From Pseudidiomarina terrestris (lineage in GTDB: Bacteria > Pseudomonadota > Gammaproteobacteria > Enterobacterales > Alteromonadaceae): a DNA stretch of 64,000 nucleotides. The notes below the pieces were generated by a model. The model was not told the DNA's origin. It made no database searches and was given only the letters and a program-made list of their open reading frames with translations. Shown here in pieces: positions 1 to 64,000 of the stretch; the stretch's first letter is position 1; the number at the start of each line of letters is the position of its first letter. The stretch covers positions 124,001 through 188,000 of the forward strand of contig NZ_JAGGJF010000004.1 of the NCBI RefSeq assembly GCF_030466405.1, given 5' to 3'. Both the position numbers and the translations under genes were made by a program.

Positions 1-537
1 AGCCAGACTCATGCGGCGGGTGCCAAACAATATCGCGAACATCATCATGGCAAGTGCGACCAGCGCTGCGACGTCACCAAACCACGGTAAGGGTTGGTCT
101 GCCAGCCCGGTGACTGCGGCAAAACTGCCTGTGACCGCACGCAGTTGCAATGAAATATAAGGTACAATTCCAACCAAAGCGATGACCGCAACAGCTAGCG
201 CCAAAGTAGGAGATTTACCATACCTGTGGCTAATCACATCGGCGATAGAGGTCAGGTTTTGCTGTTTACACACATGTAGCAAGCGCAGTTGTATGCGATG
301 GGCAAACAAAAACACCAGCATGGCACCAATATAGGTGGGCGCGACCGACCAGCCATAATAAGCCGACTGAGTTATGGTGCCATAGAAGGCCCAGGTGGTG
401 CAGTGAATGCCTTGGGCCAATGCATAACGGTAGGGTTTGATTTGATTGGGCGGTTTACGCTCACCGCGATAAGCGATGCTGTAAAGAATGGCGATATAGG
501 CGACGGCCAGTAAAATGGCAACACCGGTACTCAACAT
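1..537 (-). CDS. Sodium:solute symporter-like sensor kinase, N-terminal part (cut by window edge)
   Basis: The reverse strand reads open from an ATG at 537 to the window edge, giving 179 codons of the N-terminus. The protein is very hydrophobic, starting MLSTGVAILLAVAYIAILYS and continuing with CTTWAFYGT and a GWSVAPTYIG segment. This N-terminus is typical of sensor histidine kinases that carry a sodium/solute symporter (SSSF) domain ahead of PAS and kinase domains (CbrA/CrbS type). The kinase part would lie outside the window, so a plain symporter cannot be excluded. The ATG lies only 2 nt after the stop of the upstream TRIC-family gene, so the two are probably co-transcribed and translationally coupled. 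Confidence 0.7.
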   Translation of the reverse strand, partial: MLSTGVAILLAVAYIAILYSIAYRGERKPPNQIKPYRYALAQGIHCTTWAFYGTITQSAYYGWSVAPTYIGAMLVFLFAHRIQLRLLHVCKQQNLTSIADVISHRYGKSPTLALAVAVIALVGIVPYISLQLRAVTGSFAAVTGLADQPLPWFGDVAALVALAMMMFAILFGTRRMSLA

Positions 538-539
538 GG

Positions 540-1166
540 TTAACGATGCCCGTCGCCATGTTCCTGGAACACGGTCAGTGACCATTGCCAACGGATCGCA
601 CCGAGTCGTAGCAACAAGGTCACTAAACCGCCAACCAGGAGTGCGGTGAGCGCGGTATAGGGCGCGAGCAAGACATACACACTGGCACCGACGATGCAGG
701 TGGTGGCGTAGAGCTCGCTTTTTAGCACCATGGGAATGTCCCGTGCGAGGACATCACGCAGCATGCCGCCAAAACAGGCTGTAATGGTTCCCATAACGAC
801 ACAGACCACTGCCGGGTAATCGGCTTCAAGAGCTTTTTGTGCGCCCATCACGGTAAAAAAGGAAACCCCAAAAGCATCGGCGATGAGTAAGGTTTTCTGA
901 TGAATATAGTCACGCAGGCGCAACCATAAAATAGTACCGAAAGCGGCCACTAAAATGGTATAGATATAGGTTGGGTCATGGGCCCAGAAGACTGGCAAAT
1001 CAAGGATTAAGTCGCGAACGGTGCCGCCACCTATAGCTGTGACCGAGGCGAGCACGACGACACCAAAGCCATCCATATTTTTACGGAATGCGAGTAAGGT
1101 GCCGGAGATTGCAAAAACAGCAACTCCGAGATGATCAAACCAGTAGAAGAATGTCTCTATAGCCAT
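540..1166 (-). CDS. TRIC (UPF0126) cation channel family protein, YadS-like
   Basis: A 208-residue membrane protein of about seven helices with the two-fold repeat of the UPF0126/TRIC family. Each half carries the family's glycine/arginine motif: GGGTVRD in the first and GGMLRD in the second. Prokaryotic TRIC proteins are trimeric monovalent-cation channels of the inner membrane; the physiological role in gammaproteobacteria is unclear. The frame stays open upstream to 1247, but I place the start at 1166 (MAIETFFYW) because the upstream extension is polar and lacks family character. It is followed after 2 nt by the symporter-like kinase gene, suggesting one operon. Confidence 0.85.
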   Translation of the reverse strand: MAIETFFYWFDHLGVAVFAISGTLLAFRKNMDGFGVVVLASVTAIGGGTVRDLILDLPVFWAHDPTYIYTILVAAFGTILWLRLRDYIHQKTLLIADAFGVSFFTVMGAQKALEADYPAVVCVVMGTITACFGGMLRDVLARDIPMVLKSELYATTCIVGASVYVLLAPYTALTALLVGGLVTLLLRLGAIRWQWSLTVFQEHGDGHR

Positions 1167-1379
1167 GGTAAACAGACGTTTTTTTCTTGTAATGGGGCCA
1201 GTTTGGCATGGATTGTTACAGAAGCCTAGCGATCTGTGTTGCAACATCTCTCCCCATTCACTGTTAAATTCGTTAGAATGCGGAACAATTTTCTAAAAAA
1301 AACCTGAGAGGGCTTGTTTGCAAGCAGAACAACCCCATCTCAATGCTATTCAAACTAACTCGATAAGACAGAGGGATTT

Positions 1380-1715
1380 ATGGACTTTTTAATCGGTACG
1401 GCTCACGCACAAGACGGCGCAGCGCAACAAGGTGGCGGTATGGAATTGATTTTCATGCTGGTCATGTTCGGTTTGATTTTCTATTTCATGATTTACCGTC
1501 CGCAAGCAAAACGCGTCAAGCAACATAAAGAACTTATCGCTGGCATTAGCAAAGGCGACGAAGTACTGATGAACGGTGGCATGGTAGGTCGCATTACTAA
1601 AATCAGTGAAGATAAAGACTTTATGGTTATCGCACTCGCTGAGAGTGTGGAAGTGACTGTGCAGAAATCAGCGGTAACCGCGGTTCTGCCAAAAGGAACC
1701 ATGAAATCTCTGTAA
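1380..1715 (+). CDS. yajC: Sec translocon accessory subunit YajC
   Basis: A 111-residue inner-membrane protein with one helix near residues 22-40 (ELIFMLVMFGLIFYFMIYRP) followed by a basic cytoplasmic domain containing KGDEVLMNGGMVG. This is the normal YajC length and layout. YajC associates with SecDF and the SecYEG translocon during protein export. A purine-rich ribosome site (AGAGGG) precedes the ATG. It leads the yajC-secD-secF operon. In many relatives tgt and queA lie directly upstream; here the upstream neighbour is the divergent TRIC gene. Confidence 0.95.
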   Translation: MDFLIGTAHAQDGAAQQGGGMELIFMLVMFGLIFYFMIYRPQAKRVKQHKELIAGISKGDEVLMNGGMVGRITKISEDKDFMVIALAESVEVTVQKSAVTAVLPKGTMKSL

Positions 1716-1733
1716 TAGAGATAAGGATTTAAC

Positions 1734-3581
1734 GTGTTAAACAAGTTTCCGCTCTGGAAAAACCTGATGGTGGTCGGCATTTTGCTGATCGCCGCAGTGT
1801 ACGCTTTACCGAATCTCTATGGTGAAGACTTCGCGGTTCAGGTATCGGCAACGCGCACCACCAGCGTTGATACACAGGTCATGGGCCGTGTTGAAGATAC
1901 GCTGGCTGAATTGGATATCATGCCCAAGTCGATTGTGATGGAAGACGACCAGCTGTTGATTCGACTGTCTTCGGATAGCGAGCAACTGCAGGCGCGCCAG
2001 GCAATTCTGAATGAATTAGGCACCAACTACGTGGTCGCACTAAATCTGGCCCCGGCAACACCGGATTGGCTGGCGGCGTTAGGCGCGACTCCGATGAAGC
2101 TTGGTCTGGATTTACGTGGCGGGGTGCATTTCCTGATGGAAGTGGACATGAACGAAGCCATGCGCAAAATCCTCGGGCAGATGCGCGATACGGTGCGGAC
2201 TGAATTGCGCGATGAGCGGATTCGTTATACCGGCGTCGAGCGCAGCGGTAACAGCATTATCGTCACCCTGCGTACCGCTGAGGACTATCAGGCGGCAGAA
2301 AGCTATCTTGATGGTCTTTATGACGGTTACACCTTGTTGGAAGATGAAGCCGCGCGCAAACTGACGCTGCGGATGACCGACACCAAGGTGCAGGAAACCA
2401 AAGATTACGCGATTTCGCAAAACGTAACTATCTTGCGTAACCGTGTAAACGAACTGGGTGTGGCAGAACCTTTAGTGCAACGCCAGGGCGCCGACCGTAT
2501 TGTGGTGCAACTACCTGGGGTGCAGGACACAGCACGGGCGAAAGAAATTCTGGGGGCCACAGCCACGTTGGAATTCCGTCTTGTTGATAACGAGAACAGT
2601 GTCCGTGAAGCCGAAATTGGTCGGGTACCTTTTGGCTCTGAGCTTTATCCGAACCGCAACGGCGGCAACGTGCTGCTGAAAGAAGATGTGATTCTTACCG
2701 GGGACCATATCGTCAACGCCAGCTCTGGTTTTGATGAGAATCAACGGCCGCAGGTGAATATCAGCCTCGATGGTACCGGTGGCGAAAAAATGTCACTGGC
2801 GACCCGTGATAATGTCGGCCAGCCTATGGCGACTTTGTTTATCGAGTTTAAAGCGACGGGTGAGCGTGATCAGGAAGACAACATCATCTTCGAGCGCAAA
2901 GAAGAAGTCATTAACGTGGCGACCATTCAGGCACGTCTGGGCAGCAGTTTCCGGATTACGGGTCTCGATTCAGTGCAAGAAGCACAAAACCTCGCGCTGT
3001 TGCTGCGTGCGGGCGCGCTGATTGCACCGATTCAAATTGTTGAAGAGCGTACCGTAGGGCCGAGTTTAGGCCAGGAAAATATCGACATGGGTATGCAGGC
3101 CATTATCTGGGGCTTTGTGCTGGTGTTGGCCTTTATGGTGATGTACTACAAGAAGTTTGGCATGGTTGCCAACCTCGCACTGGCCACCAATCTGGTCTTA
3201 ATTGTCGGTGTGATGTCGATGATTCCGGGCGCCACCCTGACCTTGCCAGGTATGGCAGGTATCGTCCTGACAGTAGGTATGGCCGTGGATGCGAATGTGC
3301 TTATCTTCGAGCGAATACGCGAAGAGATCAAAGCTAAACGCAGCCCGCAACAGGCGATCCATCACGGTTATGACAGCGCATTATCAACCATTGCTGATGC
3401 TAACGTTACGACGTTGATAGCAGCGATTATCTTGTTTGCGATTGGAACGGGTCCGATTAAAGGATTCGCGGTCACACTCGCAATCGGTATTGTGACCTCA
3501 ATGTTTACTTCGATTGTTGGTACCCGTGCGGTGGTGAATGCCATCTGGGGTGGCAAGCGCATTGAGAAGTTGTCGGTTTAG
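1734..3581 (+). CDS. secD: Protein translocase subunit SecD
   Basis: A 615-residue RND-family protein that works with SecF to pull exported proteins out of the SecYEG channel using the proton gradient. One N-terminal helix (about 9-26) is followed by a large periplasmic region starting with the family motif [11 protein letters not shown] at 123-133, then a C-terminal bundle of membrane helices ending with the conserved [15 protein letters not shown] segment. The start is GTG at 1734, preceded by AAGGA. It lies 18 nt after yajC and 8 nt before secF, consistent with one operon. Confidence 0.97.
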
Positions 3582-3589
3582 GAGGCCAC

Positions 3590-4537
3590 ATGCAAGAGTT
3601 AATAAAAACAGATAAAACCATTCCGTTCATGCGTTTTCGCATGGTCGCCTGGGTATTAAGCGGTGTGTTACTGCTGGCCTCCATTGCCTCATTGGCGGTG
3701 AACCAACTGAACTGGGGTCTCGACTTTACCGGCGGTACTGTCATTGAAGTGGGCTATGAGCGGGAAGCGGACCTGAGCGAGATTCGGACCACACTGGACG
3801 CCAATGGCTTCAGCGGTGCCGTAGTGCAAAACTTTGGTACCCAGCAAGATGTGCTGATCCGAATTGAGCCTCAGGAAGACGTTAAAGCTCAGGAAGTTGG
3901 CGATAACATTCTCAGCCTGTTACGAGCATCGACGGACGACGAAGTCACCATGCGTCGCATTGAATTTGTTGGCCCCAACGTCGGTGATCAGTTGACCGAG
4001 CAGGGTGGGCTGGCGATGCTGACAGCGCTGATTTGTATCCTGGTCTACATCGCCTTCCGTTTTGAATGGCGTTTAGCACTTGGGGCTGTCGGTGCTTTGG
4101 CGCATGACGTCATTCTGACCTTGGGTTTGTTCTCAATTCTGGGGCTGGAATTTGACCTGACGGTACTGGCTGCATTGCTGGCTGTGATTGGTTACTCCAT
4201 CAACGATACCGTGGTGGTGAGCGATCGGATCCGGGAGAACTTCCGTAAATTCCGCAAAGGCACACCTGAGGAAATCATCAATGGTGCCTTAACCATCACC
4301 ATGAGCCGTACGGTCATCACGTCATTGACAACCGTACTGGTACTGCTCGCGCTATTCTTTCTCGGTGGCGCACTGATTCATGGATTCGCAACGGCATTGC
4401 TGTTTGGTGTGTTTATCGGTACTTACTCATCAATCTATATCGCCAGCTCGTTAGCACTGGCACTGGGTGTAAGCCGTGAAGACCTGATGCCGCCAGAAGT
4501 AGAGAAAGAAGGCGAAGATTTGGATCCGATGCCCTAA
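3590..4537 (+). CDS. secF: Protein translocase subunit SecF
   Basis: A 315-residue partner of SecD with six expected membrane helices. The signature GLDFTGGT is at residues 43-50 after the first helix, and the C-terminal half carries YSINDTVVVSDRIREN, the SecF counterpart of the SecD motif. AGGAGG stands just ahead of the ATG, overlapping the end of secD's last codons. Length matches the family. It is the last gene of the yajC-secDF group; the next gene follows after 34-37 nt with its own strong ribosome site. Confidence 0.97.
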   Translation: MQELIKTDKTIPFMRFRMVAWVLSGVLLLASIASLAVNQLNWGLDFTGGTVIEVGYEREADLSEIRTTLDANGFSGAVVQNFGTQQDVLIRIEPQEDVKAQEVGDNILSLLRASTDDEVTMRRIEFVGPNVGDQLTEQGGLAMLTALICILVYIAFRFEWRLALGAVGALAHDVILTLGLFSILGLEFDLTVLAALLAVIGYSINDTVVVSDRIRENFRKFRKGTPEEIINGALTITMSRTVITSLTTVLVLLALFFLGGALIHGFATALLFGVFIGTYSSIYIASSLALALGVSREDLMPPEVEKEGEDLDPMP

Positions 4538-4574
4538 CCGGTTCGCTTAATAGAAAATTACAGGAGAACGGATG

Positions 4575-5354
4575 ATGTTAGTTGTACTATCGCCGGCTAA
4601 AAACCTCGATTACGAAAGTCCGTTACCAACGGATAAGTACAGTCAACCGCGCCTGCTTGATCGCGCGCAAGAGCTGGTCGATCGTTGCCAGTCATTGTCG
4701 CCTCAGGAACTGGGTTCGCTGATGAAGATTAGCGATAAGCTGGCGGGTCTGAATGCCGCGCGCTTTAGTGAATGGCATCAACCGTTCAATCCCGATAATT
4801 CTCGCCAGGCAGTGTTCGCTTTTGATGGTGACGTCTATACTGGATTGCAGGCAGAGAAAATGTCTGCCGAAACAATTGCGTTCGCGCAGGAACATTTGCG
4901 CATTCTGTCAGGTCTATATGGAGTACTGAGACCACTTGATCTGATGCAGCCGTACCGGCTGGAGATGGGAACTAAGCTGGATACCGCACGCGGTAAGAAT
5001 CTTTATGAGTTCTGGGGCAATACCATTACTGACATGCTCAATGAAGATTTAGCTGCGATTGACAGCGACGTCCTGGTGAATCTGGCTTCGAATGAGTATT
5101 TCTCAAGTGTGGTCCCCAAAAACCTGAACGCCAAGGTTATTACACCGGTTTTCAAAGATGAGAAAAACGGTCAATACAAGGTGATCAGTTTTTGGGCCAA
5201 GAAAGCTCGTGGCGCAATGGCTCGCTTTATCATGAAAGAAGCGATTGATAGCGTCGCCGGGCTGAAGCAGTTTAATGCCAATGGTTATCGTTTTAATGCT
5301 GAGCAATCAACGGAAACGGAATTGGTTTTCCAGCGTGCTGAGCGAGACCAGTAA
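4575..5354 (+). CDS. yaaA: Peroxide stress protein YaaA (UPF0246/DUF328)
   Basis: A 259-residue cytoplasmic protein matching the YaaA family from the opening [16 protein letters not shown] through to [15 protein letters not shown]. In Escherichia coli YaaA lowers free iron and protects DNA and proteins from hydrogen peroxide. Two adjacent ATGs exist at 4572 and 4575. I prefer 4575 because family members begin ML(I/V)xxSPAK and it lies 8 nt from the AGGAG at 4562-4566. OxyR control is known in E. coli, but I could not identify an OxyR site here. Confidence 0.93.
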
Positions 5355-5372
5355 ACCAACTTAGGAGCTGAT

Positions 5373-6251
5373 ATGATTGATCGCGATCCCAACTACCAAC
5401 CGCAACCGAACGGTAAGGGCAAGTTAATAATGGCGGTGCTCGTTGTCATCGTGCTCGCGGTGGTGGTGATCTGGTACTTGCTGCAAGATCAACAGCCGCG
5501 GCAATCAAGCAGCCCTCAGCCTGTTGAAGTGGCGCTGCCGGCAGAACCAACAGCAACCGAAACTGAGTCAAGCGAAGACCTGATAAGTGAACCTGCCGCG
5601 ACGGTAGAACTTGGTGAGCCTGAGCAAAGAGATTCAAAAGAGATGGAAGCTGCAGAACGTGCTCCTGAGCCAGAATTGCCAAGTCTAACCGAAAGCACGG
5701 ATGAAATTATCGCGCGCCTGGAAGCGGCAGAGCAGCCAGTCGAACCTATCGAAAGCGAACAGTTGATTCGTGATGCTGTGGTTTTTGTGGACAATATTCG
5801 CAATGGTGTGGTGGTCAGTGATGCGGCAATTGTCGAAGGCCCCAAAGGACGTTTTCGGGTACTCGAGCAAGAGGACAAGATCTACATTGATCCGCGCTCC
5901 TATGATCGCTACAACCCCGTGGTTGACTGGTTTGTCAGTCTCGATGTTGATGTCTTAACGGATATGTTGGATCGCTACCAGCCGCTGGTACAAGAAGCAC
6001 TGGCCGAGATTGGTTATCCGGATACCGCACCCGATCGGGTGTTGCTGGATGCCATCGACATGCTAATGGCAACACCGTCGGTTGGAACTGTGATTGAACT
6101 GAATGATTACAGTGTCATGTATCGCTATGCTGATCCTGCCCTGGAAGCTCTGCCGGATGCGCAGAAACAGATGTTGCGCTTAGGCCCGGACAACATGCGT
6201 CGCGTCAAACTTAAACTCGATGCGTTGCGTACAGCGCTGCAAAATGACTGA
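5373..6251 (+). CDS. DUF3014 domain membrane-anchored protein
   Basis: A 292-residue protein with a short cytoplasmic N-terminus, a single membrane helix at about 17-36 (LIMAVLVVIVLAVVVIWYLL), an acidic Pro/Glu-rich linker to about residue 110, and a folded C-terminal domain. I recognise the C-terminal part (IRNGVVVSDAAIVEGPKGRF onward, with YDRYNPVVDW and RYADPALEAL) as DUF3014, a family of unknown function common in gammaproteobacteria. The layout implies a periplasmic domain anchored in the inner membrane. The stop overlaps the next gene's ATG by 8 nt, so translation is probably coupled to the acyltransferase. Confidence 0.75.
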   Translation: MIDRDPNYQPQPNGKGKLIMAVLVVIVLAVVVIWYLLQDQQPRQSSSPQPVEVALPAEPTATETESSEDLISEPAATVELGEPEQRDSKEMEAAERAPEPELPSLTESTDEIIARLEAAEQPVEPIESEQLIRDAVVFVDNIRNGVVVSDAAIVEGPKGRFRVLEQEDKIYIDPRSYDRYNPVVDWFVSLDVDVLTDMLDRYQPLVQEALAEIGYPDTAPDRVLLDAIDMLMATPSVGTVIELNDYSVMYRYADPALEALPDAQKQMLRLGPDNMRRVKLKLDALRTALQND

Positions 6252-6849
6252 TGCGAAGGCTTTAATTCCAGCGCATCTGCATGCCCCTTTACCCAGGCGA
6301 GGCAACCGCTTCAGTAGGTGGGTCGGACGCATGGGCATGCGTATGCTTGGCGGGTGGCGTATTGAAGGTGAACTTCCAGAGACCCGCCAGGCCATTATTC
6401 CAGTCGCACCTCACACCTCAAACTGGGATTTTTTTGTCGGCGTATTTGTCATGCTGGCGTTAGGTCTGAACTTATCGTTTTTAGGCAAACACACCATTTT
6501 TCGTTTCCCTGTGAATGGTATTTTGCGGTGGCTTGGAGGTATTCCAATCGATCGTAGTGCCGCGCAGGGCGTTGTCGGGCAAATGGTGGAAGAATTTGAG
6601 CAACGGCATGAGCTTATCCTGGCGTTAGCGCCAGAGGGCACCCGTAAAAAAGTATCAGAGTGGAAGAAAGGTTTTGTGCATATCGCTAAAGCCGCGCAGG
6701 TACCTGTGATACCTGTGGCAATGGATTTCAGCCGTAAAGTTATCGATATTCAGCCGCCGATGATGATTGAGGGCGACATTGATGACGAATTGCTTCGTGT
6801 TAAACAGGCTGTAAGCCATGCTGTAGGTAAAAATCCTCAGCATGCCTGA
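6244..6849 (+). CDS. Lysophospholipid acyltransferase (PlsC-like) family protein
   Basis: A 201-residue member of the LPLAT superfamily. It has the catalytic H(X4)D motif as HTSNWD at residues 57-62 and the acceptor motif PEGTR at 130-134, followed by a typical [10 protein letters not shown] strand. Such enzymes transfer acyl groups to glycerolipids at the inner membrane; the exact substrate is unknown. It is shorter than PlsC and most like the small LPLAT proteins of marine gammaproteobacteria. The ATG at 6244 overlaps the DUF3014 gene by 8 nt; the frame is open to 6220, but that would extend the overlap without added homology. Confidence 0.8.
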
Positions 6850-6899
6850 AAATAAAATTTGTGCTATTATCGCGCCGATTTCTTTATAAGGATGCAATC

Positions 6900-7364
6900 A
6901 TGAACGTAATTGAAGCCGGCATCGCTGCGCCAGGGAAAAAGTTTGCTCTGGTGGTTTCCAGATTTAATCATTTCGTTGTCGACAGCCTGCTTGATGGCGC
7001 TGTGACAACACTTAAACACTACGGCCAGGTTGCTGACGATGCTATCACCGTCGTTAAAGCTCCGGGTGCGTACGAATTACCACTGGTCGCTCGCCGTCTG
7101 GCAGCGTCGGGTAACTATGACGCAATCATCGCTATCGGCGCCGTGATCCGCGGTGGCACACCACATTTTGATTTCGTTGCAGGCGAATGCAATAGCGGCC
7201 TGAGCCGGGTCATGCATGAGTTTGATATCCCTGTAGCAAATGGCGTGATCACCACAGATACCATCGAGCAAGCCATTGAGCGTAGCGGCACTAAAGCCGG
7301 TAATAAAGGCTCAGAAGCAGCTTTAAGCGCGCTTGAAATGGTCAATGTGCTTGAGCAGCTTTAA
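6900..7364 (+). CDS. ribH: 6,7-dimethyl-8-ribityllumazine synthase
   Basis: A 154-residue lumazine synthase, the next-to-last step of riboflavin synthesis, condensing 5-amino-6-ribitylaminouracil with dihydroxybutanone phosphate. Motifs include SRFNHFV at 20-26, PGAYELP at 55-61 and [16 protein letters not shown] at 81-96, with His89 the expected catalytic histidine. The start at 6900 follows AAGGA and matches family N-termini; the longer open frame from 6861 would put extra residues over the ribosome site. It heads a ribH-nusB-thiL-pgpA cluster with 11-nt gaps. I see no FMN riboswitch upstream. Confidence 0.96.
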
Positions 7365-7375
7365 GAGGAATAACT

Positions 7376-7795
7376 ATGAAACCAGCTGCACGTCGTAAAG
7401 CGCGTAAGCTTGCAGTACAAGCCATTTATTCATGGCAACTTAGTGAAAACAGCATGAGCGATATCGAAGCTCAGTTTCTCACTGATAACGATACGAATAA
7501 GGTCGATGTTGATTACTTTCTGGCGCTGGTACGTGGTGTTGCGGGACAGGTCAAAACCTTAGACGAAGCTTTATCGCCGTTTCTCGACCGTCCTCTGGCA
7601 GAGCTTGACCACGTCGAGCGAGCGGTCCTTCGCCTCGCCGCATTTGAGCTGCGCGAGCGCCAGGACGTGCCTTACAAAGTGGCAATTAACGAAGCGATCG
7701 AGCTGGCAAAATCTTTTGGTGCCGACGAAAGCCACCGGTTCGTCAATGGCGTGCTTGATAAAGCCATTGATAGTCTGCGCCCTAGCCGCAGATAA
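7376..7795 (+). CDS. nusB: Transcription antitermination factor NusB
   Basis: A 139-residue all-helical protein with the NusB hallmarks: [17 protein letters not shown] at the start, [15 protein letters not shown] in the middle and the [18 protein letters not shown] / FVNGVLDKA end. NusB binds boxA RNA with NusE (S10) and promotes antitermination of rRNA operons. Length equals that of E. coli NusB. It lies 11 nt after ribH and 11 nt before thiL, the usual arrangement. Confidence 0.97.
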
Positions 7796-7806
7796 CGAAT
7801 CGCATC

Positions 7807-8781
7807 ATGGCCTTTGGCGAGTTTGATCTGATCGATACCTATTTCACCCATCGTTGGCCGAAGCGCGACGATGTGGTGAAAGGGGTTGGCGACGACGCTG
7901 CCATTCTTACGCTACCCAGTGATTCTGAACTCATCATTGCAACCGATACCATGGTCTCTGGGGTGCATTTTGATGAGCAAATGCCTGCCCGTGCCGTTGG
8001 CCATAAAGTTGCTGCGGTCAATTTAAGTGATCTTGCCGCCATGGGCGCCGAACCGGCGTGGCTGTCGCTGGCCCTGACCTTACCTGAAATGGATCAGGAG
8101 TGGTTGGAAGGTTTTAGCCATGGCTTGCGCGAGATCTGTGACTACTACGATTGCCATCTGATTGGCGGTGACACCACCAAGGGCCCCCTGACACTGACCG
8201 TCACGGCCCACGGTTTTGTACCTCAAGGCACGGCGTTGCGTCGTGATGGTGCTAAACCCGGCGACTGGATTTACGTCAGTGGCAGTATCGGCGATGCTGG
8301 ACTTGCGCTCGCGGCCCAGCAACGCAAAGTGCAAATTTCTGACAGTCATTACCGCCGCGTGCTCGAACGACTCTACTTCCCATCTCCCCGGGTGGCTCTT
8401 GGCCAGGCACTGCGCGACATCGCTTCCAGCGCTATTGATATCTCAGACGGGCTGAAGGCTGATTTGGGTCACATTTTGCAAGCCTCGAATGTCGGTGCTC
8501 GTGTCGACGTGGACGAACTGCCATTGAGTCTGGCACTGACCGAATCCGTCACCGCCGAAGATGCAATTCGTTACGCGCTGCATAGCGGTGATGATTACGA
8601 ACTGTGCTTCACCGTGCCAGAAAGCCGGCGTGGTGTTTTTGATACCGTGTTGGCCCGCCATCCCGCTAAACCTACTTGTATCGGGCGTATTACCAGTGAA
8701 GCCAATAAACTGCGTCTGGAGCGCAATGAAGAGCCCTGGCAAGGCGCAGATGAAAAGGGCGGATATGACCACTTCGGCTAA
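7807..8781 (+). CDS. thiL: Thiamine-monophosphate kinase
   Basis: A 324-residue ATP-dependent kinase that makes thiamine pyrophosphate from thiamine monophosphate. It shows the PurM/ThiL superfamily motifs GVGDDAA (26-32) and ATDTMVSGVHF (45-55), followed by VNLSDLAAMGA, LIGGDTTKG and, near the C-terminus, SGDDYELCFTV. The start follows the nusB stop closely. Its last 17 nt overlap the start of pgpA, which indicates translational coupling. Confidence 0.96.
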   Translation: MAFGEFDLIDTYFTHRWPKRDDVVKGVGDDAAILTLPSDSELIIATDTMVSGVHFDEQMPARAVGHKVAAVNLSDLAAMGAEPAWLSLALTLPEMDQEWLEGFSHGLREICDYYDCHLIGGDTTKGPLTLTVTAHGFVPQGTALRRDGAKPGDWIYVSGSIGDAGLALAAQQRKVQISDSHYRRVLERLYFPSPRVALGQALRDIASSAIDISDGLKADLGHILQASNVGARVDVDELPLSLALTESVTAEDAIRYALHSGDDYELCFTVPESRRGVFDTVLARHPAKPTCIGRITSEANKLRLERNEEPWQGADEKGGYDHFG

Positions 8782-9280
8782 CAGTAAAGCCAGGCTGCGC
8801 AAGCCGGGCTGGAAACAACTGGCTCACCCGGTGCATTTCTTTTCGCTGGGCTTTGGCAGTGGTCTGGCGCCAAAAGCGCCCGGAACCTTTGGTACCTTAG
8901 TTACGGTGCCGCTGGTAATGCTGATGCAAGGGTTAGATCCCTGGCTGTACCTTGCGATCGCCGTATTGGTCAGTGGTCTGGGCATTGCCATGTGTCGTAT
9001 TACAGCGGACGCTTTAGGTGTGCATGATCACCCGGCGATAGTACTGGATGAGATTGCCGGTTATCTGCTGGCCATGAGCTTTTTACCGGCAACAGCACTG
9101 AACCTGTTGCTGGCTTTTCTGCTGTTTCGCTTTTTTGATATTTATAAACCTGGCCCGATCGGCTGGTGCGATAAAAAGCTAAAAGGCGGGTTGGGCATCA
9201 TGGCTGACGATATCCTTGCTGGCATCGTCAGCTGTGTCCTTTTACATGCTGGCTATGCGCTCACGAATACGCTGCTCTAG
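8765..9280 (+). CDS. pgpA: Phosphatidylglycerophosphatase A
   Basis: A 171-residue inner-membrane phosphatase that removes phosphate from phosphatidylglycerophosphate. Recognisable segments are [29 protein letters not shown] and [12 protein letters not shown], all typical of PgpA, and length matches the E. coli protein. The frame is open back to 8561 inside thiL, but only the ATG at 8765 gives a PgpA-like N-terminus. The 3' end overlaps the end of the convergent dxs gene by 39 bp, so the last 12 codons of both genes share DNA on opposite strands. Confidence 0.93.
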
Positions 9281-11140
9281 CCCTTGCGCATCTAAACCAA
9301 GCTCAGCGCGCACTTCGTCCTGACTGCCGTGCTTTATAAAGTCATCGGGCAGGCCAATTTGCAGCAATGGAGTGCTGATGCCCTGCGCATGCAGATACTC
9401 ACCGACACCACTTCCAGCGCCACCCGCAACCACATTGTCTTCCACCGTGATGAGCAGGGCATGACGTTCGGCGAGGTTGCGAATCAAGTCTTCATCAAGC
9501 GGCTTCACGAAACGCATATCGGCCACTGTAGCATCAAGCGTCTCGGCACAGGGCAGGACGTCGTTTAGTACAGTCCCAAAGCTTAATATCGCAATTCTGG
9601 GCGCGGCTGCTTCGCTGCTGGCTTCGCGCAGGATCCGACCTTTGCCGATGGGCAGTGCTTGCAGATCGCTGTCGATGCTGCACCCGGTACCATTACCCCG
9701 CGGGTAACGCACGGCAGCAGGTTGTTGTAACTTATGGCCGGTATACAGCATGTTACGACATTCATTTTCATCGCTTGGCGCCATCACCACCAGGTTGGGA
9801 ATGCAGCGCAAGTAGCTGAGATCGAATGCGCCTTGGTGGGTGGGTCCATCAGCACCGACAATTCCGGCCCTGTCGATGGCAAAAAGCACCGGTAAACTTT
9901 GCAGCGCAACATCGTGAATGAGTTGGTCGTATCCGCGCTGTAAGAAGGTTGAGTAGATAGCGACCACCGGATGATAGCCGCCTATGGCTAAACCAGCGCC
10001 AAAAGTTACGGCGTGCTGTTCAGCGATAGCAACGTCAAAATACTGTTTCGGAAAGCGCTGGGAAAACTCGACCATACCAGAGCCTTCGCGCATTGCCGGG
10101 GTGACGGCCATCAACTTGTCATCCTGGCTGGCCATTTCACAGAGCCAGTCGCCGAATACCTTTGAGTACGAAGGCGTTGCCGCTTTTTTCGTGGGTAAGG
10201 AGGTCGTGGCTGGATCAAATTTTGGCACGCCATGATAGCCAATAGGATCTTTTTCTGCAGGCTCGTAACCTTTGCCTTTGCGGGTCACTATGTGCAGGAA
10301 TTGCGGGCCTTTCAGATGGCGCATATTGCGTAACGTCGACACCAGTAGATTGACGTCATGGCCATCGATCGGACCAATGTAATTAAAGCCCAGCTCCTCA
10401 AAGATGGTGCCTGGAGCGACCATACCTTTCATGTGCTCTTCTGCGCGGCTGGCAAGGTGCTGGATACCCGGCATGCCTTGCAGCAGCTTCTTGCTGCTCT
10501 CGCGCAATGAAGTATAAAACCGGCCCGACAGCACGCGTGCCAGATGGTTATTCAAGGCACCAACGTTTTCAGAAATCGACATATCATTGTCGTTCAGAAT
10601 CACCAGCATATCAGGCTTAATATCACCGGCATGATTGAGCGCCTCGAACGCCATACCGGCAGTCATTGCGCCATCACCGATAATCGCCACGACTTTCTTT
10701 TCAGAGCGCTCGCGTTCGGCGGCGATGGCCATACCTAAAGCGGCACTGATTGAGGTACTGGAGTGACCCACACTCAGGGTGTCGTACTCACTCTCGGGGC
10801 GCCATGGGAACGGATGCAGCCCATCTTTTTGTCGAATCGTGTGCAACTGATGCTTACGCCCCGTCAGGATTTTATGCGGGTAGGCCTGATGGCCGACGTC
10901 CCAGACCAATTGGTCATATGGCGTGGCGTATACGTAATGCAAGGCAACGGTCAGTTCGACCGTACCCAGTCCAGATGCGAGGTGGCCACTGCTGCGACTG
11001 ACCGAGCTGAGTAAAAACTCACGGACTTCAGCACATAGCTGTGGTAACTGACGTTCATACAAGGTGCGCAAATCCGCTGGATTGTCGATACCGTCAAGCA
11101 ACGGATAAGCATCGTGAGATGAACGAGACGAAGATGTCAT
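9242..11140 (-). CDS. dxs: 1-deoxy-D-xylulose-5-phosphate synthase
   Basis: A 632-residue thiamine-diphosphate enzyme, the first step of the MEP isoprenoid pathway (pyruvate plus glyceraldehyde 3-phosphate). It has [13 protein letters not shown] from residue 83, the ThDP/Mg motif GDGAMT (155-160) with NDND (183-186), and the transketolase-like C-terminal half with [15 protein letters not shown]. It is the last gene of the xseB-ispA-dxs operon and starts 4 nt after ispA. ThDP dependence links it loosely to thiL and thiI nearby. Its C-terminal codons overlap pgpA on the other strand. Confidence 0.98.
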
Positions 11141-11144
11141 GCGA

Positions 11145-12032
11145 TTAATAATCCCGGTTTAACAACTGTTCTGCAAAGTTTTCTAGTAACTGTGTATTGT
11201 AGGGGATTCTGTGGAGGGCTTGAAGCGCTTTCTGGTGTAATTGCGTGAGCTTTGCCTGCGCGCCCTTCAGACCAAGCAATTGCACGTAGGTACTTTTGTT
11301 CGCGGCTACATCTTTACCGTTTGTTTTGCCGAGGGTTTCTGTCGAGCTGGTCACGTCAAGAATGTCATCCTGCACCTGAAACGCCAGGCCCAGCCAGGTC
11401 GCAAAATCGGTAAAATCATCGTAATACTGCTGCGCGTCATCGCTGCCGGCAAGCACCGCCAGCTGCACAGCAGCAGTAATCAGCGCGCCGGTTTTAAGCA
11501 CGTGCACTTGCTCAAGCTCGGCTTCGCTCAACTGCGCATTGGTGGCTGCCAGGTCCAGTGCCTGGCCACCGCACATGCCACGACTGCCGCTGGCATACGC
11601 TAACACCTGCAGCATCAGTAGCTGCCGCTCTGCACGCAGCTCAGGCTGAGGTGTACTTAACAACTCAAACGCCAGGGTCTGCAGGGCATCGCCAGCGAGA
11701 ATCGCCGTAGCTTCGTCAAAAGCGCGGTGACAGGTCGGTTGACCGCGGCGCAGGTCATCATCGTCCATGGCTGGCAAGTCGTCGTGTACCAGTGAATACG
11801 CGTGAATACATTCAATCGCCGCAGCAGCGCGGTCTAACACCTGCTCAGGGGCAGCACAGATGGCGCCAACCGAATAGGTTAAAAAAGGTCGCACCCGCTT
11901 GCCGCCCAGGATCAGGGCATGGCGCATTGCCGCCTGCAGTTTCGCGTCAGCGGAATTGTTTTCAGCGAGCTGTTGTTCAAGCACTGCATTGATATGTTCG
12001 CGCGGCGCTTTTAACAGAGAATCAAGGGTCAC
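11145..12032 (-). CDS. ispA: (2E,6E)-farnesyl diphosphate synthase
   Basis: A 295-residue short-chain prenyltransferase that makes farnesyl diphosphate for quinones and undecaprenyl carriers. Key motifs are GGKRVRP (43-49), the first aspartate-rich motif within [10 protein letters not shown] (84-93), CGGQALD (154-160) and the second aspartate motif QDDILD (221-226). The ATG overlaps the xseB stop in the common ATGA arrangement. Together with dxs downstream, it supplies isoprenoid precursors. Confidence 0.97.
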
Positions 12033-12271
12033 GACTCATCCTCTTCTGCGCCATCCGCGGCAAACGAAGTAAGTTCCTCTCCATTTTGTTGCTGCAGCAG
12101 TTGGCTGACCTTTTGTTCGGCCTGTTGCAGCTTTTGCTGACTGACACGAGACAAACGGACAGCTTTCTCAAACTGTTCAAGGGCTTGCTCGAGTGGCAGC
12201 TCTCCTTGCTCAAGTTGCACAACAATTTGTTCCAGTTCCTGGATGGCTTGTTCTAGCGATAAGTCACTCAT
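12029..12271 (-). CDS. xseB: Exodeoxyribonuclease VII small subunit
   Basis: An 80-residue helical protein with the XseB pattern: [31 protein letters not shown], then an acidic tail. It joins the large subunit XseA, whose gene is also in this window (33548-34888), to form a nuclease for single-stranded DNA. First gene of xseB-ispA-dxs, the same order as in E. coli. It is divergent from thiI, with 104 nt between the two starts. Confidence 0.95.
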
Positions 12272-12335
12272 AGCAGTACCTGTTGATGCTTGTGGCGCTC
12301 AAGTTACCCTGATTCCGATGTACGGTCAAATCAGG

Positions 12336-12341
12336 TATACT
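12336..12341 (+). promoter_or_regulatory. Putative -10 element for thiI
   Basis: The hexamer TATACT matches the sigma-70 -10 consensus at five of six positions and lies 35 nt before the thiI ATG. The -35 region is poor, so the assignment rests on the -10 only. Confidence 0.45.
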
Positions 12342-12375
12342 AGCGCGCTTTTAAAGTTATAGAAGTCATCCGGTC

Positions 12376-13875
12376 ATGAAATTTATTATTCGCTTACACG
12401 CTGAAATCACCATCAAGAGTAAAGGTGTCCGCAAACGTTACGGTAAAGTGTTGGTCAACAACCTGAAAAACATTTTAAAGCGCGTTGAGGTAGACGATTC
12501 AGCACCTATAAAAGTGCGGTGGTTATGGGACCGGATTGAGGTCGATGTCGCCAGTCAGGAGCCTCTCATTGCTGAACAGATCAGTGATGAGCTACAACGC
12601 ATCCCGGGCATTGCCTGGTTCAGTCGCTCCCATGAGTTAACGTTGAACTCCACCAGCGAAGCTGACTTTAAACCGATTCTGGAACAGGTACTGAGCTGCT
12701 GGGCGGAGCGACTGCGCCACCGTAGCTTTGCGGTACGAGTCAAGCGCAAGGGCACACATGGCTTCCGTTCGATGGATCTGGAGCGTTACATCGGTGGCGG
12801 TGTATTGCAGGAAGTGGCCGGTACCCGGGTGGCTCTGAAACAACCGGATATTGAACTAAGAATTGAAGTGGATAACGAAACCGTACGTGTGTTTGGTGAC
12901 AAACAGCATGGCCTTGGCGGCTTCCCACTCCCCACGCAGGAAACGGTTGTCAGCTTGTTGTCCGGTGGTTTTGACTCCAGTGTGGCAAGTTTTCAATTGA
13001 TCCGGCGGGGCGCACGGACACACTTTTGCTTTTTCAATTTAGGCGGCGATAGACACGAGACGGGCGTTCGACAAACGGCGTATTACCTATGGCAGACGTA
13101 TGCCAGTTCCCATCCGTTAAAATTTATCAGTATCGATTTCGCACCGGTAGTTGAAGAGATCCTGAGCCACGTGGATAACGGCTTGATGGGCGTGGTGTTA
13201 AAGCGTCAGATGTTGCGTACCGCACAGATCGTTGCACAACGTATCAATGCCAGTGCACTGGTCACGGGAGAGGCGTTGGGGCAGGTTTCGAGTCAGACCT
13301 TAAGCAACTTGAGCGTGATTGACGAAGCAGTTGACACCCTGGTTCTGCGGCCGCTGATCACCATGGACAAACAGGAAATCATTAACCTTGCCGAGCGTAT
13401 CGGCACCGCCGATATTGCGCGTAGCATGCCGGAATATTGTGGTGTCATATCGATCAAGCCGACGGTGAAAGCGCAGCGTGATGCGGTACTGGACGCCGAG
13501 GCCAAGCTGGATCCTGAACTGCTGGAACGGGTGGTCCGGGCAGCAAACGTTGAAGATGTGCGGCATATCGGTGAAGCAACCGACGCTCAGGTTCATCCCG
13601 TCAGTACTGTAGATGCGGTAGAACAAGGTGAAGTGATCATTGATATTCGCAGTCTTGATGAGCAGGAGGCCAAGCCCCTGAAGCACTTGCCGGAAGGGGT
13701 GTCGCAGCACAACATTCCGTTTTTTAAGCTGGCAACAGCCTTCGCTGACCTTGATCCAGAGAAACATTATCTTCTTTATTGTGAAAAAGGTGTAATGAGT
13801 AAGCTTCAGGCTCTTTACTTACAGGAGCAAGGCTATAACAATGTAGGCGTTTATCAACCTCGTCGTGAGCGTTGA
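12376..13875 (+). CDS. thiI: tRNA 4-thiouridine synthase / thiazole sulfur carrier ThiI with rhodanese domain
   Basis: A 499-residue protein that adenylates U8 of tRNA and transfers sulfur to it; it can also pass sulfur to ThiS in thiazole synthesis. Domains: an N-terminal ferredoxin-like/THUMP region to about 165, a PP-loop domain with SGGFDSS at 196-202, and a C-terminal rhodanese domain from about 400. The two cysteines used in catalysis in E. coli appear as Cys355 (MPEYCGV) and Cys469 (LLYCEKGVMS). This is the long, rhodanese-bearing form of enteric type. No TPP riboswitch was seen upstream. Confidence 0.97.
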   Translation: MKFIIRLHAEITIKSKGVRKRYGKVLVNNLKNILKRVEVDDSAPIKVRWLWDRIEVDVASQEPLIAEQISDELQRIPGIAWFSRSHELTLNSTSEADFKPILEQVLSCWAERLRHRSFAVRVKRKGTHGFRSMDLERYIGGGVLQEVAGTRVALKQPDIELRIEVDNETVRVFGDKQHGLGGFPLPTQETVVSLLSGGFDSSVASFQLIRRGARTHFCFFNLGGDRHETGVRQTAYYLWQTYASSHPLKFISIDFAPVVEEILSHVDNGLMGVVLKRQMLRTAQIVAQRINASALVTGEALGQVSSQTLSNLSVIDEAVDTLVLRPLITMDKQEIINLAERIGTADIARSMPEYCGVISIKPTVKAQRDAVLDAEAKLDPELLERVVRAANVEDVRHIGEATDAQVHPVSTVDAVEQGEVIIDIRSLDEQEAKPLKHLPEGVSQHNIPFFKLATAFADLDPEKHYLLYCEKGVMSKLQALYLQEQGYNNVGVYQPRRER

Positions 13876-13899
13876 TGCAGTAACGAACAAGGATACTTA

Positions 13900-14280
13900 A
13901 TGAGTTCGAAAAACTTAGCGCGCGTTATTTTTATTCTGCTCCTGATTGCTGTGACGGCAGCCTTCCTGATGCAGATCTCAAGCGGAGACCTGCCGCGCGT
14001 TGAGCACCTGGACAAAGTGGTGCATTTTGGCTCATTTTTTGTGCTTGCCTGGGCGTTTCACCATGCGTTCCGCCTGCCGATATGGCTCGCTCTTATTGTT
14101 CTGACGGGCTACGGCTTGCTAATTGAGTATGTGCAGGAACTCTTGCCATACCGGGACTCGAGTTGGGGCGATTTGCTGGCCGACGGAGCCGGCGCAGCAA
14201 CGTTTTACTTGATTGCCTGGTGGCGCTTTGTGCGCCACCGCAAACAAAAGGCTAAGACTTCTTCTTCTTCTTCGACTTAG
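13900..14280 (+). CDS. VanZ-like family membrane protein
   Basis: A 126-residue protein with about four predicted membrane helices and the VanZ-like motifs LDKVVHFGSFFVLAW and GLLIEYVQELLPYRDSSWGDLLADGAGA. The biochemical role of these small VanZ proteins is unknown. It starts 24 nt after thiI and is probably in its transcript. The final codons encode a serine run (KTSSSSST) from a TTC repeat that simultaneously encodes lysines at the end of the opposing srmB gene; the overlap is 29 bp. Confidence 0.75.
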   Translation: MSSKNLARVIFILLLIAVTAAFLMQISSGDLPRVEHLDKVVHFGSFFVLAWAFHHAFRLPIWLALIVLTGYGLLIEYVQELLPYRDSSWGDLLADGAGAATFYLIAWWRFVRHRKQKAKTSSSSST

Positions 14281-15481
14281 CAGCGTCGGCCTTTTTACTT
14301 TTCTTCTTCTTGCTGCGCTTGCGTGGGTCCGGAAACTTATACTGAGGTTTAAGTTCGGCAAACACGCGGCGTTCAATTTTACTGTCCTGATAGCGCTCTA
14401 TACGGCCTAGTAGGTCAGCATCATGGGCTTCGACCAGGTTGACTGCGACACCGCTTTTGCCGGCGCGCGCGGTGCGCCCGATACGATGCAGATAGACATC
14501 CGCCTGGCGTGGTAAGTCATAGTTGACCACCAGCTCAATAGCTTCGATATCAAGGCCCCGGGCAGCAATGTCCGTAGCGATAAGCGTGGCGTCGGTATAG
14601 GTCTCCATACGGGCAATGATTTTCTGCCGCTCATCTTGTGGCATATCGCCCCGCAGGGTCAGATTCTTAATTTCTGCCGACCATAGCTTGGCAGATAACT
14701 CTTCTACTTTTTCACGGGTTCGGACAAAGACCACACGGCGGCCCGGGTAATCCTGAAGCAGACGGAGCAGCAGTTGCAGCTTGTGCTCGGCGGTATCAGC
14801 CTGATACCAGCGCTGCAGGATTTTACCTTTTTCACGCTTAGGCGGCTGCACCACAATGTGCTGCGGATCATTTTGTATCGCCGCGGAAAACTTCAGCACC
14901 CCGGGACTTTCCAGGGTTGCTGAGAACAGCAGCGACTGTTTCAGGTGTAAGGCATTCTGCGCGATCATTTTCACCGATTCAGCAAAGCCCATGTCCAACA
15001 TGCGATCCGCTTCGTCAATAATGAGCCACTCGATATGTTCAAGCTCATACTGTCCGGCATTTAATAAATCAAGCAACCGACCGGGTGTGGCGACCAGAAT
15101 ATCGTGCGGTGCTTCGAGCAGCTGATGTTGACTACCATAGTTCACGCCACCTGTGATCAGCACAGAACGCAGTCCGGTGGTTTCCTCAAAGGCATCCGCT
15201 TGCTCAGCAATCTGCTGCGCCAGTTCACGGGTTGGTGCTAGAATAAGCACACGCGCGCCGCCTGGTTGCTGGCGCGGGAAGTCAATCAGATGCTGCAGGG
15301 CCGGTAACAAAAAGGCCAGCGTTTTTCCGGTGCCTGTCGGTGAATTGACTAATAAGTCCTGGCCAGCCAGCGCCAGCGGGATAACCGCTTGTTGAACTTT
15401 GGCAGGCTTATTGAGCTCTGCGCCAAGCAGTACGTCAATGAGTTCATCATCGAGTTCGAGTTGATCCCAATCGGGGGTCAT
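14252..15481 (-). CDS. srmB: DEAD-box RNA helicase SrmB
   Basis: A 409-residue ATP-dependent RNA helicase. It carries Walker A PTGTGKT (48-54), PTRELA (83-88), DEAD (156-159), SAT (187-189), ARGLD (307-311) and HRIGRTARAG (332-341), and ends in a lysine-rich tail. Sequence similarity along its length (LPALQHLIDFPR, LLFSATLE, LVEAHD) and the divergent trmN neighbour, as in E. coli, support SrmB, which helps assemble the 50S ribosomal subunit. Its tail overlaps the VanZ-like gene end to end. Confidence 0.92.
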   Translation of the reverse strand: MTPDWDQLELDDELIDVLLGAELNKPAKVQQAVIPLALAGQDLLVNSPTGTGKTLAFLLPALQHLIDFPRQQPGGARVLILAPTRELAQQIAEQADAFEETTGLRSVLITGGVNYGSQHQLLEAPHDILVATPGRLLDLLNAGQYELEHIEWLIIDEADRMLDMGFAESVKMIAQNALHLKQSLLFSATLESPGVLKFSAAIQNDPQHIVVQPPKREKGKILQRWYQADTAEHKLQLLLRLLQDYPGRRVVFVRTREKVEELSAKLWSAEIKNLTLRGDMPQDERQKIIARMETYTDATLIATDIAARGLDIEAIELVVNYDLPRQADVYLHRIGRTARAGKSGVAVNLVEAHDADLLGRIERYQDSKIERRVFAELKPQYKFPDPRKRSKKKKSKKADAAKSKKKKKS

Positions 15482-15525
15482 GATGTGTTCCTTTATTCCA
15501 AACGATATGCTTCGTCGGGGTCAGC

Positions 15526-16227
15526 ATGGGCTTTCAATGCCAGCAATTTTATATCAAAGACGACCGATGTGCGATGAAAGTAAGCACAGATAGTCTTATT
15601 TTAGGAAGTTATGTGCCTGTTGCGGGAGTATGCCGTGCCCTGGATTTAGGCACCGGCTCTGGATTACTGGCGTTGATGCTGGCCCAGCGCCAGCCTATGC
15701 TGCGCGTCGATGCGATTGATGCAGATCAGGATGCGGTTGCCCAGGCGCGGGAAAACTTTATCGCATCGCCCTGGCCGGAGCGTATGACGAGTTATCTGGC
15801 TGACGTCGCCAGCTGGCAGGCAAGTCAGAACTACGATCTCATCATCTGCAACCCGCCTTATTTTCCGCAGCATCTTGCCAGTGCCACAGCAGCTCGTGAA
15901 ATGGCCCGCCAGGGCCTCGCCCCAGTCACGGCGTGGCTGGCTTGTGTGTTGCGTAACCTGAGCCCGTCCGGACAGTTTTATTGGGTCGTTCCTGCTGCTC
16001 AAAAGGCACCACGAACGGAGGCAGCGACTGCTTGCGGCTTGCAGTTGCGCGACGAACTGCTGGTTTACAGTACTTTGAGAAAAGGTCCGCGGCTGGTCAT
16101 TCAGGGCTGGCAGCGAGAGCCGTGCCAACATGTGCAGCAGCGCGAGTTGGTGATTCACGCTGGCAAAGGTTACAGCGCAGAATTTCGGCGCTTAACCGGC
16201 GAGTTTTACCTCGCCGGTTCAGGATAA
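15526..16227 (+). CDS. trmN: tRNA1(Val) (adenine(37)-N6)-methyltransferase
   Basis: A 233-residue SAM-dependent methyltransferase that modifies A37 of tRNA-Val. It has motif I as LDLGTGSG (39-46) and the N6-adenine catalytic motif NPPY at 109-112, preceded by the family N-terminus QFYIKDDRCAMKVSTD. Divergent placement next to srmB matches E. coli yfiC/trmN. The only good ATG is at 15526, giving a slightly short N-terminus; an LRR-like stretch expected just before it lies in another frame. The last codons contain a perfect 10-bp inverted repeat. Confidence 0.9.
   Translation: MGFQCQQFYIKDDRCAMKVSTDSLILGSYVPVAGVCRALDLGTGSGLLALMLAQRQPMLRVDAIDADQDAVAQARENFIASPWPERMTSYLADVASWQASQNYDLIICNPPYFPQHLASATAAREMARQGLAPVTAWLACVLRNLSPSGQFYWVVPAAQKAPRTEAATACGLQLRDELLVYSTLRKGPRLVIQGWQREPCQHVQQRELVIHAGKGYSAEFRRLTGEFYLAGSG
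16194..16219. repeat. Perfect 10-bp inverted repeat at the trmN 3' end
   Basis: AACCGGCGAG (16194-16203) and CTCGCCGGTT (16210-16219) are exact reverse complements with a 6-nt loop. The hairpin sits inside the last trmN codons, 18 nt before the end of the convergent metallopeptidase gene. No U-rich run follows on either strand, so it is not a canonical terminator, but a stem this stable between convergent genes could stabilise 3' ends or pause polymerase. Confidence 0.6.
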
Positions 16228-16237
16228 GAATTCTGAC

Positions 16238-17917
16238 TTAAAGATTCAGCACCGCTTTACCTTGGTTAAAAGTAATATCCACCGGGATACTAGCCGCGGA
16301 TAAACGATCCAAATCTGCCTGTAAGGTGGCGCCAACGTTGCCTTGCTGGGCAAAGAGTTCGCCAACCCCTTCATAATCGCCGTCGCCCTGCAAGGTCAGA
16401 ATTTTATCTGACAAGCTGGTCATGGCTGCGCGCATTGCGTCCATATCAACCGCATACTGGCCATTTTCATTGCGGGTAAACGCACCGGCATCGGCAAAAT
16501 AATTAAACCGGATCATATTGGCTTTGCCATGCGCGCTGGAGGCGCCGAACCGCACCGAACGGAAAATTCCTGCCAGGAAAGTGGTGTAATAGTCTTCCAA
16601 CTGGCCGTCTGTGATCACACCTTTTTCCAGCAACTGAGTGACCATATAAAGTCCGAGAATGTCAGCTTTACCTTCTTCCAGAGCTGAGGCATGCTCTTTC
16701 AGTGCTTCGCGGACGGTGGCGGAGCCATCTATAGTGTTTTTGATACCTAAACCATGGGCAACCTCATGGAACATGGTGTTGGCAAAAAAGGCATCGAACG
16801 TAATATGTGCGCGTTGCTCTGGCACAATCAACTCATCGGCAATCGGGAGCAGGATCTGATCGAACTTAGCCCGCATAGCGTTTTTGAGTTGCAGGCGGCG
16901 AGTGCCCTTTTGCAACTGCACTTGTTCATCGTTGGGTAAGTTAATCGCAATGGTTTTGCTGCCTGCGTTCGAATGCCCGGCGTAATACACCACGTCATAG
17001 GCATTTAATTGCGCATCAGAACCTGGTATTTCAGCCTTATACTCGGCCGCAACAGGTAAACCTCGTTGCAACTCTGGCAGATAGGCTGCGTACTTTTCTA
17101 AGCGCGCACTCCAGGCGAGATCCTTAATTAATACATAAGACTCAAAGCCCGCACGATAGCCATAAAGTTGATCTTCGTAGGTCTCGATCGGGCCCATGAC
17201 GATATCGATCTGATTTTCTGTCATGTCCATCCAGGCAAAATCTGAGGCCTGATAGCTATTGCTTTGAAAAGCGTCTGCCCGCAATTTCAGATACTCTGCA
17301 AAACTCTCGCTGGCAGCGAGTTCGGCGGCCTCACGAAGCAGGCGTGCCGCTTGTCCAAGTTCGTCGCGATAGGCTTCGTTATAAGGAATCGCATAGAGCT
17401 CACCGGCGTCATTGCGGCGCACCAAAGTGTATAAATCGATTTTACCGGCAAACTCGGCTTGCTCAAATTCCGCTTTACTCATATCCGTCGGATAAAAGTT
17501 AGCCCCGGCGGGCTTAGGCCCAAAGCCAGTCAGGAACGGCGTATTATTGTCGAGGCGGTCCCATGGGCCATAGTTGATTTGCGCGAACTTATGTACCTCG
17601 GGATCGTCCAGCGCATCAAGCAGCTGCTCTTTATCACCAGGAAAAGCTTGCTGCCAAAACAGCTCATCCATAATTTTCGAAGCATCGATCAGCAGCTTGA
17701 TCATTTGCTTTTGGTCGGCATTCAGGCGGCTGAGATCCGCGGTTAAATCGACCGGCTGGTAAATACCAAGGCGCTTTCCGGCGCCTTCTTTCAGCGTGTA
17801 TGCCGGCGCAGATGTCGCAGGCTCTGCCGCAGTTTTATTGGCCGTCTGTTGCGGGCCGCAGGCGCTCAGAGTGAGCAGCGCCAGCGCTGTTAAAGTCATG
17901 GAGGTTGAGCGTTTCAT
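16238..17917 (-). CDS. M49 (dipeptidyl peptidase III)-like zinc metallopeptidase lipoprotein
   Basis: A 559-residue secreted protein with a lipoprotein signal (LTLSAC, Cys20). The zinc site reads HEVAH at 384-388, followed by the downstream glutamate motif EEGKAD at 414-419, which resembles the EECRAD-type motif of peptidase family M49. Classical M49 enzymes have a six-residue HEXXGH; pentapeptide HEXXH variants occur in some bacteria. It would act as an aminodipeptidase at the cell envelope. It lies 40 nt after rdgC on the same strand. Family assignment is by motif only. Confidence 0.7.
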   Translation of the reverse strand: MKRSTSMTLTALALLTLSACGPQQTANKTAAEPATSAPAYTLKEGAGKRLGIYQPVDLTADLSRLNADQKQMIKLLIDASKIMDELFWQQAFPGDKEQLLDALDDPEVHKFAQINYGPWDRLDNNTPFLTGFGPKPAGANFYPTDMSKAEFEQAEFAGKIDLYTLVRRNDAGELYAIPYNEAYRDELGQAARLLREAAELAASESFAEYLKLRADAFQSNSYQASDFAWMDMTENQIDIVMGPIETYEDQLYGYRAGFESYVLIKDLAWSARLEKYAAYLPELQRGLPVAAEYKAEIPGSDAQLNAYDVVYYAGHSNAGSKTIAINLPNDEQVQLQKGTRRLQLKNAMRAKFDQILLPIADELIVPEQRAHITFDAFFANTMFHEVAHGLGIKNTIDGSATVREALKEHASALEEGKADILGLYMVTQLLEKGVITDGQLEDYYTTFLAGIFRSVRFGASSAHGKANMIRFNYFADAGAFTRNENGQYAVDMDAMRAAMTSLSDKILTLQGDGDYEGVGELFAQQGNVGATLQADLDRLSAASIPVDITFNQGKAVLNL

Positions 17918-17957
17918 AGAGCACCTATTGTTTGTTGTTTGAGTGGTAGCTACTGGT

Positions 17958-18866
17958 TTAATCTACGCTTATCTCGTCACTAAATAAACGCACAAGTTCC
18001 GGAAACAACTCCGTAAGCTCGCCACTTAGCAGAGCAAAGTCAGCATCTATCTTTTGTTCCGGGGTAGCGTCAACGAGTTTATCCTGGTCGTCCAGCAGCA
18101 CATCTGTTGCTTTAAAGCGTTTGATGGCCATATCTTGCTCTAGCACCATGGTAATACGTTCCTGCCACTCTACAGCGAGTTTAGTGACTTGTTTGCCATG
18201 CTCTAAGTGCGCGGTAATTTCCGGGCTGGTCAACTCATGATTCTTGCAACGGATAATGCCACCTTCCTCATCGCTACTGCGCAGTTCTGCTTCATCACCA
18301 AAGACGAAGTCACCCGGCAGAGAGCCTTGTTTCAGCCATTGCGTGAAATACAGCTCGGTGGGCTGCTCGCTGAACCATGGTTTCACCGGCAGTGACCCGA
18401 GCGTGCTACGTAACAGTCCTAAAAAGTCTTCGGCCTGGGCACTGGCGGAAGCATCAACGACAACAATCCGATGGCGCATGTCGAGCATGCCCCAGGTCAG
18501 CTTGAAGCGAGTGAATGCTTGCGGCAGCAGCTGATGCACCAGATCTTCTTTTAATGATTGTTTTTCTTTACCGACCACACGGCGACCCTGGTCCGACTCA
18601 ATGGCTTCAATTTGCTCTTCGAGTTGTGCATTGACGACGCTTGCAGGTAAAACTTTTTCTTCTTTACGTGCGCAAAACAGGTACTGGTCGCCAATTTTGT
18701 GAAACAGTTCTTCGCTACGCGGGCCAAAGGGAGAGGACCAGCCAAAACTTGCTAATTCATTACGTCCACAGGGCTTAAACTGATGTTCAGTTAAAGGTGA
18801 TGCCAGCTCTTCTGGCAGTTGAAAATCATCAGCTAAAGTATAAATACGCAAATTGCGAAACCACAT
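17958..18866 (-). CDS. rdgC: Recombination-associated protein RdgC
   Basis: A 302-residue protein matching RdgC in length and in its opening MWFRNLRIYTL, the FKPCGRNELASFGW segment and the later KATDVLLDDQDKLVDATPEQK. RdgC forms a ring around DNA and limits RecA filament activity. It starts 24 nt after the end of the sensor kinase gene, so it may be co-transcribed with it. Confidence 0.95.
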   Translation of the reverse strand: MWFRNLRIYTLADDFQLPEELASPLTEHQFKPCGRNELASFGWSSPFGPRSEELFHKIGDQYLFCARKEEKVLPASVVNAQLEEQIEAIESDQGRRVVGKEKQSLKEDLVHQLLPQAFTRFKLTWGMLDMRHRIVVVDASASAQAEDFLGLLRSTLGSLPVKPWFSEQPTELYFTQWLKQGSLPGDFVFGDEAELRSSDEEGGIIRCKNHELTSPEITAHLEHGKQVTKLAVEWQERITMVLEQDMAIKRFKATDVLLDDQDKLVDATPEQKIDADFALLSGELTELFPELVRLFSDEISVD

Positions 18867-18890
18867 AACTTCGTTCCTTGGGGTTGGCTG

Positions 18891-20642
18891 TTAATTTGAT
18901 TCGCTATCGATAAACTGCATCGGTAGCTCAATATGATAGCTCAGGCCTTCGCCTGGAGCCGATTGCACCGTGATGGTGCCGTTGAAGGTTTGTTCAACAA
19001 GATTGTGAACGATATGAGTGCCTAGCCCACTGCCACCGCGCTCGCGGCGCGTTGTGAAGAAGGGGTCAAACAAGGTTTCCTGCTGAGCCTCGGTGAGACC
19101 TTTGCCATCATCTTTATAGTCGATGTGCAGAACGCCACCCTGTCGGCGAACGGTTAATTCGAGACGACCGTGCTGGTCATCTTCAAATGCATGGATCAGT
19201 GAATTCAACACCAGATTAGTAATGATCTGCGCCAAAGCGCCTGCGTTACAGCGCGCGATAATGGTATCGGGGCAGTCCAGACTGATTTTGTGGTTGGTAT
19301 TTTTAAACCGTGGCTGCAACGCCTGTAAGACATTTTGAATGTAGTGCTGCAGGTTGATTTCACGGACCGCGTCTGACGTCTGATCAACGGCCACTTGTTT
19401 GAAGCCGTCCAGCAGGTCAGAAGCCCGTCCCAGATTACTTTCAAGTAGCTCCACGCTTTGCAGGCTGGCATCTAAAAGCTCGCGCATTTGCGCTTCGGTG
19501 AGCTGCTTATTCTCGAGGGCTTGCTGCATGTTGTCGAGTTTATCGCGCAGCAAGCTGGTGGCGGTAATGCCAATGCCAAGCGGTGTATTTACATCATGGG
19601 TAATACCGGCAACCAGACGGCCCAGTGAGGCGAGTTTCTCTGCTTCAATCAATTGGTCCTGTACACGTTCAAAGGCCGTGACGGACGACTGCAGCTGGCT
19701 GTTGGTCTCACGCAGGTCGTCTTCAATAATTTTGCGTTGTCGGATCTCACGTTCCAGCTTGCCCTGACGTCGCTCCAGCTCATCTTTGCGCCGCTCCAGG
19801 TCAGTTAATACCTGACTCAGGCTTGATGTTTTGCGCGCGACCTCTTGCTCGAGCACCGCATTTTGTTCATCGAGTTGTTGATTGGCATGCAGTAATTGTT
19901 GTTGGGTACGTTTAAGATCTTCCTGATAGTCCTCAAGGTTATCCAGCAGCTGATTATAAGCCTGCTCCACCATATTGAACTCGGTGTGACGGTTATTCTT
20001 CAGATTAATCCGTGAATGCTCTAAATCATCCAGTCGGAAATTGCGAATTTGTTGGGTGAGGATGTTCATGGGCCGGTTGAGCATACGGCTAAACGCTAAC
20101 GTGAAGAGAACAATCAAAAAGGTACTTTTGATAATAGCGTTACCAAAAATGAAATACAGACTGAACTTGATCCGGTCCAGCGCAATATCACGCGTTGAGA
20201 ACAAGGTAACGTCACCGACGCGATTCGAATCTCCGGCAAATTCGAAAATGATAGACGAGTAATAGCCAAATAAACCATTGCGCTCTTGAATGACGAAGTC
20301 TTCAACGTCTGAGGTGAGGTTTAGCGCGTTAATGCTTTCCGTTAAACCGAGTTTAACGATGGTATCACCAGCTTCATCACGAATGACAATGCCAGCGATG
20401 GCAGGAATATTAATTAAGCCCTCAGCGATGGCTTCAATTTGCCGGTTGTTGTACTCCCACAATGATCGAGCAAGGGAGTTACTGAAGGTGCTTTGCTGAT
20501 TTTGCAGTTCCTGTACGAGCTGGCTTTTGGTATCGAAATACTCCCCCATCACCTGCACACAGGTCACTATCAGTGTAAGTACGAAATACACCGAGAGGAC
20601 GTTGGTTAACAGTGATTTAGAAATATTGGTGGTGCTCGACAT
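18891..20642 (-). CDS. Orphan membrane sensor histidine kinase
   Basis: A 583-residue kinase with a helix at about 11-33, a periplasmic sensor region to about 160, a second helix at 161-185, a long coiled coil (about 225-335, rich in Gln, Glu, Arg) and a kinase core. The phospho-acceptor is probably His349 in AGITHDVNTPLG; the ATPase domain has ITNLVLNSLIHAF, DDGKGL and GGSGLGTHIV. No response regulator is adjacent. I chose the ATG at 20642; the frame is open to 20726, but that extension would overlap the Pho operator of the divergent gene. Signal and partner are unknown. Confidence 0.8.
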   Translation of the reverse strand: MSSTTNISKSLLTNVLSVYFVLTLIVTCVQVMGEYFDTKSQLVQELQNQQSTFSNSLARSLWEYNNRQIEAIAEGLINIPAIAGIVIRDEAGDTIVKLGLTESINALNLTSDVEDFVIQERNGLFGYYSSIIFEFAGDSNRVGDVTLFSTRDIALDRIKFSLYFIFGNAIIKSTFLIVLFTLAFSRMLNRPMNILTQQIRNFRLDDLEHSRINLKNNRHTEFNMVEQAYNQLLDNLEDYQEDLKRTQQQLLHANQQLDEQNAVLEQEVARKTSSLSQVLTDLERRKDELERRQGKLEREIRQRKIIEDDLRETNSQLQSSVTAFERVQDQLIEAEKLASLGRLVAGITHDVNTPLGIGITATSLLRDKLDNMQQALENKQLTEAQMRELLDASLQSVELLESNLGRASDLLDGFKQVAVDQTSDAVREINLQHYIQNVLQALQPRFKNTNHKISLDCPDTIIARCNAGALAQIITNLVLNSLIHAFEDDQHGRLELTVRRQGGVLHIDYKDDGKGLTEAQQETLFDPFFTTRRERGGSGLGTHIVHNLVEQTFNGTITVQSAPGEGLSYHIELPMQFIDSESN

Positions 20643-20719
20643 CAATGTACTCGTTGGCAAAGGTTTGCTCAGTTTATCCCAACTGCGCGGAAGCGCAACC
20701 GAGAGCGATGCTAAACAGG

Positions 20720-20775
20720 CTGTCATGAAGTGTTCACAAGGGCGTCACTTAGCTGTCACAAAGAAACTCTAAAGT
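20720..20775 (+). promoter_or_regulatory. PhoB-type promoter with four 11-bp repeats, upstream of the lipoprotein gene
   Basis: Four direct repeats start at 20720 (CTGTCAT), 20731 (TGTTCAC), 20742 (GCGTCAC) and 20753 (CTGTCAC), exactly 11 bp apart, as in tandem Pho boxes. Ten nt after the last repeat is a -10-like TAAAGT (20770-20775). The lipoprotein ATG follows at 20821. PhoB binding is inferred from the consensus. Confidence 0.8.
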
Positions 20776-20820
20776 GCCAGCACGAAAACAAAGTAAGCCT
20801 TCAATTCAACGGAGAATCTC

Positions 20821-22290
20821 ATGAATCGTACCAAAGCTTTTGCTCTGTCTGCACTTACCGCGTCCTTTATGCTGGCCGGTTGTGGCGGTGATATTAATTT
20901 GACCCCGACCTCTATCGACAATTCAACCAATACTAATGGTGGCTCGGCTCCCGATACCAACAACTGTGCCTCCTACGAGGACGCTGGTGCAACCGTACGT
21001 GGCGAAAAGATTGGCGCTGACTGCGTCTATCCACGCAGTTTCTCTACGCCAGAAAGCCCGGTTGTGACTGATATCCGCTTGGTAGAGCTGCCAGGTGGCG
21101 CGCACATCTTCCCTAATGGTCTCTACATTGGTGAAAACGTGCAGGAAACCGCAAGTGTTGAACGTGATGGACCCACCCTGACTATCGATGCCGGTGCTAC
21201 GCTGGCGTTTGAAGACGGCGATTCATTTGTGCGCATTGCACGTGGCGCAGACATTATTGCGGAAGGCAATCGTAACGCACCTATTACCTTTACTTCAGTA
21301 CAAGAAGTGGAAAATGGTGTTAGCAATCCGAACGCGCGTGGTTTGTGGGGCGGTTTAGTACTTAACGGATTTGGTATCTCAAATAAATGTGATCAGGATG
21401 ACCTGGCAAACTGCGTACTGCAGGGCGAAGGTGGTGCTGGTTTCTACGGCGGTGATGACAATACCGACAACTCAGGTATCCTGCGTTACGTATTGGTGAA
21501 GTATGCCGGTTACGAAGTTTCTCTTGATAACGAACTGAACGGCATTACTTTCTATGGTGTCGGTTCAGACACCACAGTTGAATACATTCAGGTTCACAAT
21601 AACCTTGATGATGGTATCGAGTTCTTTGGCGGTGCTGCCAACGCAAAATATGTCGTGCTGACAGGTAACGACGATGACTCACTGGATTGGGCCGATGGCT
21701 GGCAGGGTAACATCCAGTACATTATCACCAAACACGCTGACGACCGTGCGAACCGTGCTATCGAAGCGGATGGTAATAGCCGCAATAACGATGCAACCCC
21801 GTACTCAGATCCAATTATTGCAAACTTCACATCGATTGGTTCGTTAACAGCAACTGACGGCTCGGACGAATCTGAAGGTGTGTTGTTACGTCAAGGTACG
21901 CGCGGTTCTTTGTATAACTTTGTTATCACTGACGCACGTGGCGAATGTCTGGAAATCGATAACGCTGCCACCTTTGCCAACGCCGATGCCGGCACGCTTA
22001 GCATTGCTAACTCAGTTATTGCCTGTAGCGAAAACTTCGCTGACGTTGCGACCCAGGATTGGTACGAAAGCGAAGCCTCGAACGTCACCTTAGACGAGCT
22101 TGCGACTGTGCTGACCTCTGGTTATGTCACTGCTGCTGATATGACGGACGCGTCCGGTGCCCCGGTAACAGTCACGCCGAAAACCGACCTGAGCACACTG
22201 AACCCATTCTTTGATGATGTGGATTTTGTTGGCGCAGTTAGTGAAGACAACGATTGGACAAATGGCTGGACCGTAGGCCTGCGCGACTAA
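20821..22290 (+). CDS. Pho-regulated lipoprotein with probable beta-helix fold, function unknown
   Basis: A 489-residue lipoprotein (signal ending LAGC, Cys21). After a short Asn/Thr-rich linker the sequence shows repeating short strands: LTIDAGATLAFED, IIAEGNRNAPITFTS, GLWGGLVLNG, ILRYVLVKYAG, VEYIQVHNNLDDGIEFFGG and AKYVVLTGNDDDSLDW. This is the look of a right-handed beta-helix rich in Asp and Asn, possibly binding metal or sugars. It is preceded by strong tandem Pho boxes and followed after 70 nt by a TonB-dependent receptor, so a role as the receptor's surface or periplasmic partner in phosphate starvation is plausible. No enzyme motif was recognised. Confidence 0.75.
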   Translation: MNRTKAFALSALTASFMLAGCGGDINLTPTSIDNSTNTNGGSAPDTNNCASYEDAGATVRGEKIGADCVYPRSFSTPESPVVTDIRLVELPGGAHIFPNGLYIGENVQETASVERDGPTLTIDAGATLAFEDGDSFVRIARGADIIAEGNRNAPITFTSVQEVENGVSNPNARGLWGGLVLNGFGISNKCDQDDLANCVLQGEGGAGFYGGDDNTDNSGILRYVLVKYAGYEVSLDNELNGITFYGVGSDTTVEYIQVHNNLDDGIEFFGGAANAKYVVLTGNDDDSLDWADGWQGNIQYIITKHADDRANRAIEADGNSRNNDATPYSDPIIANFTSIGSLTATDGSDESEGVLLRQGTRGSLYNFVITDARGECLEIDNAATFANADAGTLSIANSVIACSENFADVATQDWYESEASNVTLDELATVLTSGYVTAADMTDASGAPVTVTPKTDLSTLNPFFDDVDFVGAVSEDNDWTNGWTVGLRD

Positions 22291-22303
22291 TGAAGGAATT
22301 GGA

Positions 22304-22317
22304 GCACATGGATGTGC
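22304..22317 (+). other. Small intercistronic hairpin between lipoprotein and receptor genes
   Basis: GCACA and TGTGC flank a 4-nt loop, followed by AGCTTTTCC. It is a weak stem with a short T run, so it could attenuate transcription between the lipoprotein and receptor genes or mark an RNA-processing point. Low confidence. Confidence 0.3.
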
Positions 22318-22360
22318 AGCTTTTCCCCCTGATAATTAAGTCACGCATGCGGAGTTTCCT

Positions 22361-24997
22361 ATGAAAAAGCAGGCTGTATTAATGCAAAGTAAACTGGGCC
22401 TCGCGATCGCTCTCGCGTTGTCTGGTCCCCTTGCTTACGCTCAGCAAGATCAAGCGCAAGCAACGAGCGATACCACCATTGAAGAAGTTGTTACCACAGG
22501 CACGCGATTGCAAGGTTCAGCGGCCGCAGTGGTCGAAGAGCGTAAGGCTCAGGCGTTCGTCGCTGATATTCTCGGAGCAGAGCAAATCTCCAGAACTGGC
22601 GATAGCGATGCCGCGACCGCGCTGCGTCGTGTCACAGGTTTGACTCTGGTCGATGGTAAATTCATTTACGTACGCGGACTCGGTGAACGTTATTCAAGTA
22701 CCCAGTTAAATGGGGCTTCAGTGCCGTCACCTGATCCGACCCGTAACGTCATCCCGTTAGACATGTTTCCGGCCAGCATTATCGAAAGTATGGCTGTGCA
22801 AAAGTCTTATTCGCCGGATATGCCCGCTAATTTCGGTGGTGGTAACGTCAATATCCGTACGGTTTCTATTCCTACCGATGAAGTGTTTGAGGTATCGGTC
22901 GGAACGGGCTGGAACAGTAACTTCTCGGACGACGGGTTGACCTACGCTGGCGGTGATGATGACTGGTTAGGTAAAGATGATGGCACCCGGGCATTGTCAG
23001 CAGAGATGCGGGCAGCCTTGGCGCGTTATCAGGAAAGTATCAATACGCCCAGCATTGCCTCAAGTGAGGGGATCTCCAGTAGCGAAGCGGCGGCCATTAA
23101 CCGACAGCTGGCGGCGTCACTGAATACACAGAATGAAGTCTACAGTAAATCTCTGCGCCCGGATCTCGATGGCTCGGTGACTTACGGTAATGCCTACGAA
23201 GTCAGCGACGATTTAACTTTTGGCTTTCTTGCTGCGGTGGATTACGGCAACAGCTGGTCCAATAGCGAAGAATCTGAGCTGGTACTGGGAATTGCAGAGG
23301 GTGCGGCGGCCATCGATCAGGCCAGCGAGAGCAGGGTGACTACACAGAATGTAGAACTCAGCGGTTTGCTTAATTTCGGTGTGGAAATTGGTGATTATCA
23401 CCGCATTGAGACCTCGACTATTTTTTTGCGGAACACCGCTGATCGAGTGGAGCAGGGCGTGGTTGAAACCCCCAACTCCATCGATGAAACCGGGTTAAGC
23501 TACTTTGATACCGAAACCCGCTATGAACAGCGTGAATTACTAACCAATCAAATCCGTGGTTCGCATTATTTTCCTCAATTATGGGGCTTTGCGCTGGACT
23601 GGCAGTATGCTGATTCGCGGGCAAGCCGTGATGCACCAGGTGAAGTCTTTTATCGTCAGATCAACAATCGTGATTTAGGCGAAGGTGTTGGCGACCTGGC
23701 ATTCCAGCAAACCCGGACCGCAACCACCCTGCAGTATCAGAATCTGGAAGATGACGCTCAGGACTGGCGCGTTGACGGTGAGTTGCCTGTATCACTGGCG
23801 GCGATGGAGATCCTGCTTAAGGGCGGCGGGCAAGTATCGAAGAAAGCTCGTTCTTCATATTCCCGACGCTTTGCAATCAGTGCTGAGCAGGTTGCCAACA
23901 GTGAATTACGAAATGTCAGCTACAACGACCTGTTCAGTGATGAAAACCTCACGGATGGGGAGTTTGGTTTCGCTTTGTTTGGTGCTCCTACGGCGACCGA
24001 TCCGAATTATCTGGCCGCGCAACAGATCGAAGCTGGTTATGGCCTTGCCGATATCCAGCTGAACGATGACTGGCGCGTCAGTGGTGGTTTGCGTTGGGAG
24101 CAATACACTCAGGTCGCTGCTCAACTTGATCTTCGCACCATGAGAGTCGTTGGTGATGTTGCTGATGCTGGCCGCGTTGAAGATGATCTCTATGGTTCGC
24201 TGGCGCTGACGTACCAACTCAATGACGAGATGCAGCTGCGTTTCGGTTATGGCAGCACTGTTGTACGACCTGATTTGCGAGAGCTGACCGAGGTGATTTT
24301 CGTTGATCCATTGACCAATTTTAAGGTACGTGGGAACAGCGAATTGATGACCACGGATATTGATAATTTCGATGTACGTTGGGAATGGTATTTGCCGGCT
24401 GGAGAAAATTACTCGGTCGCGATGTTCTACAAAGATCTGGCCAATCCGATTGAGGCTGTTGAAGCTAAAGGTACTGATTCGGATCGCGTCATTACCTTCC
24501 TGAATGGCCAGTCGGGTGAAGTCTACGGTCTGGAATTTGAATTCCTGAAAGACCTGACCCTGCTTACCGATGGCCTGTTCGTATCAGGAAACCTGACTCT
24601 CTCAGACTCAGAAATCAGTATCGCTAACACGGGTAACGTAGAGCTGACGAATAACAGCCGACGGATGACAGGTCACTCGAAGTACGTCACCAACTTGCAG
24701 CTGGGCTATGACTCATTAAATGGTGAGCACAGCGCATCACTTATCTACAATGTAGCGGGTGAGCGAATTGCTTTTGCTGGCGTTAAAGAAGGTGCTGTAG
24801 GCATTGACGATGCCGTCGAGCAGCCGTTCCATAGCCTGGATCTGGTGTACACCTATTACCCGGATTTTAATTCGAAGGTGAAGCTTAAGGTGCAAAACAT
24901 GCTGGGCGAGGATGTTGAAATCGAACAGGGCGGACGTTTGATTCAGTCGCGTAGCGTCGGTACCGGAGTCAGTCTGGAATACAGCTACTCTTTTTAA
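22361..24997 (+). CDS. TonB-dependent outer-membrane receptor, Pho-linked
   Basis: An 878-residue receptor with a signal peptide (about 27 residues, ending GPLAYA), a TonB-box-like IEEVVTTGTR, a plug domain with VRGLGERYSSTQLNG and PANFGGGNVNIRT, and a beta-barrel ending in the outer-membrane C-terminal signal SLEYSYSF. It has no own Pho box and probably reads from the promoter at 20720 with the lipoprotein gene. The encoded energiser (ExbB, ExbD, TonB) lies about 1.5 kb downstream under a separate Pho promoter. The substrate is unknown; phosphate or a phosphorylated compound is inferred from regulation. Confidence 0.88.
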   Translation: MKKQAVLMQSKLGLAIALALSGPLAYAQQDQAQATSDTTIEEVVTTGTRLQGSAAAVVEERKAQAFVADILGAEQISRTGDSDAATALRRVTGLTLVDGKFIYVRGLGERYSSTQLNGASVPSPDPTRNVIPLDMFPASIIESMAVQKSYSPDMPANFGGGNVNIRTVSIPTDEVFEVSVGTGWNSNFSDDGLTYAGGDDDWLGKDDGTRALSAEMRAALARYQESINTPSIASSEGISSSEAAAINRQLAASLNTQNEVYSKSLRPDLDGSVTYGNAYEVSDDLTFGFLAAVDYGNSWSNSEESELVLGIAEGAAAIDQASESRVTTQNVELSGLLNFGVEIGDYHRIETSTIFLRNTADRVEQGVVETPNSIDETGLSYFDTETRYEQRELLTNQIRGSHYFPQLWGFALDWQYADSRASRDAPGEVFYRQINNRDLGEGVGDLAFQQTRTATTLQYQNLEDDAQDWRVDGELPVSLAAMEILLKGGGQVSKKARSSYSRRFAISAEQVANSELRNVSYNDLFSDENLTDGEFGFALFGAPTATDPNYLAAQQIEAGYGLADIQLNDDWRVSGGLRWEQYTQVAAQLDLRTMRVVGDVADAGRVEDDLYGSLALTYQLNDEMQLRFGYGSTVVRPDLRELTEVIFVDPLTNFKVRGNSELMTTDIDNFDVRWEWYLPAGENYSVAMFYKDLANPIEAVEAKGTDSDRVITFLNGQSGEVYGLEFEFLKDLTLLTDGLFVSGNLTLSDSEISIANTGNVELTNNSRRMTGHSKYVTNLQLGYDSLNGEHSASLIYNVAGERIAFAGVKEGAVGIDDAVEQPFHSLDLVYTYYPDFNSKVKLKVQNMLGEDVEIEQGGRLIQSRSVGTGVSLEYSYSF

Positions 24998-25020
24998 GAG
25001 TTTGTAACAACGTCATAAAA

Positions 25021-25044
25021 CGGGAGCTTCGGCTCCCGTTTTTT
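25021..25044 (+). terminator. Rho-independent terminator after the receptor gene
   Basis: A 7-bp GC-rich stem (CGGGAGC / GCTCCCG) closes a TTCG loop and is followed directly by six T residues. It separates the receptor from the mechanosensitive channel gene. Confidence 0.9.
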
Positions 25045-25110
25045 GTTATACAATAGAGGCACGCAGAGGCGTTTTTGATTCTTAGATTGAACAACGAGTG
25101 GCAATTTTCT

Positions 25111-26385
25111 ATGCAAGATATGCAAGAGAAATTAGAAGCAGCGCAGAGCTGGCTGGTTGAACGGCCAGACATGGATACTTTAACGAAATTAAGTTTGTTG
25201 CTGGTGGGTGCCTGGGTGGCAAACTTTATCGTGAAGAAAGTATTGCTACGTGGCCTGCTGCGAATTTTAAGCTACACACCCGCAGGTAAAGACCGGCAAG
25301 CCATAGAGCGGAATATCGTGGCGCGACTAGCGAACGTCATTCCAGCGCTGGTCATCGCTTTTGGCATTACCTCGGTTCCCAACTTAGCTGAAGAACTCAC
25401 CATTGTTGTCACCAACGTCTGTTTCGCGTTCATCGTGATCACCATCGCTCGCGCGATAAGTGGCACCCTGACCATTGTAAACACGCTGTATGAGCGTCAG
25501 CCTCAGGCGCAAGAACGGCCCATTAAAGGTTACATCCAGGTCGCTAAAATTGTCATCTATGCGGTGGCAACGATTCTGATGATTGCGGTCTTGATCGATA
25601 AATCGCCCGTTATATTGCTCTCCGGTCTGGGTGCGATGGCCGCGGTGCTGATGTTGGTGTTCCAGGATACATTGTTGAGTCTGGTCGCCAGTGTGCAAAT
25701 TACCTCAAACGATATTATCCGGGTCGGTGACTGGGTGGAGATGCCCAATCTGAACGCCGATGGCGATGTCATCGACATCGCCTTGCACCAGGTGAAAGTG
25801 CAGAACTGGGACAAGACCATTACCTTCATTCCCACCCGGCGCTTTATTTCTGACCCCTTTAAAAACTGGCGTGGCATGCAGGAGTCAGGTGGCCGGCGTA
25901 TAAAGCGGAGTTTGTTGTTAGATCAGCAAAGCATTCATTTCTTAACAGACGATGAGCTGAAAGCGGTGAAGCGTTTCCGGCTGTTAAAAGATTACCTGCA
26001 AAATAAACAACAGGAAATCGATGACTGGAACCAACAACTCAAAGACGAAGGCAAGGAACCGGTAAATACCCGGCGTATCACTAATATTGGTACCTTCCGT
26101 GCTTATATCCTGCAATATCTTGAGAATCATCCGAAAGTTCATCAAGAGATGACTCTGATGGCACGGCAGCTGAATCCGACATCGGACGGTCTTCCTATCG
26201 AGGTCTATTGTTTTACCAACACCATTGTCTGGACCGAATACGAGGGTATTCAGTCGGATATCTTTGACCACTTGCTATCGATTTTGCCAGAGTTCGGTTT
26301 ACGCGTATTCCAGCATCCAAGTGGTATTGATATGCGTGAAATGACACGAAACTTAAATCAAAGTGGCACAAAAAGTTCATCCTGA
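25111..26385 (+). CDS. MscS-family mechanosensitive channel (YbdG/MscM-like)
   Basis: A 424-residue inner-membrane channel that opens under membrane tension to release solutes. It has several N-terminal helices, the pore-lining region ILLSGLGAMAAVLMLVFQDTLLSLVASVQI, and a beta domain with VGDWVEMPNLNADGDVIDI, VKVQNWDKTI and PTRRFISDPFKNWRGM. The segment GGRRIKRSLLLDQQSIHF is typical of the YbdG branch. The frame is open from a TTG at 25075, but the ATG at 25111 is more likely. The end of the gene overlaps the first PhoB-like repeat of the next promoter. It sits behind a terminator, so its own control is unclear. Confidence 0.88.
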   Translation: MQDMQEKLEAAQSWLVERPDMDTLTKLSLLLVGAWVANFIVKKVLLRGLLRILSYTPAGKDRQAIERNIVARLANVIPALVIAFGITSVPNLAEELTIVVTNVCFAFIVITIARAISGTLTIVNTLYERQPQAQERPIKGYIQVAKIVIYAVATILMIAVLIDKSPVILLSGLGAMAAVLMLVFQDTLLSLVASVQITSNDIIRVGDWVEMPNLNADGDVIDIALHQVKVQNWDKTITFIPTRRFISDPFKNWRGMQESGGRRIKRSLLLDQQSIHFLTDDELKAVKRFRLLKDYLQNKQQEIDDWNQQLKDEGKEPVNTRRITNIGTFRAYILQYLENHPKVHQEMTLMARQLNPTSDGLPIEVYCFTNTIVWTEYEGIQSDIFDHLLSILPEFGLRVFQHPSGIDMREMTRNLNQSGTKSSS

Positions 26386-26437
26386 CACAAAACTGACATA
26401 GCGCAGTCACCAAGCTGTCACACAACTGACGTATCTT
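26382..26437 (+). promoter_or_regulatory. PhoB-type promoter with five 11-bp repeats, upstream of the TonB energiser operon
   Basis: Five direct repeats at exact 11-bp steps: CTGACAC (26382), CTGACAT (26393), CAGTCAC (26404), CTGTCAC (26415) and CTGACGT (26426). Ten nt after the CTGTCAC repeat is TATCTT (26432-26437), a -10-like hexamer. The DUF3450 ATG follows at 26474. Confidence 0.75.
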
Positions 26438-26473
26438 GCACATCATCACTCACAACCTGTGCAAGGTGTTTCT

Positions 26474-27250
26474 ATGAAACCATGTTTCGCTCGCACGCTG
26501 GTACTCGCAGGGATTTTTGCAAGTACCAGTGCTGTCGCTCAAGATCAGGCGCTTGAGCCGGTGGTTGATGCCGCCAATGAAATCAATCAAGCCGCCCGCT
26601 CCTCCCAGCTCACCGTCGATAAAATCGCCGACACGACGCAAGATCGCGTGCAGCAATTCAAGCAAATCAACCGCCAGATCCAAGGTCTGGAGGTGTATGT
26701 GCAGCAGCTGCAAAAACAAATCGATTTTCAGCAACAGGAAAAAGCCGAACTCAATGATTCTATTGACGAGGTGAGTGTGGTTGAGCGGCAGATCACACCG
26801 CTTATGCTGCGCATGATTGATAGCCTCGATACCTTTGTAAACCTCGATGTGCCATTTCTTTCTGCCGAGCGTGAAGGTCGTATCGCTGGCTTGCATGAGC
26901 TGATGGATCGGGCTGATGTGGATGTTTCCGAGAAATTTCGCCGGGTCATGGAAGCCTATCAGATTGAAGCCGATTACGGCCGTACCATCGAAGCTTACAA
27001 CGGCGAGATGACCATTTCTGGTCAGCCCCAGGATGTCGAGTTTCTGCGCATCGGCCGTACGGTACTCATCTATAAGACCCGTGATGGCAAGCAAATGGGC
27101 GTTTGGAATCAGCTCGACCGTGAGTGGCAGCAACTGGATTCCAGTTACGCCACAGATGTACAGGAAGCGCTGCGGATTGCCCGCAAGCAGCTGGCCCCGG
27201 ATTTATTAATGCTTCCGGTTTTCACTCAAACTGCGCAGGCGGGAGACTAA
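26474..27250 (+). CDS. DUF3450 periplasmic coiled-coil protein
   Basis: A 258-residue secreted protein: signal peptide of about 22 residues (ending STSAVAQ), then a long coiled coil (about 30-115, with VQQFKQINRQIQGLEVYVQQ) and a C-terminal domain containing GRTVLIYKTRDGKQMGVW. I recognise DUF3450, which is regularly the first gene of TonB2-type clusters in marine gammaproteobacteria. It lies 3 nt before the TtpC-like gene. The role is unknown but the coiled coil matches that of its neighbour, suggesting contact in the periplasm. The start at 26474 is preferred over a GTG at 26459. Confidence 0.85.
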   Translation: MKPCFARTLVLAGIFASTSAVAQDQALEPVVDAANEINQAARSSQLTVDKIADTTQDRVQQFKQINRQIQGLEVYVQQLQKQIDFQQQEKAELNDSIDEVSVVERQITPLMLRMIDSLDTFVNLDVPFLSAEREGRIAGLHELMDRADVDVSEKFRRVMEAYQIEADYGRTIEAYNGEMTISGQPQDVEFLRIGRTVLIYKTRDGKQMGVWNQLDREWQQLDSSYATDVQEALRIARKQLAPDLLMLPVFTQTAQAGD

Positions 27251-27253
27251 CCC

Positions 27254-28609
27254 ATGTTGAAATTAAAACATTGCATCGCTGCTTTAGCTCTGGCATTTGC
27301 AGCTCCGGCATTTAGCCAGGAACCGGTGAACCTAGATCAGCTTTTACAGCAGTTGAAAGAGGGCAAGTTTGCCCAGTCGCAGGCTAATGAAGAACGTGAG
27401 GCGCGGTTCCGCGCGCAAGCTGAACAGCAGCAGCAAGTTTTGCGGGAAGCCATCGCCAAACGCGACCAGCTGGAGCAGGCCAGCGCCCGTCTTGAGGGGC
27501 AATTTGAAACCAATGAACGTGATCTGGCTGCGCTTGAAGACGCGCTGACGCAGCGCATGGGCTCCTTAAAAGAGCTGTTTGGCGTACTGCAGCAAGTGGC
27601 CGGTGACACCGCCAGCAACTTAAGAAACTCTTACGTTTCGGTCGAGTTTCCAGGCCGCAGTGATGCCCTGAGTGACCTCGCTCAGAAAATGGGCTCAAGT
27701 TCAAAGCTGGCCAGCATCGAGGAGATCGAATCGGTCTGGTTTGCACTGCAGCAAGAGATGACAGAATCCGGCAAAGTGAGCCAGTTCAATACCCAGGTGA
27801 CGCTGGCCAATGGCGAAAAAGAAACCAAGCCAGTGATCCGTGTAGGGACCTTCAATATGGTTTCCGACGGCAAATACCTTGAGTTGATTCCGGGTACGGA
27901 CGCGGTTGCTGAACTCATGCGTCAGCCTGCGGGGCGTTACCTCAACACCGCTGAAGCCCTTGTGGAAAGTAATGATAATCCCGTTCGTTTTGGCCTGGAT
28001 CCCACCGGCGGCTCCATTCTTGGGTTGCTGGTGCAAGCACCAGATCTGCAGGAGCGCATTGATCAGGGCTCGACCGTTGGTTACATCATTCTTGCCCTTG
28101 GCGCTGTTGGCCTGCTGATCGCATTAGAGCGTTTCGTTACCCTGATATTGATGGGCGGTAAAGTAAAACGCCAGTTGAAGAACGCGCAGGCGCAAGACGA
28201 CAACCCCTTAGGTCGCGTCATGGCAGTAAAAGACAAGTACCCACAGGCCGACACCGAAACCCTGGAGTTGAAACTCAGCGAAGCTATTTTGCGAGAAGTT
28301 CCCAAGATCACGCGCAATCTGACCTTTATCAAGATCATCTCTGTGGTCGCGCCGCTGCTAGGTCTGTTAGGTACCGTTACCGGTATGATTAATACCTTCC
28401 AGGCGATCACTTTGTTCGGTACCGGCGACCCGAAGCTAATGGCCGGCGGTATTTCGCAAGCCCTGGTTACCACGGTCCTTGGTCTGGTGGTCGCGATCCC
28501 GATGACCTTGCTGTTTGCCACCTTAAATACGCGGAGTAAGAATCTGGTCCACGTGTTGCAGGAACAGGCGTCAGGCATTATTGCGGAGCGCTCTGAGCGG
28601 GGGCACTAA
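27254..28609 (+). CDS. ttpC: TtpC-like MotA/TolQ/ExbB protein with periplasmic coiled coil
   Basis: A 451-residue protein of the TonB2-system component TtpC type. It starts with a signal peptide (to about residue 22) and a Gln/Glu/Arg-rich coiled coil (about 25-110), then a periplasmic domain, and ends in an ExbB/TolQ proton-channel domain: helices at about 275-297, 350-378 and 395-425 with VVAPLLGLLGTVTGMI and GGISQALVTTVLGLVVAIP. In Vibrio, TtpC is required for TonB2 function. The stop overlaps the exbB start by 1 nt. Confidence 0.9.
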   Translation: MLKLKHCIAALALAFAAPAFSQEPVNLDQLLQQLKEGKFAQSQANEEREARFRAQAEQQQQVLREAIAKRDQLEQASARLEGQFETNERDLAALEDALTQRMGSLKELFGVLQQVAGDTASNLRNSYVSVEFPGRSDALSDLAQKMGSSSKLASIEEIESVWFALQQEMTESGKVSQFNTQVTLANGEKETKPVIRVGTFNMVSDGKYLELIPGTDAVAELMRQPAGRYLNTAEALVESNDNPVRFGLDPTGGSILGLLVQAPDLQERIDQGSTVGYIILALGAVGLLIALERFVTLILMGGKVKRQLKNAQAQDDNPLGRVMAVKDKYPQADTETLELKLSEAILREVPKITRNLTFIKIISVVAPLLGLLGTVTGMINTFQAITLFGTGDPKLMAGGISQALVTTVLGLVVAIPMTLLFATLNTRSKNLVHVLQEQASGIIAERSERGH

Positions 28610-29142
28610 TGATGGTGTTCTCTATCGACTTTTATAATGCGATTCAGGACTTTGTGGAAACAGGTGGTCAGGTACTCCTGATCATCGGCATCCTGATTTT
28701 CATCATGTGGTTGATGATTCTGGAGCGCATTTTTTACTTCACCCGTGGGCACCAGCAGCAAAAACAGCAAGTGTTGCAGAAGTGGAAAGCGCGGGAGGAT
28801 AAATCGTCATGGAATGCCGAGCAGATCCGACAGGCCATGATTTCGCGAGTTTCCATTGCTCTGGGGGGGCGTTTGCCGGTGTTGCAAGCGCTGGTGGCAC
28901 TCTGTCCACTGCTGGGATTGATGGGGACGGTGACCGGCATGATCGAAGTATTTGATGTGATGGCAGTTGCGGGGACCGGCAATGCCCGCTCGATGGCTGC
29001 TGGCGTATCCAAAGCCACCATCCCGACCATGGCTGGCATGGTGGGCGCATTATCAGGTGTGTTTGCGACCACCTGGTTACAACGAACAGCGAAGCGCGAA
29101 CGTCTGAAGCTGGAAGATCGCATGCTAATGGAACACCACTAG
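28609..29142 (+). CDS. exbB: ExbB2-type proton-channel subunit
   Basis: A 177-residue short ExbB with a first helix at about 19-38 (QVLLIIGILIFIMWLMILER) and the paired channel helices at about 98-118 (ALCPLLGLMGTVTGMIEVFD) and 136-158 (KATIPTMAGMVGALSGVFATT). It forms the proton channel with ExbD that energises TonB. It lacks the periplasmic extension of the upstream TtpC-like protein, so the operon encodes two distinct ExbB-type subunits. Confidence 0.92.
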   Translation: MMVFSIDFYNAIQDFVETGGQVLLIIGILIFIMWLMILERIFYFTRGHQQQKQQVLQKWKAREDKSSWNAEQIRQAMISRVSIALGGRLPVLQALVALCPLLGLMGTVTGMIEVFDVMAVAGTGNARSMAAGVSKATIPTMAGMVGALSGVFATTWLQRTAKRERLKLEDRMLMEHH

Positions 29143-29153
29143 AGGGCTGAATA

Positions 29154-29561
29154 ATGAAACAACATTTTGCTAATTTGATCGACGAAGAAGAAGCCCAGAT
29201 TGATATGACGCCAATGCTCGACGTGGTGTTTATCATGCTGATCTTTTTTATTGTCACCGCCAGCTTCGTGAAAGAGGCCGGCATCGATGTAAACCGCCCA
29301 GAAGCCGCTACCGCGGTGCAAAAGGATCGCGCCAATATTCTGGTTGCCATCAGTGATACAGGCGAGATTTGGATTAATAAACGCCAGGTCGATGCACGTG
29401 CCGTGCAAGCCAACATTGAACGTTTGTACGCAGAGAACCCACAAGGTTCAGTGGTGATACAAGCGGACAAGAAAGCGACCACTGAAACTCTGATAAAGGT
29501 TATGGACGCTGCGCGAGCTGCGGGTGTCTTCGATGTCTCAATAGCAGCGCAGGAAGAGTAG
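29154..29561 (+). CDS. exbD: ExbD2-type proton-channel subunit
   Basis: A 135-residue protein with one N-terminal membrane helix (about 20-40) and a periplasmic domain. The conserved protonatable aspartate of ExbD is Asp23 in DMTPMLDVVFIML. It lies 11 nt after exbB and 4 nt before tonB. Confidence 0.93.
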   Translation: MKQHFANLIDEEEAQIDMTPMLDVVFIMLIFFIVTASFVKEAGIDVNRPEAATAVQKDRANILVAISDTGEIWINKRQVDARAVQANIERLYAENPQGSVVIQADKKATTETLIKVMDAARAAGVFDVSIAAQEE

Positions 29562-29565
29562 AACC

Positions 29566-30171
29566 ATGCGTTTTTTAGCAGCACTGGCCGTCGCCGCTAT
29601 CGTGACACTCGGCTTGTTTTACCTGATGCAGTCGCTGATCACGGGTGGCCAAGGCGCGATGACCGAGCCGGCAAAAGGCAGCGTACTCGATTTCGTACGG
29701 ATCAAACCAGAAGAAGTCGTACAGCAAAAGGAGCGTAAGCCGGAACGGCCGCCAGAGCCAGAAGCGCCACCGCCCGATATGCCGACGCCACAAATGGACA
29801 CCAGTGAGCTTTCGCCGGATGGCGGCAGCTATGATTTTTCCACCTCCGCACAAGCGGATACCGGACTCTCCGGTGGCATGAACCTGGATACCAGTGATGG
29901 CGAGTATCTGCCTATTGTGAAAGTCCAGGCAGCCTATCCACGTCGCGCCTTACAGCGCGGTATAGAAGGCTACGTAGTGGTGGAGTTTACCGTGACCCGA
30001 CAGGGCACTGTGCGCGATCCGCGGGTGGTCGAGGCACAGCCGGAACAGATTTTTGATCAAGCTGCCATGGATGCCGTCTTGAAGTTTAAATACAAACCTC
30101 GTGTGGTCAATGGTGACGCCGTTGAAGTGGAAGGCGTGCAAAACCGGATTACCTTTGAAATCGATGGCTAG
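29566..30171 (+). CDS. tonB: TonB energy-transducing protein
   Basis: A 201-residue TonB with an N-terminal membrane anchor (about 3-24), a short Pro/Glu linker (KPERPPEPEAPPPDMPTP) and a C-terminal domain with YPRRALQRGIEGYVVVEFTV and FKYKPRVVNGDAVEVEGV, the conserved TonB fold that binds the TonB box of receptors. The linker is short, as in TonB2-type proteins, which pair with TtpC. It probably drives the receptors encoded nearby. Confidence 0.93.
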   Translation: MRFLAALAVAAIVTLGLFYLMQSLITGGQGAMTEPAKGSVLDFVRIKPEEVVQQKERKPERPPEPEAPPPDMPTPQMDTSELSPDGGSYDFSTSAQADTGLSGGMNLDTSDGEYLPIVKVQAAYPRRALQRGIEGYVVVEFTVTRQGTVRDPRVVEAQPEQIFDQAAMDAVLKFKYKPRVVNGDAVEVEGVQNRITFEIDG

Positions 30172-30180
30172 GAGAACACA

Positions 30181-31443
30181 ATGCGTCATTTAATCGTTAT
30201 TATTGTCTGGATTGTCATCAGCCAGTTTGTGCATCAGGCGGCGAGCGCGCAGGACAGCAAACGGGTTCCTGCGTTACGCGAGCAGGTTTACAGTCAGTTA
30301 GCGCGGGCTCAGGAACTGGCTGATGCCGGTGACGTGGAGGCTGGCCTGGCAGCGCTCAAAGCGGTCGAAGGTAAGCTCAGTAGTATGAATAGTTACGAGC
30401 GCGCCATGCTGTGGAACTTCTATGGTTATATGCATTACGGTAAAGACCGTATCGGCAAAGCGATTACCTACTTCGACAAAGTGGTCAGCGAAGATCCCAT
30501 TCCGGACGCATTAAAGCAAACGACCTTGTTCAGCCTGGCACAGTTGTCTTTAGGGCAAAACGATTATGCACAAACCCTTGCCTATCTGGACCACTGGCAG
30601 CAAGTCACTGGCGAGCAACAGGCAACCAAAGCCGATGTACTGCGGGCGCAGGCACTTTACCAAAAAGGTGATTACGAGCAGGCGCTGACACCGATAAAAC
30701 GCGCCATCAGCTCCGCTCGGGCAACTAACGAAACCGGTGAGGAAGCCTGGTATGTGCTGCAACGCGCGATCCACTACGAATTAGGCCAGACCGAAGCCGT
30801 TGCCGACGTTCTTGAGCAAATGATCAAGCATTTCAATAAACCTGATTACTGGACTCAGTTGGCGGGCGTGTACGGCCAGCTTGGCCGTGACCAGCAGCAG
30901 TTAGCCATGCTCGAGGCGGCCTATCAACAGGGGTTTCTAACCCGTGGCCAGGATTTGCAGATGCTGGTGCAAAGCTACTTCTTTGGCGGCGTCCCCTTTA
31001 AGGCGGGGCAGGTGATGGAGCAAGCCATCGCCCAAGGTAAACTGGAGGCTGATTTACGGAATTTGAAGTTGCTGGCACAAAGCTGGATTGCGGCCCGGGA
31101 AACCGATAAAGCCGTCAACGCCTTAAAGCAAGCTGCTGAATTAAGCATCGATGGTGAACTGGATGCGCAACGTGCGCAGGTGCTGCTCAATGCCGAACGT
31201 TATCCGCAAGCCATTGCAGCAGCGGAAACTGCACTGGCGAAAGGTAATCTGGAAAAGCCCGGTACCATGCATTTAGTTATCGGCATGGCTGAACTTGAAC
31301 AAGAGAACTATAATCCTGCGCTACAGGCTTTCGCGAAAGCAAAAGCATTTGCAGACGCGCGCAAGGCAGCAGGGCAGTGGGAACGCTACGCCACCTCTGA
31401 AAAAGAGCAGGCTGAGCGTATTAAGGAATTGCAGTCGTCATAA
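30181..31443 (+). CDS. Periplasmic TPR protein of the TonB cluster
   Basis: A 420-residue secreted protein with a signal peptide (to about 24, ending ASA) and several tetratricopeptide-like helix pairs, such as AMLWNFYGYMHYGKDRIGKA, SLAQLSLGQNDYAQTLAYLD and MHLVIGMAELEQENYNPALQ. TPR proteins close TonB2-type clusters and may organise the complex in the periplasm. It is 9 nt after tonB. Its stop codon is followed immediately by the upstream PhoB-like repeat array of the porin gene. Confidence 0.85.
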   Translation: MRHLIVIIVWIVISQFVHQAASAQDSKRVPALREQVYSQLARAQELADAGDVEAGLAALKAVEGKLSSMNSYERAMLWNFYGYMHYGKDRIGKAITYFDKVVSEDPIPDALKQTTLFSLAQLSLGQNDYAQTLAYLDHWQQVTGEQQATKADVLRAQALYQKGDYEQALTPIKRAISSARATNETGEEAWYVLQRAIHYELGQTEAVADVLEQMIKHFNKPDYWTQLAGVYGQLGRDQQQLAMLEAAYQQGFLTRGQDLQMLVQSYFFGGVPFKAGQVMEQAIAQGKLEADLRNLKLLAQSWIAARETDKAVNALKQAAELSIDGELDAQRAQVLLNAERYPQAIAAAETALAKGNLEKPGTMHLVIGMAELEQENYNPALQAFAKAKAFADARKAAGQWERYATSEKEQAERIKELQSS

Positions 31444-31445
31444 AA

Positions 31446-31553
31446 ATGACACTGTCGCGACATAAGAGCGACACAGGAACGACATAAAAAAGTTATCGAA
31501 ACAGCAAAAAACTGTCACATAGTCATGAAACTGTCATAAAGTTGCAATATGCT
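31446..31553 (+). promoter_or_regulatory. PhoB-type promoter of the porin gene with an upstream repeat array
   Basis: Upstream array: ATGACAC (31446), GCGACAT (31457), GCGACAC (31468) and ACGACAT (31479), all 11 bp apart; CTGTCAC at 31512 is in the same phase. The core box is TAGTCAT (31520) and CTGTCAT (31531), 11 bp apart but out of phase with the array. A -10-like TATGCT (31548-31553) follows after 10 nt. The porin ATG is at 31615. Confidence 0.75.
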
Positions 31554-31614
31554 ATGCGCGCTTGAGTGGTAAATCGATCGCTCATACGAACCATAGTTAG
31601 CGTAGGTGGACCTT

Positions 31615-32562
31615 ATGACTTTTAAACATGTAGCTTTGATTATGCTTCCGTTCGCTTTGACCAGCACCGCGCTGGCAGCTCAGGAAAGCAACGACGAACC
31701 GAAGAGCTCCTTTGATTTTTACGGTAAAGCAAATGTCTCATTGCAGAGCAATGATGATGGCGCCAGTACGGAAACTGAATTAGAGAGCAACGCATCACGT
31801 ATCGGCGTGAAGGGCGGCACTAAGATCAGTGACGATTTAGAAGTCATTTATCAGCTCGAGTGGCAGGTCGACCTGGCCGACTTAGGTGGTGATGATAACC
31901 TCAAATCACGTAATCAGTTTGTCGGACTGCGGGGCAGCTTTGGTGAGCTGACTGTGGGACGGCGCGACACAGTGCTAAAGACGCTGCAGGGCGATCTCGA
32001 TCAGTTCAGCGATTATGAAGCCGATATCAAAGCGCTGTTTGAAGGTGAAAACCGTACCAGCAATACCATCTCGTATTACTCGCCCAGCTTCCATCACATT
32101 CGTGTGGCCGGTAGCGTGGTCTTGAGTGAAGGCGATACCCAGGACGATGGTTACTCGCTGGCAGTCACCTATGGTGACGACGATCTTGATGACACCGGCT
32201 ATTATTTCGGTGCAGCAATGGATCGCGATGTCGATGGCTATGACATCGAACGGCTGATCGGTTACACCAAGGTTAACTCCACTATGTTCGGCTTAATGTG
32301 GCAGCAACAGGAACGGGTTGATGGCACCGCTGAAGCAGATGGTTTCGTTGCCAGTGTTGAACAGCCGTGGGGCCGCTTTAGCTTCAAAGCGCAATATCAA
32401 ATGATGGACTTTATCGATGGCGATGACGACTCGCTCTCGTTTGGTGTTGACTACAAACTTGCTAAAGGCACCAAAGTCTATACCTGGTATACGGGTCGCG
32501 ACCTTGACACCATCGAAGCGGAACAGCGTTATATTGCAGTAGGTATTGAACATAAATTCTAG
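31615..32562 (+). CDS. Small Gram-negative porin, probably phosphate-regulated
   Basis: A 315-residue outer-membrane protein with a signal peptide (cut near TALA-AQES), alternating beta-strand sequence such as FDFYGKANVSLQ, SRIGVKGGTKISDDLEVIYQLEW and FVGLRGSFGELTVGRRD, and the C-terminal signal AVGIEHKF. This is the porin_4 type of general porin. The Pho promoter suggests a job like E. coli PhoE or Pseudomonas OprP: letting phosphate or phosphorylated solutes through. An in-frame GTG at 31606 exists, but the ATG at 31615 sits correctly behind TAGGTGGA. Confidence 0.85.
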   Translation: MTFKHVALIMLPFALTSTALAAQESNDEPKSSFDFYGKANVSLQSNDDGASTETELESNASRIGVKGGTKISDDLEVIYQLEWQVDLADLGGDDNLKSRNQFVGLRGSFGELTVGRRDTVLKTLQGDLDQFSDYEADIKALFEGENRTSNTISYYSPSFHHIRVAGSVVLSEGDTQDDGYSLAVTYGDDDLDDTGYYFGAAMDRDVDGYDIERLIGYTKVNSTMFGLMWQQQERVDGTAEADGFVASVEQPWGRFSFKAQYQMMDFIDGDDDSLSFGVDYKLAKGTKVYTWYTGRDLDTIEAEQRYIAVGIEHKF

Positions 32563-32643
32563 GTCGTAAAACACGACCAAAGTGTGAGTGTTATCCTGGC
32601 GCAAAGCTAGGTACACTATCGCCATCATTCATACATCTGAACT

Positions 32644-33579
32644 ATGATGGCGAACTTTATCTTTATTGCTGGCTACGTCGTGATCGGACTTTTGCTGCGC
32701 CGTAGCCAGCAGTTTGCGCAAAACACAGGACAAATCCTCAATGCCTACGTTATTTACGTGGCATTGCCCGCCGTGGTTCTGCAAAAAATCCCCTTACTGA
32801 CGTTTGGTAAAGAGCTGCTCTATCCAGCCCTGATGCCATGGCTATTGCTGGCATTGACGGTACCTGTGGTGCTGGCGCTGGCGCGTTGGCGCGGCTGGTC
32901 GAGAACCACCACAGGGGCAATGCTGCTGGTGATCCCCTTAGGCAATACGTCCTTTGTCGGCTTTCCCATGATCGAGGCGTTCTTTGGTCCTGAAGGCATT
33001 CCCTATGCGCTGCTTTATGATCAATTAGGCTCGTTTTTTATTTTGTCGATTTATGCCACGGTGATCGCTGCCATCTACAGTCATGCCGAAGGTGATACGG
33101 CACAACGCCCTTCGGCCGCCGCTATTGCCTGGCGGATCCTGCGCTTTCCGCCCTTTATCGCGCTGGTTGTGGCACTGCTTCTGCGCGGGGTCACTTACCC
33201 TGATACAGTTAAACAATTCATCGACTCGCTGGCCATCACCTTAGTCCCGGTGATCATGGTTGCCGTCGGCTTCCAGCTGCGCTTTCGACTGCCCGCTGAA
33301 GACCGTGGCCCGCTGGCCTGGGCACTGGTGCTTAAGCTTGGCGTGACACCGCTGGTCGCACTGCTCATCTTAATAGGTTTTGGATTGGATCAACTGGCGG
33401 TGCAGGTGACCATTATGGAGGCGGCGATGCCAGCGATGATCTCTGCCGGTGCACTGGCGATTATGGCAGGGCTGGCACCCACACTATCTGCAGCTGTGGT
33501 CGGCTATGGCGTGTTACTTTGTTTTATTACTTTGCCAATCTGGTTTTTTATTCTGCAGTATCTGCAGAAGATTTTTTAG
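32644..33579 (+). CDS. AEC-family transporter (auxin efflux carrier-type permease)
   Basis: A 311-residue inner-membrane transporter with about ten helices. The opening [35 protein letters not shown] and the C-terminal [18 protein letters not shown] are characteristic of the AEC family, whose bacterial members move organic acids or similar solutes. It follows the porin after 82 nt containing a 6-bp hairpin (32562-32578). It shows a possible -10 (TACACT at 32612) but no Pho box. Its 3' end overlaps the convergent xseA by 32 bp. Confidence 0.85.
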
Positions 33580-34888
33580 CCCAGAATTCGCCTTCGGCCA
33601 CTTTTACTGAAAACCGTTCCTCGTCCTGCAACTGCTCCGGATTGCGCACGAGTTCACCCTGTTCGCTGCGTACCACGGCATAGCCGCGGGCAATGGTTTG
33701 CAATGGGCTGACGATTTGCAGATTTTGTAACGTCGCAGCATGCTTTTGCTGCCAGAATTTAAGAATCTGCTGAATGGCCTGATTGTTTCGGGCCTGCAGC
33801 TGCGCAAAACGTTGCTGCAACGGAGCCAGCTGGCGTTGTGGGTGCAGAGATTGTAACCGCTGTTGGGTGGTGCTGAAACGTTGTTGAGTTTGGCGCTGCA
33901 AGCGCTGTAAGGCTGCGCTTGCCCGCGCCGAAAGTTCATCGACGCGCTGACTGTTTTGTTGCAGCCGCCGCTGCGGGTGTTGTTGCTGTAAGCGGTGCTG
34001 CCAATGCTGCAGAGTCTGCTGTAAAAAGCTGCGCTGACGTTGCCAGTGCTGTTGTAAACGGTGATCAAGCTGTACCAGTCGCTGCAGGACTTCGCGCTGG
34101 TCGCGACTGACCAGCTCAGCGGCAGCGGATGGTGTCGGCGCCCGGACATCAGCAACGTAATCAGCGATAGTAAAATCGACTTCATGGCCGACCGCGCTGA
34201 TCACGGGAATAGGGCAGCTGTGCAGGGCGTGGGCAAGATGTTCGTCGTTGAAGCACCACAGATCTTCAAGTGAGCCCCCACCGCGACTGAGAAGCAGCAC
34301 ATCGACTTCGTTACGCTGGCAGGCGCGCTGCAGCGCAAATAGCAGCTCGTTTACCGCGCTTTGCCCCTGCACTGAGCTGGGGTAGATAATCACTTCAACA
34401 CTTGGATCACGCCGTTTCAGCACCGCCAGAATGTCACGAATAGCAGCGCCCGTTGGCGACGTGATCACGCCCACGCGGCGGATTTCGCTGGGGAGGGGCT
34501 GCTTATGCTCTGCCGCAAAAAGTCCCTCGGCTTGCAATTTGTGCTTGAGTTGCTCATAACGCTGCTGTAACAACCCGGCCCCGGCATCCTCCATATGCTC
34601 GACGATCAGCTGGTAATCACCGCGCGGTTCATAAACGGTCAGCTTGGCCCGCACCAGCACCTGCATGCCATGCTGAGGACGTACTTTGGCGCGTTGGTTG
34701 GCGTTACGAAACATGGCCGCCTTAATTTGAGCGCGCTCATCTTTAAGGGTGAAGTACCAATGTCCAGAGCCCGGCGCAGCAAAGTTCGAAATTTCGCCAA
34801 TTAGCCAAATTGAGCCAAAGCCGCGTTCAAGTACTTGACGTACTTCGGCATTTAACTGGCCAACAGTGAAAATTGCGGCTTTGCTCAT
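33548..34888 (-). CDS. xseA: Exodeoxyribonuclease VII large subunit
   Basis: A 446-residue nuclease subunit with the OB-fold N-terminus ([24 protein letters not shown]), the catalytic domain ([46 protein letters not shown]) and a long Gln/Arg-rich coiled coil from about 265 to 380. It pairs with XseB, encoded at 12029-12271, to degrade single-stranded DNA. Divergent from guaB, as in many gammaproteobacteria. Confidence 0.96.
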
Positions 34889-34919
34889 GTTATAAACCCG
34901 TCCTAAGTGAAAAAATCAG

Positions 34920-34948
34920 TTTACTGAAAAGCGCTTTACGAGTAAAAT
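34920..34948 (+). promoter_or_regulatory. Putative sigma-70 promoter for guaBA
   Basis: A -35-like TTTACT (34920-34925) and a -10 TAAAAT (34943-34948) are separated by 17 nt, 37 nt before the guaB ATG. No PurR-type operator was recognised. Confidence 0.55.
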
Positions 34949-34985
34949 CTGCCCGCAACATTAACTCAGCTAGTGGGATGTTGCC

Positions 34986-36455
34986 ATGCTACGAATCGCT
35001 CAAGAAGCTCTTACCTTCGACGATGTTTTACTCGTCCCCGGTCATTCGACTGTTTTACCTCATACTGCCGACCTGCGCACGCGTTTAACGCGCGGCATTG
35101 AACTTAATATTCCAATGGTCTCTGCGGCCATGGATACGGTGACTGAAGCTGCTCTGGCCATTGCGCTGGCGCAAGAGGGGGGGCTTGGCTTCGTGCATAA
35201 GAACATGACCATCTCAGAACAGGCTGCTCACGTACGTAAAGTGAAGAAGTACGAAAGTGGTATGGTTTCTGACCCGGTAACAGTAACACCTGACACGACC
35301 CTGGGTGAAATTCGCGCCCTTAACGTCGAACACGGTTTCCATGGCTTCCCGGTAGTTGAAAAGAGCGGTGAGCTGGTGGGAATTATCACTGGTCGTGATG
35401 CTCGCGCAGAAAGTGACAACAGTAAACGTGTGGCGACCATTATGACGCCAAAAGAGCGCCTGATCACTGTCACAGAAAGTGCCAAGAGCGAAGAAATTCT
35501 TGATTTGATGCATCAACATCGTATCGAGAAAATTCTGGTGGTCGACGACGCGTTCCATCTGCGTGGCATGATTACCCTGAAAGATTTTACCAAAGCCGAA
35601 AACAAGCCAAATGCCTGTAAAGACGAACTGGGCCGCTTACGTGTGGGCGCGGCTGTAGGTGTGGGTCCAGGCACAGAAGAGCGCATCGCTGCGCTAGTTG
35701 AAGCGGGCGTTGACGTTTTGCTCATCGACACTTCCCACGGCCATTCGCAGGGCGTTATCGATCGCGTAGCTTATGTACGCAAAGAATACCCTGACTTGCA
35801 GCTTATTGCCGGTAACGTAGCAACCGGCGCAGGCGCGAAAGCTCTGGCGGACGCGGGTGTCGATGCCGTGAAAGTCGGTATTGGCCCGGGCTCAATTTGT
35901 ACCACTCGCATCGTTACTGGCTGTGGGGTTCCGCAAATTACCGCGATCAGTGATGCGGTTGACGCCTTGAAGGGAACCGGTATTCCAGTTATCGCTGACG
36001 GCGGCATCCGCTTCTCTGGTGACATTGCTAAAGCTATCGCAGCCGGAGCGGATTGTGTCATGGTGGGCAGTATGCTTGCCGGTACGGAAGAGTCGCCAGG
36101 TGAAGTTGAACTCTACCAGGGCCGCTACTATAAGTCCTACCGGGGCATGGGTAGCCTGGGTGCCATGGATCAGCGCCATGGTTCATCAGACCGTTACTTC
36201 CAGGCCTCAAACGAAGCCGAGAAGTTAGTACCGGAAGGTATTGAAGGTCGGGTTGCTTATAAAGGTCCAATGGCCACCATTATTCACCAACAAATGGGTG
36301 GGCTGCGCTCAGCAATGGGCCTGACCGGCTCAGCAAACATTAAAGAGATGCGAACCAAACCGCAATTTGTCCGGGTGACATCTGCAGGTATGGGCGAGTC
36401 TCACGTGCACGATGTGCAAATCACCAAAGAAGCTCCTAACTACCGAATGGGTTAA
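34986..36455 (+). CDS. guaB: Inosine-5'-monophosphate dehydrogenase
   Basis: A 489-residue enzyme that oxidises IMP to XMP with NAD, the committed step of guanine nucleotide synthesis. It has a TIM barrel interrupted by a pair of CBS domains at about 95-205 and the catalytic loop [10 protein letters not shown] with Cys305. The NAD/flap region and [20 protein letters not shown] are present. Start by ATG at 34986. It lies 6 nt before guaA in the standard guaBA operon. Confidence 0.98.
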
Positions 36456-36461
36456 GACAAG

Positions 36462-38036
36462 ATGCAAGATATTCATGCACATCGCATATTAATTTTAGAT
36501 TTTGGTTCACAGTACACGCAACTGATTGCTCGCCGTATCCGTGAAATCGGTGTTTATTGTGAGTTGTGGGCGTGGGATGTCGATGCTGAAGACATCAAAA
36601 ACTTTAACCCGAATGGGATTATCCTCTCCGGTGGCCCGGAGTCGGTGACCGAAGCAGACTCTCCACGTGCCCCGGATTATGTGTTTGAGGCGGGGGTACC
36701 TGTGCTGGGTATCTGCTATGGCATGCAAACCATGGCAGCGCAGTTAGGTGGTAAAGTACAAGGTTCTCTGGAACGTGAATTTGGCTACGCCCTGGTGGAA
36801 CGCACTGCACCCAGCCCGCTGTTTCACCATATTGAAGACAGCGTGCATGACAATGGTAATCCAATGCTGGACGTTTGGATGAGCCATGGTGATAAGGTCA
36901 TCGAATTGCCCGAAGGCTTTAGTATCGTTGCGCAGACCCCAACCTGCCCGATTGCGTCCATGGCTGATGAAGCGCGCGATTTTTATGGCTTACAGTTCCA
37001 CCCGGAAGTGACGCATACCCGTCAGGGTAAGCGGATGCTTGAGCATTTTGTGGTGGAAATCTGTGAGTGCGAAACCAACTGGACCGCGGCACACATTATT
37101 GATGATGCCGTTGCTCGTATTCGCGAGCAGGTGGGCAATGGTAAGGTCGTACTTGGCTTGTCTGGTGGTGTCGACAGTTCCGTCACAGCGATGCTGTTGC
37201 ACCGGGCCATCGGCGACCAATTAACCTGTGTGTTTGTTGATAATGGCTTGTTACGCTGGAAAGAAGCAGAACAAGTCATGGAAATGTTTGGCGACCACTA
37301 CGGTTTGAACATTGTGCATGTGGATGCTGAAGACCGTTTCTTAGATGCTTTAGCCGGCGAACATGATCCGGAAGCCAAACGTAAGATTATCGGCCGTGTC
37401 TTTATCGAAATCTTTGATGAACAGGCCACCAGCATCAACGACGTTTCCTTTTTGGCGCAGGGCACCATTTACCCAGATGTCATCGAATCTGCGGGCTCGA
37501 AAACAGGCAAAGCCCATGTCATCAAGTCGCACCATAACGTCGGCGGTTTACCAGCGGACATGAAGTTAAGCCTGGTTGAACCATTGCGCGAGCTCTTCAA
37601 AGATGAGGTTCGTAAAATAGGTCTGGAACTTGGTCTGCCTTACGATATGTTGTATCGCCATCCCTTCCCGGGTCCAGGCCTGGGAGTTCGGGTACTGGCC
37701 GAAGTTAAGAAAGAGTACTGCGAGCTGTTACGCCGTGCCGACCATATTTTCATTACAGAGCTGCGCAAAGCTGGTTTGTATCACGAAGTGAGTCAGGCAT
37801 TTGCCGTGTTTCTGCCGGTACGTTCGGTAGGGGTGATGGGTGATGCCCGCAAATACGACTGGGTTATTGCTATACGGGCTGTCGAAACGATTGATTTCAT
37901 GACGGCACGTTGGGCTCATTTACCTTATGAGCTGCTGGAAACGGTTTCGAACCGCATCATCAACGAAATCGACGGGATTTCAAGGGTCGTTTACGATATT
38001 TCAGGTAAACCACCGGCAACGATCGAATGGGAGTAG
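36462..38036 (+). CDS. guaA: GMP synthase (glutamine-hydrolysing)
   Basis: A 524-residue enzyme that aminates XMP to GMP. The N-terminal class I amidotransferase has Cys85 in [12 protein letters not shown] and the FHPEVTHT triad segment. The ATP-pyrophosphatase domain has SGGVDSS, and the C-terminal dimerisation domain ends KPPATIEWE. Second gene of guaBA, closed by a strong terminator. Confidence 0.98.
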
Positions 38037-38073
38037 ATTCATCCTGTTGTGTCTAACCACGGATTGGTTATTG

Positions 38074-38109
38074 AAAGCCATTGACGCTATTATCGTCAGT
38101 GGCTTTTTT
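38074..38109 (+). terminator. Rho-independent terminator after guaA
   Basis: A 13-bp stem (38074-38086 with 38094-38106, one G-T pair) closes a 7-nt loop and ends in a T run. It separates guaBA from ndh, whose ATG lies 24 nt downstream. Confidence 0.92.
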
Positions 38110-38132
38110 AATTTTAAAGGAGCGAAACTCAT

Positions 38133-39428
38133 ATGCAGGAGCAAATTGTCATTGTTGGTGGTGGTGCCGGAGGCCTTGAACTGGCGACGATGCTCGGGCG
38201 CAAGCTGGGCCGCAGTGAGCAAGCAAAAGTCACCTTGATTGATCGCAACAGTACGCATCTATGGAAACCGTTATTGCATGAAGTAGCTTCGGGCGCGCTG
38301 GATTCGCGTATGGAGGAGCTGGATTATAGAGGCCAAAGTGCGCGCTGCGGATTTGAGTTTTTGCTGGGAACACTGGAGTCGGTAGATAAAGATAACAAAA
38401 CGATTCAGTTAGCTGCGATCCGTGATGATCGTGGCAAAGAAGTCGTTGCTGCACGAAGCCTTTCCTATGATCGCCTGATTCTTGCAATCGGTGGGGTGAC
38501 TGCGGATTTTGGCACTCCCGGAGTTACAGATCACAGCTATTTCCTGGACTCCTTGCGGCAGGCGGATCGATTCCATGAACACCTGCTGAATGAGTTTTTG
38601 CGGGTCAACAAGTCCATCGGAGAAGGTAATGCGACGAAACTTTCACTGGCTATTGTCGGTGGCGGTGCTACCGGCGTTGAGTTAGCAGCAGAGTTGATTC
38701 ATTCAGTATCACTGCTGTCAATTTATGGCTTGTCTCATCTTGATCGAAAACATTTTGAAGTTTGTTTAGTAGAAGCAAAGCAGCGGCTTTTGCCCGAATT
38801 ACCGGAGCGTTTGTCGAAACTGGTTGAGAAAAAACTCAGCTCGTTGGGCGTCGAAGTCATGTTGAATAACCCTGTTATAGAGGTAAAAGAAAATACCCTT
38901 GTACTCGGTGAAGGTGAGCCTATTCAGGCGGATTTGATCGTCTGGGCGGCTGGGGTACGGGCTCCTGACATTGTAAACGACTGGGGCTTGGAGACGCGGA
39001 AAAATAATCAAATTAAAGTGAATCAGTACCTGCAAACCCTATCAGATGAAGCTATCTATGCGTTAGGTGACTGTGCGGCGTGTCCCATTGACGACGCGCG
39101 CTGGGTTCCGCCACGCGCACAGTCGGCACACCAAATGGCGAAACGTCTGTATCGGAATATTGTACGAGAATACCAGCTGAAGCCGCCAAAGCGGTTTGTC
39201 TATAAAGAACGTGGGTCGCTGGTCTCGTTGAGTCGTTATTCCGCGGTCGGTAATTTTATGCAAAGTAAGAGTTTATCGGTGCCGCTTGAGGGAACTTTGG
39301 CACGCTGGGCTTACGCGAGTTTATACCGCCTGCATCAGCGCGTCTTGCATGGCTGGTGGAAAATGTTCCTGTTGCTGCTGGTGGATAAACTGAAGCGTGC
39401 GGTAAAACCGCGTTTGAAATTACACTGA
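38133..39428 (+). CDS. ndh: Type II NADH dehydrogenase (NDH-2)
   Basis: A 431-residue flavoprotein that passes electrons from NADH to quinone without pumping protons, at the inner face of the inner membrane. It has an FAD site near the N-terminus (IVGGGAGGLELA), the NADH-binding IVGGGATGVELAAEL, the YALGDCA segment and a C-terminal amphipathic region for membrane contact. A strong ribosome site (AAAGGAG) precedes the ATG. It is a single-gene unit just after the guaBA terminator. Confidence 0.93.
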   Translation: MQEQIVIVGGGAGGLELATMLGRKLGRSEQAKVTLIDRNSTHLWKPLLHEVASGALDSRMEELDYRGQSARCGFEFLLGTLESVDKDNKTIQLAAIRDDRGKEVVAARSLSYDRLILAIGGVTADFGTPGVTDHSYFLDSLRQADRFHEHLLNEFLRVNKSIGEGNATKLSLAIVGGGATGVELAAELIHSVSLLSIYGLSHLDRKHFEVCLVEAKQRLLPELPERLSKLVEKKLSSLGVEVMLNNPVIEVKENTLVLGEGEPIQADLIVWAAGVRAPDIVNDWGLETRKNNQIKVNQYLQTLSDEAIYALGDCAACPIDDARWVPPRAQSAHQMAKRLYRNIVREYQLKPPKRFVYKERGSLVSLSRYSAVGNFMQSKSLSVPLEGTLARWAYASLYRLHQRVLHGWWKMFLLLLVDKLKRAVKPRLKLH

Positions 39429-39547
39429 CGATATACATCAGCAAGGGCTTGAGGCACAATGCCAGACATCTAAATTTTGTTGGTATATCGCCAGGCGATC
39501 AGTCGTAACTATTGACTTTATATCTGCAGGTTGGGCACATTGAGCTT

Positions 39548-40957
39548 ATGAATTATTGCAAAGGGTTTCTGACCCTGCTGGCATTAGTGCTACTGGCCGG
39601 CTGCGCGCCACAACCGCAGCCTGATCACCTTACCCAAATCCGAGAACGTGGTGTTCTTCGGGTCGGCACCCTGTTAGGACCGACCACCTACTATCACGAA
39701 TTCGAGAGTGAGGGCGGTCTTGAGTACGCGCTTGCCGCAACCTTCGCTGAACAGCTCGACGTCGAGCTCGAGATCGTCTCCCGCTACAATATCAAAGACC
39801 TGTTTGGCTTACTCGATCGCGGCCAGGTCGATGTGGTGGCCGCCGGGCTGGATCGCACTCCCCGTAGGGACCGCAATTATCGCTTTGGACCTCCATATCA
39901 GGAAGTCGCGCAGCGACTGGTCTATCGCCAGGGCTCACGGACCCGTCCGCGGGACTGGAGCCAGGTCGATGGCGAGGTGGTGGTCGTCGCTGGTAGCAGT
40001 CACCATGATTGGTTACGCCGCAACAGCGAACGCTTTCCTGAACTGCGCTGGCGGGCAACCAATGAGCACGATGCCACGGAGTTATTACGGGCCGTCATAG
40101 ACGGCGAAATTGCATTTACCATCGCGGACAGCAATATTCTGGATATGCAAAGGCGCTACTTCCCGAATATCAGTGTTGCCTTCACCGTGCGGGATAACCT
40201 GGATGTCAGCTGGATGTTAGGTCCCGGGCGTGATGCCTCCCTCTATGCCGAAGTGATTCAGTTTTTTGGTGATCTGCGTCAGTCAGGTGAACTGGATCGT
40301 TTGGTGGATCAGCACTTTGGCCACGTCTCACAATTTAACTATGTGGATACCAGTCTGTTCATCGATGCGGTGCAAACCACACTGCCCAAATATCGCGATT
40401 TCTTTGTCGAGCACTCAGGGCAGTTGGACTGGCGCCTGCTCGCTGCTATTTCCTATCAGGAAAGTCTGTGGAATCCGCGCGCCGTTTCCGCAACGGGCGT
40501 GCGTGGGCTGATGATGTTGACCCTGCCGACCGCCGAGGAGATGGGCGTAAGTAGCCGTTTGAATCCGGAAGAGAGTATTCGCGGCGGCGCTCGTTATTTC
40601 GAACGCATGTTAGGGACTATTCCCGCACGAATCCCTGAGCCTGACCGTACCTGGTTTGCCTTAGCATCCTATAACATTGGCTATGGCCACCTGGAAGATG
40701 CGCGCGTCTTAACCGAACGCCAAGGTGGGGATCCGGATCGCTGGATTGATGTGCGAAAACGACTACCCTTATTGAGACAGAAAAAATATTATCGACAAAC
40801 ACGCTTTGGTTTTGCGCGTGGTGATGAACCGGTGCGATATGTAGGGAACATTCGTCGCTATTACGACACTCTGGTTTGGTTGGATGAACGCGGACGTATT
40901 CCAGCTCAGCCCCTGGAGATCTCACTGCCGATTGGTAGCGGAGACGAGGTAAACTGA
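39548..40957 (+). CDS. mltF: Membrane-bound lytic murein transglycosylase F
   Basis: A 469-residue outer-membrane lipoprotein (LLAGC, Cys19) that cleaves peptidoglycan. The N-terminal half is a solute-binding-protein-like regulatory domain (about 25-260, with RGVLRVGT and RGQVDVVAAGLD). The C-terminal half is a lysozyme-like SLT domain with catalytic Glu305 in ISYQESLWNP, followed by GVRGLMML and SYNIGYGHLEDA. The ATG at 39548 gives a proper lipoprotein signal; the open frame extends to 39512 without one. It overlaps the downstream small ORF by 1 nt. Confidence 0.93.
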   Translation: MNYCKGFLTLLALVLLAGCAPQPQPDHLTQIRERGVLRVGTLLGPTTYYHEFESEGGLEYALAATFAEQLDVELEIVSRYNIKDLFGLLDRGQVDVVAAGLDRTPRRDRNYRFGPPYQEVAQRLVYRQGSRTRPRDWSQVDGEVVVVAGSSHHDWLRRNSERFPELRWRATNEHDATELLRAVIDGEIAFTIADSNILDMQRRYFPNISVAFTVRDNLDVSWMLGPGRDASLYAEVIQFFGDLRQSGELDRLVDQHFGHVSQFNYVDTSLFIDAVQTTLPKYRDFFVEHSGQLDWRLLAAISYQESLWNPRAVSATGVRGLMMLTLPTAEEMGVSSRLNPEESIRGGARYFERMLGTIPARIPEPDRTWFALASYNIGYGHLEDARVLTERQGGDPDRWIDVRKRLPLLRQKKYYRQTRFGFARGDEPVRYVGNIRRYYDTLVWLDERGRIPAQPLEISLPIGSGDEVN

Positions 40958-41076
40958 TGCGCACAAAAAAACGACTGGTCCCACATGCCCGGCGCCGGGC
41001 TTGGTTACGCAAGCGCACGCATCTAAAAAATGAACGACGCCAGAAATGGTTTCGTTTATGTGAGAAAGAAGATTAA
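40957..41076 (+). CDS. Small basic ORF between mltF and purL, unknown
   Basis: A 39-codon frame whose ATG overlaps the mltF stop codon (TGATG), a layout that favours translational coupling. The product is strikingly basic: 17 Arg or Lys and two His, with RRR and KKR runs, and an acidic tail CEKED. There is no membrane helix or signal peptide. I recognise no family. It could be a small RNA-binding or ribosome-associated protein, or chance. The coupling and charge make it worth listing. Confidence 0.45.
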   Translation: MRTKKRLVPHARRRAWLRKRTHLKNERRQKWFRLCEKED

Positions 41077-41116
41077 CTTGCAGTCGAACGCGGTAGTTTA
41101 GCAAGCAAAAAAAGAC

Positions 41117-41122
41117 TATAAT
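41117..41122 (+). promoter_or_regulatory. Perfect -10 element for purL
   Basis: TATAAT, identical to the consensus -10, stands 55 nt before the purL GTG and just after the small ORF. The -35 region (TAGTTT at 41094) is weak. No PurR palindrome was recognised. Confidence 0.6.
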
Positions 41123-41176
41123 ACGCGTCCTCAAAAGTCGGTGAAAACCATCCACTGCCAACCTGGAGAACGACCT

Positions 41177-44100
41177 GTGGAGATAGTACGCGGCGCCCCA
41201 GCCTTATCTGAATTTCGAACGGAAAAATTATTGCAACGGTTACATCAGGCGGATGTTCCGGCGCAGGATGTGTATGCCGAGTACGTACACTTTGTTGATG
41301 TTACCGCTTCTTTATCAGATGACGAGCAGCAGGTCCTAAAAAAGCTGCTGACCTATGGTCCAGCACTTGCCCAACACCTTCCGGCAGGAGCTCTGCTCGC
41401 CGTTGTGCCGCGGGTAGGAACCATTTCTCCCTGGTCGTCAAAAGCGACCGACATTGCACACAATTGTGGACTGGACAAAATCCGTCGGCTCGAGCGTGGC
41501 ATGGTTTATTATCTTGAAGGCGAGCTAGATGAAGAACAGCTCCAACGCGCGAGTGCTGTGCTACATGATCGCATGACCGAGATGGTATTACGGGATCTGG
41601 ACGAAGCGGACGCACTGTTCGCTGCCGCCACCCCTGAGCCGCTGACCTCAGTCGATATTCTTGCCGGTGGCCGTGAAGCGTTGCAACGCGCCAATATTGA
41701 TATGGGCTTAGCCCTCGCCGACGATGAAATAGACTATTTGTTCGATAGTTTTAATAGCTTAGGGCGTAATCCTAACGACATCGAACTTTATATGTTTGCG
41801 CAGGCGAATTCCGAGCACTGCCGTCATAAAATCTTTAATGCCGACTGGACCATCGACGGTAAAGAGCAGTTAAAGTCGCTGTTCAAGATGATTAAAAATA
41901 CCTTTGAGGTGACCCCTGATAACGTGTTGTCCGCGTACAAGGATAATGCTGCGGTCATGGTCGGCTCAGAAGCCGGACGCTTTTTCCCGTATCCGGCAGG
42001 CTCGCAGGCAGCAGGTGAGTACAGCTACTTCCACGAGCCCATCCATATCTTAATGAAAGTTGAAACCCACAATCACCCAACGGCAATTTCTCCGTTCCCT
42101 GGTGCGGCGACGGGCTCCGGCGGTGAGATCCGTGATGAAGGCGCAACGGGCCGCGGTTCTAAACCTAAAGCTGGTTTGGTGGGCTTCAGCGTCTCCAACC
42201 TACGTATTCCGGGCTTTGAACAACCCTGGGAAGAAGATTTTGGCAAGCCTGATCGTATTGTCACCGCGCTGGAGATCATGCTGGAAGGGCCACTGGGCGG
42301 TGCTGCATTTAACAACGAATTTGGTCGCCCGGCGTTGACCGGTTATTTCCGTACCTATGAAGAACGCGTTGAAAGCCATAACGGTGCTGAAGTCCGTGGT
42401 TACCATAAACCGATCATGATCGCCGGTGGTATGGGGAATATCCGTGAGAGTCACGTCGAGAAGGGCGAGATTCCTGTAGGTGCCAAGCTGGTTGTACTCG
42501 GTGGGCCTGCCATGAACATAGGCCTGGGCGGCGGCGCAGCATCGTCAATGGCGTCGGGCAGTTCCAGCGAAGATCTCGATTTTGCCTCGGTACAGCGTGA
42601 TAACCCAGAGATGGAGCGCCGCTGTCAGGAAGTCATCGACCGCTGCTGGCAGTTGGGCGACAAGAACCCGATTGCCTTTATCCATGACGTCGGCGCCGGT
42701 GGTCTTTCCAATGCCATGCCGGAACTGGTCAGCGATGGCGGCCGTGGGGGCAAATTCGAATTACGCGAAATACCCAACGATGAGCCGGGTATGTCGCCAC
42801 TTGCGATATGGTGTAATGAGTCGCAAGAACGGTATGTTATGGCGATTGCCGCAGATCGGATGACCACTTTTGCCGAGATTTGTGAACGTGAGCGCGCACC
42901 TTTTGCGGTGATAGGCGAAGCGACAGAGGAAGAGCATTTAACCTTAACCGATCGCCACTTTGAAAACACCCCGATCGATTTGCCGCTCAATGTACTTCTG
43001 GGTAAGGCACCGAAGATGCACCGCGATGTGCAACGTAAGCAGGTTGCCGGAGAAGCGTTGCAAACAGGGGCTATCGATATTGCTGAGGCAGCAGAACGTC
43101 TGCTTAGACTGCCGGCGATTGCCGAGAAAACCTTTTTGATTACCATCGGTGATCGCAGTGTGACCGGGCTGGTGGCGCGCGATCAGATGGTAGGTCCATG
43201 GCAGATTCCTGTTGCTGATGTTGCAGTTACCGCAGCAAGCTACGACACTTATGCCGGTGAAGCGATGGCAATGGGTGAGCGAACGCCATTAGCGCTATTA
43301 GATTATGCCGCATCGGCGCGAATTGCGGTGGGTGAGGCACTAACAAATATTGCCGCTGCCGATATCGGTGACCTTAAACACATTAAACTCTCTGCGAACT
43401 GGATGGCCGCCGCAGGTCATCCTGGTGAAGACGCTGGTTTATACGAAGCAGTGAAAGCAGTGGGCGAAGAGTTGTGCCCGGAGCTGGGTATCACCATCCC
43501 GGTGGGTAAAGACTCCATGTCGATGAAAACCCAGTGGCAAGACGACGGTGAAACCAAAGCGGTCACCGCGCCGTTGAGCCTGGTGATTACTGCCTTCGGA
43601 CGGGTGCATGACGTACGTCGTACGGTCACTCCACAGCTGCGCACGGATAAGGGCGATACACGCTTAGTGCTGATTGATTTAGGCATGGGCAAGGCTCGTT
43701 TAGGGGGCTCGGCTATTGCACAGGTTTACCGTCAGCTTGGCGATGTAACCCCTGATGTCGATTGTGCAGAGCACTTAAAAGGTTTCTTTAACGTCACGCA
43801 ACAGCTGGTTCGTGATAAAAAATTACTGGCCTATCACGATCGCTCAGATGGTGGCTTGTTCGTGACTGTTGCTGAGATGGCATTCGCCGGGAACTGTGCA
43901 GCGCACATTCGTCTTGATGAGGTTCATGCAGACGATCTGGCGGCGCTTTACAGCGAAGAACTGGGCGCGGTGATACAGGTGCGCAGCGACGATGTCGAAA
44001 AAGTCGTAGCCGCTTATACCGATGCAGGTCTGGGTGATGCAGTCAAAGTGATAGGTGAGGCCGCCGTAGGCGATGAAGTCAGCTTTAAGCGCGACGGTGA

Positions 44101-45073
44101 CATGGTTCTTAATGGTACCCGTAGCCATTTCCGTAAGATCTGGGCTGAAACCACTCATAAAATGCAGCGTCTGCGTGATAACCCCGCCTGTGCCGATGAG
44201 GAATTTGCAGCGAAGCAAGCAGCGGATGACACTGGGCTTTTCGCTGACCTTTCTTTTGACGCCAGTGAGGACGTTGCCGCGCCTTACATTAACACTGGAC
44301 GTGATCCGGTCGTCGCTATCCTACGGGAGCAAGGCGTGAATTCCCACGTCGAGATGGCAGCTGCGTTTGATCGTGCCGGATTCGCCGCCATTGACGTGCA
44401 CATGAGCGATATCCTTGCCGGCCGCATAAGCCTTGATAAGTTTAACGGACTTGTTGCCTGCGGTGGCTTCTCGTACGGTGATGTACTTGGAGCTGGTGAA
44501 GGCTGGGCGAAATCAATCCTGTTCAACAGCCGGGCGCGCGATGAATTTGCGGCCTTCTTTGAGAAGCAAAAGACCTTTGCGCTGGGTATTTGTAATGGCT
44601 GTCAGATGCTCTCGAACTTGCGCGAGCTGATTCCGGGAGCTGATCCTTGGCCGCACTTCGTGACCAACCGCTCGGAGCGGTTTGAAGCACGCGTGAGCAT
44701 GGTTGAGATCCAGGATAGCCCGTCGTTATTCTTCAACGGTATGCAAGGCTCAAAAATGCCCATCGCAGTGTCTCATGGCGAAGGTCGCGCGGAATTTAAA
44801 GGGTCAAACCTGGCGACTGTTACTGAGCAGGGGCTGGTCGCGGTGCGCTATATTACCAACAAAGGTGGCATCGCCATGGATTATCCGGCAAACCCGAACG
44901 GCTCGCCCGAAGGGATCACCGGACTGACTACGCCGGACGGTCGCGTATCTATTATGATGCCGCACCCGGAACGCGTCTTCCGTACTGTTGCCAATAGCTG
45001 GCACCCTGATGAATGGGGCGAAGACAGTCCGTGGATGCGCATGTTCAGAAACGCGCGCGTCTATCTTGGCTAA
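41177..45073 (+). CDS. purL: Phosphoribosylformylglycinamidine synthase
   Basis: A 1298-residue enzyme of purine synthesis that converts FGAR to FGAM using glutamine and ATP. It contains the N-terminal PurS-like domain, the synthase domains with [14 protein letters not shown] and [20 protein letters not shown], and a C-terminal class I amidotransferase with the nucleophile in [10 protein letters not shown] and HPERVF at the end. I place the start at the GTG at 41177, giving [14 protein letters not shown], which aligns with the E. coli start; GGAG stands 8 nt before it. A GTG at 41141 would add 12 residues without homology. Confidence 0.97.
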
Positions 45074-45090
45074 CGTGTTTTAGATAATAA

Positions 45091-45116
45091 AAAACCCGGC
45101 GTTTGCCGGGTTTTTT
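45091..45116. terminator. Bidirectional terminator between purL and the Oar-like receptor
   Basis: A 10-bp stem (AAAACCCGGC with GCCGGGTTTT) has a GTTT loop and a T run on the plus side. A-rich sequence on the other side makes it usable for both convergent genes. Confidence 0.88.
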
Positions 45117-45145
45117 ATGGACGCTCGCGAGCGTCTGAGTGCGTT

Positions 45146-48100
45146 TTAGAAGTCGTACTGGAAGCCCAGACGAACACTCCAAAGTGATGGCTGACCCGCA
45201 CGACCCTGAACCTGGTTGATACGCGGGGTAATATCCTCGAACACCCATTGATTCTGGTCGTTGATGCCGACTTCAGCAACGTTGACAGAACGCGGGAAGC
45301 TGGTTTCGTACAGCACACCCCAGTCATCGTTCAGCATGTTGGTGAAGTTATCCACAACGAAATAGACACGAGACTTGTGATCCTGCATAAAGCCAGGTAA
45401 TTCCTGCTCGACCTTCAGGTCAACTTTATGCCACCAGTCGCTGTTGAACTCGTTACGAGGAGCAATACCGCCAGCGTACTGACTCAGGCCTGACTCTTCA
45501 ATAAATGCCAGGAATTCCTGGATATCGCTGCTGGTCAGGTCGTCGCCCCAAGCCACATTGCTATCATTTTCGCCGGTCGGCACGTACAGCAGTGAGCGGC
45601 CGCGGGTAATGTCGCCAACAGGTGCATTCATAGTGAAGCTGTAGGGACGACCTTTATTGGCTGAACCGAACAGGCTGAAGGTGGTGTCATAGCCGGAGAA
45701 GAACTCTTTGGTGTAGGTACCACGGAACGTGAAACGATGAGGGATCTCATAGTTCGAAGTTGCGATACCCGGGTTCTCCGCATCTGCTGTCGCGACACTG
45801 GTGTAGTTCGAGTAAGCGACGGAACTGGTCATTGGATTGACATCTTCTGACTTGTTCCAGGCGTACGCAAGTGACCAGTTAAAGCCCCAGTCGTGATCTT
45901 TCGAAACGGCAAAGCTGATGCTCGTTTGCTCACCTGAGTCACCGTCAACGTTGGTCAGCAGGAAGGCATCAGAGCCATTGCGCGAATAGATCGGACGACC
46001 GTCCGGAGCTGTACCGCTCTGCTCTGCGCGTAAGTCTTTGATGATCGCTGCATCTTGCTTACGAGTGTGGAGGAAGTCAGCCATCAGAACGTAGTCGTTT
46101 TCGGTGACATAAGTTGCGCCAACTGCAAACTTCCATTCGTTTGGAATTTCGAAATCAGGATCCAATGCGTTGACAGGGCCACGGCCAGCAGCGGTTGCTA
46201 CCTCGTCAATCATTTCCACAGGCACATCAATGATAGGTGAGCCAGAACCGTAGTCCAGATCAAACAGGTTGACGTCGAAACGGTTTGCTTCATACAGCGT
46301 CACACCGTTATTCGAGTAATTGTTCGACAACCAGACGTTCGGATTACCACCGGAGTAAAGACCGAAACCACCGCGAACTTCAAGCTGATCATTGACGACC
46401 CAGTTCACGCCAAGACGTGGTTGAATCAGCCCTTCACCGTCAAGTGTTGCAGTGTTCTCAAAGCCATAGGTATCAAGAAATGCCTGATTAAGAGTAGGTG
46501 CGTCGCTGGTCGTGTACCAGTCATAGCGCAGGCCCAGTGTCAGGGTTAAGTCGTAATCGATGAAGTAGTATTCATCTTGCCCGTACAGGGTATTGACCGC
46601 ATATTCGAATTGCGCAGCGCCATCGTTTGGATTGTTGGTGCCGGCTGCATTTTCGTATATCAGACGGTCGACTAAACCGCTTTCGAAGTCATCAATTGAG
46701 TTAAATCGATGCTCACCCTGAGCTTCCTGAATAAACAGGTTAAAGACGTCATAGCTTTCGTATTCGTAACCGAAGGTCAAGGTATGATCATCTAACAGGT
46801 AGGTACCGGATAGTTTATAGAAGGAGGTATCGTAGGCCAGCTTATTGGCGTGACGCGAGTCATCGGCACCAAGGTAGATGGTATTGCCGTTATGACGAAT
46901 CTGAACCTCGCCGATGTCGTTGCCGCCGAGCGGCTCGACGCGGTTTTCTAACTCTGAGTAACCGGCACGAAGTTCCGTTGAGAAGTTATAAGTCCAGTCA
47001 GAGTAGAGCTGTGCAACATAGGAGTTAAACTCCGCACCACGCTCATAAAAGTGGTTGGAGAACTCAAGCTCATCGCTATCGCCGTCGGATTCAGCAATGG
47101 AGTAACCGTCATTGTAGTTATAAGTGAATGACGCACGATGATCCTGGTTGATGTACCAGTCGAGTTTGGCAAGGAACTTCTCATCTTCAACGGGTAAGCT
47201 CGCCGGGAACCCACCTGGCTCAAAATTATAAACATTACGAGCGATCGCTGCGATGCGATCTAAGTCGGCTTGGGTCACGCCTTGCACAGGGGTGGCGACA
47301 CTGGCGTCTTCAGGACCACGATCGAAAGTATCGGAACCTTCGAGCTTTTCATAAGCGATGAAGGCGAATAGCTTATCCTTAATCAGCGCACCGCCGCCGT
47401 TAAAACCATAGCGCTTTTCATTGAACGCACCGATGTTAACCGGTTCACCTTCCAGCTCATCACCGGTGAGTGAGTCGTTGGTGTAATCGAAGAAGACACT
47501 GCCAAAGAGCTCGTTCTCACCTGACTTGGTGACGGCGTTAATATTACATGCGGTAAAGCCACCGTACTCGACATCAAAGGGGGCCAGCTCAACTGCAACT
47601 TGCTCAATCGCATCGTAAGAAAATGGCATACGCTCTGTGGGGTAACCACTGGAATTCAAACCAAAGTTGTCATTGGTGCGGACGCCATCGACGGTCAGAC
47701 TGTTGAAACGCGGGTTGCCACCGCCACACTGGATGTCACGGGCATTGGTTTCATTGATGTAAATGCGTGGGTCAATTTGCACAACATCTTTGATGTCACG
47801 ATTCGGTGCAGGCTGATTTTGAATGTCGCGCAAGTTAAAGTTCGATGCAGGACTGCTGGCACCAGAAGTCATGGTCAGGCGACGGCCTTCCACCGAGATA
47901 CGCTCGACAGTTTGCTGAGCGACCTGAACACGAACATTTTCTGTCTCACCAAGCGTCAGGTAAACGTTCTCAACAACTTCGCTGTTGCCCATCGCGTCAG
48001 TTACGGTGAGTGTGTATGGACCGCCGACGGCAAGACCGCGGGCTGAAAACAGGCCACTATCGTTAGCACTGAAGGTGGTCGTGGTACCGGTACGTTCGTC

Positions 48101-48259
48101 GCGCAAGGTTACCGATGCGTTGGCGATAGCTTGCCCAGTGGCTTCACTAGTGACGACACCACGCAGACTTGATGAAGTTTCTTGAGCAGTTGCAGTCGCG
48201 GAGAGACCTATTGCTAGGGCAATTGCGGCAGCAATGCGGCTGGGATTTTTATTCAACAT
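45146..48259 (-). CDS. Oar-like TonB-dependent receptor, copy 1
   Basis: A 1037-residue outer-membrane receptor. After a signal peptide (to about 26) comes a carboxypeptidase-regulatory-like beta domain (about 30-115, SLRGVVTSEATGQAIANASV), a plug with VDGVRTNDNFGLNSSGYP and FTACNINAVTKSG, and a large barrel ending RLGFQYDF. This is the Oar-type architecture. I chose the ATG at 48259, which gives the signal peptide; the frame is open to 48466, inside tadA. A PhoB-like box stands upstream. It shares layout and many motifs with copy 2 at 48956-52207. Confidence 0.87.
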   Translation of the reverse strand: MLNKNPSRIAAAIALAIGLSATATAQETSSSLRGVVTSEATGQAIANASVTLRDERTGTTTTFSANDSGLFSARGLAVGGPYTLTVTDAMGNSEVVENVYLTLGETENVRVQVAQQTVERISVEGRRLTMTSGASSPASNFNLRDIQNQPAPNRDIKDVVQIDPRIYINETNARDIQCGGGNPRFNSLTVDGVRTNDNFGLNSSGYPTERMPFSYDAIEQVAVELAPFDVEYGGFTACNINAVTKSGENELFGSVFFDYTNDSLTGDELEGEPVNIGAFNEKRYGFNGGGALIKDKLFAFIAYEKLEGSDTFDRGPEDASVATPVQGVTQADLDRIAAIARNVYNFEPGGFPASLPVEDEKFLAKLDWYINQDHRASFTYNYNDGYSIAESDGDSDELEFSNHFYERGAEFNSYVAQLYSDWTYNFSTELRAGYSELENRVEPLGGNDIGEVQIRHNGNTIYLGADDSRHANKLAYDTSFYKLSGTYLLDDHTLTFGYEYESYDVFNLFIQEAQGEHRFNSIDDFESGLVDRLIYENAAGTNNPNDGAAQFEYAVNTLYGQDEYYFIDYDLTLTLGLRYDWYTTSDAPTLNQAFLDTYGFENTATLDGEGLIQPRLGVNWVVNDQLEVRGGFGLYSGGNPNVWLSNNYSNNGVTLYEANRFDVNLFDLDYGSGSPIIDVPVEMIDEVATAAGRGPVNALDPDFEIPNEWKFAVGATYVTENDYVLMADFLHTRKQDAAIIKDLRAEQSGTAPDGRPIYSRNGSDAFLLTNVDGDSGEQTSISFAVSKDHDWGFNWSLAYAWNKSEDVNPMTSSVAYSNYTSVATADAENPGIATSNYEIPHRFTFRGTYTKEFFSGYDTTFSLFGSANKGRPYSFTMNAPVGDITRGRSLLYVPTGENDSNVAWGDDLTSSDIQEFLAFIEESGLSQYAGGIAPRNEFNSDWWHKVDLKVEQELPGFMQDHKSRVYFVVDNFTNMLNDDWGVLYETSFPRSVNVAEVGINDQNQWVFEDITPRINQVQGRAGQPSLWSVRLGFQYDF

Positions 48260-48311
48260 GATGTTGCTTTCCTGGGTTGTGGTTAAGATGTTTAGCGTTC
48301 CTGGTCCACAA

Positions 48312-48345
48312 AGCTTAGTAACCTTGTGTGACAGTTTGATGAAAT
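48312..48345 (-). promoter_or_regulatory. PhoB-type promoter of Oar-like receptor copy 1
   Basis: Read on the minus strand: ATTTCAT (48345-48339), then CTGTCAC (48334-48328) 11 bp on, then after 10 nt TAAGCT (48317-48312). The -10 matches only three of six consensus positions, so this is the weakest of the eight. The ATG is at 48259. Confidence 0.55.
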
Positions 48346-48389
48346 AGTAGTCAAAAATGAGCAGGTTCACATCATTTTTTACGTTCTGA

Positions 48390-48851
48390 CTATTTAGCCG
48401 CCTTTTTCCGGCGTTTACGGAAGAAATCCTGCAAGATCGCTGCGCACTCCTGTTCCAGCACGCCACCGAACACGTCGACCTTGTGGTTCATCGAGGCATG
48501 ATTTAATACTTCAATGGCCGTGCCAGTGGCGCCCGTTCGCGGATCGAACGCGCCAAAAATCAGAGTTTTAACCCGCGCATGAGTAATTAACCCAGCGCAC
48601 ATAGCGCAGGGTTCCAGAGAAACATACAAAGTGGTATCGACCAGCCGGTAATTGGCAAGGTGTTGTCCGGCGGCACGAATGGCCTGAGCTTCAGCGTGCG
48701 CTGAAGGGTCGTTGCGGCGAATAACCTCATTGAAGCCTTCACCAATAATCTGGTTGTTGTAGACGAGGACGGCGCCAACCGGCACTTCTCCGAATTGTTC
48801 GGCGTGGTGGGCGAGTTCTAAAGCGCGGCGCATGTAGCGTTCGTGTTCCAT
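48390..48851 (-). CDS. tadA: tRNA-specific adenosine deaminase
   Basis: A 153-residue zinc enzyme that changes A34 to inosine in tRNA-Arg. The catalytic site is HAEAQA (zinc His and proton-shuttle Glu) plus PCAMC (zinc cysteines). It ends in a basic tail RKRRKKAAK. The ATG at 48851 is chosen; a TTG at 48857 is also in frame. It lies between two Oar-like receptor genes on the same strand and has no functional link to them. Confidence 0.96.
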   Translation of the reverse strand: MEHERYMRRALELAHHAEQFGEVPVGAVLVYNNQIIGEGFNEVIRRNDPSAHAEAQAIRAAGQHLANYRLVDTTLYVSLEPCAMCAGLITHARVKTLIFGAFDPRTGATGTAIEVLNHASMNHKVDVFGGVLEQECAAILQDFFRKRRKKAAK

Positions 48852-48886
48852 TCGCAATCCCGTTTGCCAGCAATGACGGGCATTCT

Positions 48887-48918
48887 AAAAAAAAGCCCCC
48901 GCGAAAGCGAGGGCTTTT
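48887..48918 (-). terminator. Terminator after Oar-like receptor copy 2
   Basis: On the minus strand a stem AAAAGCCCTCGC / GCGGGGGCTTTT (one mismatch, TTTC loop) ends in a run of eight T. It separates receptor copy 2 from tadA. Confidence 0.88.
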
Positions 48919-48955
48919 GGTACATTTCTGTACTTTGTTGTGGCGCGGAGCCAGC

Positions 48956-51900
48956 TTAGAAGCGGTAACGGATACCGATCTTCGCCTGCCAGGTCGAGCG
49001 CTCTGGGAGGTAACGCGTCGGAGCCTGGGTGACTACGTCAAAGGCACGGCTGTTGTAAGGCACGCCATAAACGTACTGACCGTCATCGTTGATGGTCGCA
49101 CTTACCAGTTCGCGAACGTTATCGCCGTAAGGTAATACGTGCTTCTGGCCAGCTTCTTTATCAAAGATAGCAATCAGGTTACGAACGTTGATGTAAAGCT
49201 CACCTTTGTGACCTTCAACAAAACCTGGTAATTCCTGAGTGAATTTGAAATCCAGGTTTGTGGTCCAGGGGCCGCGCTCAGTGTTACGTGGCAAGTAACC
49301 ACCTTCGTAACCTTCAAGGCCTGCACGTTGCAGATAGTCCATGAACTGCTCGTAGCTAAAGTTATTCTCGTACGCGACAGCAGGATCGTTAGGTCCAGTC
49401 GGGATGTACGGCAGGTACACAGACGATTGACCTAAAGTACCAAACGGCTGGTTACCAAAGCTTACGTCGCCATAGCTGTCATACACATAACCCCATGGAC
49501 GACCTGAGTAACGTTCCCAGAACAGACCGAAGGTTGAAGTGTAGCCACTGAAGAGCTCAGTTTTGTACGTGACGTCAGCCATGAAACGGTGCTCAACCTG
49601 ATAGGATGCAGTACCTGGGCGGACGTTCTGACGATCGATAGCAACCGGGAAGCGATAGTTTGAGATGGCAGTGCTTGAGCTACCCGCAACGGCTTCTTCG
49701 ATGTCCTGATTGGTGTAGCTGGTACGGAAGCTAAAGCCGTTATCCCATGCTTTCCCTAAGGTGGTGGTAAAGATTTGGCTCTTACCGCCGTCACCATTAG
49801 TTAACAGCAAGTCATAACGCTGTACGTTACCGTGGTCGCCGACACTCATTGGTTCGTGATCGTCGAGGGGATCGTCAACAACGTACAGAATACGGCCGCC
49901 GTCAATCGTGGTACGTGGATTACCGTCTTCGTCCAGTAAAGGTACGCGAGTCAGGTCTTTCCACTGTACGTCATCTTTACGACGGGTATAGATGTACTCA
50001 ACACTTGCAAACCAGTCATCACCTAGCACAGGAATGCTGAAGTTGTTGAAATCTACGCCTAAGCTGCCACGCCAGTCTGACGGCAGGTCAAATTCCGGGT
50101 CAATTGCATTGACGTAACCGTCAGCAATCAAGCCGTCTTGCACCGCTTGTGGAACCTGGGTTGGGTCGACATTATCGAAGAACACAGACCAAGGCACATC
50201 AGACAAGAAGCGGTCAAACTGTGAGAAGGTCTCACCGTTGTTAGTATACGAGTTCGATACCCATACATTTGGACGACCACCTGCATAGCGACCAACGCCA
50301 CCGCGCACACGAACATCATCCGTTAACTGATACTTGAACCCCAAGCGTGGTAAGAACAGGTCTTTACCATCAAGGTTTTCAGTGTTCGAGATGTTGTAAC
50401 GGGCAGCGAACTTCTCGTTGTACACCGGCTTGTCTTCAGCGTGCATACGCTCATAGCGCAAACCAAACATCAACTCTAAGTCCCACGTTGGCTGCCAGGT
50501 ATCCTGAATGTAAAGCGCCTGGGTACCCTGCGTGAAGTTAGCCGCGGCATCGTTGATGTCGCCCGTGAGGCTGCCTGCGTAATAAAATGCGCCGGCTTCG
50601 CGGTTTTCGAAGTCTTCGATACTGTCGAATTCCCATGAGCCCAGAGCGTTTTGTACGAACAGGTTATAGATATCGGTTTCAGAGAAAGCATAACCAAAGC
50701 CAATCGCGTGATCGCCTAACAGGTATTCACCATTCGCCTGGAATTCCAGGGTAGAGTTCTCACCTTCGTTGGCGTGGCGCGAGTAGTCTGGGCCAAACTC
50801 AATAGCGTTGCGGCCACCAACTTCGACCGTCACCATACCCATGGTACGACCGTTCAACGGATCCTGGTTAGCTTCAACATTCTTGTACGACAACTTGATG
50901 TCGCTGGAGAAGTTTGAATTCCAGTTTGAATACACCTGAAGCGCATAAGCGTCGAGGATTTGCTCGTTGTTGTACCAGCTTGAAGAAAGCGTCAGCGTAC
51001 CATCGCCGCCGTACTGGTTACGAATTGAGTTGCCATCAGTGTGCTGGTAAGTGAAGGCTGCACGGTGCTCGTTGCTGATGTTCCAGTCAAGTTTCACCAA
51101 CAGTTTTTCATCTTCTTCTTCAGCCGGGATATCCCAACCGCCAAGCTGCTCGTCAGTCAGACCATACACGTCACGCGCAATCGCCAGAACTTGTTCCAGT
51201 TCTTCGGTCGTGATGTTGGCAATGTTGGCCGCGTCAGAACCGATAGGACCACGGTAAGGAGCGTTGGTCTCGTCTTGCGTCTCGTAGTTTACGTAGAAGA
51301 ACAATTTATCTTTAATGACAGGGCCGCCAAGGCTGATACCAAGCGTCTTTTCTTCGTAATCGACATTCGGTGGCAGAGCATCTTCATCGTATTTTGATGC
51401 TTCAGCGTCGCCAGCAAGACTGTCACTGGTGTACTGATAGAAAACTGAGCCTTTAAGCTCGTTGGTACCAGATTTGGTTACCGCGTTAACTTTGGCACCG
51501 GTGAAGTTGGTGTCTTTTGCGTTGAAAGGTACAACATCAACAGTGATCTGCTCAATCGCGTCGATAGAAATAGGTGAACCCTGAGTAGGGTAACCATTGC
51601 TGTTCAGACCAAAGTCATCGTTTTGCGCGATACCATCAACTGTGATTGAGTTGTAGCGTGGATTATTACCAGCAACAACCAGTTGATCACCGTCACCCAG
51701 TTGGGTTGCTAGTGGGTTCAAGCGGACAATTTCTTTCAGGTCACGGCTATAGGTTGGTAACGCTTCAATTTGCTCTTCACCGAATGAGCTGCTTGAACCG
51801 TTATTCAGCTGTGCGTAGTTAATTGCCTGACCGGTTACGGTAATGCGCTCAACATCATTGGCTTCAAGCTGTGCATTTAAACGGAAGGTCTCACCAAGTT

Positions 51901-52207
51901 TCAGGAACACTTCTGAATACTGGGCGTCCTGATAAACGTCTGAGTCTAAGGTGATGCGGTAGGGACCGCCGACACGCAGACCGCTGGCAATAAAAGTACC
52001 AGAGTTATCGGTGGTAACTTCGGTTCGGGAACCTGAAGGTACGTGCTCAATAACAACTTTGGTATTGGCAGCGCCACTACCTTGTGGGCCTAAAATTTCA
52101 CCACGTAAAGACGCCGAAGTGTCTTGTGCTACTGCTGTTGCTGAGGCCAAGCCTAAAGCAACTGCGATAGCACTTGCGGTGCGGGAAAATCGCAGAGATG
52201 TTGTCAT
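48956..52207 (-). CDS. Oar-like TonB-dependent receptor, copy 2 (PhoB-type promoter)
   Basis: A 1083-residue outer-membrane receptor with signal peptide (to about 28, ATAVAQ), a carboxypeptidase-regulatory-like domain (SLRGEILGPQGSGAANTKVV), a plug containing VDGIAQNDDFGLNSNGYPT and GAKVNAVTKSG, and a barrel ending KIGIRYRF. It shares architecture with copy 1 but the two have clearly diverged, including in the putative ligand-facing segments. The ATG at 52207 gives the signal peptide. It has the best-formed Pho promoter of the two. Confidence 0.88.
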   Translation of the reverse strand: MTTSLRFSRTASAIAVALGLASATAVAQDTSASLRGEILGPQGSGAANTKVVIEHVPSGSRTEVTTDNSGTFIASGLRVGGPYRITLDSDVYQDAQYSEVFLKLGETFRLNAQLEANDVERITVTGQAINYAQLNNGSSSSFGEEQIEALPTYSRDLKEIVRLNPLATQLGDGDQLVVAGNNPRYNSITVDGIAQNDDFGLNSNGYPTQGSPISIDAIEQITVDVVPFNAKDTNFTGAKVNAVTKSGTNELKGSVFYQYTSDSLAGDAEASKYDEDALPPNVDYEEKTLGISLGGPVIKDKLFFYVNYETQDETNAPYRGPIGSDAANIANITTEELEQVLAIARDVYGLTDEQLGGWDIPAEEEDEKLLVKLDWNISNEHRAAFTYQHTDGNSIRNQYGGDGTLTLSSSWYNNEQILDAYALQVYSNWNSNFSSDIKLSYKNVEANQDPLNGRTMGMVTVEVGGRNAIEFGPDYSRHANEGENSTLEFQANGEYLLGDHAIGFGYAFSETDIYNLFVQNALGSWEFDSIEDFENREAGAFYYAGSLTGDINDAAANFTQGTQALYIQDTWQPTWDLELMFGLRYERMHAEDKPVYNEKFAARYNISNTENLDGKDLFLPRLGFKYQLTDDVRVRGGVGRYAGGRPNVWVSNSYTNNGETFSQFDRFLSDVPWSVFFDNVDPTQVPQAVQDGLIADGYVNAIDPEFDLPSDWRGSLGVDFNNFSIPVLGDDWFASVEYIYTRRKDDVQWKDLTRVPLLDEDGNPRTTIDGGRILYVVDDPLDDHEPMSVGDHGNVQRYDLLLTNGDGGKSQIFTTTLGKAWDNGFSFRTSYTNQDIEEAVAGSSSTAISNYRFPVAIDRQNVRPGTASYQVEHRFMADVTYKTELFSGYTSTFGLFWERYSGRPWGYVYDSYGDVSFGNQPFGTLGQSSVYLPYIPTGPNDPAVAYENNFSYEQFMDYLQRAGLEGYEGGYLPRNTERGPWTTNLDFKFTQELPGFVEGHKGELYINVRNLIAIFDKEAGQKHVLPYGDNVRELVSATINDDGQYVYGVPYNSRAFDVVTQAPTRYLPERSTWQAKIGIRYRF

Positions 52208-52292
52208 CTTTCTAAATTTCCTGGGTTGTGGTTTGAAAAAAAATTTGAAAGGCATTACCGCTTGATGTTGAGCCTTAAATAAAGTCGTAGCT

Positions 52293-52326
52293 TTTATAAC
52301 ACTTGAACGTGTCAAAAATGTGACAG
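52293..52326 (-). promoter_or_regulatory. PhoB-type promoter of Oar-like receptor copy 2
   Basis: Minus strand: CTGTCAC (52326-52320), ATTT spacer, TTGACAC (52315-52309), then 10 nt and TATAAA (52298-52293), five of six consensus positions. The orientation and spacing fit the receptor rather than the divergent phosphoesterase, which has no such spacing on the plus strand. Confidence 0.78.
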
Positions 52327-52433
52327 CATTTTAATCAAAAGCGATTAGAATTGCACCGATTTTCTGGAACGAATACAGTAAGATTTTGTCTCAGCGCACT
52401 TGCGGATTACTGACATTAAGGATGGTAGACTCG

Positions 52434-53630
52434 ATGAAGCCAGTCACGCTCGGAGTTACAGCTTTATTTATTGGTTTCTTAACTGGATGTGATATGCCAC
52501 AAAAAACACCAAAACCGCCTACGACACTCCGTGTCGCTACTTTCAATGTCAGCATGGATGCCTCAAATTACATTGCGGTCGAGGATTTGCAGACGGAGGG
52601 GAATAAGGCTTTGCCAAAAGCGCTGGCCGATGGCCATTCGCAAATTCAGGCGATCGCAGAAATTATCCAGCATACCCGTCCGGATATCTTGGTTTTAAAT
52701 GAGTTTGATTACCTGCCGGATGAAAATGTCGTAGCCACGTTTCAGGAGAATTACCTGGCGGTCAGTCAAAACGGCGAAGCTCCCATTGACTATCCTTATC
52801 ACTATTACGCACCGGTCAACACGGGGCGGCCAAGTCCTTTTGATTTGAATCGTGATGGCACCGCCAGTGGCACCGGGGATGATGCCTGGGGCTATGGCAA
52901 TTATCCGGGCCAGTATGGAATGCTGGTGCTCTCCCGGTTTCCTATCAATAAAGAAGAGAGTCGCACTTTCCAGTATTTTCTCTGGCGCGACCTCCCCGGC
53001 GCTTTGCAACCGCTGGTACCGAACACCTATGAGCCCTGGTTTAGCCCCGCCGCTTGGGCGGAGATGCCGCTAAGCTCAAAATCCCATTGGGATGTGGTGG
53101 CTGAAGTAAATGGCTTCGACTTACATTTGCTGGTGAGCCATCCTACGCCGCCAGTATTTGATGGCGAGGAAAATCGCAACGGCCGCCGCAATTTCGATGA
53201 AATACGCTTCTGGAAGGAGTACATTGGTCGCGCATCGACTGATTTCATTTACGACGATCAGGGCCGACGGGGTGGACTAGGGGATGAACAGCGGTTTGTG
53301 ATTTTAGGCGACTTAAACGCATCGATCGAAAGTGATGACAATTTACCTGGCGCGATCGAGCAACTGCTTGAGAACCCGCTCATTCAGGGTGAGTTCGTGC
53401 CGATCAGTGCCGGAGGTGCAGAACACACACCGGATAATCCTCTGGCTGAGCAACATACCGCAAGCTGGCGCAAGCGTGCGGATTACGCATTACCTTCGGC
53501 CTATGGGATTAAGATCATCGACGGTGGTGTATTTTGGCCGACGCCTTCATCACCTAAGGCGCAATTGATGGACGGCCGGGAAGCGTCATCCGATCATCGA
53601 CTGGTATGGATTGACATCCAATTGCAGTAA
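52434..53630 (+). CDS. Endonuclease/exonuclease/phosphatase-family lipoprotein
   Basis: A 398-residue secreted protein of the DNase I-like fold with a lipoprotein signal (GFLTGC, Cys18). Catalytic motifs can be followed in order: LNEFDYLP (Glu), GMLVLSRFP, VSHPTPP (His), ILGDLNASI (Asp/Asn) and SSDHRLVWI (Asp/His). These enzymes cut phosphodiester or phosphomonoester bonds. Its place immediately before phoB suggests release of phosphate from external organic phosphate or DNA, but no Pho box with proper spacing was found on its strand. The ATG at 52434 was preferred to those at 52386 and 52422. Confidence 0.82.
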   Translation: MKPVTLGVTALFIGFLTGCDMPQKTPKPPTTLRVATFNVSMDASNYIAVEDLQTEGNKALPKALADGHSQIQAIAEIIQHTRPDILVLNEFDYLPDENVVATFQENYLAVSQNGEAPIDYPYHYYAPVNTGRPSPFDLNRDGTASGTGDDAWGYGNYPGQYGMLVLSRFPINKEESRTFQYFLWRDLPGALQPLVPNTYEPWFSPAAWAEMPLSSKSHWDVVAEVNGFDLHLLVSHPTPPVFDGEENRNGRRNFDEIRFWKEYIGRASTDFIYDDQGRRGGLGDEQRFVILGDLNASIESDDNLPGAIEQLLENPLIQGEFVPISAGGAEHTPDNPLAEQHTASWRKRADYALPSAYGIKIIDGGVFWPTPSSPKAQLMDGREASSDHRLVWIDIQLQ

Positions 53631-53683
53631 TTTTCACAAAATTGTCGTAGATTCATAAAAGTGTCATACATTACAGTAATAAT
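53631..53683 (+). promoter_or_regulatory. PhoB-type promoter of phoBR (autoregulation)
   Basis: Two repeat pairs: TTTTCAC (53631) with TTGTCGT (53642), and GATTCAT (53650) with GTGTCAT (53661), each 11 bp apart. A -10 AATAAT (53678-53683) follows after 10 nt. The phoB ATG is at 53716. Confidence 0.78.
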
Positions 53684-53715
53684 CGACGCAGCTTGAACAC
53701 GACTAGGTGAAAAAG

Positions 53716-54402
53716 ATGTCAAGAAAAATACTGATCGTTGAAGATGAAGCTCCCATTCGGGAAATGTTGAGTTTTGTCATGGAACAGCATGGTTATCAGG
53801 CTGTGGAAGCGGGCGACTACCAGGTTGCGTTGGAGAAAATCACTGAACCCTTTCCTGATATGATTCTACTGGACTGGATGATACCGGGCGGTTCGGGTAT
53901 TCAGTTAGCGAAAAAACTAAAAAGTGATGATTTCACGCGCGGTATCCCGATTATTATGCTGACCGCGCGAGGCGAAGAAGAAGATAAAATTCGCGGCCTG
54001 GAAGTAGGTGCCGATGATTATATTACTAAGCCCTTTTCCCCTAAGGAGCTGATGGCCCGCATGCGCGCAGTCTTTCGTCGTGTGGCACCGACAGTATTGG
54101 ATGAGCCGCTGGAGATCGAAGGTCTTAATCTAGACCCCGTGTCCCACCGGGTCAGTGCCTATAACGACCGATTGGATATGGGCCCCACCGAATTTAAATT
54201 ACTGCATTTCTTTATGACGCACCCTGAACGCGTGTATAGTCGTGAGCAACTCTTAGATCACGTCTGGGGAACCAACGTTTATGTCGAAGATCGCACCGTT
54301 GATGTCCATATTCGCCGCTTACGCAAAGCTATTGAAATGCATGGCCACGACCGTTTGGTGCAGACCGTCCGGGGCGTGGGTTATCGCTTCTCCAGTCGCT
54401 AG
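53716..54402 (+). CDS. phoB: Phosphate-regulon response regulator PhoB
   Basis: A 228-residue OmpR-type regulator. The receiver domain has the acid pocket Glu9/Asp10, phospho-acceptor Asp53 in LLDWMIPGG, Thr83 and Lys105 in DYITKPF. The C-terminal winged-helix domain has [30 protein letters not shown] and VRGVGYRFS. When phosphorylated by PhoR it binds Pho boxes and contacts sigma-70. I chose the ATG at 53716 behind AGGTG, matching the E. coli length; a GTG at 53707 is also in frame. phoR follows after 19 nt. Confidence 0.98.
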
Positions 54403-54421
54403 CTTGGTTCGGTAACTCTAG

Positions 54422-55732
54422 ATGGATAAGAACTACTCGACGGTCTTTATCGTGCGCGGTTTTCTCTGGTTTGCAGTGCCGTTGGGCGTGATTGGTTGGT
54501 TGATCGGCTTCTTCTGGCAGACCTTAAGCCTGGGATTGCTGGCGATTCTCGCTTGGCATTATTACTTTCAGTATAAACTCGTCGACTGGCTGTGGAATCG
54601 TCGAACTTTGCTGCCACCAAGTGCACCGGGCAGTTGGAGCTATATCTACGATGGTATTTATCGCACCCAGCGACGCAGTCAGCAACGCCGTCGTGCACTG
54701 GCACGAATTTTACGCCGGTTTCGGGAAGCCTCCGAGGCCATCCCTGATGCAGCCATCGTATTTCGTCGCGATGGCGCCCTGATCTGGTGCAATAAGCTTG
54801 GACAATTTCATTTTGGCTTAAAGTGGCCAGCCGATACTGGCATTCGCCTGTCGAATTTGATCCGTCATCCCGAGTTCATCAGTTATTTGCAAAAAGGCGA
54901 CTTTAGTGACGAAATCTACCTGCCGTCTCCGGTGCGGGATGAGGTCGAGCTGGAGATCCGCATCATGCCTTACAGCGAGGATCAGTATCTGTTGATGGCA
55001 CGGGACGTCACCCAACTGCGGCAACTAGAGCAAATGCGCAAAGAATTTGTTGCCAATGTTTCCCATGAGCTGAAGACACCGCTGACGGTGATTCAGGGGT
55101 ATCTGGAGATGGTGAACGAAGATCCCGCGGCAATGCCGCCAGCGCTGTTGCAGAAAGCCGTAACTGACATGGTCGGGCAAAGCACACGGATGCGCAATCT
55201 TGTCGATCAATTACTGTCATTGTCGCGAATGGACTCCGCGCGAGGCGATATTTTCGATAAGGTGGTACCTGTTCCTGACCTGCTCAAACGGCTGCAACGA
55301 GATGCTGAGCAATTAAATACAGCAAAGCAGCATGAGCTGGTTTTCGAGCTATCCGATCAATCCATGTTTGGCCATGAAGATGAACTGCGCAGCGTATTTT
55401 CTAACCTTATCACCAATGCGATTCATTACACCCAGCCCGAAGGACGTATTGTGGTGCGTTGGCAGCCAGTGGGTAAGCAAATGGAGTTTAGCGTGAGCGA
55501 TAATGGCCCGGGAATACCTGCGGAACATATCCCACGCATTACCGAGCGCTTTTATCGCATCGATAAAGATCGCAATAGCAGTAAAGGCGGTTCAGGTTTG
55601 GGGCTGGCAATTGTGAAACAGGCCATTGATCATCATCATTGTAAGCTGTCGATTAACTCTGTCGTAGGCAGAGGCTCGACCTTTATCGTGCGGGTTCCGG
55701 AAGAGCTGGTGGTCGGCAAGCCAGCCGCATGA
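54422..55732 (+). CDS. phoR: Phosphate-regulon sensor kinase PhoR
   Basis: A 436-residue kinase with two N-terminal helices (about 10-50) and no large periplasmic domain, a linker, a PAS-like domain (about 100-195) and a HisKA/ATPase core with His215 in VANVSHELKTPLT. The ATPase motifs are NLITNAIHYT, SVSDNGPGIP and GSGLGLAIVKQA. The lack of a periplasmic domain fits sensing through PstSCAB-PhoU rather than free phosphate. Its last codons overlap upstream-facing repeats of the pstS promoter region. Confidence 0.96.
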   Translation: MDKNYSTVFIVRGFLWFAVPLGVIGWLIGFFWQTLSLGLLAILAWHYYFQYKLVDWLWNRRTLLPPSAPGSWSYIYDGIYRTQRRSQQRRRALARILRRFREASEAIPDAAIVFRRDGALIWCNKLGQFHFGLKWPADTGIRLSNLIRHPEFISYLQKGDFSDEIYLPSPVRDEVELEIRIMPYSEDQYLLMARDVTQLRQLEQMRKEFVANVSHELKTPLTVIQGYLEMVNEDPAAMPPALLQKAVTDMVGQSTRMRNLVDQLLSLSRMDSARGDIFDKVVPVPDLLKRLQRDAEQLNTAKQHELVFELSDQSMFGHEDELRSVFSNLITNAIHYTQPEGRIVVRWQPVGKQMEFSVSDNGPGIPAEHIPRITERFYRIDKDRNSSKGGSGLGLAIVKQAIDHHHCKLSINSVVGRGSTFIVRVPEELVVGKPAA

Positions 55733-55802
55733 CAGAAAATTGGCAGAAATATGACACCAATTGCGTGTTTGTCATTAAAATGTCACATTGACCATCTACA
55801 CT
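55729..55802 (+). promoter_or_regulatory. PhoB-type promoter of pstS with an opposing repeat array
   Basis: Core box TTGTCAT (55769) and ATGTCAC (55780), 11 bp apart, followed after 10 nt by TACACT (55797-55802). Upstream are ATGACAG (55729), TTGGCAG (55740) and ATGACAC (55751), 11 bp apart; their reverse complements resemble Pho repeats on the other strand. The pstS ATG is at 55857. Confidence 0.75.
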
Positions 55803-55856
55803 CTCCAGTGTCACTTGAACAATAGCTGTATCACAGCTCTGACGATTGGAGTCATT

Positions 55857-56828
55857 ATGAAAGTTAAATCAATTCTTCTTGCTTTAGGTTTAGCGGGTGT
55901 TGTTGCTACTTCAGCACACGCACAAAAACCAACCGACAACCTTCCTGAATACGAGAAAGTAAGTGGCCTGTCAGGCAACTTATCATCTGTTGGATCAGAT
56001 ACTCTGGCCAACATGATGACCTTCTGGGCGGAGGAGTTTAAGCGCCTTTACCCGAACGTGAACATCCAGATTCAAGCTGCGGGCTCATCTACTGCGCCAC
56101 CAGCGCTGACGGAAGGTACTTCGAACTTCGGCCCTATGAGCCGCAATATGAAGTCCAAAGAAATCGAGGCCTTTGAAAAGCGCCATGGTTACAAACCGAC
56201 GCCTGTGCGTGTTGCCATCGATGCGCTGGCTGTGTTTGTGCACAAAGATAACCCGATCCAAGGCATGACCATTGCTGAAGTTGATGCGGTATTCAGTTCA
56301 ACCCGTCTGTGTGGCGCTACCAGTCAGGTACAGCGCTGGGGTGACCTGGGTCTTGAAGGCAGCTGGGCTGGCCGTGACCTGCAGCTTTACGGTCGTAACT
56401 CAGTGTCTGGTACCTATGGCTACTTTAAAGATATCGCATTATGTGGCGGTGATTTCCGTGCCAACGTAAATGAGCAGCCTGGTTCTGCTTCAGTGGTGCA
56501 GTCGGTATCAACCTCTTTGAATGCTATCGGCTACTCTGGTATTGGCTACATGACCTCTGGCGTGAAAACGGTGCCTTTGGCAGTTGCTGAAGGTGAGGAA
56601 TATGTGGACGCGACGACTGAGAGTGCCTTAGCTGGTAAGTACCCACTCGCGCGCTTCCTGGTGGTGTATGTGAACAAACACCCGAATAAGCCATTAGACC
56701 CGGCAACGGCCGAGTTTTTGAAAATGGTGCTGTCAAAAACTGGACAAGAGATTGTTGATAAAGACGGTTACATTCCTTTGCCAAAAGTTGTAGTTGAGCA
56801 AGAGCTGGAAAAGCTTGGCTTAAACTAA
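55857..56828 (+). CDS. pstS: Periplasmic phosphate-binding protein PstS
   Basis: A 323-residue periplasmic protein with a signal peptide ([20 protein letters not shown], cut after about 22). Phosphate-contacting segments are [21 protein letters not shown] and [13 protein letters not shown]. It captures phosphate for the Pst transporter. The ATG at 55857 gives a proper signal peptide; an upstream frame starts at 55788. It is the first gene of the locus and is followed by its own terminator, which should let it be expressed more than pstCAB. Confidence 0.96.
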
Positions 56829-56841
56829 GGTCAAAGTCAGT

Positions 56842-56871
56842 AAAAGCCGGCATCTGCCGGCTTTTATTTTT
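56842..56871 (+). terminator. Terminator between pstS and pstC
   Basis: A perfect 10-bp stem (AAAAGCCGGC with GCCGGCTTTT) and a 4-nt loop are followed by A and six T residues. It would end most pstS transcripts before the separate pstC promoter. Confidence 0.9.
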
Positions 56872-56877
56872 TCTAAA

Positions 56878-56931
56878 ATGTCACTTTTATGACGGTTCTG
56901 TAACAGTACTGTCATAATTCTCGGCTATACT
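56878..56931 (+). promoter_or_regulatory. PhoB-type promoter of pstCAB-phoU
   Basis: Two pairs of repeats 11 bp apart: ATGTCAC (56878) with ATGACGG (56889), and CTGTAAC (56898) with CTGTCAT (56909). Ten nt later lies TATACT (56926-56931), five of six -10 positions. The pstC ATG is at 56976. Confidence 0.82.
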
Positions 56932-56975
56932 TCCGGCCAATTAAACTCAAACTTGTTAAACCACTCGAGGTAATA

Positions 56976-59219
56976 ATGGCGGCAAAACAACCCGCATTGG
57001 GAGCCAGCAATTATCGACTGTTCAAGGACCGGGCGGCACGCTGGGGCGTAAGCCTGGGCGGTGTCATGGTTCTGGTCGCACTATTGCTGATATTCTTCTA
57101 TTTGCTTTATGTCATCGAGCCCATATTCCGCGGTGTAGAAGTCAACCACGAGCGCAGCTTTACAAGCCCAGTGAGTGGTGAAGTCGTCGCCATGGGAGTC
57201 GAGGAACAGTCTGAAATTGGCTATCAGTTTAGCGCCGATGGCGAACTGGTGTTTTTTGCGTTAAAAGCCAAAGAGGGCACGGATTGGGAGCCAGGCAAAG
57301 CGTTGTTAAGACAACAACTGACCGCGTCAAAGCCGACGGCCTTCACCCAGACCCAGCCACAGAATAACCGCTATGCCTATGCGGTGGAAGGTGGTGCGGT
57401 ACTGCTGGTTGAGCCCAAATTTAATAGCCGTTTCCGCGATGGTGAGTTGTTTATTACACCCAAAGTGGGCGAAGTGAATGCCGGTGAATTGATTCAGGTT
57501 GATCCTGAAGGTGAAAATCTGACCAAGCTGGCCCACGAGTACGACGGTGAGTCCATGTTGTTTGCCGCGCAAACTGCAGATAACCGCGTCATCGTTAATT
57601 CCATTCAGGCTTCCCGGAACTTTCTTTCCGGAGCTGTCGAATTAGAATCAAAGTTCACGGAACTGCCCATTACCGGTGCCATCAGTGAGATAGTCGTTAC
57701 TCCTGATTTACGGCAAGTACTGATTCGCCAGAATAACCGGTTCTGGGTCTACGATGTATCTCGCACAGGCACAGTGAAAGAGCGGCAATTGATCACGCTC
57801 GACGCGCGTCGCTTCGGCGAGGTCACCAGCATGCAGTTATTAGCTGGAGCCAGTTCAGTGCTGTTTGGCCACGCTAACGGCAAAGTCAGTCAGTGGTTCG
57901 AAGTCGCTGGTGATGACGGCCGCCGTTACCAGTTTATTCGTGACTTCCAGGCTGCAGAAACGGCAATCACCGATATCGTGGTTGAGTATTACCGCCGTAC
58001 CTTCTATACCATCTCGGCTGCTGGCGAACTGGGTGTATTCCATACCACATCGGAAGCTGAACTTTACCGTGGTCAAGCCAATGATGTTGCCGCTGAGCGT
58101 GTGGTAATTGACCCGCGCGCGAATACTTTACTGCTGCTGAATGATCAGCGTTTGCACGTATTTGACCTCATCAACGAGCATCCAGAAGTGACCTGGAGTG
58201 GGTTATGGCAGGAAGTCTGGTATGAGGGCTACCCGGAGCCCGACTACGTCTGGCAGTCGACCTCTGGCTCGGATGATTTTGAACCTAAGTTCAGCCTGGT
58301 TCCGATTTCGTTCGGTACCATCAAAGCAGCCGCTTACGCCATGCTTTTTGCAGTACCTATTGGTTTAGCTGCAGCGGTTTACACAGCTTATTTTATGTCG
58401 GCCGGTGTTCGCAAAGTAGTGAAGCCTACGGTCGAAATTATGGAGGCGTTACCGACGGTCATTCTCGGTTTCCTCGCGGGGCTGTGGTTAGCACCTATTG
58501 TTGAACATTACTTGCCCGGCATTATCGCGGTAATACTGCTGGTGCCTCTGGCTATAGTGATGTTCGCATTTTTAACCAGTCACCTACCGCAGAGCATCCG
58601 CAACAGTTTTACCGATGGGCGCGCTGCGCTGATCTTGTTGCCATTAGTGGCATTGGTCGGCTGGTTCTCATTTCAGATGTCGCCACTGATTGAAAACTGG
58701 TTGTTCGACGGCAATGTGCGCCGTTATCTGACTAACGAACTGGGAATTACCTTTGACCAGCGCAACTCACTGGTGGTAGGTATTGCCATGGGCTTCGCGG
58801 TGATCCCAACCATCTTTTCGATTGCTGAGGATGCCGTGTTCAGTGTGCCAAGACACCTGACCAATGGCTCGCTGGCGCTGGGTGCGACAACCTGGCAAAC
58901 CCTGACCAAGGTTGTGCTGTTAACCGCAAGCCCGGGTATTTTCTCAGCCGTCATGATGGGACTGGGTCGCGCCGTCGGTGAAACCATGATCGTATTAATG
59001 GCGACGGGTAACACACCGATTATGGACTGGAATATTTTTGAGGGAATGCGCACCTTGTCGGCCAATATCGCGGTCGAGATGCCGGAGTCAGAGGTAGGTA
59101 GTTCGCACTATCGTATCCTGTTCTTAGCGGCATTTGTGCTCTTTGTTTTCACTTTCGCGTTTAATACTGTGGCAGAGCTTGTGCGCCAGCGGTTACGCGA
59201 TAAATACAGCTCGATGTAA
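56976..59219 (+). CDS. pstC: Phosphate ABC transporter permease PstC, long form
   Basis: A 747-residue protein, more than twice the length of E. coli PstC. A first helix (about 25-48) is followed by about 400 periplasmic residues with repeating strand pairs such as VVTPDLRQVLIRQNNRFWVYD and SVLFGHANGKVSQW, resembling a beta-propeller. The permease domain occupies the C-terminal part: helices from about 450, PTVILGFLAGLWLAP, and the EAA-type loop ALGATTWQTLTKVVL. It forms the phosphate channel with PstA. The added domain may help PstS docking. Confidence 0.93.
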   Translation: MAAKQPALGASNYRLFKDRAARWGVSLGGVMVLVALLLIFFYLLYVIEPIFRGVEVNHERSFTSPVSGEVVAMGVEEQSEIGYQFSADGELVFFALKAKEGTDWEPGKALLRQQLTASKPTAFTQTQPQNNRYAYAVEGGAVLLVEPKFNSRFRDGELFITPKVGEVNAGELIQVDPEGENLTKLAHEYDGESMLFAAQTADNRVIVNSIQASRNFLSGAVELESKFTELPITGAISEIVVTPDLRQVLIRQNNRFWVYDVSRTGTVKERQLITLDARRFGEVTSMQLLAGASSVLFGHANGKVSQWFEVAGDDGRRYQFIRDFQAAETAITDIVVEYYRRTFYTISAAGELGVFHTTSEAELYRGQANDVAAERVVIDPRANTLLLLNDQRLHVFDLINEHPEVTWSGLWQEVWYEGYPEPDYVWQSTSGSDDFEPKFSLVPISFGTIKAAAYAMLFAVPIGLAAAVYTAYFMSAGVRKVVKPTVEIMEALPTVILGFLAGLWLAPIVEHYLPGIIAVILLVPLAIVMFAFLTSHLPQSIRNSFTDGRAALILLPLVALVGWFSFQMSPLIENWLFDGNVRRYLTNELGITFDQRNSLVVGIAMGFAVIPTIFSIAEDAVFSVPRHLTNGSLALGATTWQTLTKVVLLTASPGIFSAVMMGLGRAVGETMIVLMATGNTPIMDWNIFEGMRTLSANIAVEMPESEVGSSHYRILFLAAFVLFVFTFAFNTVAELVRQRLRDKYSSM

Positions 59220-59233
59220 GCGAGAGGATTTCC

Positions 59234-60889
59234 ATGAAGCAATGGTTTAAATCAGGAAAACCGTGGATTTGGCTGACAGCAGGCTCTGTTAGTATCAGTT
59301 TGATCGCTGTTCTCGGGCTGTTGATCTTGATTGGCTGGCGTGGCTTGTCGTTCTTCTGGCCTGCGCAAATTCACGAAATGGAAGTGCGCGCCAATGACGG
59401 CTCGACCTCAACCATTATCGGTGAAATTTACGAGACCGAATCGATTCCAATTGAGCGTTTGCAAGAATCTGGTGTGGCGCTCGATAACTTTAATGAGCCG
59501 ACGCTGGAGCGCTGGCTCATCAAAGTAGGTAACCGTGAATATGTGCCTTTGGATTTCTCCTGGGTACTAGAGCCACAGATTGTGCGTGACGAAACGCCTG
59601 CGGACCTGGCAGTCTTTGAGCGCACCAAGGACGGTAACTTTTACGGTTACGTGGTAGATGTGCTCGAAGATGGCGTTTCTGTAGCCGAGCAGAGGTCGAT
59701 TCGTGAGGTGTTAAGGCAGCGTATTGAACGTGCGGTAGAACTGAATGGACAGGCAACTGATCTGCAGGACAGTGAGATCAGCGCGATCAATTACCAGTTG
59801 AATCAGTTACGGCTCGAGCGTCGTGCGCTGGAGCTGGCCGGTAATCTGACGCCTGCCGAAGAAGCGCGAATCGCCGCTGAAGAAGAGCAGTTACGCCAGG
59901 ATTATAAGGTTCTCGAAGAGCAACTGTTTGCCCTGCGTGACAAAGCCAGTCGTGATCAGGTCCAGGTGCGCGACATGCGCGGCGAAGTGGTGACCTTACC
60001 CATGTATCGCATGTTGGCCGTACACTTCCCGAACGACATGGGCTTTTTCGCCAAGCTGGGCCACTTCTTTGTGCAGATCGGTAAGTTTGTGAGCCAGGAT
60101 CCACGCGAAGCAAATACTGAAGGCGGGGTGTTCCCGGCGATTTTCGGTACCGTGTTCATGGTCTTGCTGATGTCGGTGATTGTGACACCCTTTGGTGTGG
60201 TGGCGGCGATTTATCTGCACGAGTATGCTGGCAAGAATGCTATAACGCGTTTGATCCGCATCGCGGTGATTAACCTCGCGGGGGTGCCGTCGATTGTTTA
60301 CGGCGTATTTGGTCTGGGCTTCTTTGTTTATATGGTAGGTGGCTCGTTAGACCAAATCTTCTATCCGGAAGCATTGCCCAACCCAACCTTTGGTACCCCG
60401 GGTGTCATGTGGGCGGCGATTACTCTGGCGATCCTGACCCTACCGGTGGTGATTGTGTCCACCGAGGAAGGCTTGTCGCGGATCCCGAGTACGCTCCGTG
60501 AAGGTAGTTTAGCGCTAGGCGCGACCAAGGCTGAGACCCTGTGGCGGATCATCATTCCAATGGCCTCCCCAGCAATTATGACAGGCTTGATTCTGGCAGT
60601 TGCGCGGGCAGCGGGCGAAGTTGCGCCGTTGATGCTGGTCGGTGTGGTCAAGTCAGCGCCGATGTTACCGGTGGATGGCAACTTCCCGTACTTCCATTTG
60701 GATCGTAAATTTATGCACCTTGGTTTCCACATCTATGATGTTGGCTTCCAGAGTCCAAATGTCGAGGCGGCGCGGCCCTTGGTCTATGCAACCTCATTTT
60801 TACTGGTTACCATCATCATCGGTCTGAATCTGACTGCGATTGGCGTACGTAACCATTTACGTGAAAAATATCGCTCACTTGAGCATTAA
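59234..60889 (+). CDS. pstA: Phosphate ABC transporter permease PstA, long form
   Basis: A 551-residue protein, almost double the E. coli length. A first helix (about 12-36) is followed by a periplasmic insertion that includes a coiled coil (about 155-240, [15 protein letters not shown] and [17 protein letters not shown]). The permease domain starts near 300 with [21 protein letters not shown] and includes [14 protein letters not shown] and the EAA-type loop [18 protein letters not shown]. It follows pstC after 14 nt. Both permeases having long inserts suggests they co-evolved. Confidence 0.93.
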
Positions 60890-60918
60890 TTAACGAAGCA
60901 GAAGCGAAAGGTCTTACT

Positions 60919-61737
60919 ATGATTTCGGTAACTCCGACAGAAAATCAGGCAGAACGTCTGGATTTAGAAAATTTATCCGCGGAAGAAACCGCACTGGAAA
61001 TTCGCAATCTGAATCTGCACTACGGCGATGCTCAGGCGCTTTACGATATTTCCATGGCGATTCCAAAAAATCGTGTCACTGCGTTTATCGGACCATCAGG
61101 TTGTGGTAAATCCACCTTGTTGCGCTGCATAAACCGTATGAACGACTTGGTAGAAATTTGTCGAATCAGCGGTGAAATCCGTTTACACGAAAAGAATATC
61201 TACGATAAAGATGTGGATGCTGCAGCCTTGCGTCGTAACGTCGGTATGGTGTTTCAGCGTCCGAACCCTTTTCCTAAGTCGATTTACGAGAACGTGGTTT
61301 ACGGCATGCGCCTGCAAGGGGTCAATGACCGTCGTACACTTGATGAAGTGGTGGAGCGTTCACTGAAAGGCGCTGCCCTTTGGGAAGAGGTGAAAGATCG
61401 GTTGAACGCCAGTGCATTTAGTCTCTCTGGTGGTCAGCAACAGCGACTGGTTATTGCCCGCGCCATTGCGATTGAGCCGGAAGTCCTGCTTCTGGATGAG
61501 CCGACCTCGGCACTTGACCCGATTTCGACGCTTACCATTGAAGAGCTGATTACTGATTTAAAAGAAAAGTACACCGTGGTGATTGTTACGCATAACATGC
61601 AACAGGCAGCGCGGGTTTCTGACCAAACCGCATTTATGTATATGGGTAAACTTATTGAGTATGCCGATACCAATACGTTATTTACGACCCCGAGTCAGAA
61701 GCAAACTGAAGATTACATTACCGGCCGTTACGGCTAA
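60919..61737 (+). CDS. pstB: Phosphate ABC transporter ATPase PstB
   Basis: A 272-residue ATPase that powers phosphate uptake. It has Walker [10 protein letters not shown] (58-66), the Q-loop segment VFQRPNPFP, signature LSGGQQQR, Walker [13 protein letters not shown] and the H-loop VTHNM. A 30-residue acidic N-terminal extension precedes the domain. It follows pstA after 29 nt and precedes phoU by 12 nt. Confidence 0.97.
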
Positions 61738-61749
61738 CAGGAGTCAGGC

Positions 61750-62478
61750 ATGGACAAGTTGAATATGAGCCGGCATATCTCCGGTAAGTTTAATGATGAG
61801 CTTGATACCGTTCGTACCCAAGTCATGAACATGGGTGGCTTGGTCGAGCAACAATTACGGGATGCGCTGGTTGCCATCGAAAAGTCCGATCACGAGCTAG
61901 CAGAGCAAGTTCTGCAGCGTGATTACAAAGTGAATGCGCTGGAAGTACAAATCGATGAAGCTTGCGTACAGATCATTGCGAAGCGCCAACCGGCAGCAAG
62001 CGATCTACGTTTAGTCATCGCAATTCTGAAAACGATTGCCGATCTTGAGCGGATTGGTGATGAAGTCGAGCGGATTGCGCGCGTTGCACTGGAGAGTTTT
62101 AACAACGATCAGCAAGAATTCCTGGTCAGTTTAGAAAACCTGGGGCAGCAAGTATTAGCGATGTTGCATGGGGTGCTCGATGCATTTGCCCGCATGGATC
62201 TCGATAGTGCCTATGAAGTGCATCAGATGGACGCGCAAGCCGATCGTCAGTACGAAGGCCTCACGCGACAGCTAATGACCTACATGATGGAAGACCCACG
62301 CGGAATTCCGAAGGTGATGAACGTACTCTGGTCGGCACGCTCACTTGAGCGTATTGGCGACCGTTGCCAAAACATCGCCGAGTACATTATCTTTTTCGTG
62401 AAAGGAAAAGACGTACGTCATGTGTCACCAGAGTCGATGGCGCGCACCGTCGGTCGTGCAGCGCCCGACACTGAATAA
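61750..62478 (+). CDS. phoU: Phosphate signalling regulator PhoU
   Basis: A 242-residue all-helical protein with two PhoU repeats. Each contains the metal-binding pattern seen as [13 protein letters not shown] in the first and [18 protein letters not shown] in the second. PhoU links the Pst transporter to PhoR and holds the Pho response off when phosphate is ample. Last gene of pstCAB-phoU, closed by a terminator shared with serA. Confidence 0.97.
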
Positions 62479-62494
62479 GCCTGATTGCTCGTAG

Positions 62495-62523
62495 AAAAAG
62501 CCGACCTTTGGGTCGGCTTTTTT
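62495..62523. terminator. Bidirectional terminator between phoU and serA
   Basis: A perfect 12-bp stem (AAAAAGCCGACC with GGTCGGCTTTTT), TTTG loop and T run on the plus side. The A run opposite makes it suitable for the convergent serA. Confidence 0.92.
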
Positions 62524-62539
62524 GTCAGGAAACCTGGGA

Positions 62540-63781
62540 TTAGTAAAGCACGCGTGCGCGGATGGTGCCCTCGATGGCTCGCATAGCGTCGAGTAGGGTG
62601 TCGGCGATATCACTCTCGGCTGGCGTATCGATGTCGATGACCACATAGCCAAGGTCGGCATCGGTCTGCAGGTACTGCCCTGAGACGTTGATGCTTTGCT
62701 CGGCCAGCAATTGGTTGATGCGGGTCAACATGCCCGGGCGATTTTCGTGAATGTGCAATAACCGCCGCGCGCCATGATGCGCCGGTAACGAAACTTCAGG
62801 AAAGTTAACGGCGGATAGCGTCGAGCCATTATCCGAGTAGTGCGCCAGCTTACCGGCCACTTCAACACCAATGTTCTCTTGTGCTTCCTGGGTCGAGCCG
62901 CCGACATGCGGAGTAAGAATACAGTTATCGAGCTGACGTAACGGGGACTCAAAAACCTCGTTGTTGCTACCCGGTTCAACGGGGAACACATCGATGGCGG
63001 CACCGGCCAGGTGGCCAGATCGCAACGCTTCCGCCAGCGCATCAATGACCACCACAGTGCCGCGCGAGGCGTTGATCAGCAGCGCGCCTTTTTTCATTTT
63101 TGCCAGTTGTGGCGCATCAATCATCCACTGAGTTTGTGCAGTTTCGGGTACATGCAAGGTGACCACATCAGCTTGCTGTAGCAGTTCATCAAGGGAACCC
63201 ACCGCATGAGCATTACCCAGCGGCAGCTTGCTCTCGATGTCATAAAAACGCACCTGCATGCCCAATTGTTCGGCCAAAATACTTAATTGACTACCAATGT
63301 GGCCGTAACCGACAATGCCGAGTACTTTGCCGCGTGCTTCATAACTGCCGGTGGCGGATTTGTCCCAACCACCACGATGAGCGGCGGCATTTTTTTCCGG
63401 AACACGGCGTAACAACATGATGATCTCGGCCAGTACTAATTCGGCAACGCTACGAGTGTTGGAAAAGGGGGCGTTGAAGACCACCACGCCGTGGCGACGG
63501 GCAGCTTGCAGATCAACCTGATTGGTGCCAATACAAAAACAACCGACGCCAATGAGTTTTTCGGCTGCGGCAAACACCCGGTCACTGAGTTCGGTGCGCG
63601 AGCGGATGCCAACAAAGTGGGCGTCACTTATTTTGCTGCATAACTCATCTTCTGTTAGCGCTGTTTTGATGTACTCAATGTTGTGGTAACCACGCTGCTT
63701 GAGGATCTCGACGGCGCTTTCATGCACCCCTTCAAGCAGTAAAAATTTGATGCGGTCTTTGGCCAGGGAAACTTGGGTCAT
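62540..63781 (-). CDS. serA: D-3-phosphoglycerate dehydrogenase
   Basis: A 413-residue NAD enzyme, first step of serine synthesis from 3-phosphoglycerate. It has GCFCIGTNQVDL, the Rossmann motif GIVGYGHIGSQL, the catalytic arginine in NASRGTVV, LTPHVGGSTQEAQENIG and a C-terminal ACT domain (from about 340, HENRPGMLTRINQLL) that binds serine for feedback control. The ATG at 63781 is preferred; a GTG at 63790 overlapping the rpiA stop is in frame. It follows rpiA by 5 nt, the common rpiA-serA arrangement. Confidence 0.97.
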   Translation of the reverse strand: MTQVSLAKDRIKFLLLEGVHESAVEILKQRGYHNIEYIKTALTEDELCSKISDAHFVGIRSRTELSDRVFAAAEKLIGVGCFCIGTNQVDLQAARRHGVVVFNAPFSNTRSVAELVLAEIIMLLRRVPEKNAAAHRGGWDKSATGSYEARGKVLGIVGYGHIGSQLSILAEQLGMQVRFYDIESKLPLGNAHAVGSLDELLQQADVVTLHVPETAQTQWMIDAPQLAKMKKGALLINASRGTVVVIDALAEALRSGHLAGAAIDVFPVEPGSNNEVFESPLRQLDNCILTPHVGGSTQEAQENIGVEVAGKLAHYSDNGSTLSAVNFPEVSLPAHHGARRLLHIHENRPGMLTRINQLLAEQSINVSGQYLQTDADLGYVVIDIDTPAESDIADTLLDAMRAIEGTIRARVLY

Positions 63782-63786
63782 GCGCT

Positions 63787-64000
63787 TCACTTCACGGTTT
63801 GAATGCCATCTGCACTGGCAACGAGGGCAAGATCTGCGCCACGTTGGGCGAACAGGCCATTGGTGACAACGCCGACAATATTATTGAGCTGTTGCTCAAG
63901 ATGAATCGGATCGAGAATATCGAAGTTATGCACGTCGAGGATCCAATTACCGTTGTCGGTAACCACCCCTTCGCGCCAGACCGGATCACCGCCAAGCCTG
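63787..64000 (-). CDS. rpiA: Ribose-5-phosphate isomerase A, C-terminal part (cut by window edge)
   Basis: The last 70 codons of RpiA, which interconverts ribose 5-phosphate and ribulose 5-phosphate. The visible sequence includes [28 protein letters not shown] and [17 protein letters not shown], which match the RpiA C-terminus. The N-terminal catalytic part is outside the window. It is upstream of serA on the same strand. Confidence 0.93.

Follow-up and report, generated by a model that had tools for sequence, protein, structure and literature searches.

Porins are generally credited with letting phosphate diffuse passively across the outer membrane, and the locus described here raises the question of why, in Pseudidiomarina terrestris, a lipoprotein, a TonB-dependent receptor and a complete TonB energiser should lie behind Pho-box arrays within the same 64 kb as phoBR-pstSCAB-phoU. 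The answer favored here, which is considered likely, is that the low-phosphate Pho regulon jointly drives the receptor pair, a dedicated TtpBCD-ExbBD-TonB motor and a porin for the uptake of a phosphorus-containing ligand.

Gene order and Pho-box arrays in the window

The window is the whole 64-kb stretch of DNA that was analysed; positions are window coordinates on the forward strand unless stated otherwise, and genes were called with Pfam and NCBIfam family profiles. The gene for a surface-type, ElpS-like lipoprotein (20821..22290; lipobox LAGC, predicted right-handed beta-helix) precedes that for a TonB-dependent receptor with plug and barrel (22361..24997; PF00593, E 1.3e-22; PF07715, E 4.4e-09). 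Further downstream are ttpB (DUF3450; 26474..27250; PF11932, E 1.1e-88), ttpC (a DUF3450-like N part with a MotA/ExbB domain; 27254..28609; PF01618, E 2.1e-30; PF11932, E 4.4e-07), exbB (28609..29142; PF01618, E 6.8e-21), exbD (29154..29561; PF02472, E 1.5e-32), tonB (29566..30171; PF03544, E 7.2e-22), ttpD (a TPR protein matching TPR families; 30181..31443) and a Porin_4 porin (31615..32562; PF13609, E 6.7e-37). The Pfam matches give the energiser the TonB2-type (TtpBCD) order DUF3450-TtpC-ExbB-ExbD-TonB-TPR, and both the genes and their order agree with the first-pass annotation. Its array-headed layout holds for the lipoprotein, energiser and porin, with the correction that an MscS-type mechanosensitive channel gene (25111..26385; PF00924, PF21082) and a terminator-like hairpin (25017..25042; 11 pairs, 6 GC) split the receptor from the energiser. 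Because these elements intervene, receptor and energiser are probably transcribed separately; the hairpin is a consensus match only, of a kind not commoner than chance (6 in the region versus a mean of 12.2 in shuffles). By synteny (E 1e-8), the MscS position has a match in only the nine Pseudidiomarina among 59 related loci. The window also carries phoB (53707..54402; TIGR02154), phoR (54422..55732; TIGR02966) and pstS-pstC-pstA-pstB-phoU (55857..62478; TIGR02136, TIGR02138, TIGR00974, TIGR00972, TIGR02135), each over its cut-off, and, on the reverse strand, a gene from 45146 to about 48259 whose Oar-like outer-membrane product contains a Plug domain (PF25183, PF13620, PF07715).

Tandem 11-bp Pho boxes upstream, a trait of the Pho regulon, are present at this locus. 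They were scored with an averaged 11-bp unit trained on 15 phoB/pst promoters and scanned as k units in register, with 40 random 64-kb sequences as the chance level. Array 1, of four units, lies 5' of the lipoprotein gene (20720..20759; 25.1 at k=4); array 2a, of four units, lies inside the MscS gene, at its 3' end (26341..26380; 21.1 at k=4), and array 2b, of five, lies 5' of the energiser operon (26382..26432; 24.1 at k=4, 26.7 at k=5). The porin is served by array 3a, of five units (31435..31485; 20.3 at k=5), and array 3b, of three (31520..31548; 20.3 at k=3), and a further array stands 5' of the Oar-like protein (48317..48356, reverse strand; 19.8 at k=4); each of these scores was reached in 0/40 random sequences. 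Scanned with four units, the whole window has its top score at 20720 and its next at 26382, and both lie above anything in the 40 random sequences. Two units alone are within chance, being matched by 20/40 random sequences at 20742 and by 32/40 at 26382. A genome-wide two-unit pattern (3 mismatches) showed hardly any excess over its reversed control (282 + 276 versus 250 + 264) and was dropped, as was an EM-trained 18-mer that drifted toward the phoB promoter type and under-scored arrays 1 and 2. A divergent histidine-kinase ORF reaches 20726 and overlaps array 1; its true start is probably near 20642. A scan of the three window promoters with a 19-position Fur consensus found nothing Fur-like; the best matches (10, 11 and 10 of 19, the 11 being at the energiser promoter) compare with a control mean of 10.8. 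The arrays are top-ranked by the phoB/pst-trained model, and the first-pass interpretation is borne out in part: the sequence evidence supports Pho control of the lipoprotein-receptor pair, energiser and porin, which would be induced together, and active transport of phosphate or a phosphorylated ligand is a candidate function.

Arrays and motor in related genomes

A comparison with related genomes bore out the Pho boxes. Among the 59 related loci, where an upstream region passes if it outscores 99% of 17,216 control stretches, arrays lie 5' of the lipoprotein gene in 55/56 upstream regions, of the energiser in 48/49 and of the porin in 11/11, and directly 5' of the receptor in 0/58. A fresh control draw gave 54/56 for the lipoprotein and 48/49 for the energiser (38/40 and 32/33 when non-redundant); as controls, the reversed unit model passed 8/56 and 14/49 regions, and ten column-permuted models passed 1-10/56 and 0-9/49, respectively. 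A phoB gene (at least 60% identity) is on the same fetched stretch in at least 21 of the 59 loci, a lower bound because the fetched stretches end. The porin finds a match in just 11/59 loci and is outside the conserved core of the system.

The energiser is distinct from the general one. In a midpoint-rooted tree, whose output flags the paralogues L165 and L198 as long branches, 25 TtpC relatives form one group (branch support 100/99) apart from 41 paralogues. With the cut set at the 95th percentile of the controls, arrays are found 5' of 24/25 of these Pho-type motors (k=3 or k=4; 23/25 with k=3 alone, 21/25 with k=4 alone; L159 fails) versus 2/41 paralogues. The 95th percentile was used because the 99th, at which 5/25 orthologues and 0/41 paralogues pass, is inflated by a control that includes the Pho-rich neighborhoods of the orthologues. 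Within the order, a Pho-type TtpC (at least 59% identity) occurs in 25 of the 46 genomes with the lipoprotein and in 0/249 without it, and among 196 family genomes (thresholds E 1e-140 and 1e-40) motor and lipoprotein occur together in 146, the motor only in 1, the lipoprotein only in 16 and neither in 33; the motor without a lipoprotein match was seen in G632. Fisher values for these counts, which have no correction for phylogeny, were set aside. Conserved Pho arrays, phoB linkage in relatives, a tree group of its own and co-inheritance support a motor dedicated to the receptor pair, with which its TonB would physically engage.

One would otherwise have to suppose, and this is rather unlikely, that the motor is a general phosphate-starvation supplement powering several outer-membrane receptors, including the Oar-like Plug-domain protein of the same window, which carries its own Pho array. 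Potential clients abound (17 places in the genome match PF00593, the receptor of this locus included), and the lipoprotein occurs without a Pho-type motor in many genomes (21/46 in the order sample, 16/162 in the family sample), so that another TonB presumably suffices for the pair. The converse argues for dedication, since the motor without the lipoprotein is almost never found (1/147 in the family sample, 0/25 in the order sample) and TtpC is on the receptor's fetched stretch in 48/59 loci, though at a distance of a few kb in some.

Known systems with similar parts

The component parts belong to known kinds, namely the ElpS/CC0171 pair, the Vibrio TonB2 energiser and the PUMA3 precedent, and the open-access literature searched yielded no account of a TtpC-type motor under Pho control together with such a lipoprotein-receptor pair. 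In Caulobacter crescentus, according to the portions of PMC2996285 drawn upon here, ElpS (CC0170) is a phosphate-starvation lipoprotein encoded beside the TonB-dependent receptor CC0171; its authors noted the co-occurrence of the two and suggested a role in phosphate uptake, and reported that cc0171 is constitutive, that phosphatase activity is unchanged by elpS deletion, and that ElpS is released in a T2SS-dependent manner, with type II secretion genes adjoining. The constitutive receptor and the unchanged phosphatase activity weigh against the reading favored here. The likeness, drawn from description and gene context, is a lipobox lipoprotein adjoining a TonB-dependent receptor; unlike the Pseudidiomarina locus, the Caulobacter pair has no dedicated TonB motor named in those portions of the report (PMC2996285). 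Lipoprotein and receptor are both present in 20/20 distant proteobacterial loci, and in 19 of these (all but L107) the two genes are close neighbors. Type II secretion genes adjoin the pair in L111 and L122 (the two loci tested of the 20, chosen by gene sizes); none were found among the window proteins scanned.

In the Bacteroidota, low-phosphate-induced TBDTs of Flavobacterium johnsoniae (PUSIII/PUSIV) are encoded beside FI/FII lipoproteins that were modelled as polygalacturonase-like, FII with phoBR, in the sections of PMC8115612 consulted. These loci share by description a lipoprotein beside a Pho-linked TBDT; they differ in that PusCD has a SusD partner, whereas the window lipoprotein matches no Pfam family (E 0.01), and in that those sections mention no energiser (0 occurrences of ExbB, ExbD or energ; PMC8115612). 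Such published Pho-linked pairs temper the surprise that the first-pass annotation saw in a Pho-controlled energiser (PMC2996285, PMC8115612, as excerpted).

For the energiser, the excerpted account of Vibrio vulnificus (PMC6957404) describes a TonB2 system in which all six proteins (TtpB-TtpC-ExbB-ExbD-TonB-TtpD) are essential for function, and which is iron-controlled, has a potential Fur site and serves siderophore transport. By description, TonB2 and TonB3 have the same parts as the window energiser, with ttpB first and ttpD last (PMC6957404); unlike TonB2, the window energiser is preceded by Pho arrays and lacks a Fur-like match, and Fur control is taken as a trait of Vibrio TonB2, not as defining for TtpBCD energisers. 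In Pseudomonas aeruginosa PUMA3, the exbB2D2-tonB4 promoter needs PhoB and sigma-VreI in low phosphate, according to the portions of PMC4971064 drawn upon. Both systems have ExbBD-TonB genes, with a PhoB-requiring promoter there and predicted Pho control here; PUMA3 differs in that it sits with phdA/pdtB, its VreA lacks a barrel, and DUF3450, TtpC and TPR are not named in those portions (PMC4971064). No PUMA3-type VreI sigma, VreA/VreR or two-partner secretion genes were found among the window proteins scanned (a subset of the ORFs). The first-pass annotation had singled out a dedicated, Pho-controlled energiser as the least expected feature; predicted control and dedication are supported by sequence, and the surprise is lessened by PUMA3 as far as that account describes it.

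The ligand and the proposed mechanism

The lipoprotein matches neither a Pfam (E 0.01) nor an NCBIfam family. Its AlphaFold2 model (mean pLDDT 87.7) gave only weak hits in Foldseek, the best at E 0.009 and none reaching 0.001, whose titles are largely those of beta-helix proteins and which serve the beta-helix call alone; PDB sequence searches with lipoprotein and receptor profiles returned 0 matches each (E 1 and E 0.001). Among its charged residues conserved at 90% or more, acidic ones predominate (E203, D216, D263, D264, E267, D285, D286, D289, E315, D317), with only R141 and H259 basic, a bias that gives no hint of a pocket binding phosphate directly. The receptor scores 208.9 bits on TIGR01782, under its cut-off of 310, and carries, close to its N terminus, a TonB-box-like motif, IEEVV, with E41, E42, V43 and V44 conserved at 90% or more across 40 sequences. 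Ligand inference from its structure model was set aside, as the N part and plug are poorly modelled (residues 1-107 with pLDDT <50).

TonB receptors commonly carry metals, and the system could be Pho-controlled with a non-phosphorus cargo (e.g., a metal cofactor for starvation phosphatases), an improbable reading to which the conserved acidic residues, which could bind a divalent metal, and a 2OG-Fe(II) oxygenase-family gene (18/59 loci; directly 5' of the lipoprotein gene in those inspected) lend something. Fur-like matches of at least 14/19 occur upstream of 1/25 Pho-type motors and 1/56 lipoproteins, but for the lipoproteins this is close to what the controls show (about 1% in 300-bp stretches), matches of this strength are absent from all 49 energiser promoters of the 59 loci, and the phoB and PstS-family neighbors suggest phosphate. 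A PstS-family gene (family representative passing TIGR02136) in 17/59 loci points to phosphate, or a phosphate-yielding compound, as the ligand. That the arrays arose by chance or are sites of another OmpR-type regulator is very improbable, since, for all the degeneracy of the Pho units, the two-unit matches within chance at the lipoprotein and energiser sites and the near-control genome-wide counts, in-register arrays of three to five units are kept at orthologous promoters and fall to chance level 5' of paralogous motors.

Under the favored reading of joint Pho control, phosphorylated PhoB would bind the tandem arrays in low phosphate and switch on three units together: the beta-helix lipoprotein with its receptor, the TtpBCD-ExbBD-TonB motor reserved for the task, and the porin. 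The lipoprotein, presumably exposed at the cell surface, may capture a phosphorus-containing ligand there or help its release; the receptor would move the ligand, or phosphate freed from it, to the periplasm with proton motive force delivered through the Pho-controlled TonB, and PstSCAB would carry phosphate onward and inward. Against active uptake, the co-controlled porin would admit small phosphate without TonB. A bolder possibility, judged about evenly balanced, is that a marine Alteromonadales lineage split off a second complete, Pho-regulon TonB motor, inherited with one receptor pair, and uses it to bring phosphate or some phosphorus compound through the outer membrane by active pumping. 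If it is true, these bacteria spend energy to gather phosphorus at their surface, the widespread lipoprotein-receptor pair (kin of ElpS/CC0171) would gain a function, and the energiser would be a Pho-specific counterpart to the iron-controlled TonB2, a question that is testable in culturable strains.

Predicted Pho control in the window

The source genome (2.63 Mb in 14 contigs) contains the window at C9:124001-188000, and the window receptor shares 91% identity with its P. halophila counterpart, marking the window as Pseudidiomarina-like. Pfam and NCBIfam scans bore out the gene set proposed by the first-pass annotation: a lipoprotein (20821-22290), a TonB-dependent receptor (22361-24997), an energizer or motor operon encoding DUF3450, TtpC, ExbB, ExbD, TonB, and TPR proteins (26474-31443), and a porin (31615-32562), all on the forward strand. 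These scans assigned no family to the lipoprotein and added an MscS channel gene that had gone undescribed. Further downstream in the window, at a distance of 21 to 30 kb from the cluster, are phoB, phoR, pstS, pstC, pstA, pstB, and phoU.

The array model began as an 18-mer trained on a non-redundant set of 15 phoB/pst upstream regions, of which the window supplied 3 and related loci 12. Its halves were averaged to a 7-bp unit plus a 4-bp linker whose weights were set by hand, and arrays of two to five such units, kept in register at 11 bp, were scored. In a four-unit scan of the 64 kb, the top two sites precede the lipoprotein (20720, score 25.1) and the energizer (26382, score 24.1), compared with a maximum of 15.2 in 40 random sequences. 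Before the porin, a five-unit array at 31435 and a three-unit array at 31520 both score 20.3 (random maxima 15.9 and 18.4, respectively). Arrays above the random maxima stand at all three promoters (pair, energizer, and porin) for which Pho control had been claimed. Under two-unit scoring of the window, the lipoprotein and energizer sites do not exceed chance, so the Pho evidence depends on the longer arrays. No Fur-like site was found at the three window promoters.

The MscS coding sequence itself contains four Pho units (26341-26380) at its 3' end, and five more follow the gene. A CHASE5-HAMP histidine kinase gene (18891-20642, reverse strand), without an adjoining response regulator, has a listed start overlapping a Pho array and in many relatives sits beside rdgC and the TonB cluster (or phoB). 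Directly 5' of phoB, a probable lipoprotein of the endonuclease/exonuclease/phosphatase family (52434-53630, forward strand; lipobox LTGC by eye) may release phosphate outside the cell. An Oar-like outer-membrane protein (45146-48466, reverse strand, likely start 48259; PF25183, CarboxypepD_reg, Plug) is likely a second Pho-controlled TonB-type receptor, given the strong array (48317-48356) ~57 bp ahead of its likely start.

Conservation across related loci

A receptor scan yielded 59 loci, many of them close relatives, placed by record names in Alteromonadales genera or bins (two are labelled just Gammaproteobacteria). Contig ends truncate some of the stretches; the lipoprotein ORF was found in 57 and the TtpC ORF in 48. 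Among loci with a usable upstream region, arrays above the 99th control percentile recur before the lipoprotein (55/56), energizer (48/49), porin (11/11), and phoB (20/20, partly training data). The non-redundant loci give 38/40 for the lipoprotein and 32/33 for the energizer. The region directly upstream of the receptor never exceeds the same threshold (0/58), an internal negative control that fits a single predicted transcript for lipoprotein and receptor. The reversed array model retrieved 8/56 lipoprotein and 14/49 energizer regions; reversed and column-permuted models performed far more poorly, yet above zero.

Several Alteromonas and Colwellia loci share the order rdgC, histidine kinase, phoB, phoR, PstS-family gene, (2OG-Fe(II) oxygenase), lipoprotein, receptor, energizer, and in six Pseudoalteromonas loci (L066, L067, L069, L072, L073, and L077) the energizer lies upstream of the lipoprotein. 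By manual count from the locus listing, phoB (at least 60% identity) occurs in 21/59 stretches. The porin occurs in only 11/59, placing it outside the conserved core. In Alteromonas-type clusters, a gene of the 2OG-Fe(II) oxygenase family (e.g., L061:3374-4174; family found in 18/59 loci) separates the lipoprotein from the PstS-family gene. In Alteromonas, Shewanella sairae, and their kin (L048, L061, L086, and others), the lipoprotein consists of two or three tandem units and spans ~900 to 1360 aa; Pseudidiomarina, Colwellia, and Pseudoalteromonas have a single-unit form of ~490 to 580 aa.

The Pho-type motor and its paralogues

The source genome has three TonB_C genes, one of them part of a second full DUF3450-TtpC-ExbB-ExbD-TonB-TPR operon (contig C7, locus L126, 6271-11290), whose TtpC is 42% identical to the window copy and at which the array scan found no Pho array. 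Some TtpC relative occurs in 168 of 295 genomes of the order; among the matches listed, which leave out the weakest, 25 reach at least 59% identity and the rest at most 48%, a clean gap. All 25 genomes with this Pho-type TtpC fall within the 46 order genomes bearing the lipoprotein. In the denser family sample (196 genomes), 146 carry motor and lipoprotein, 16 the lipoprotein alone, one (G632) the motor alone, and 33 neither. Arrays above the 95th control percentile precede 24/25 Pho-type TtpC genes versus 2/41 paralogues fetched chiefly from genomes of the same family, the latter being the chance expectation. A tree places the 25 on one side of a branch (support 100/99), with the own-genome paralogue outside. 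Fur-like matches of 14 or more out of 19 occur at 1/25 Pho-type motors and 3/41 paralogues.

The pair beyond the order and its proposed role

The lipoprotein occurs in 30/299 genomes of the phylum sample, the own order included, among them further proteobacteria. In 20 distant loci fetched, the receptor always lies within the same 20 kb (close by in 19), and a TtpC-like gene is present only in L106. In ~10/20, an array scoring at least 14 is located no more than ~600 bp 5' of the lipoprotein match, counted by eye with no composition-matched control. GspC, GspD, and GspE genes adjoin the receptor in L111 and L122, matching the published neighborhood of ElpS/CC0171 (PMC2996285). A confident structure model of the lipoprotein (pLDDT 87.7) gives weak matches largely to beta-helix proteins, judged by title, in agreement with the polygalacturonase-like models reported for Flavobacterium FI/FII lipoproteins (PMC8115612).

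ElpS/CC0171, the Flavobacterium PUS lipoproteins, the PhoB-controlled receptors of Caulobacter (PMC11208175), Vibrio TonB2 (PMC6957404), and Pseudomonas PUMA3 (PMC4971064) each supply one known part. The literature searched held no account of a Pho-regulon group of TtpC-type motors inherited with this lipoprotein-receptor pair, and it is this combination that is apparently new.

The sequences show the Pho arrays common to these units, the order and conservation of the genes, and the joint inheritance of pair and motor. In the proposed mechanism, low phosphate would switch on the porin along with the pair and motor; at the surface, the lipoprotein would bind a phosphorus compound or help to free it; the receptor, powered by the Pho-type TonB, would import it; and PstSCAB would carry out the final uptake step. 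The PstS-family gene in 17/59 loci favors, as putative ligand, phosphate itself or a compound yielding phosphate in the periplasm.
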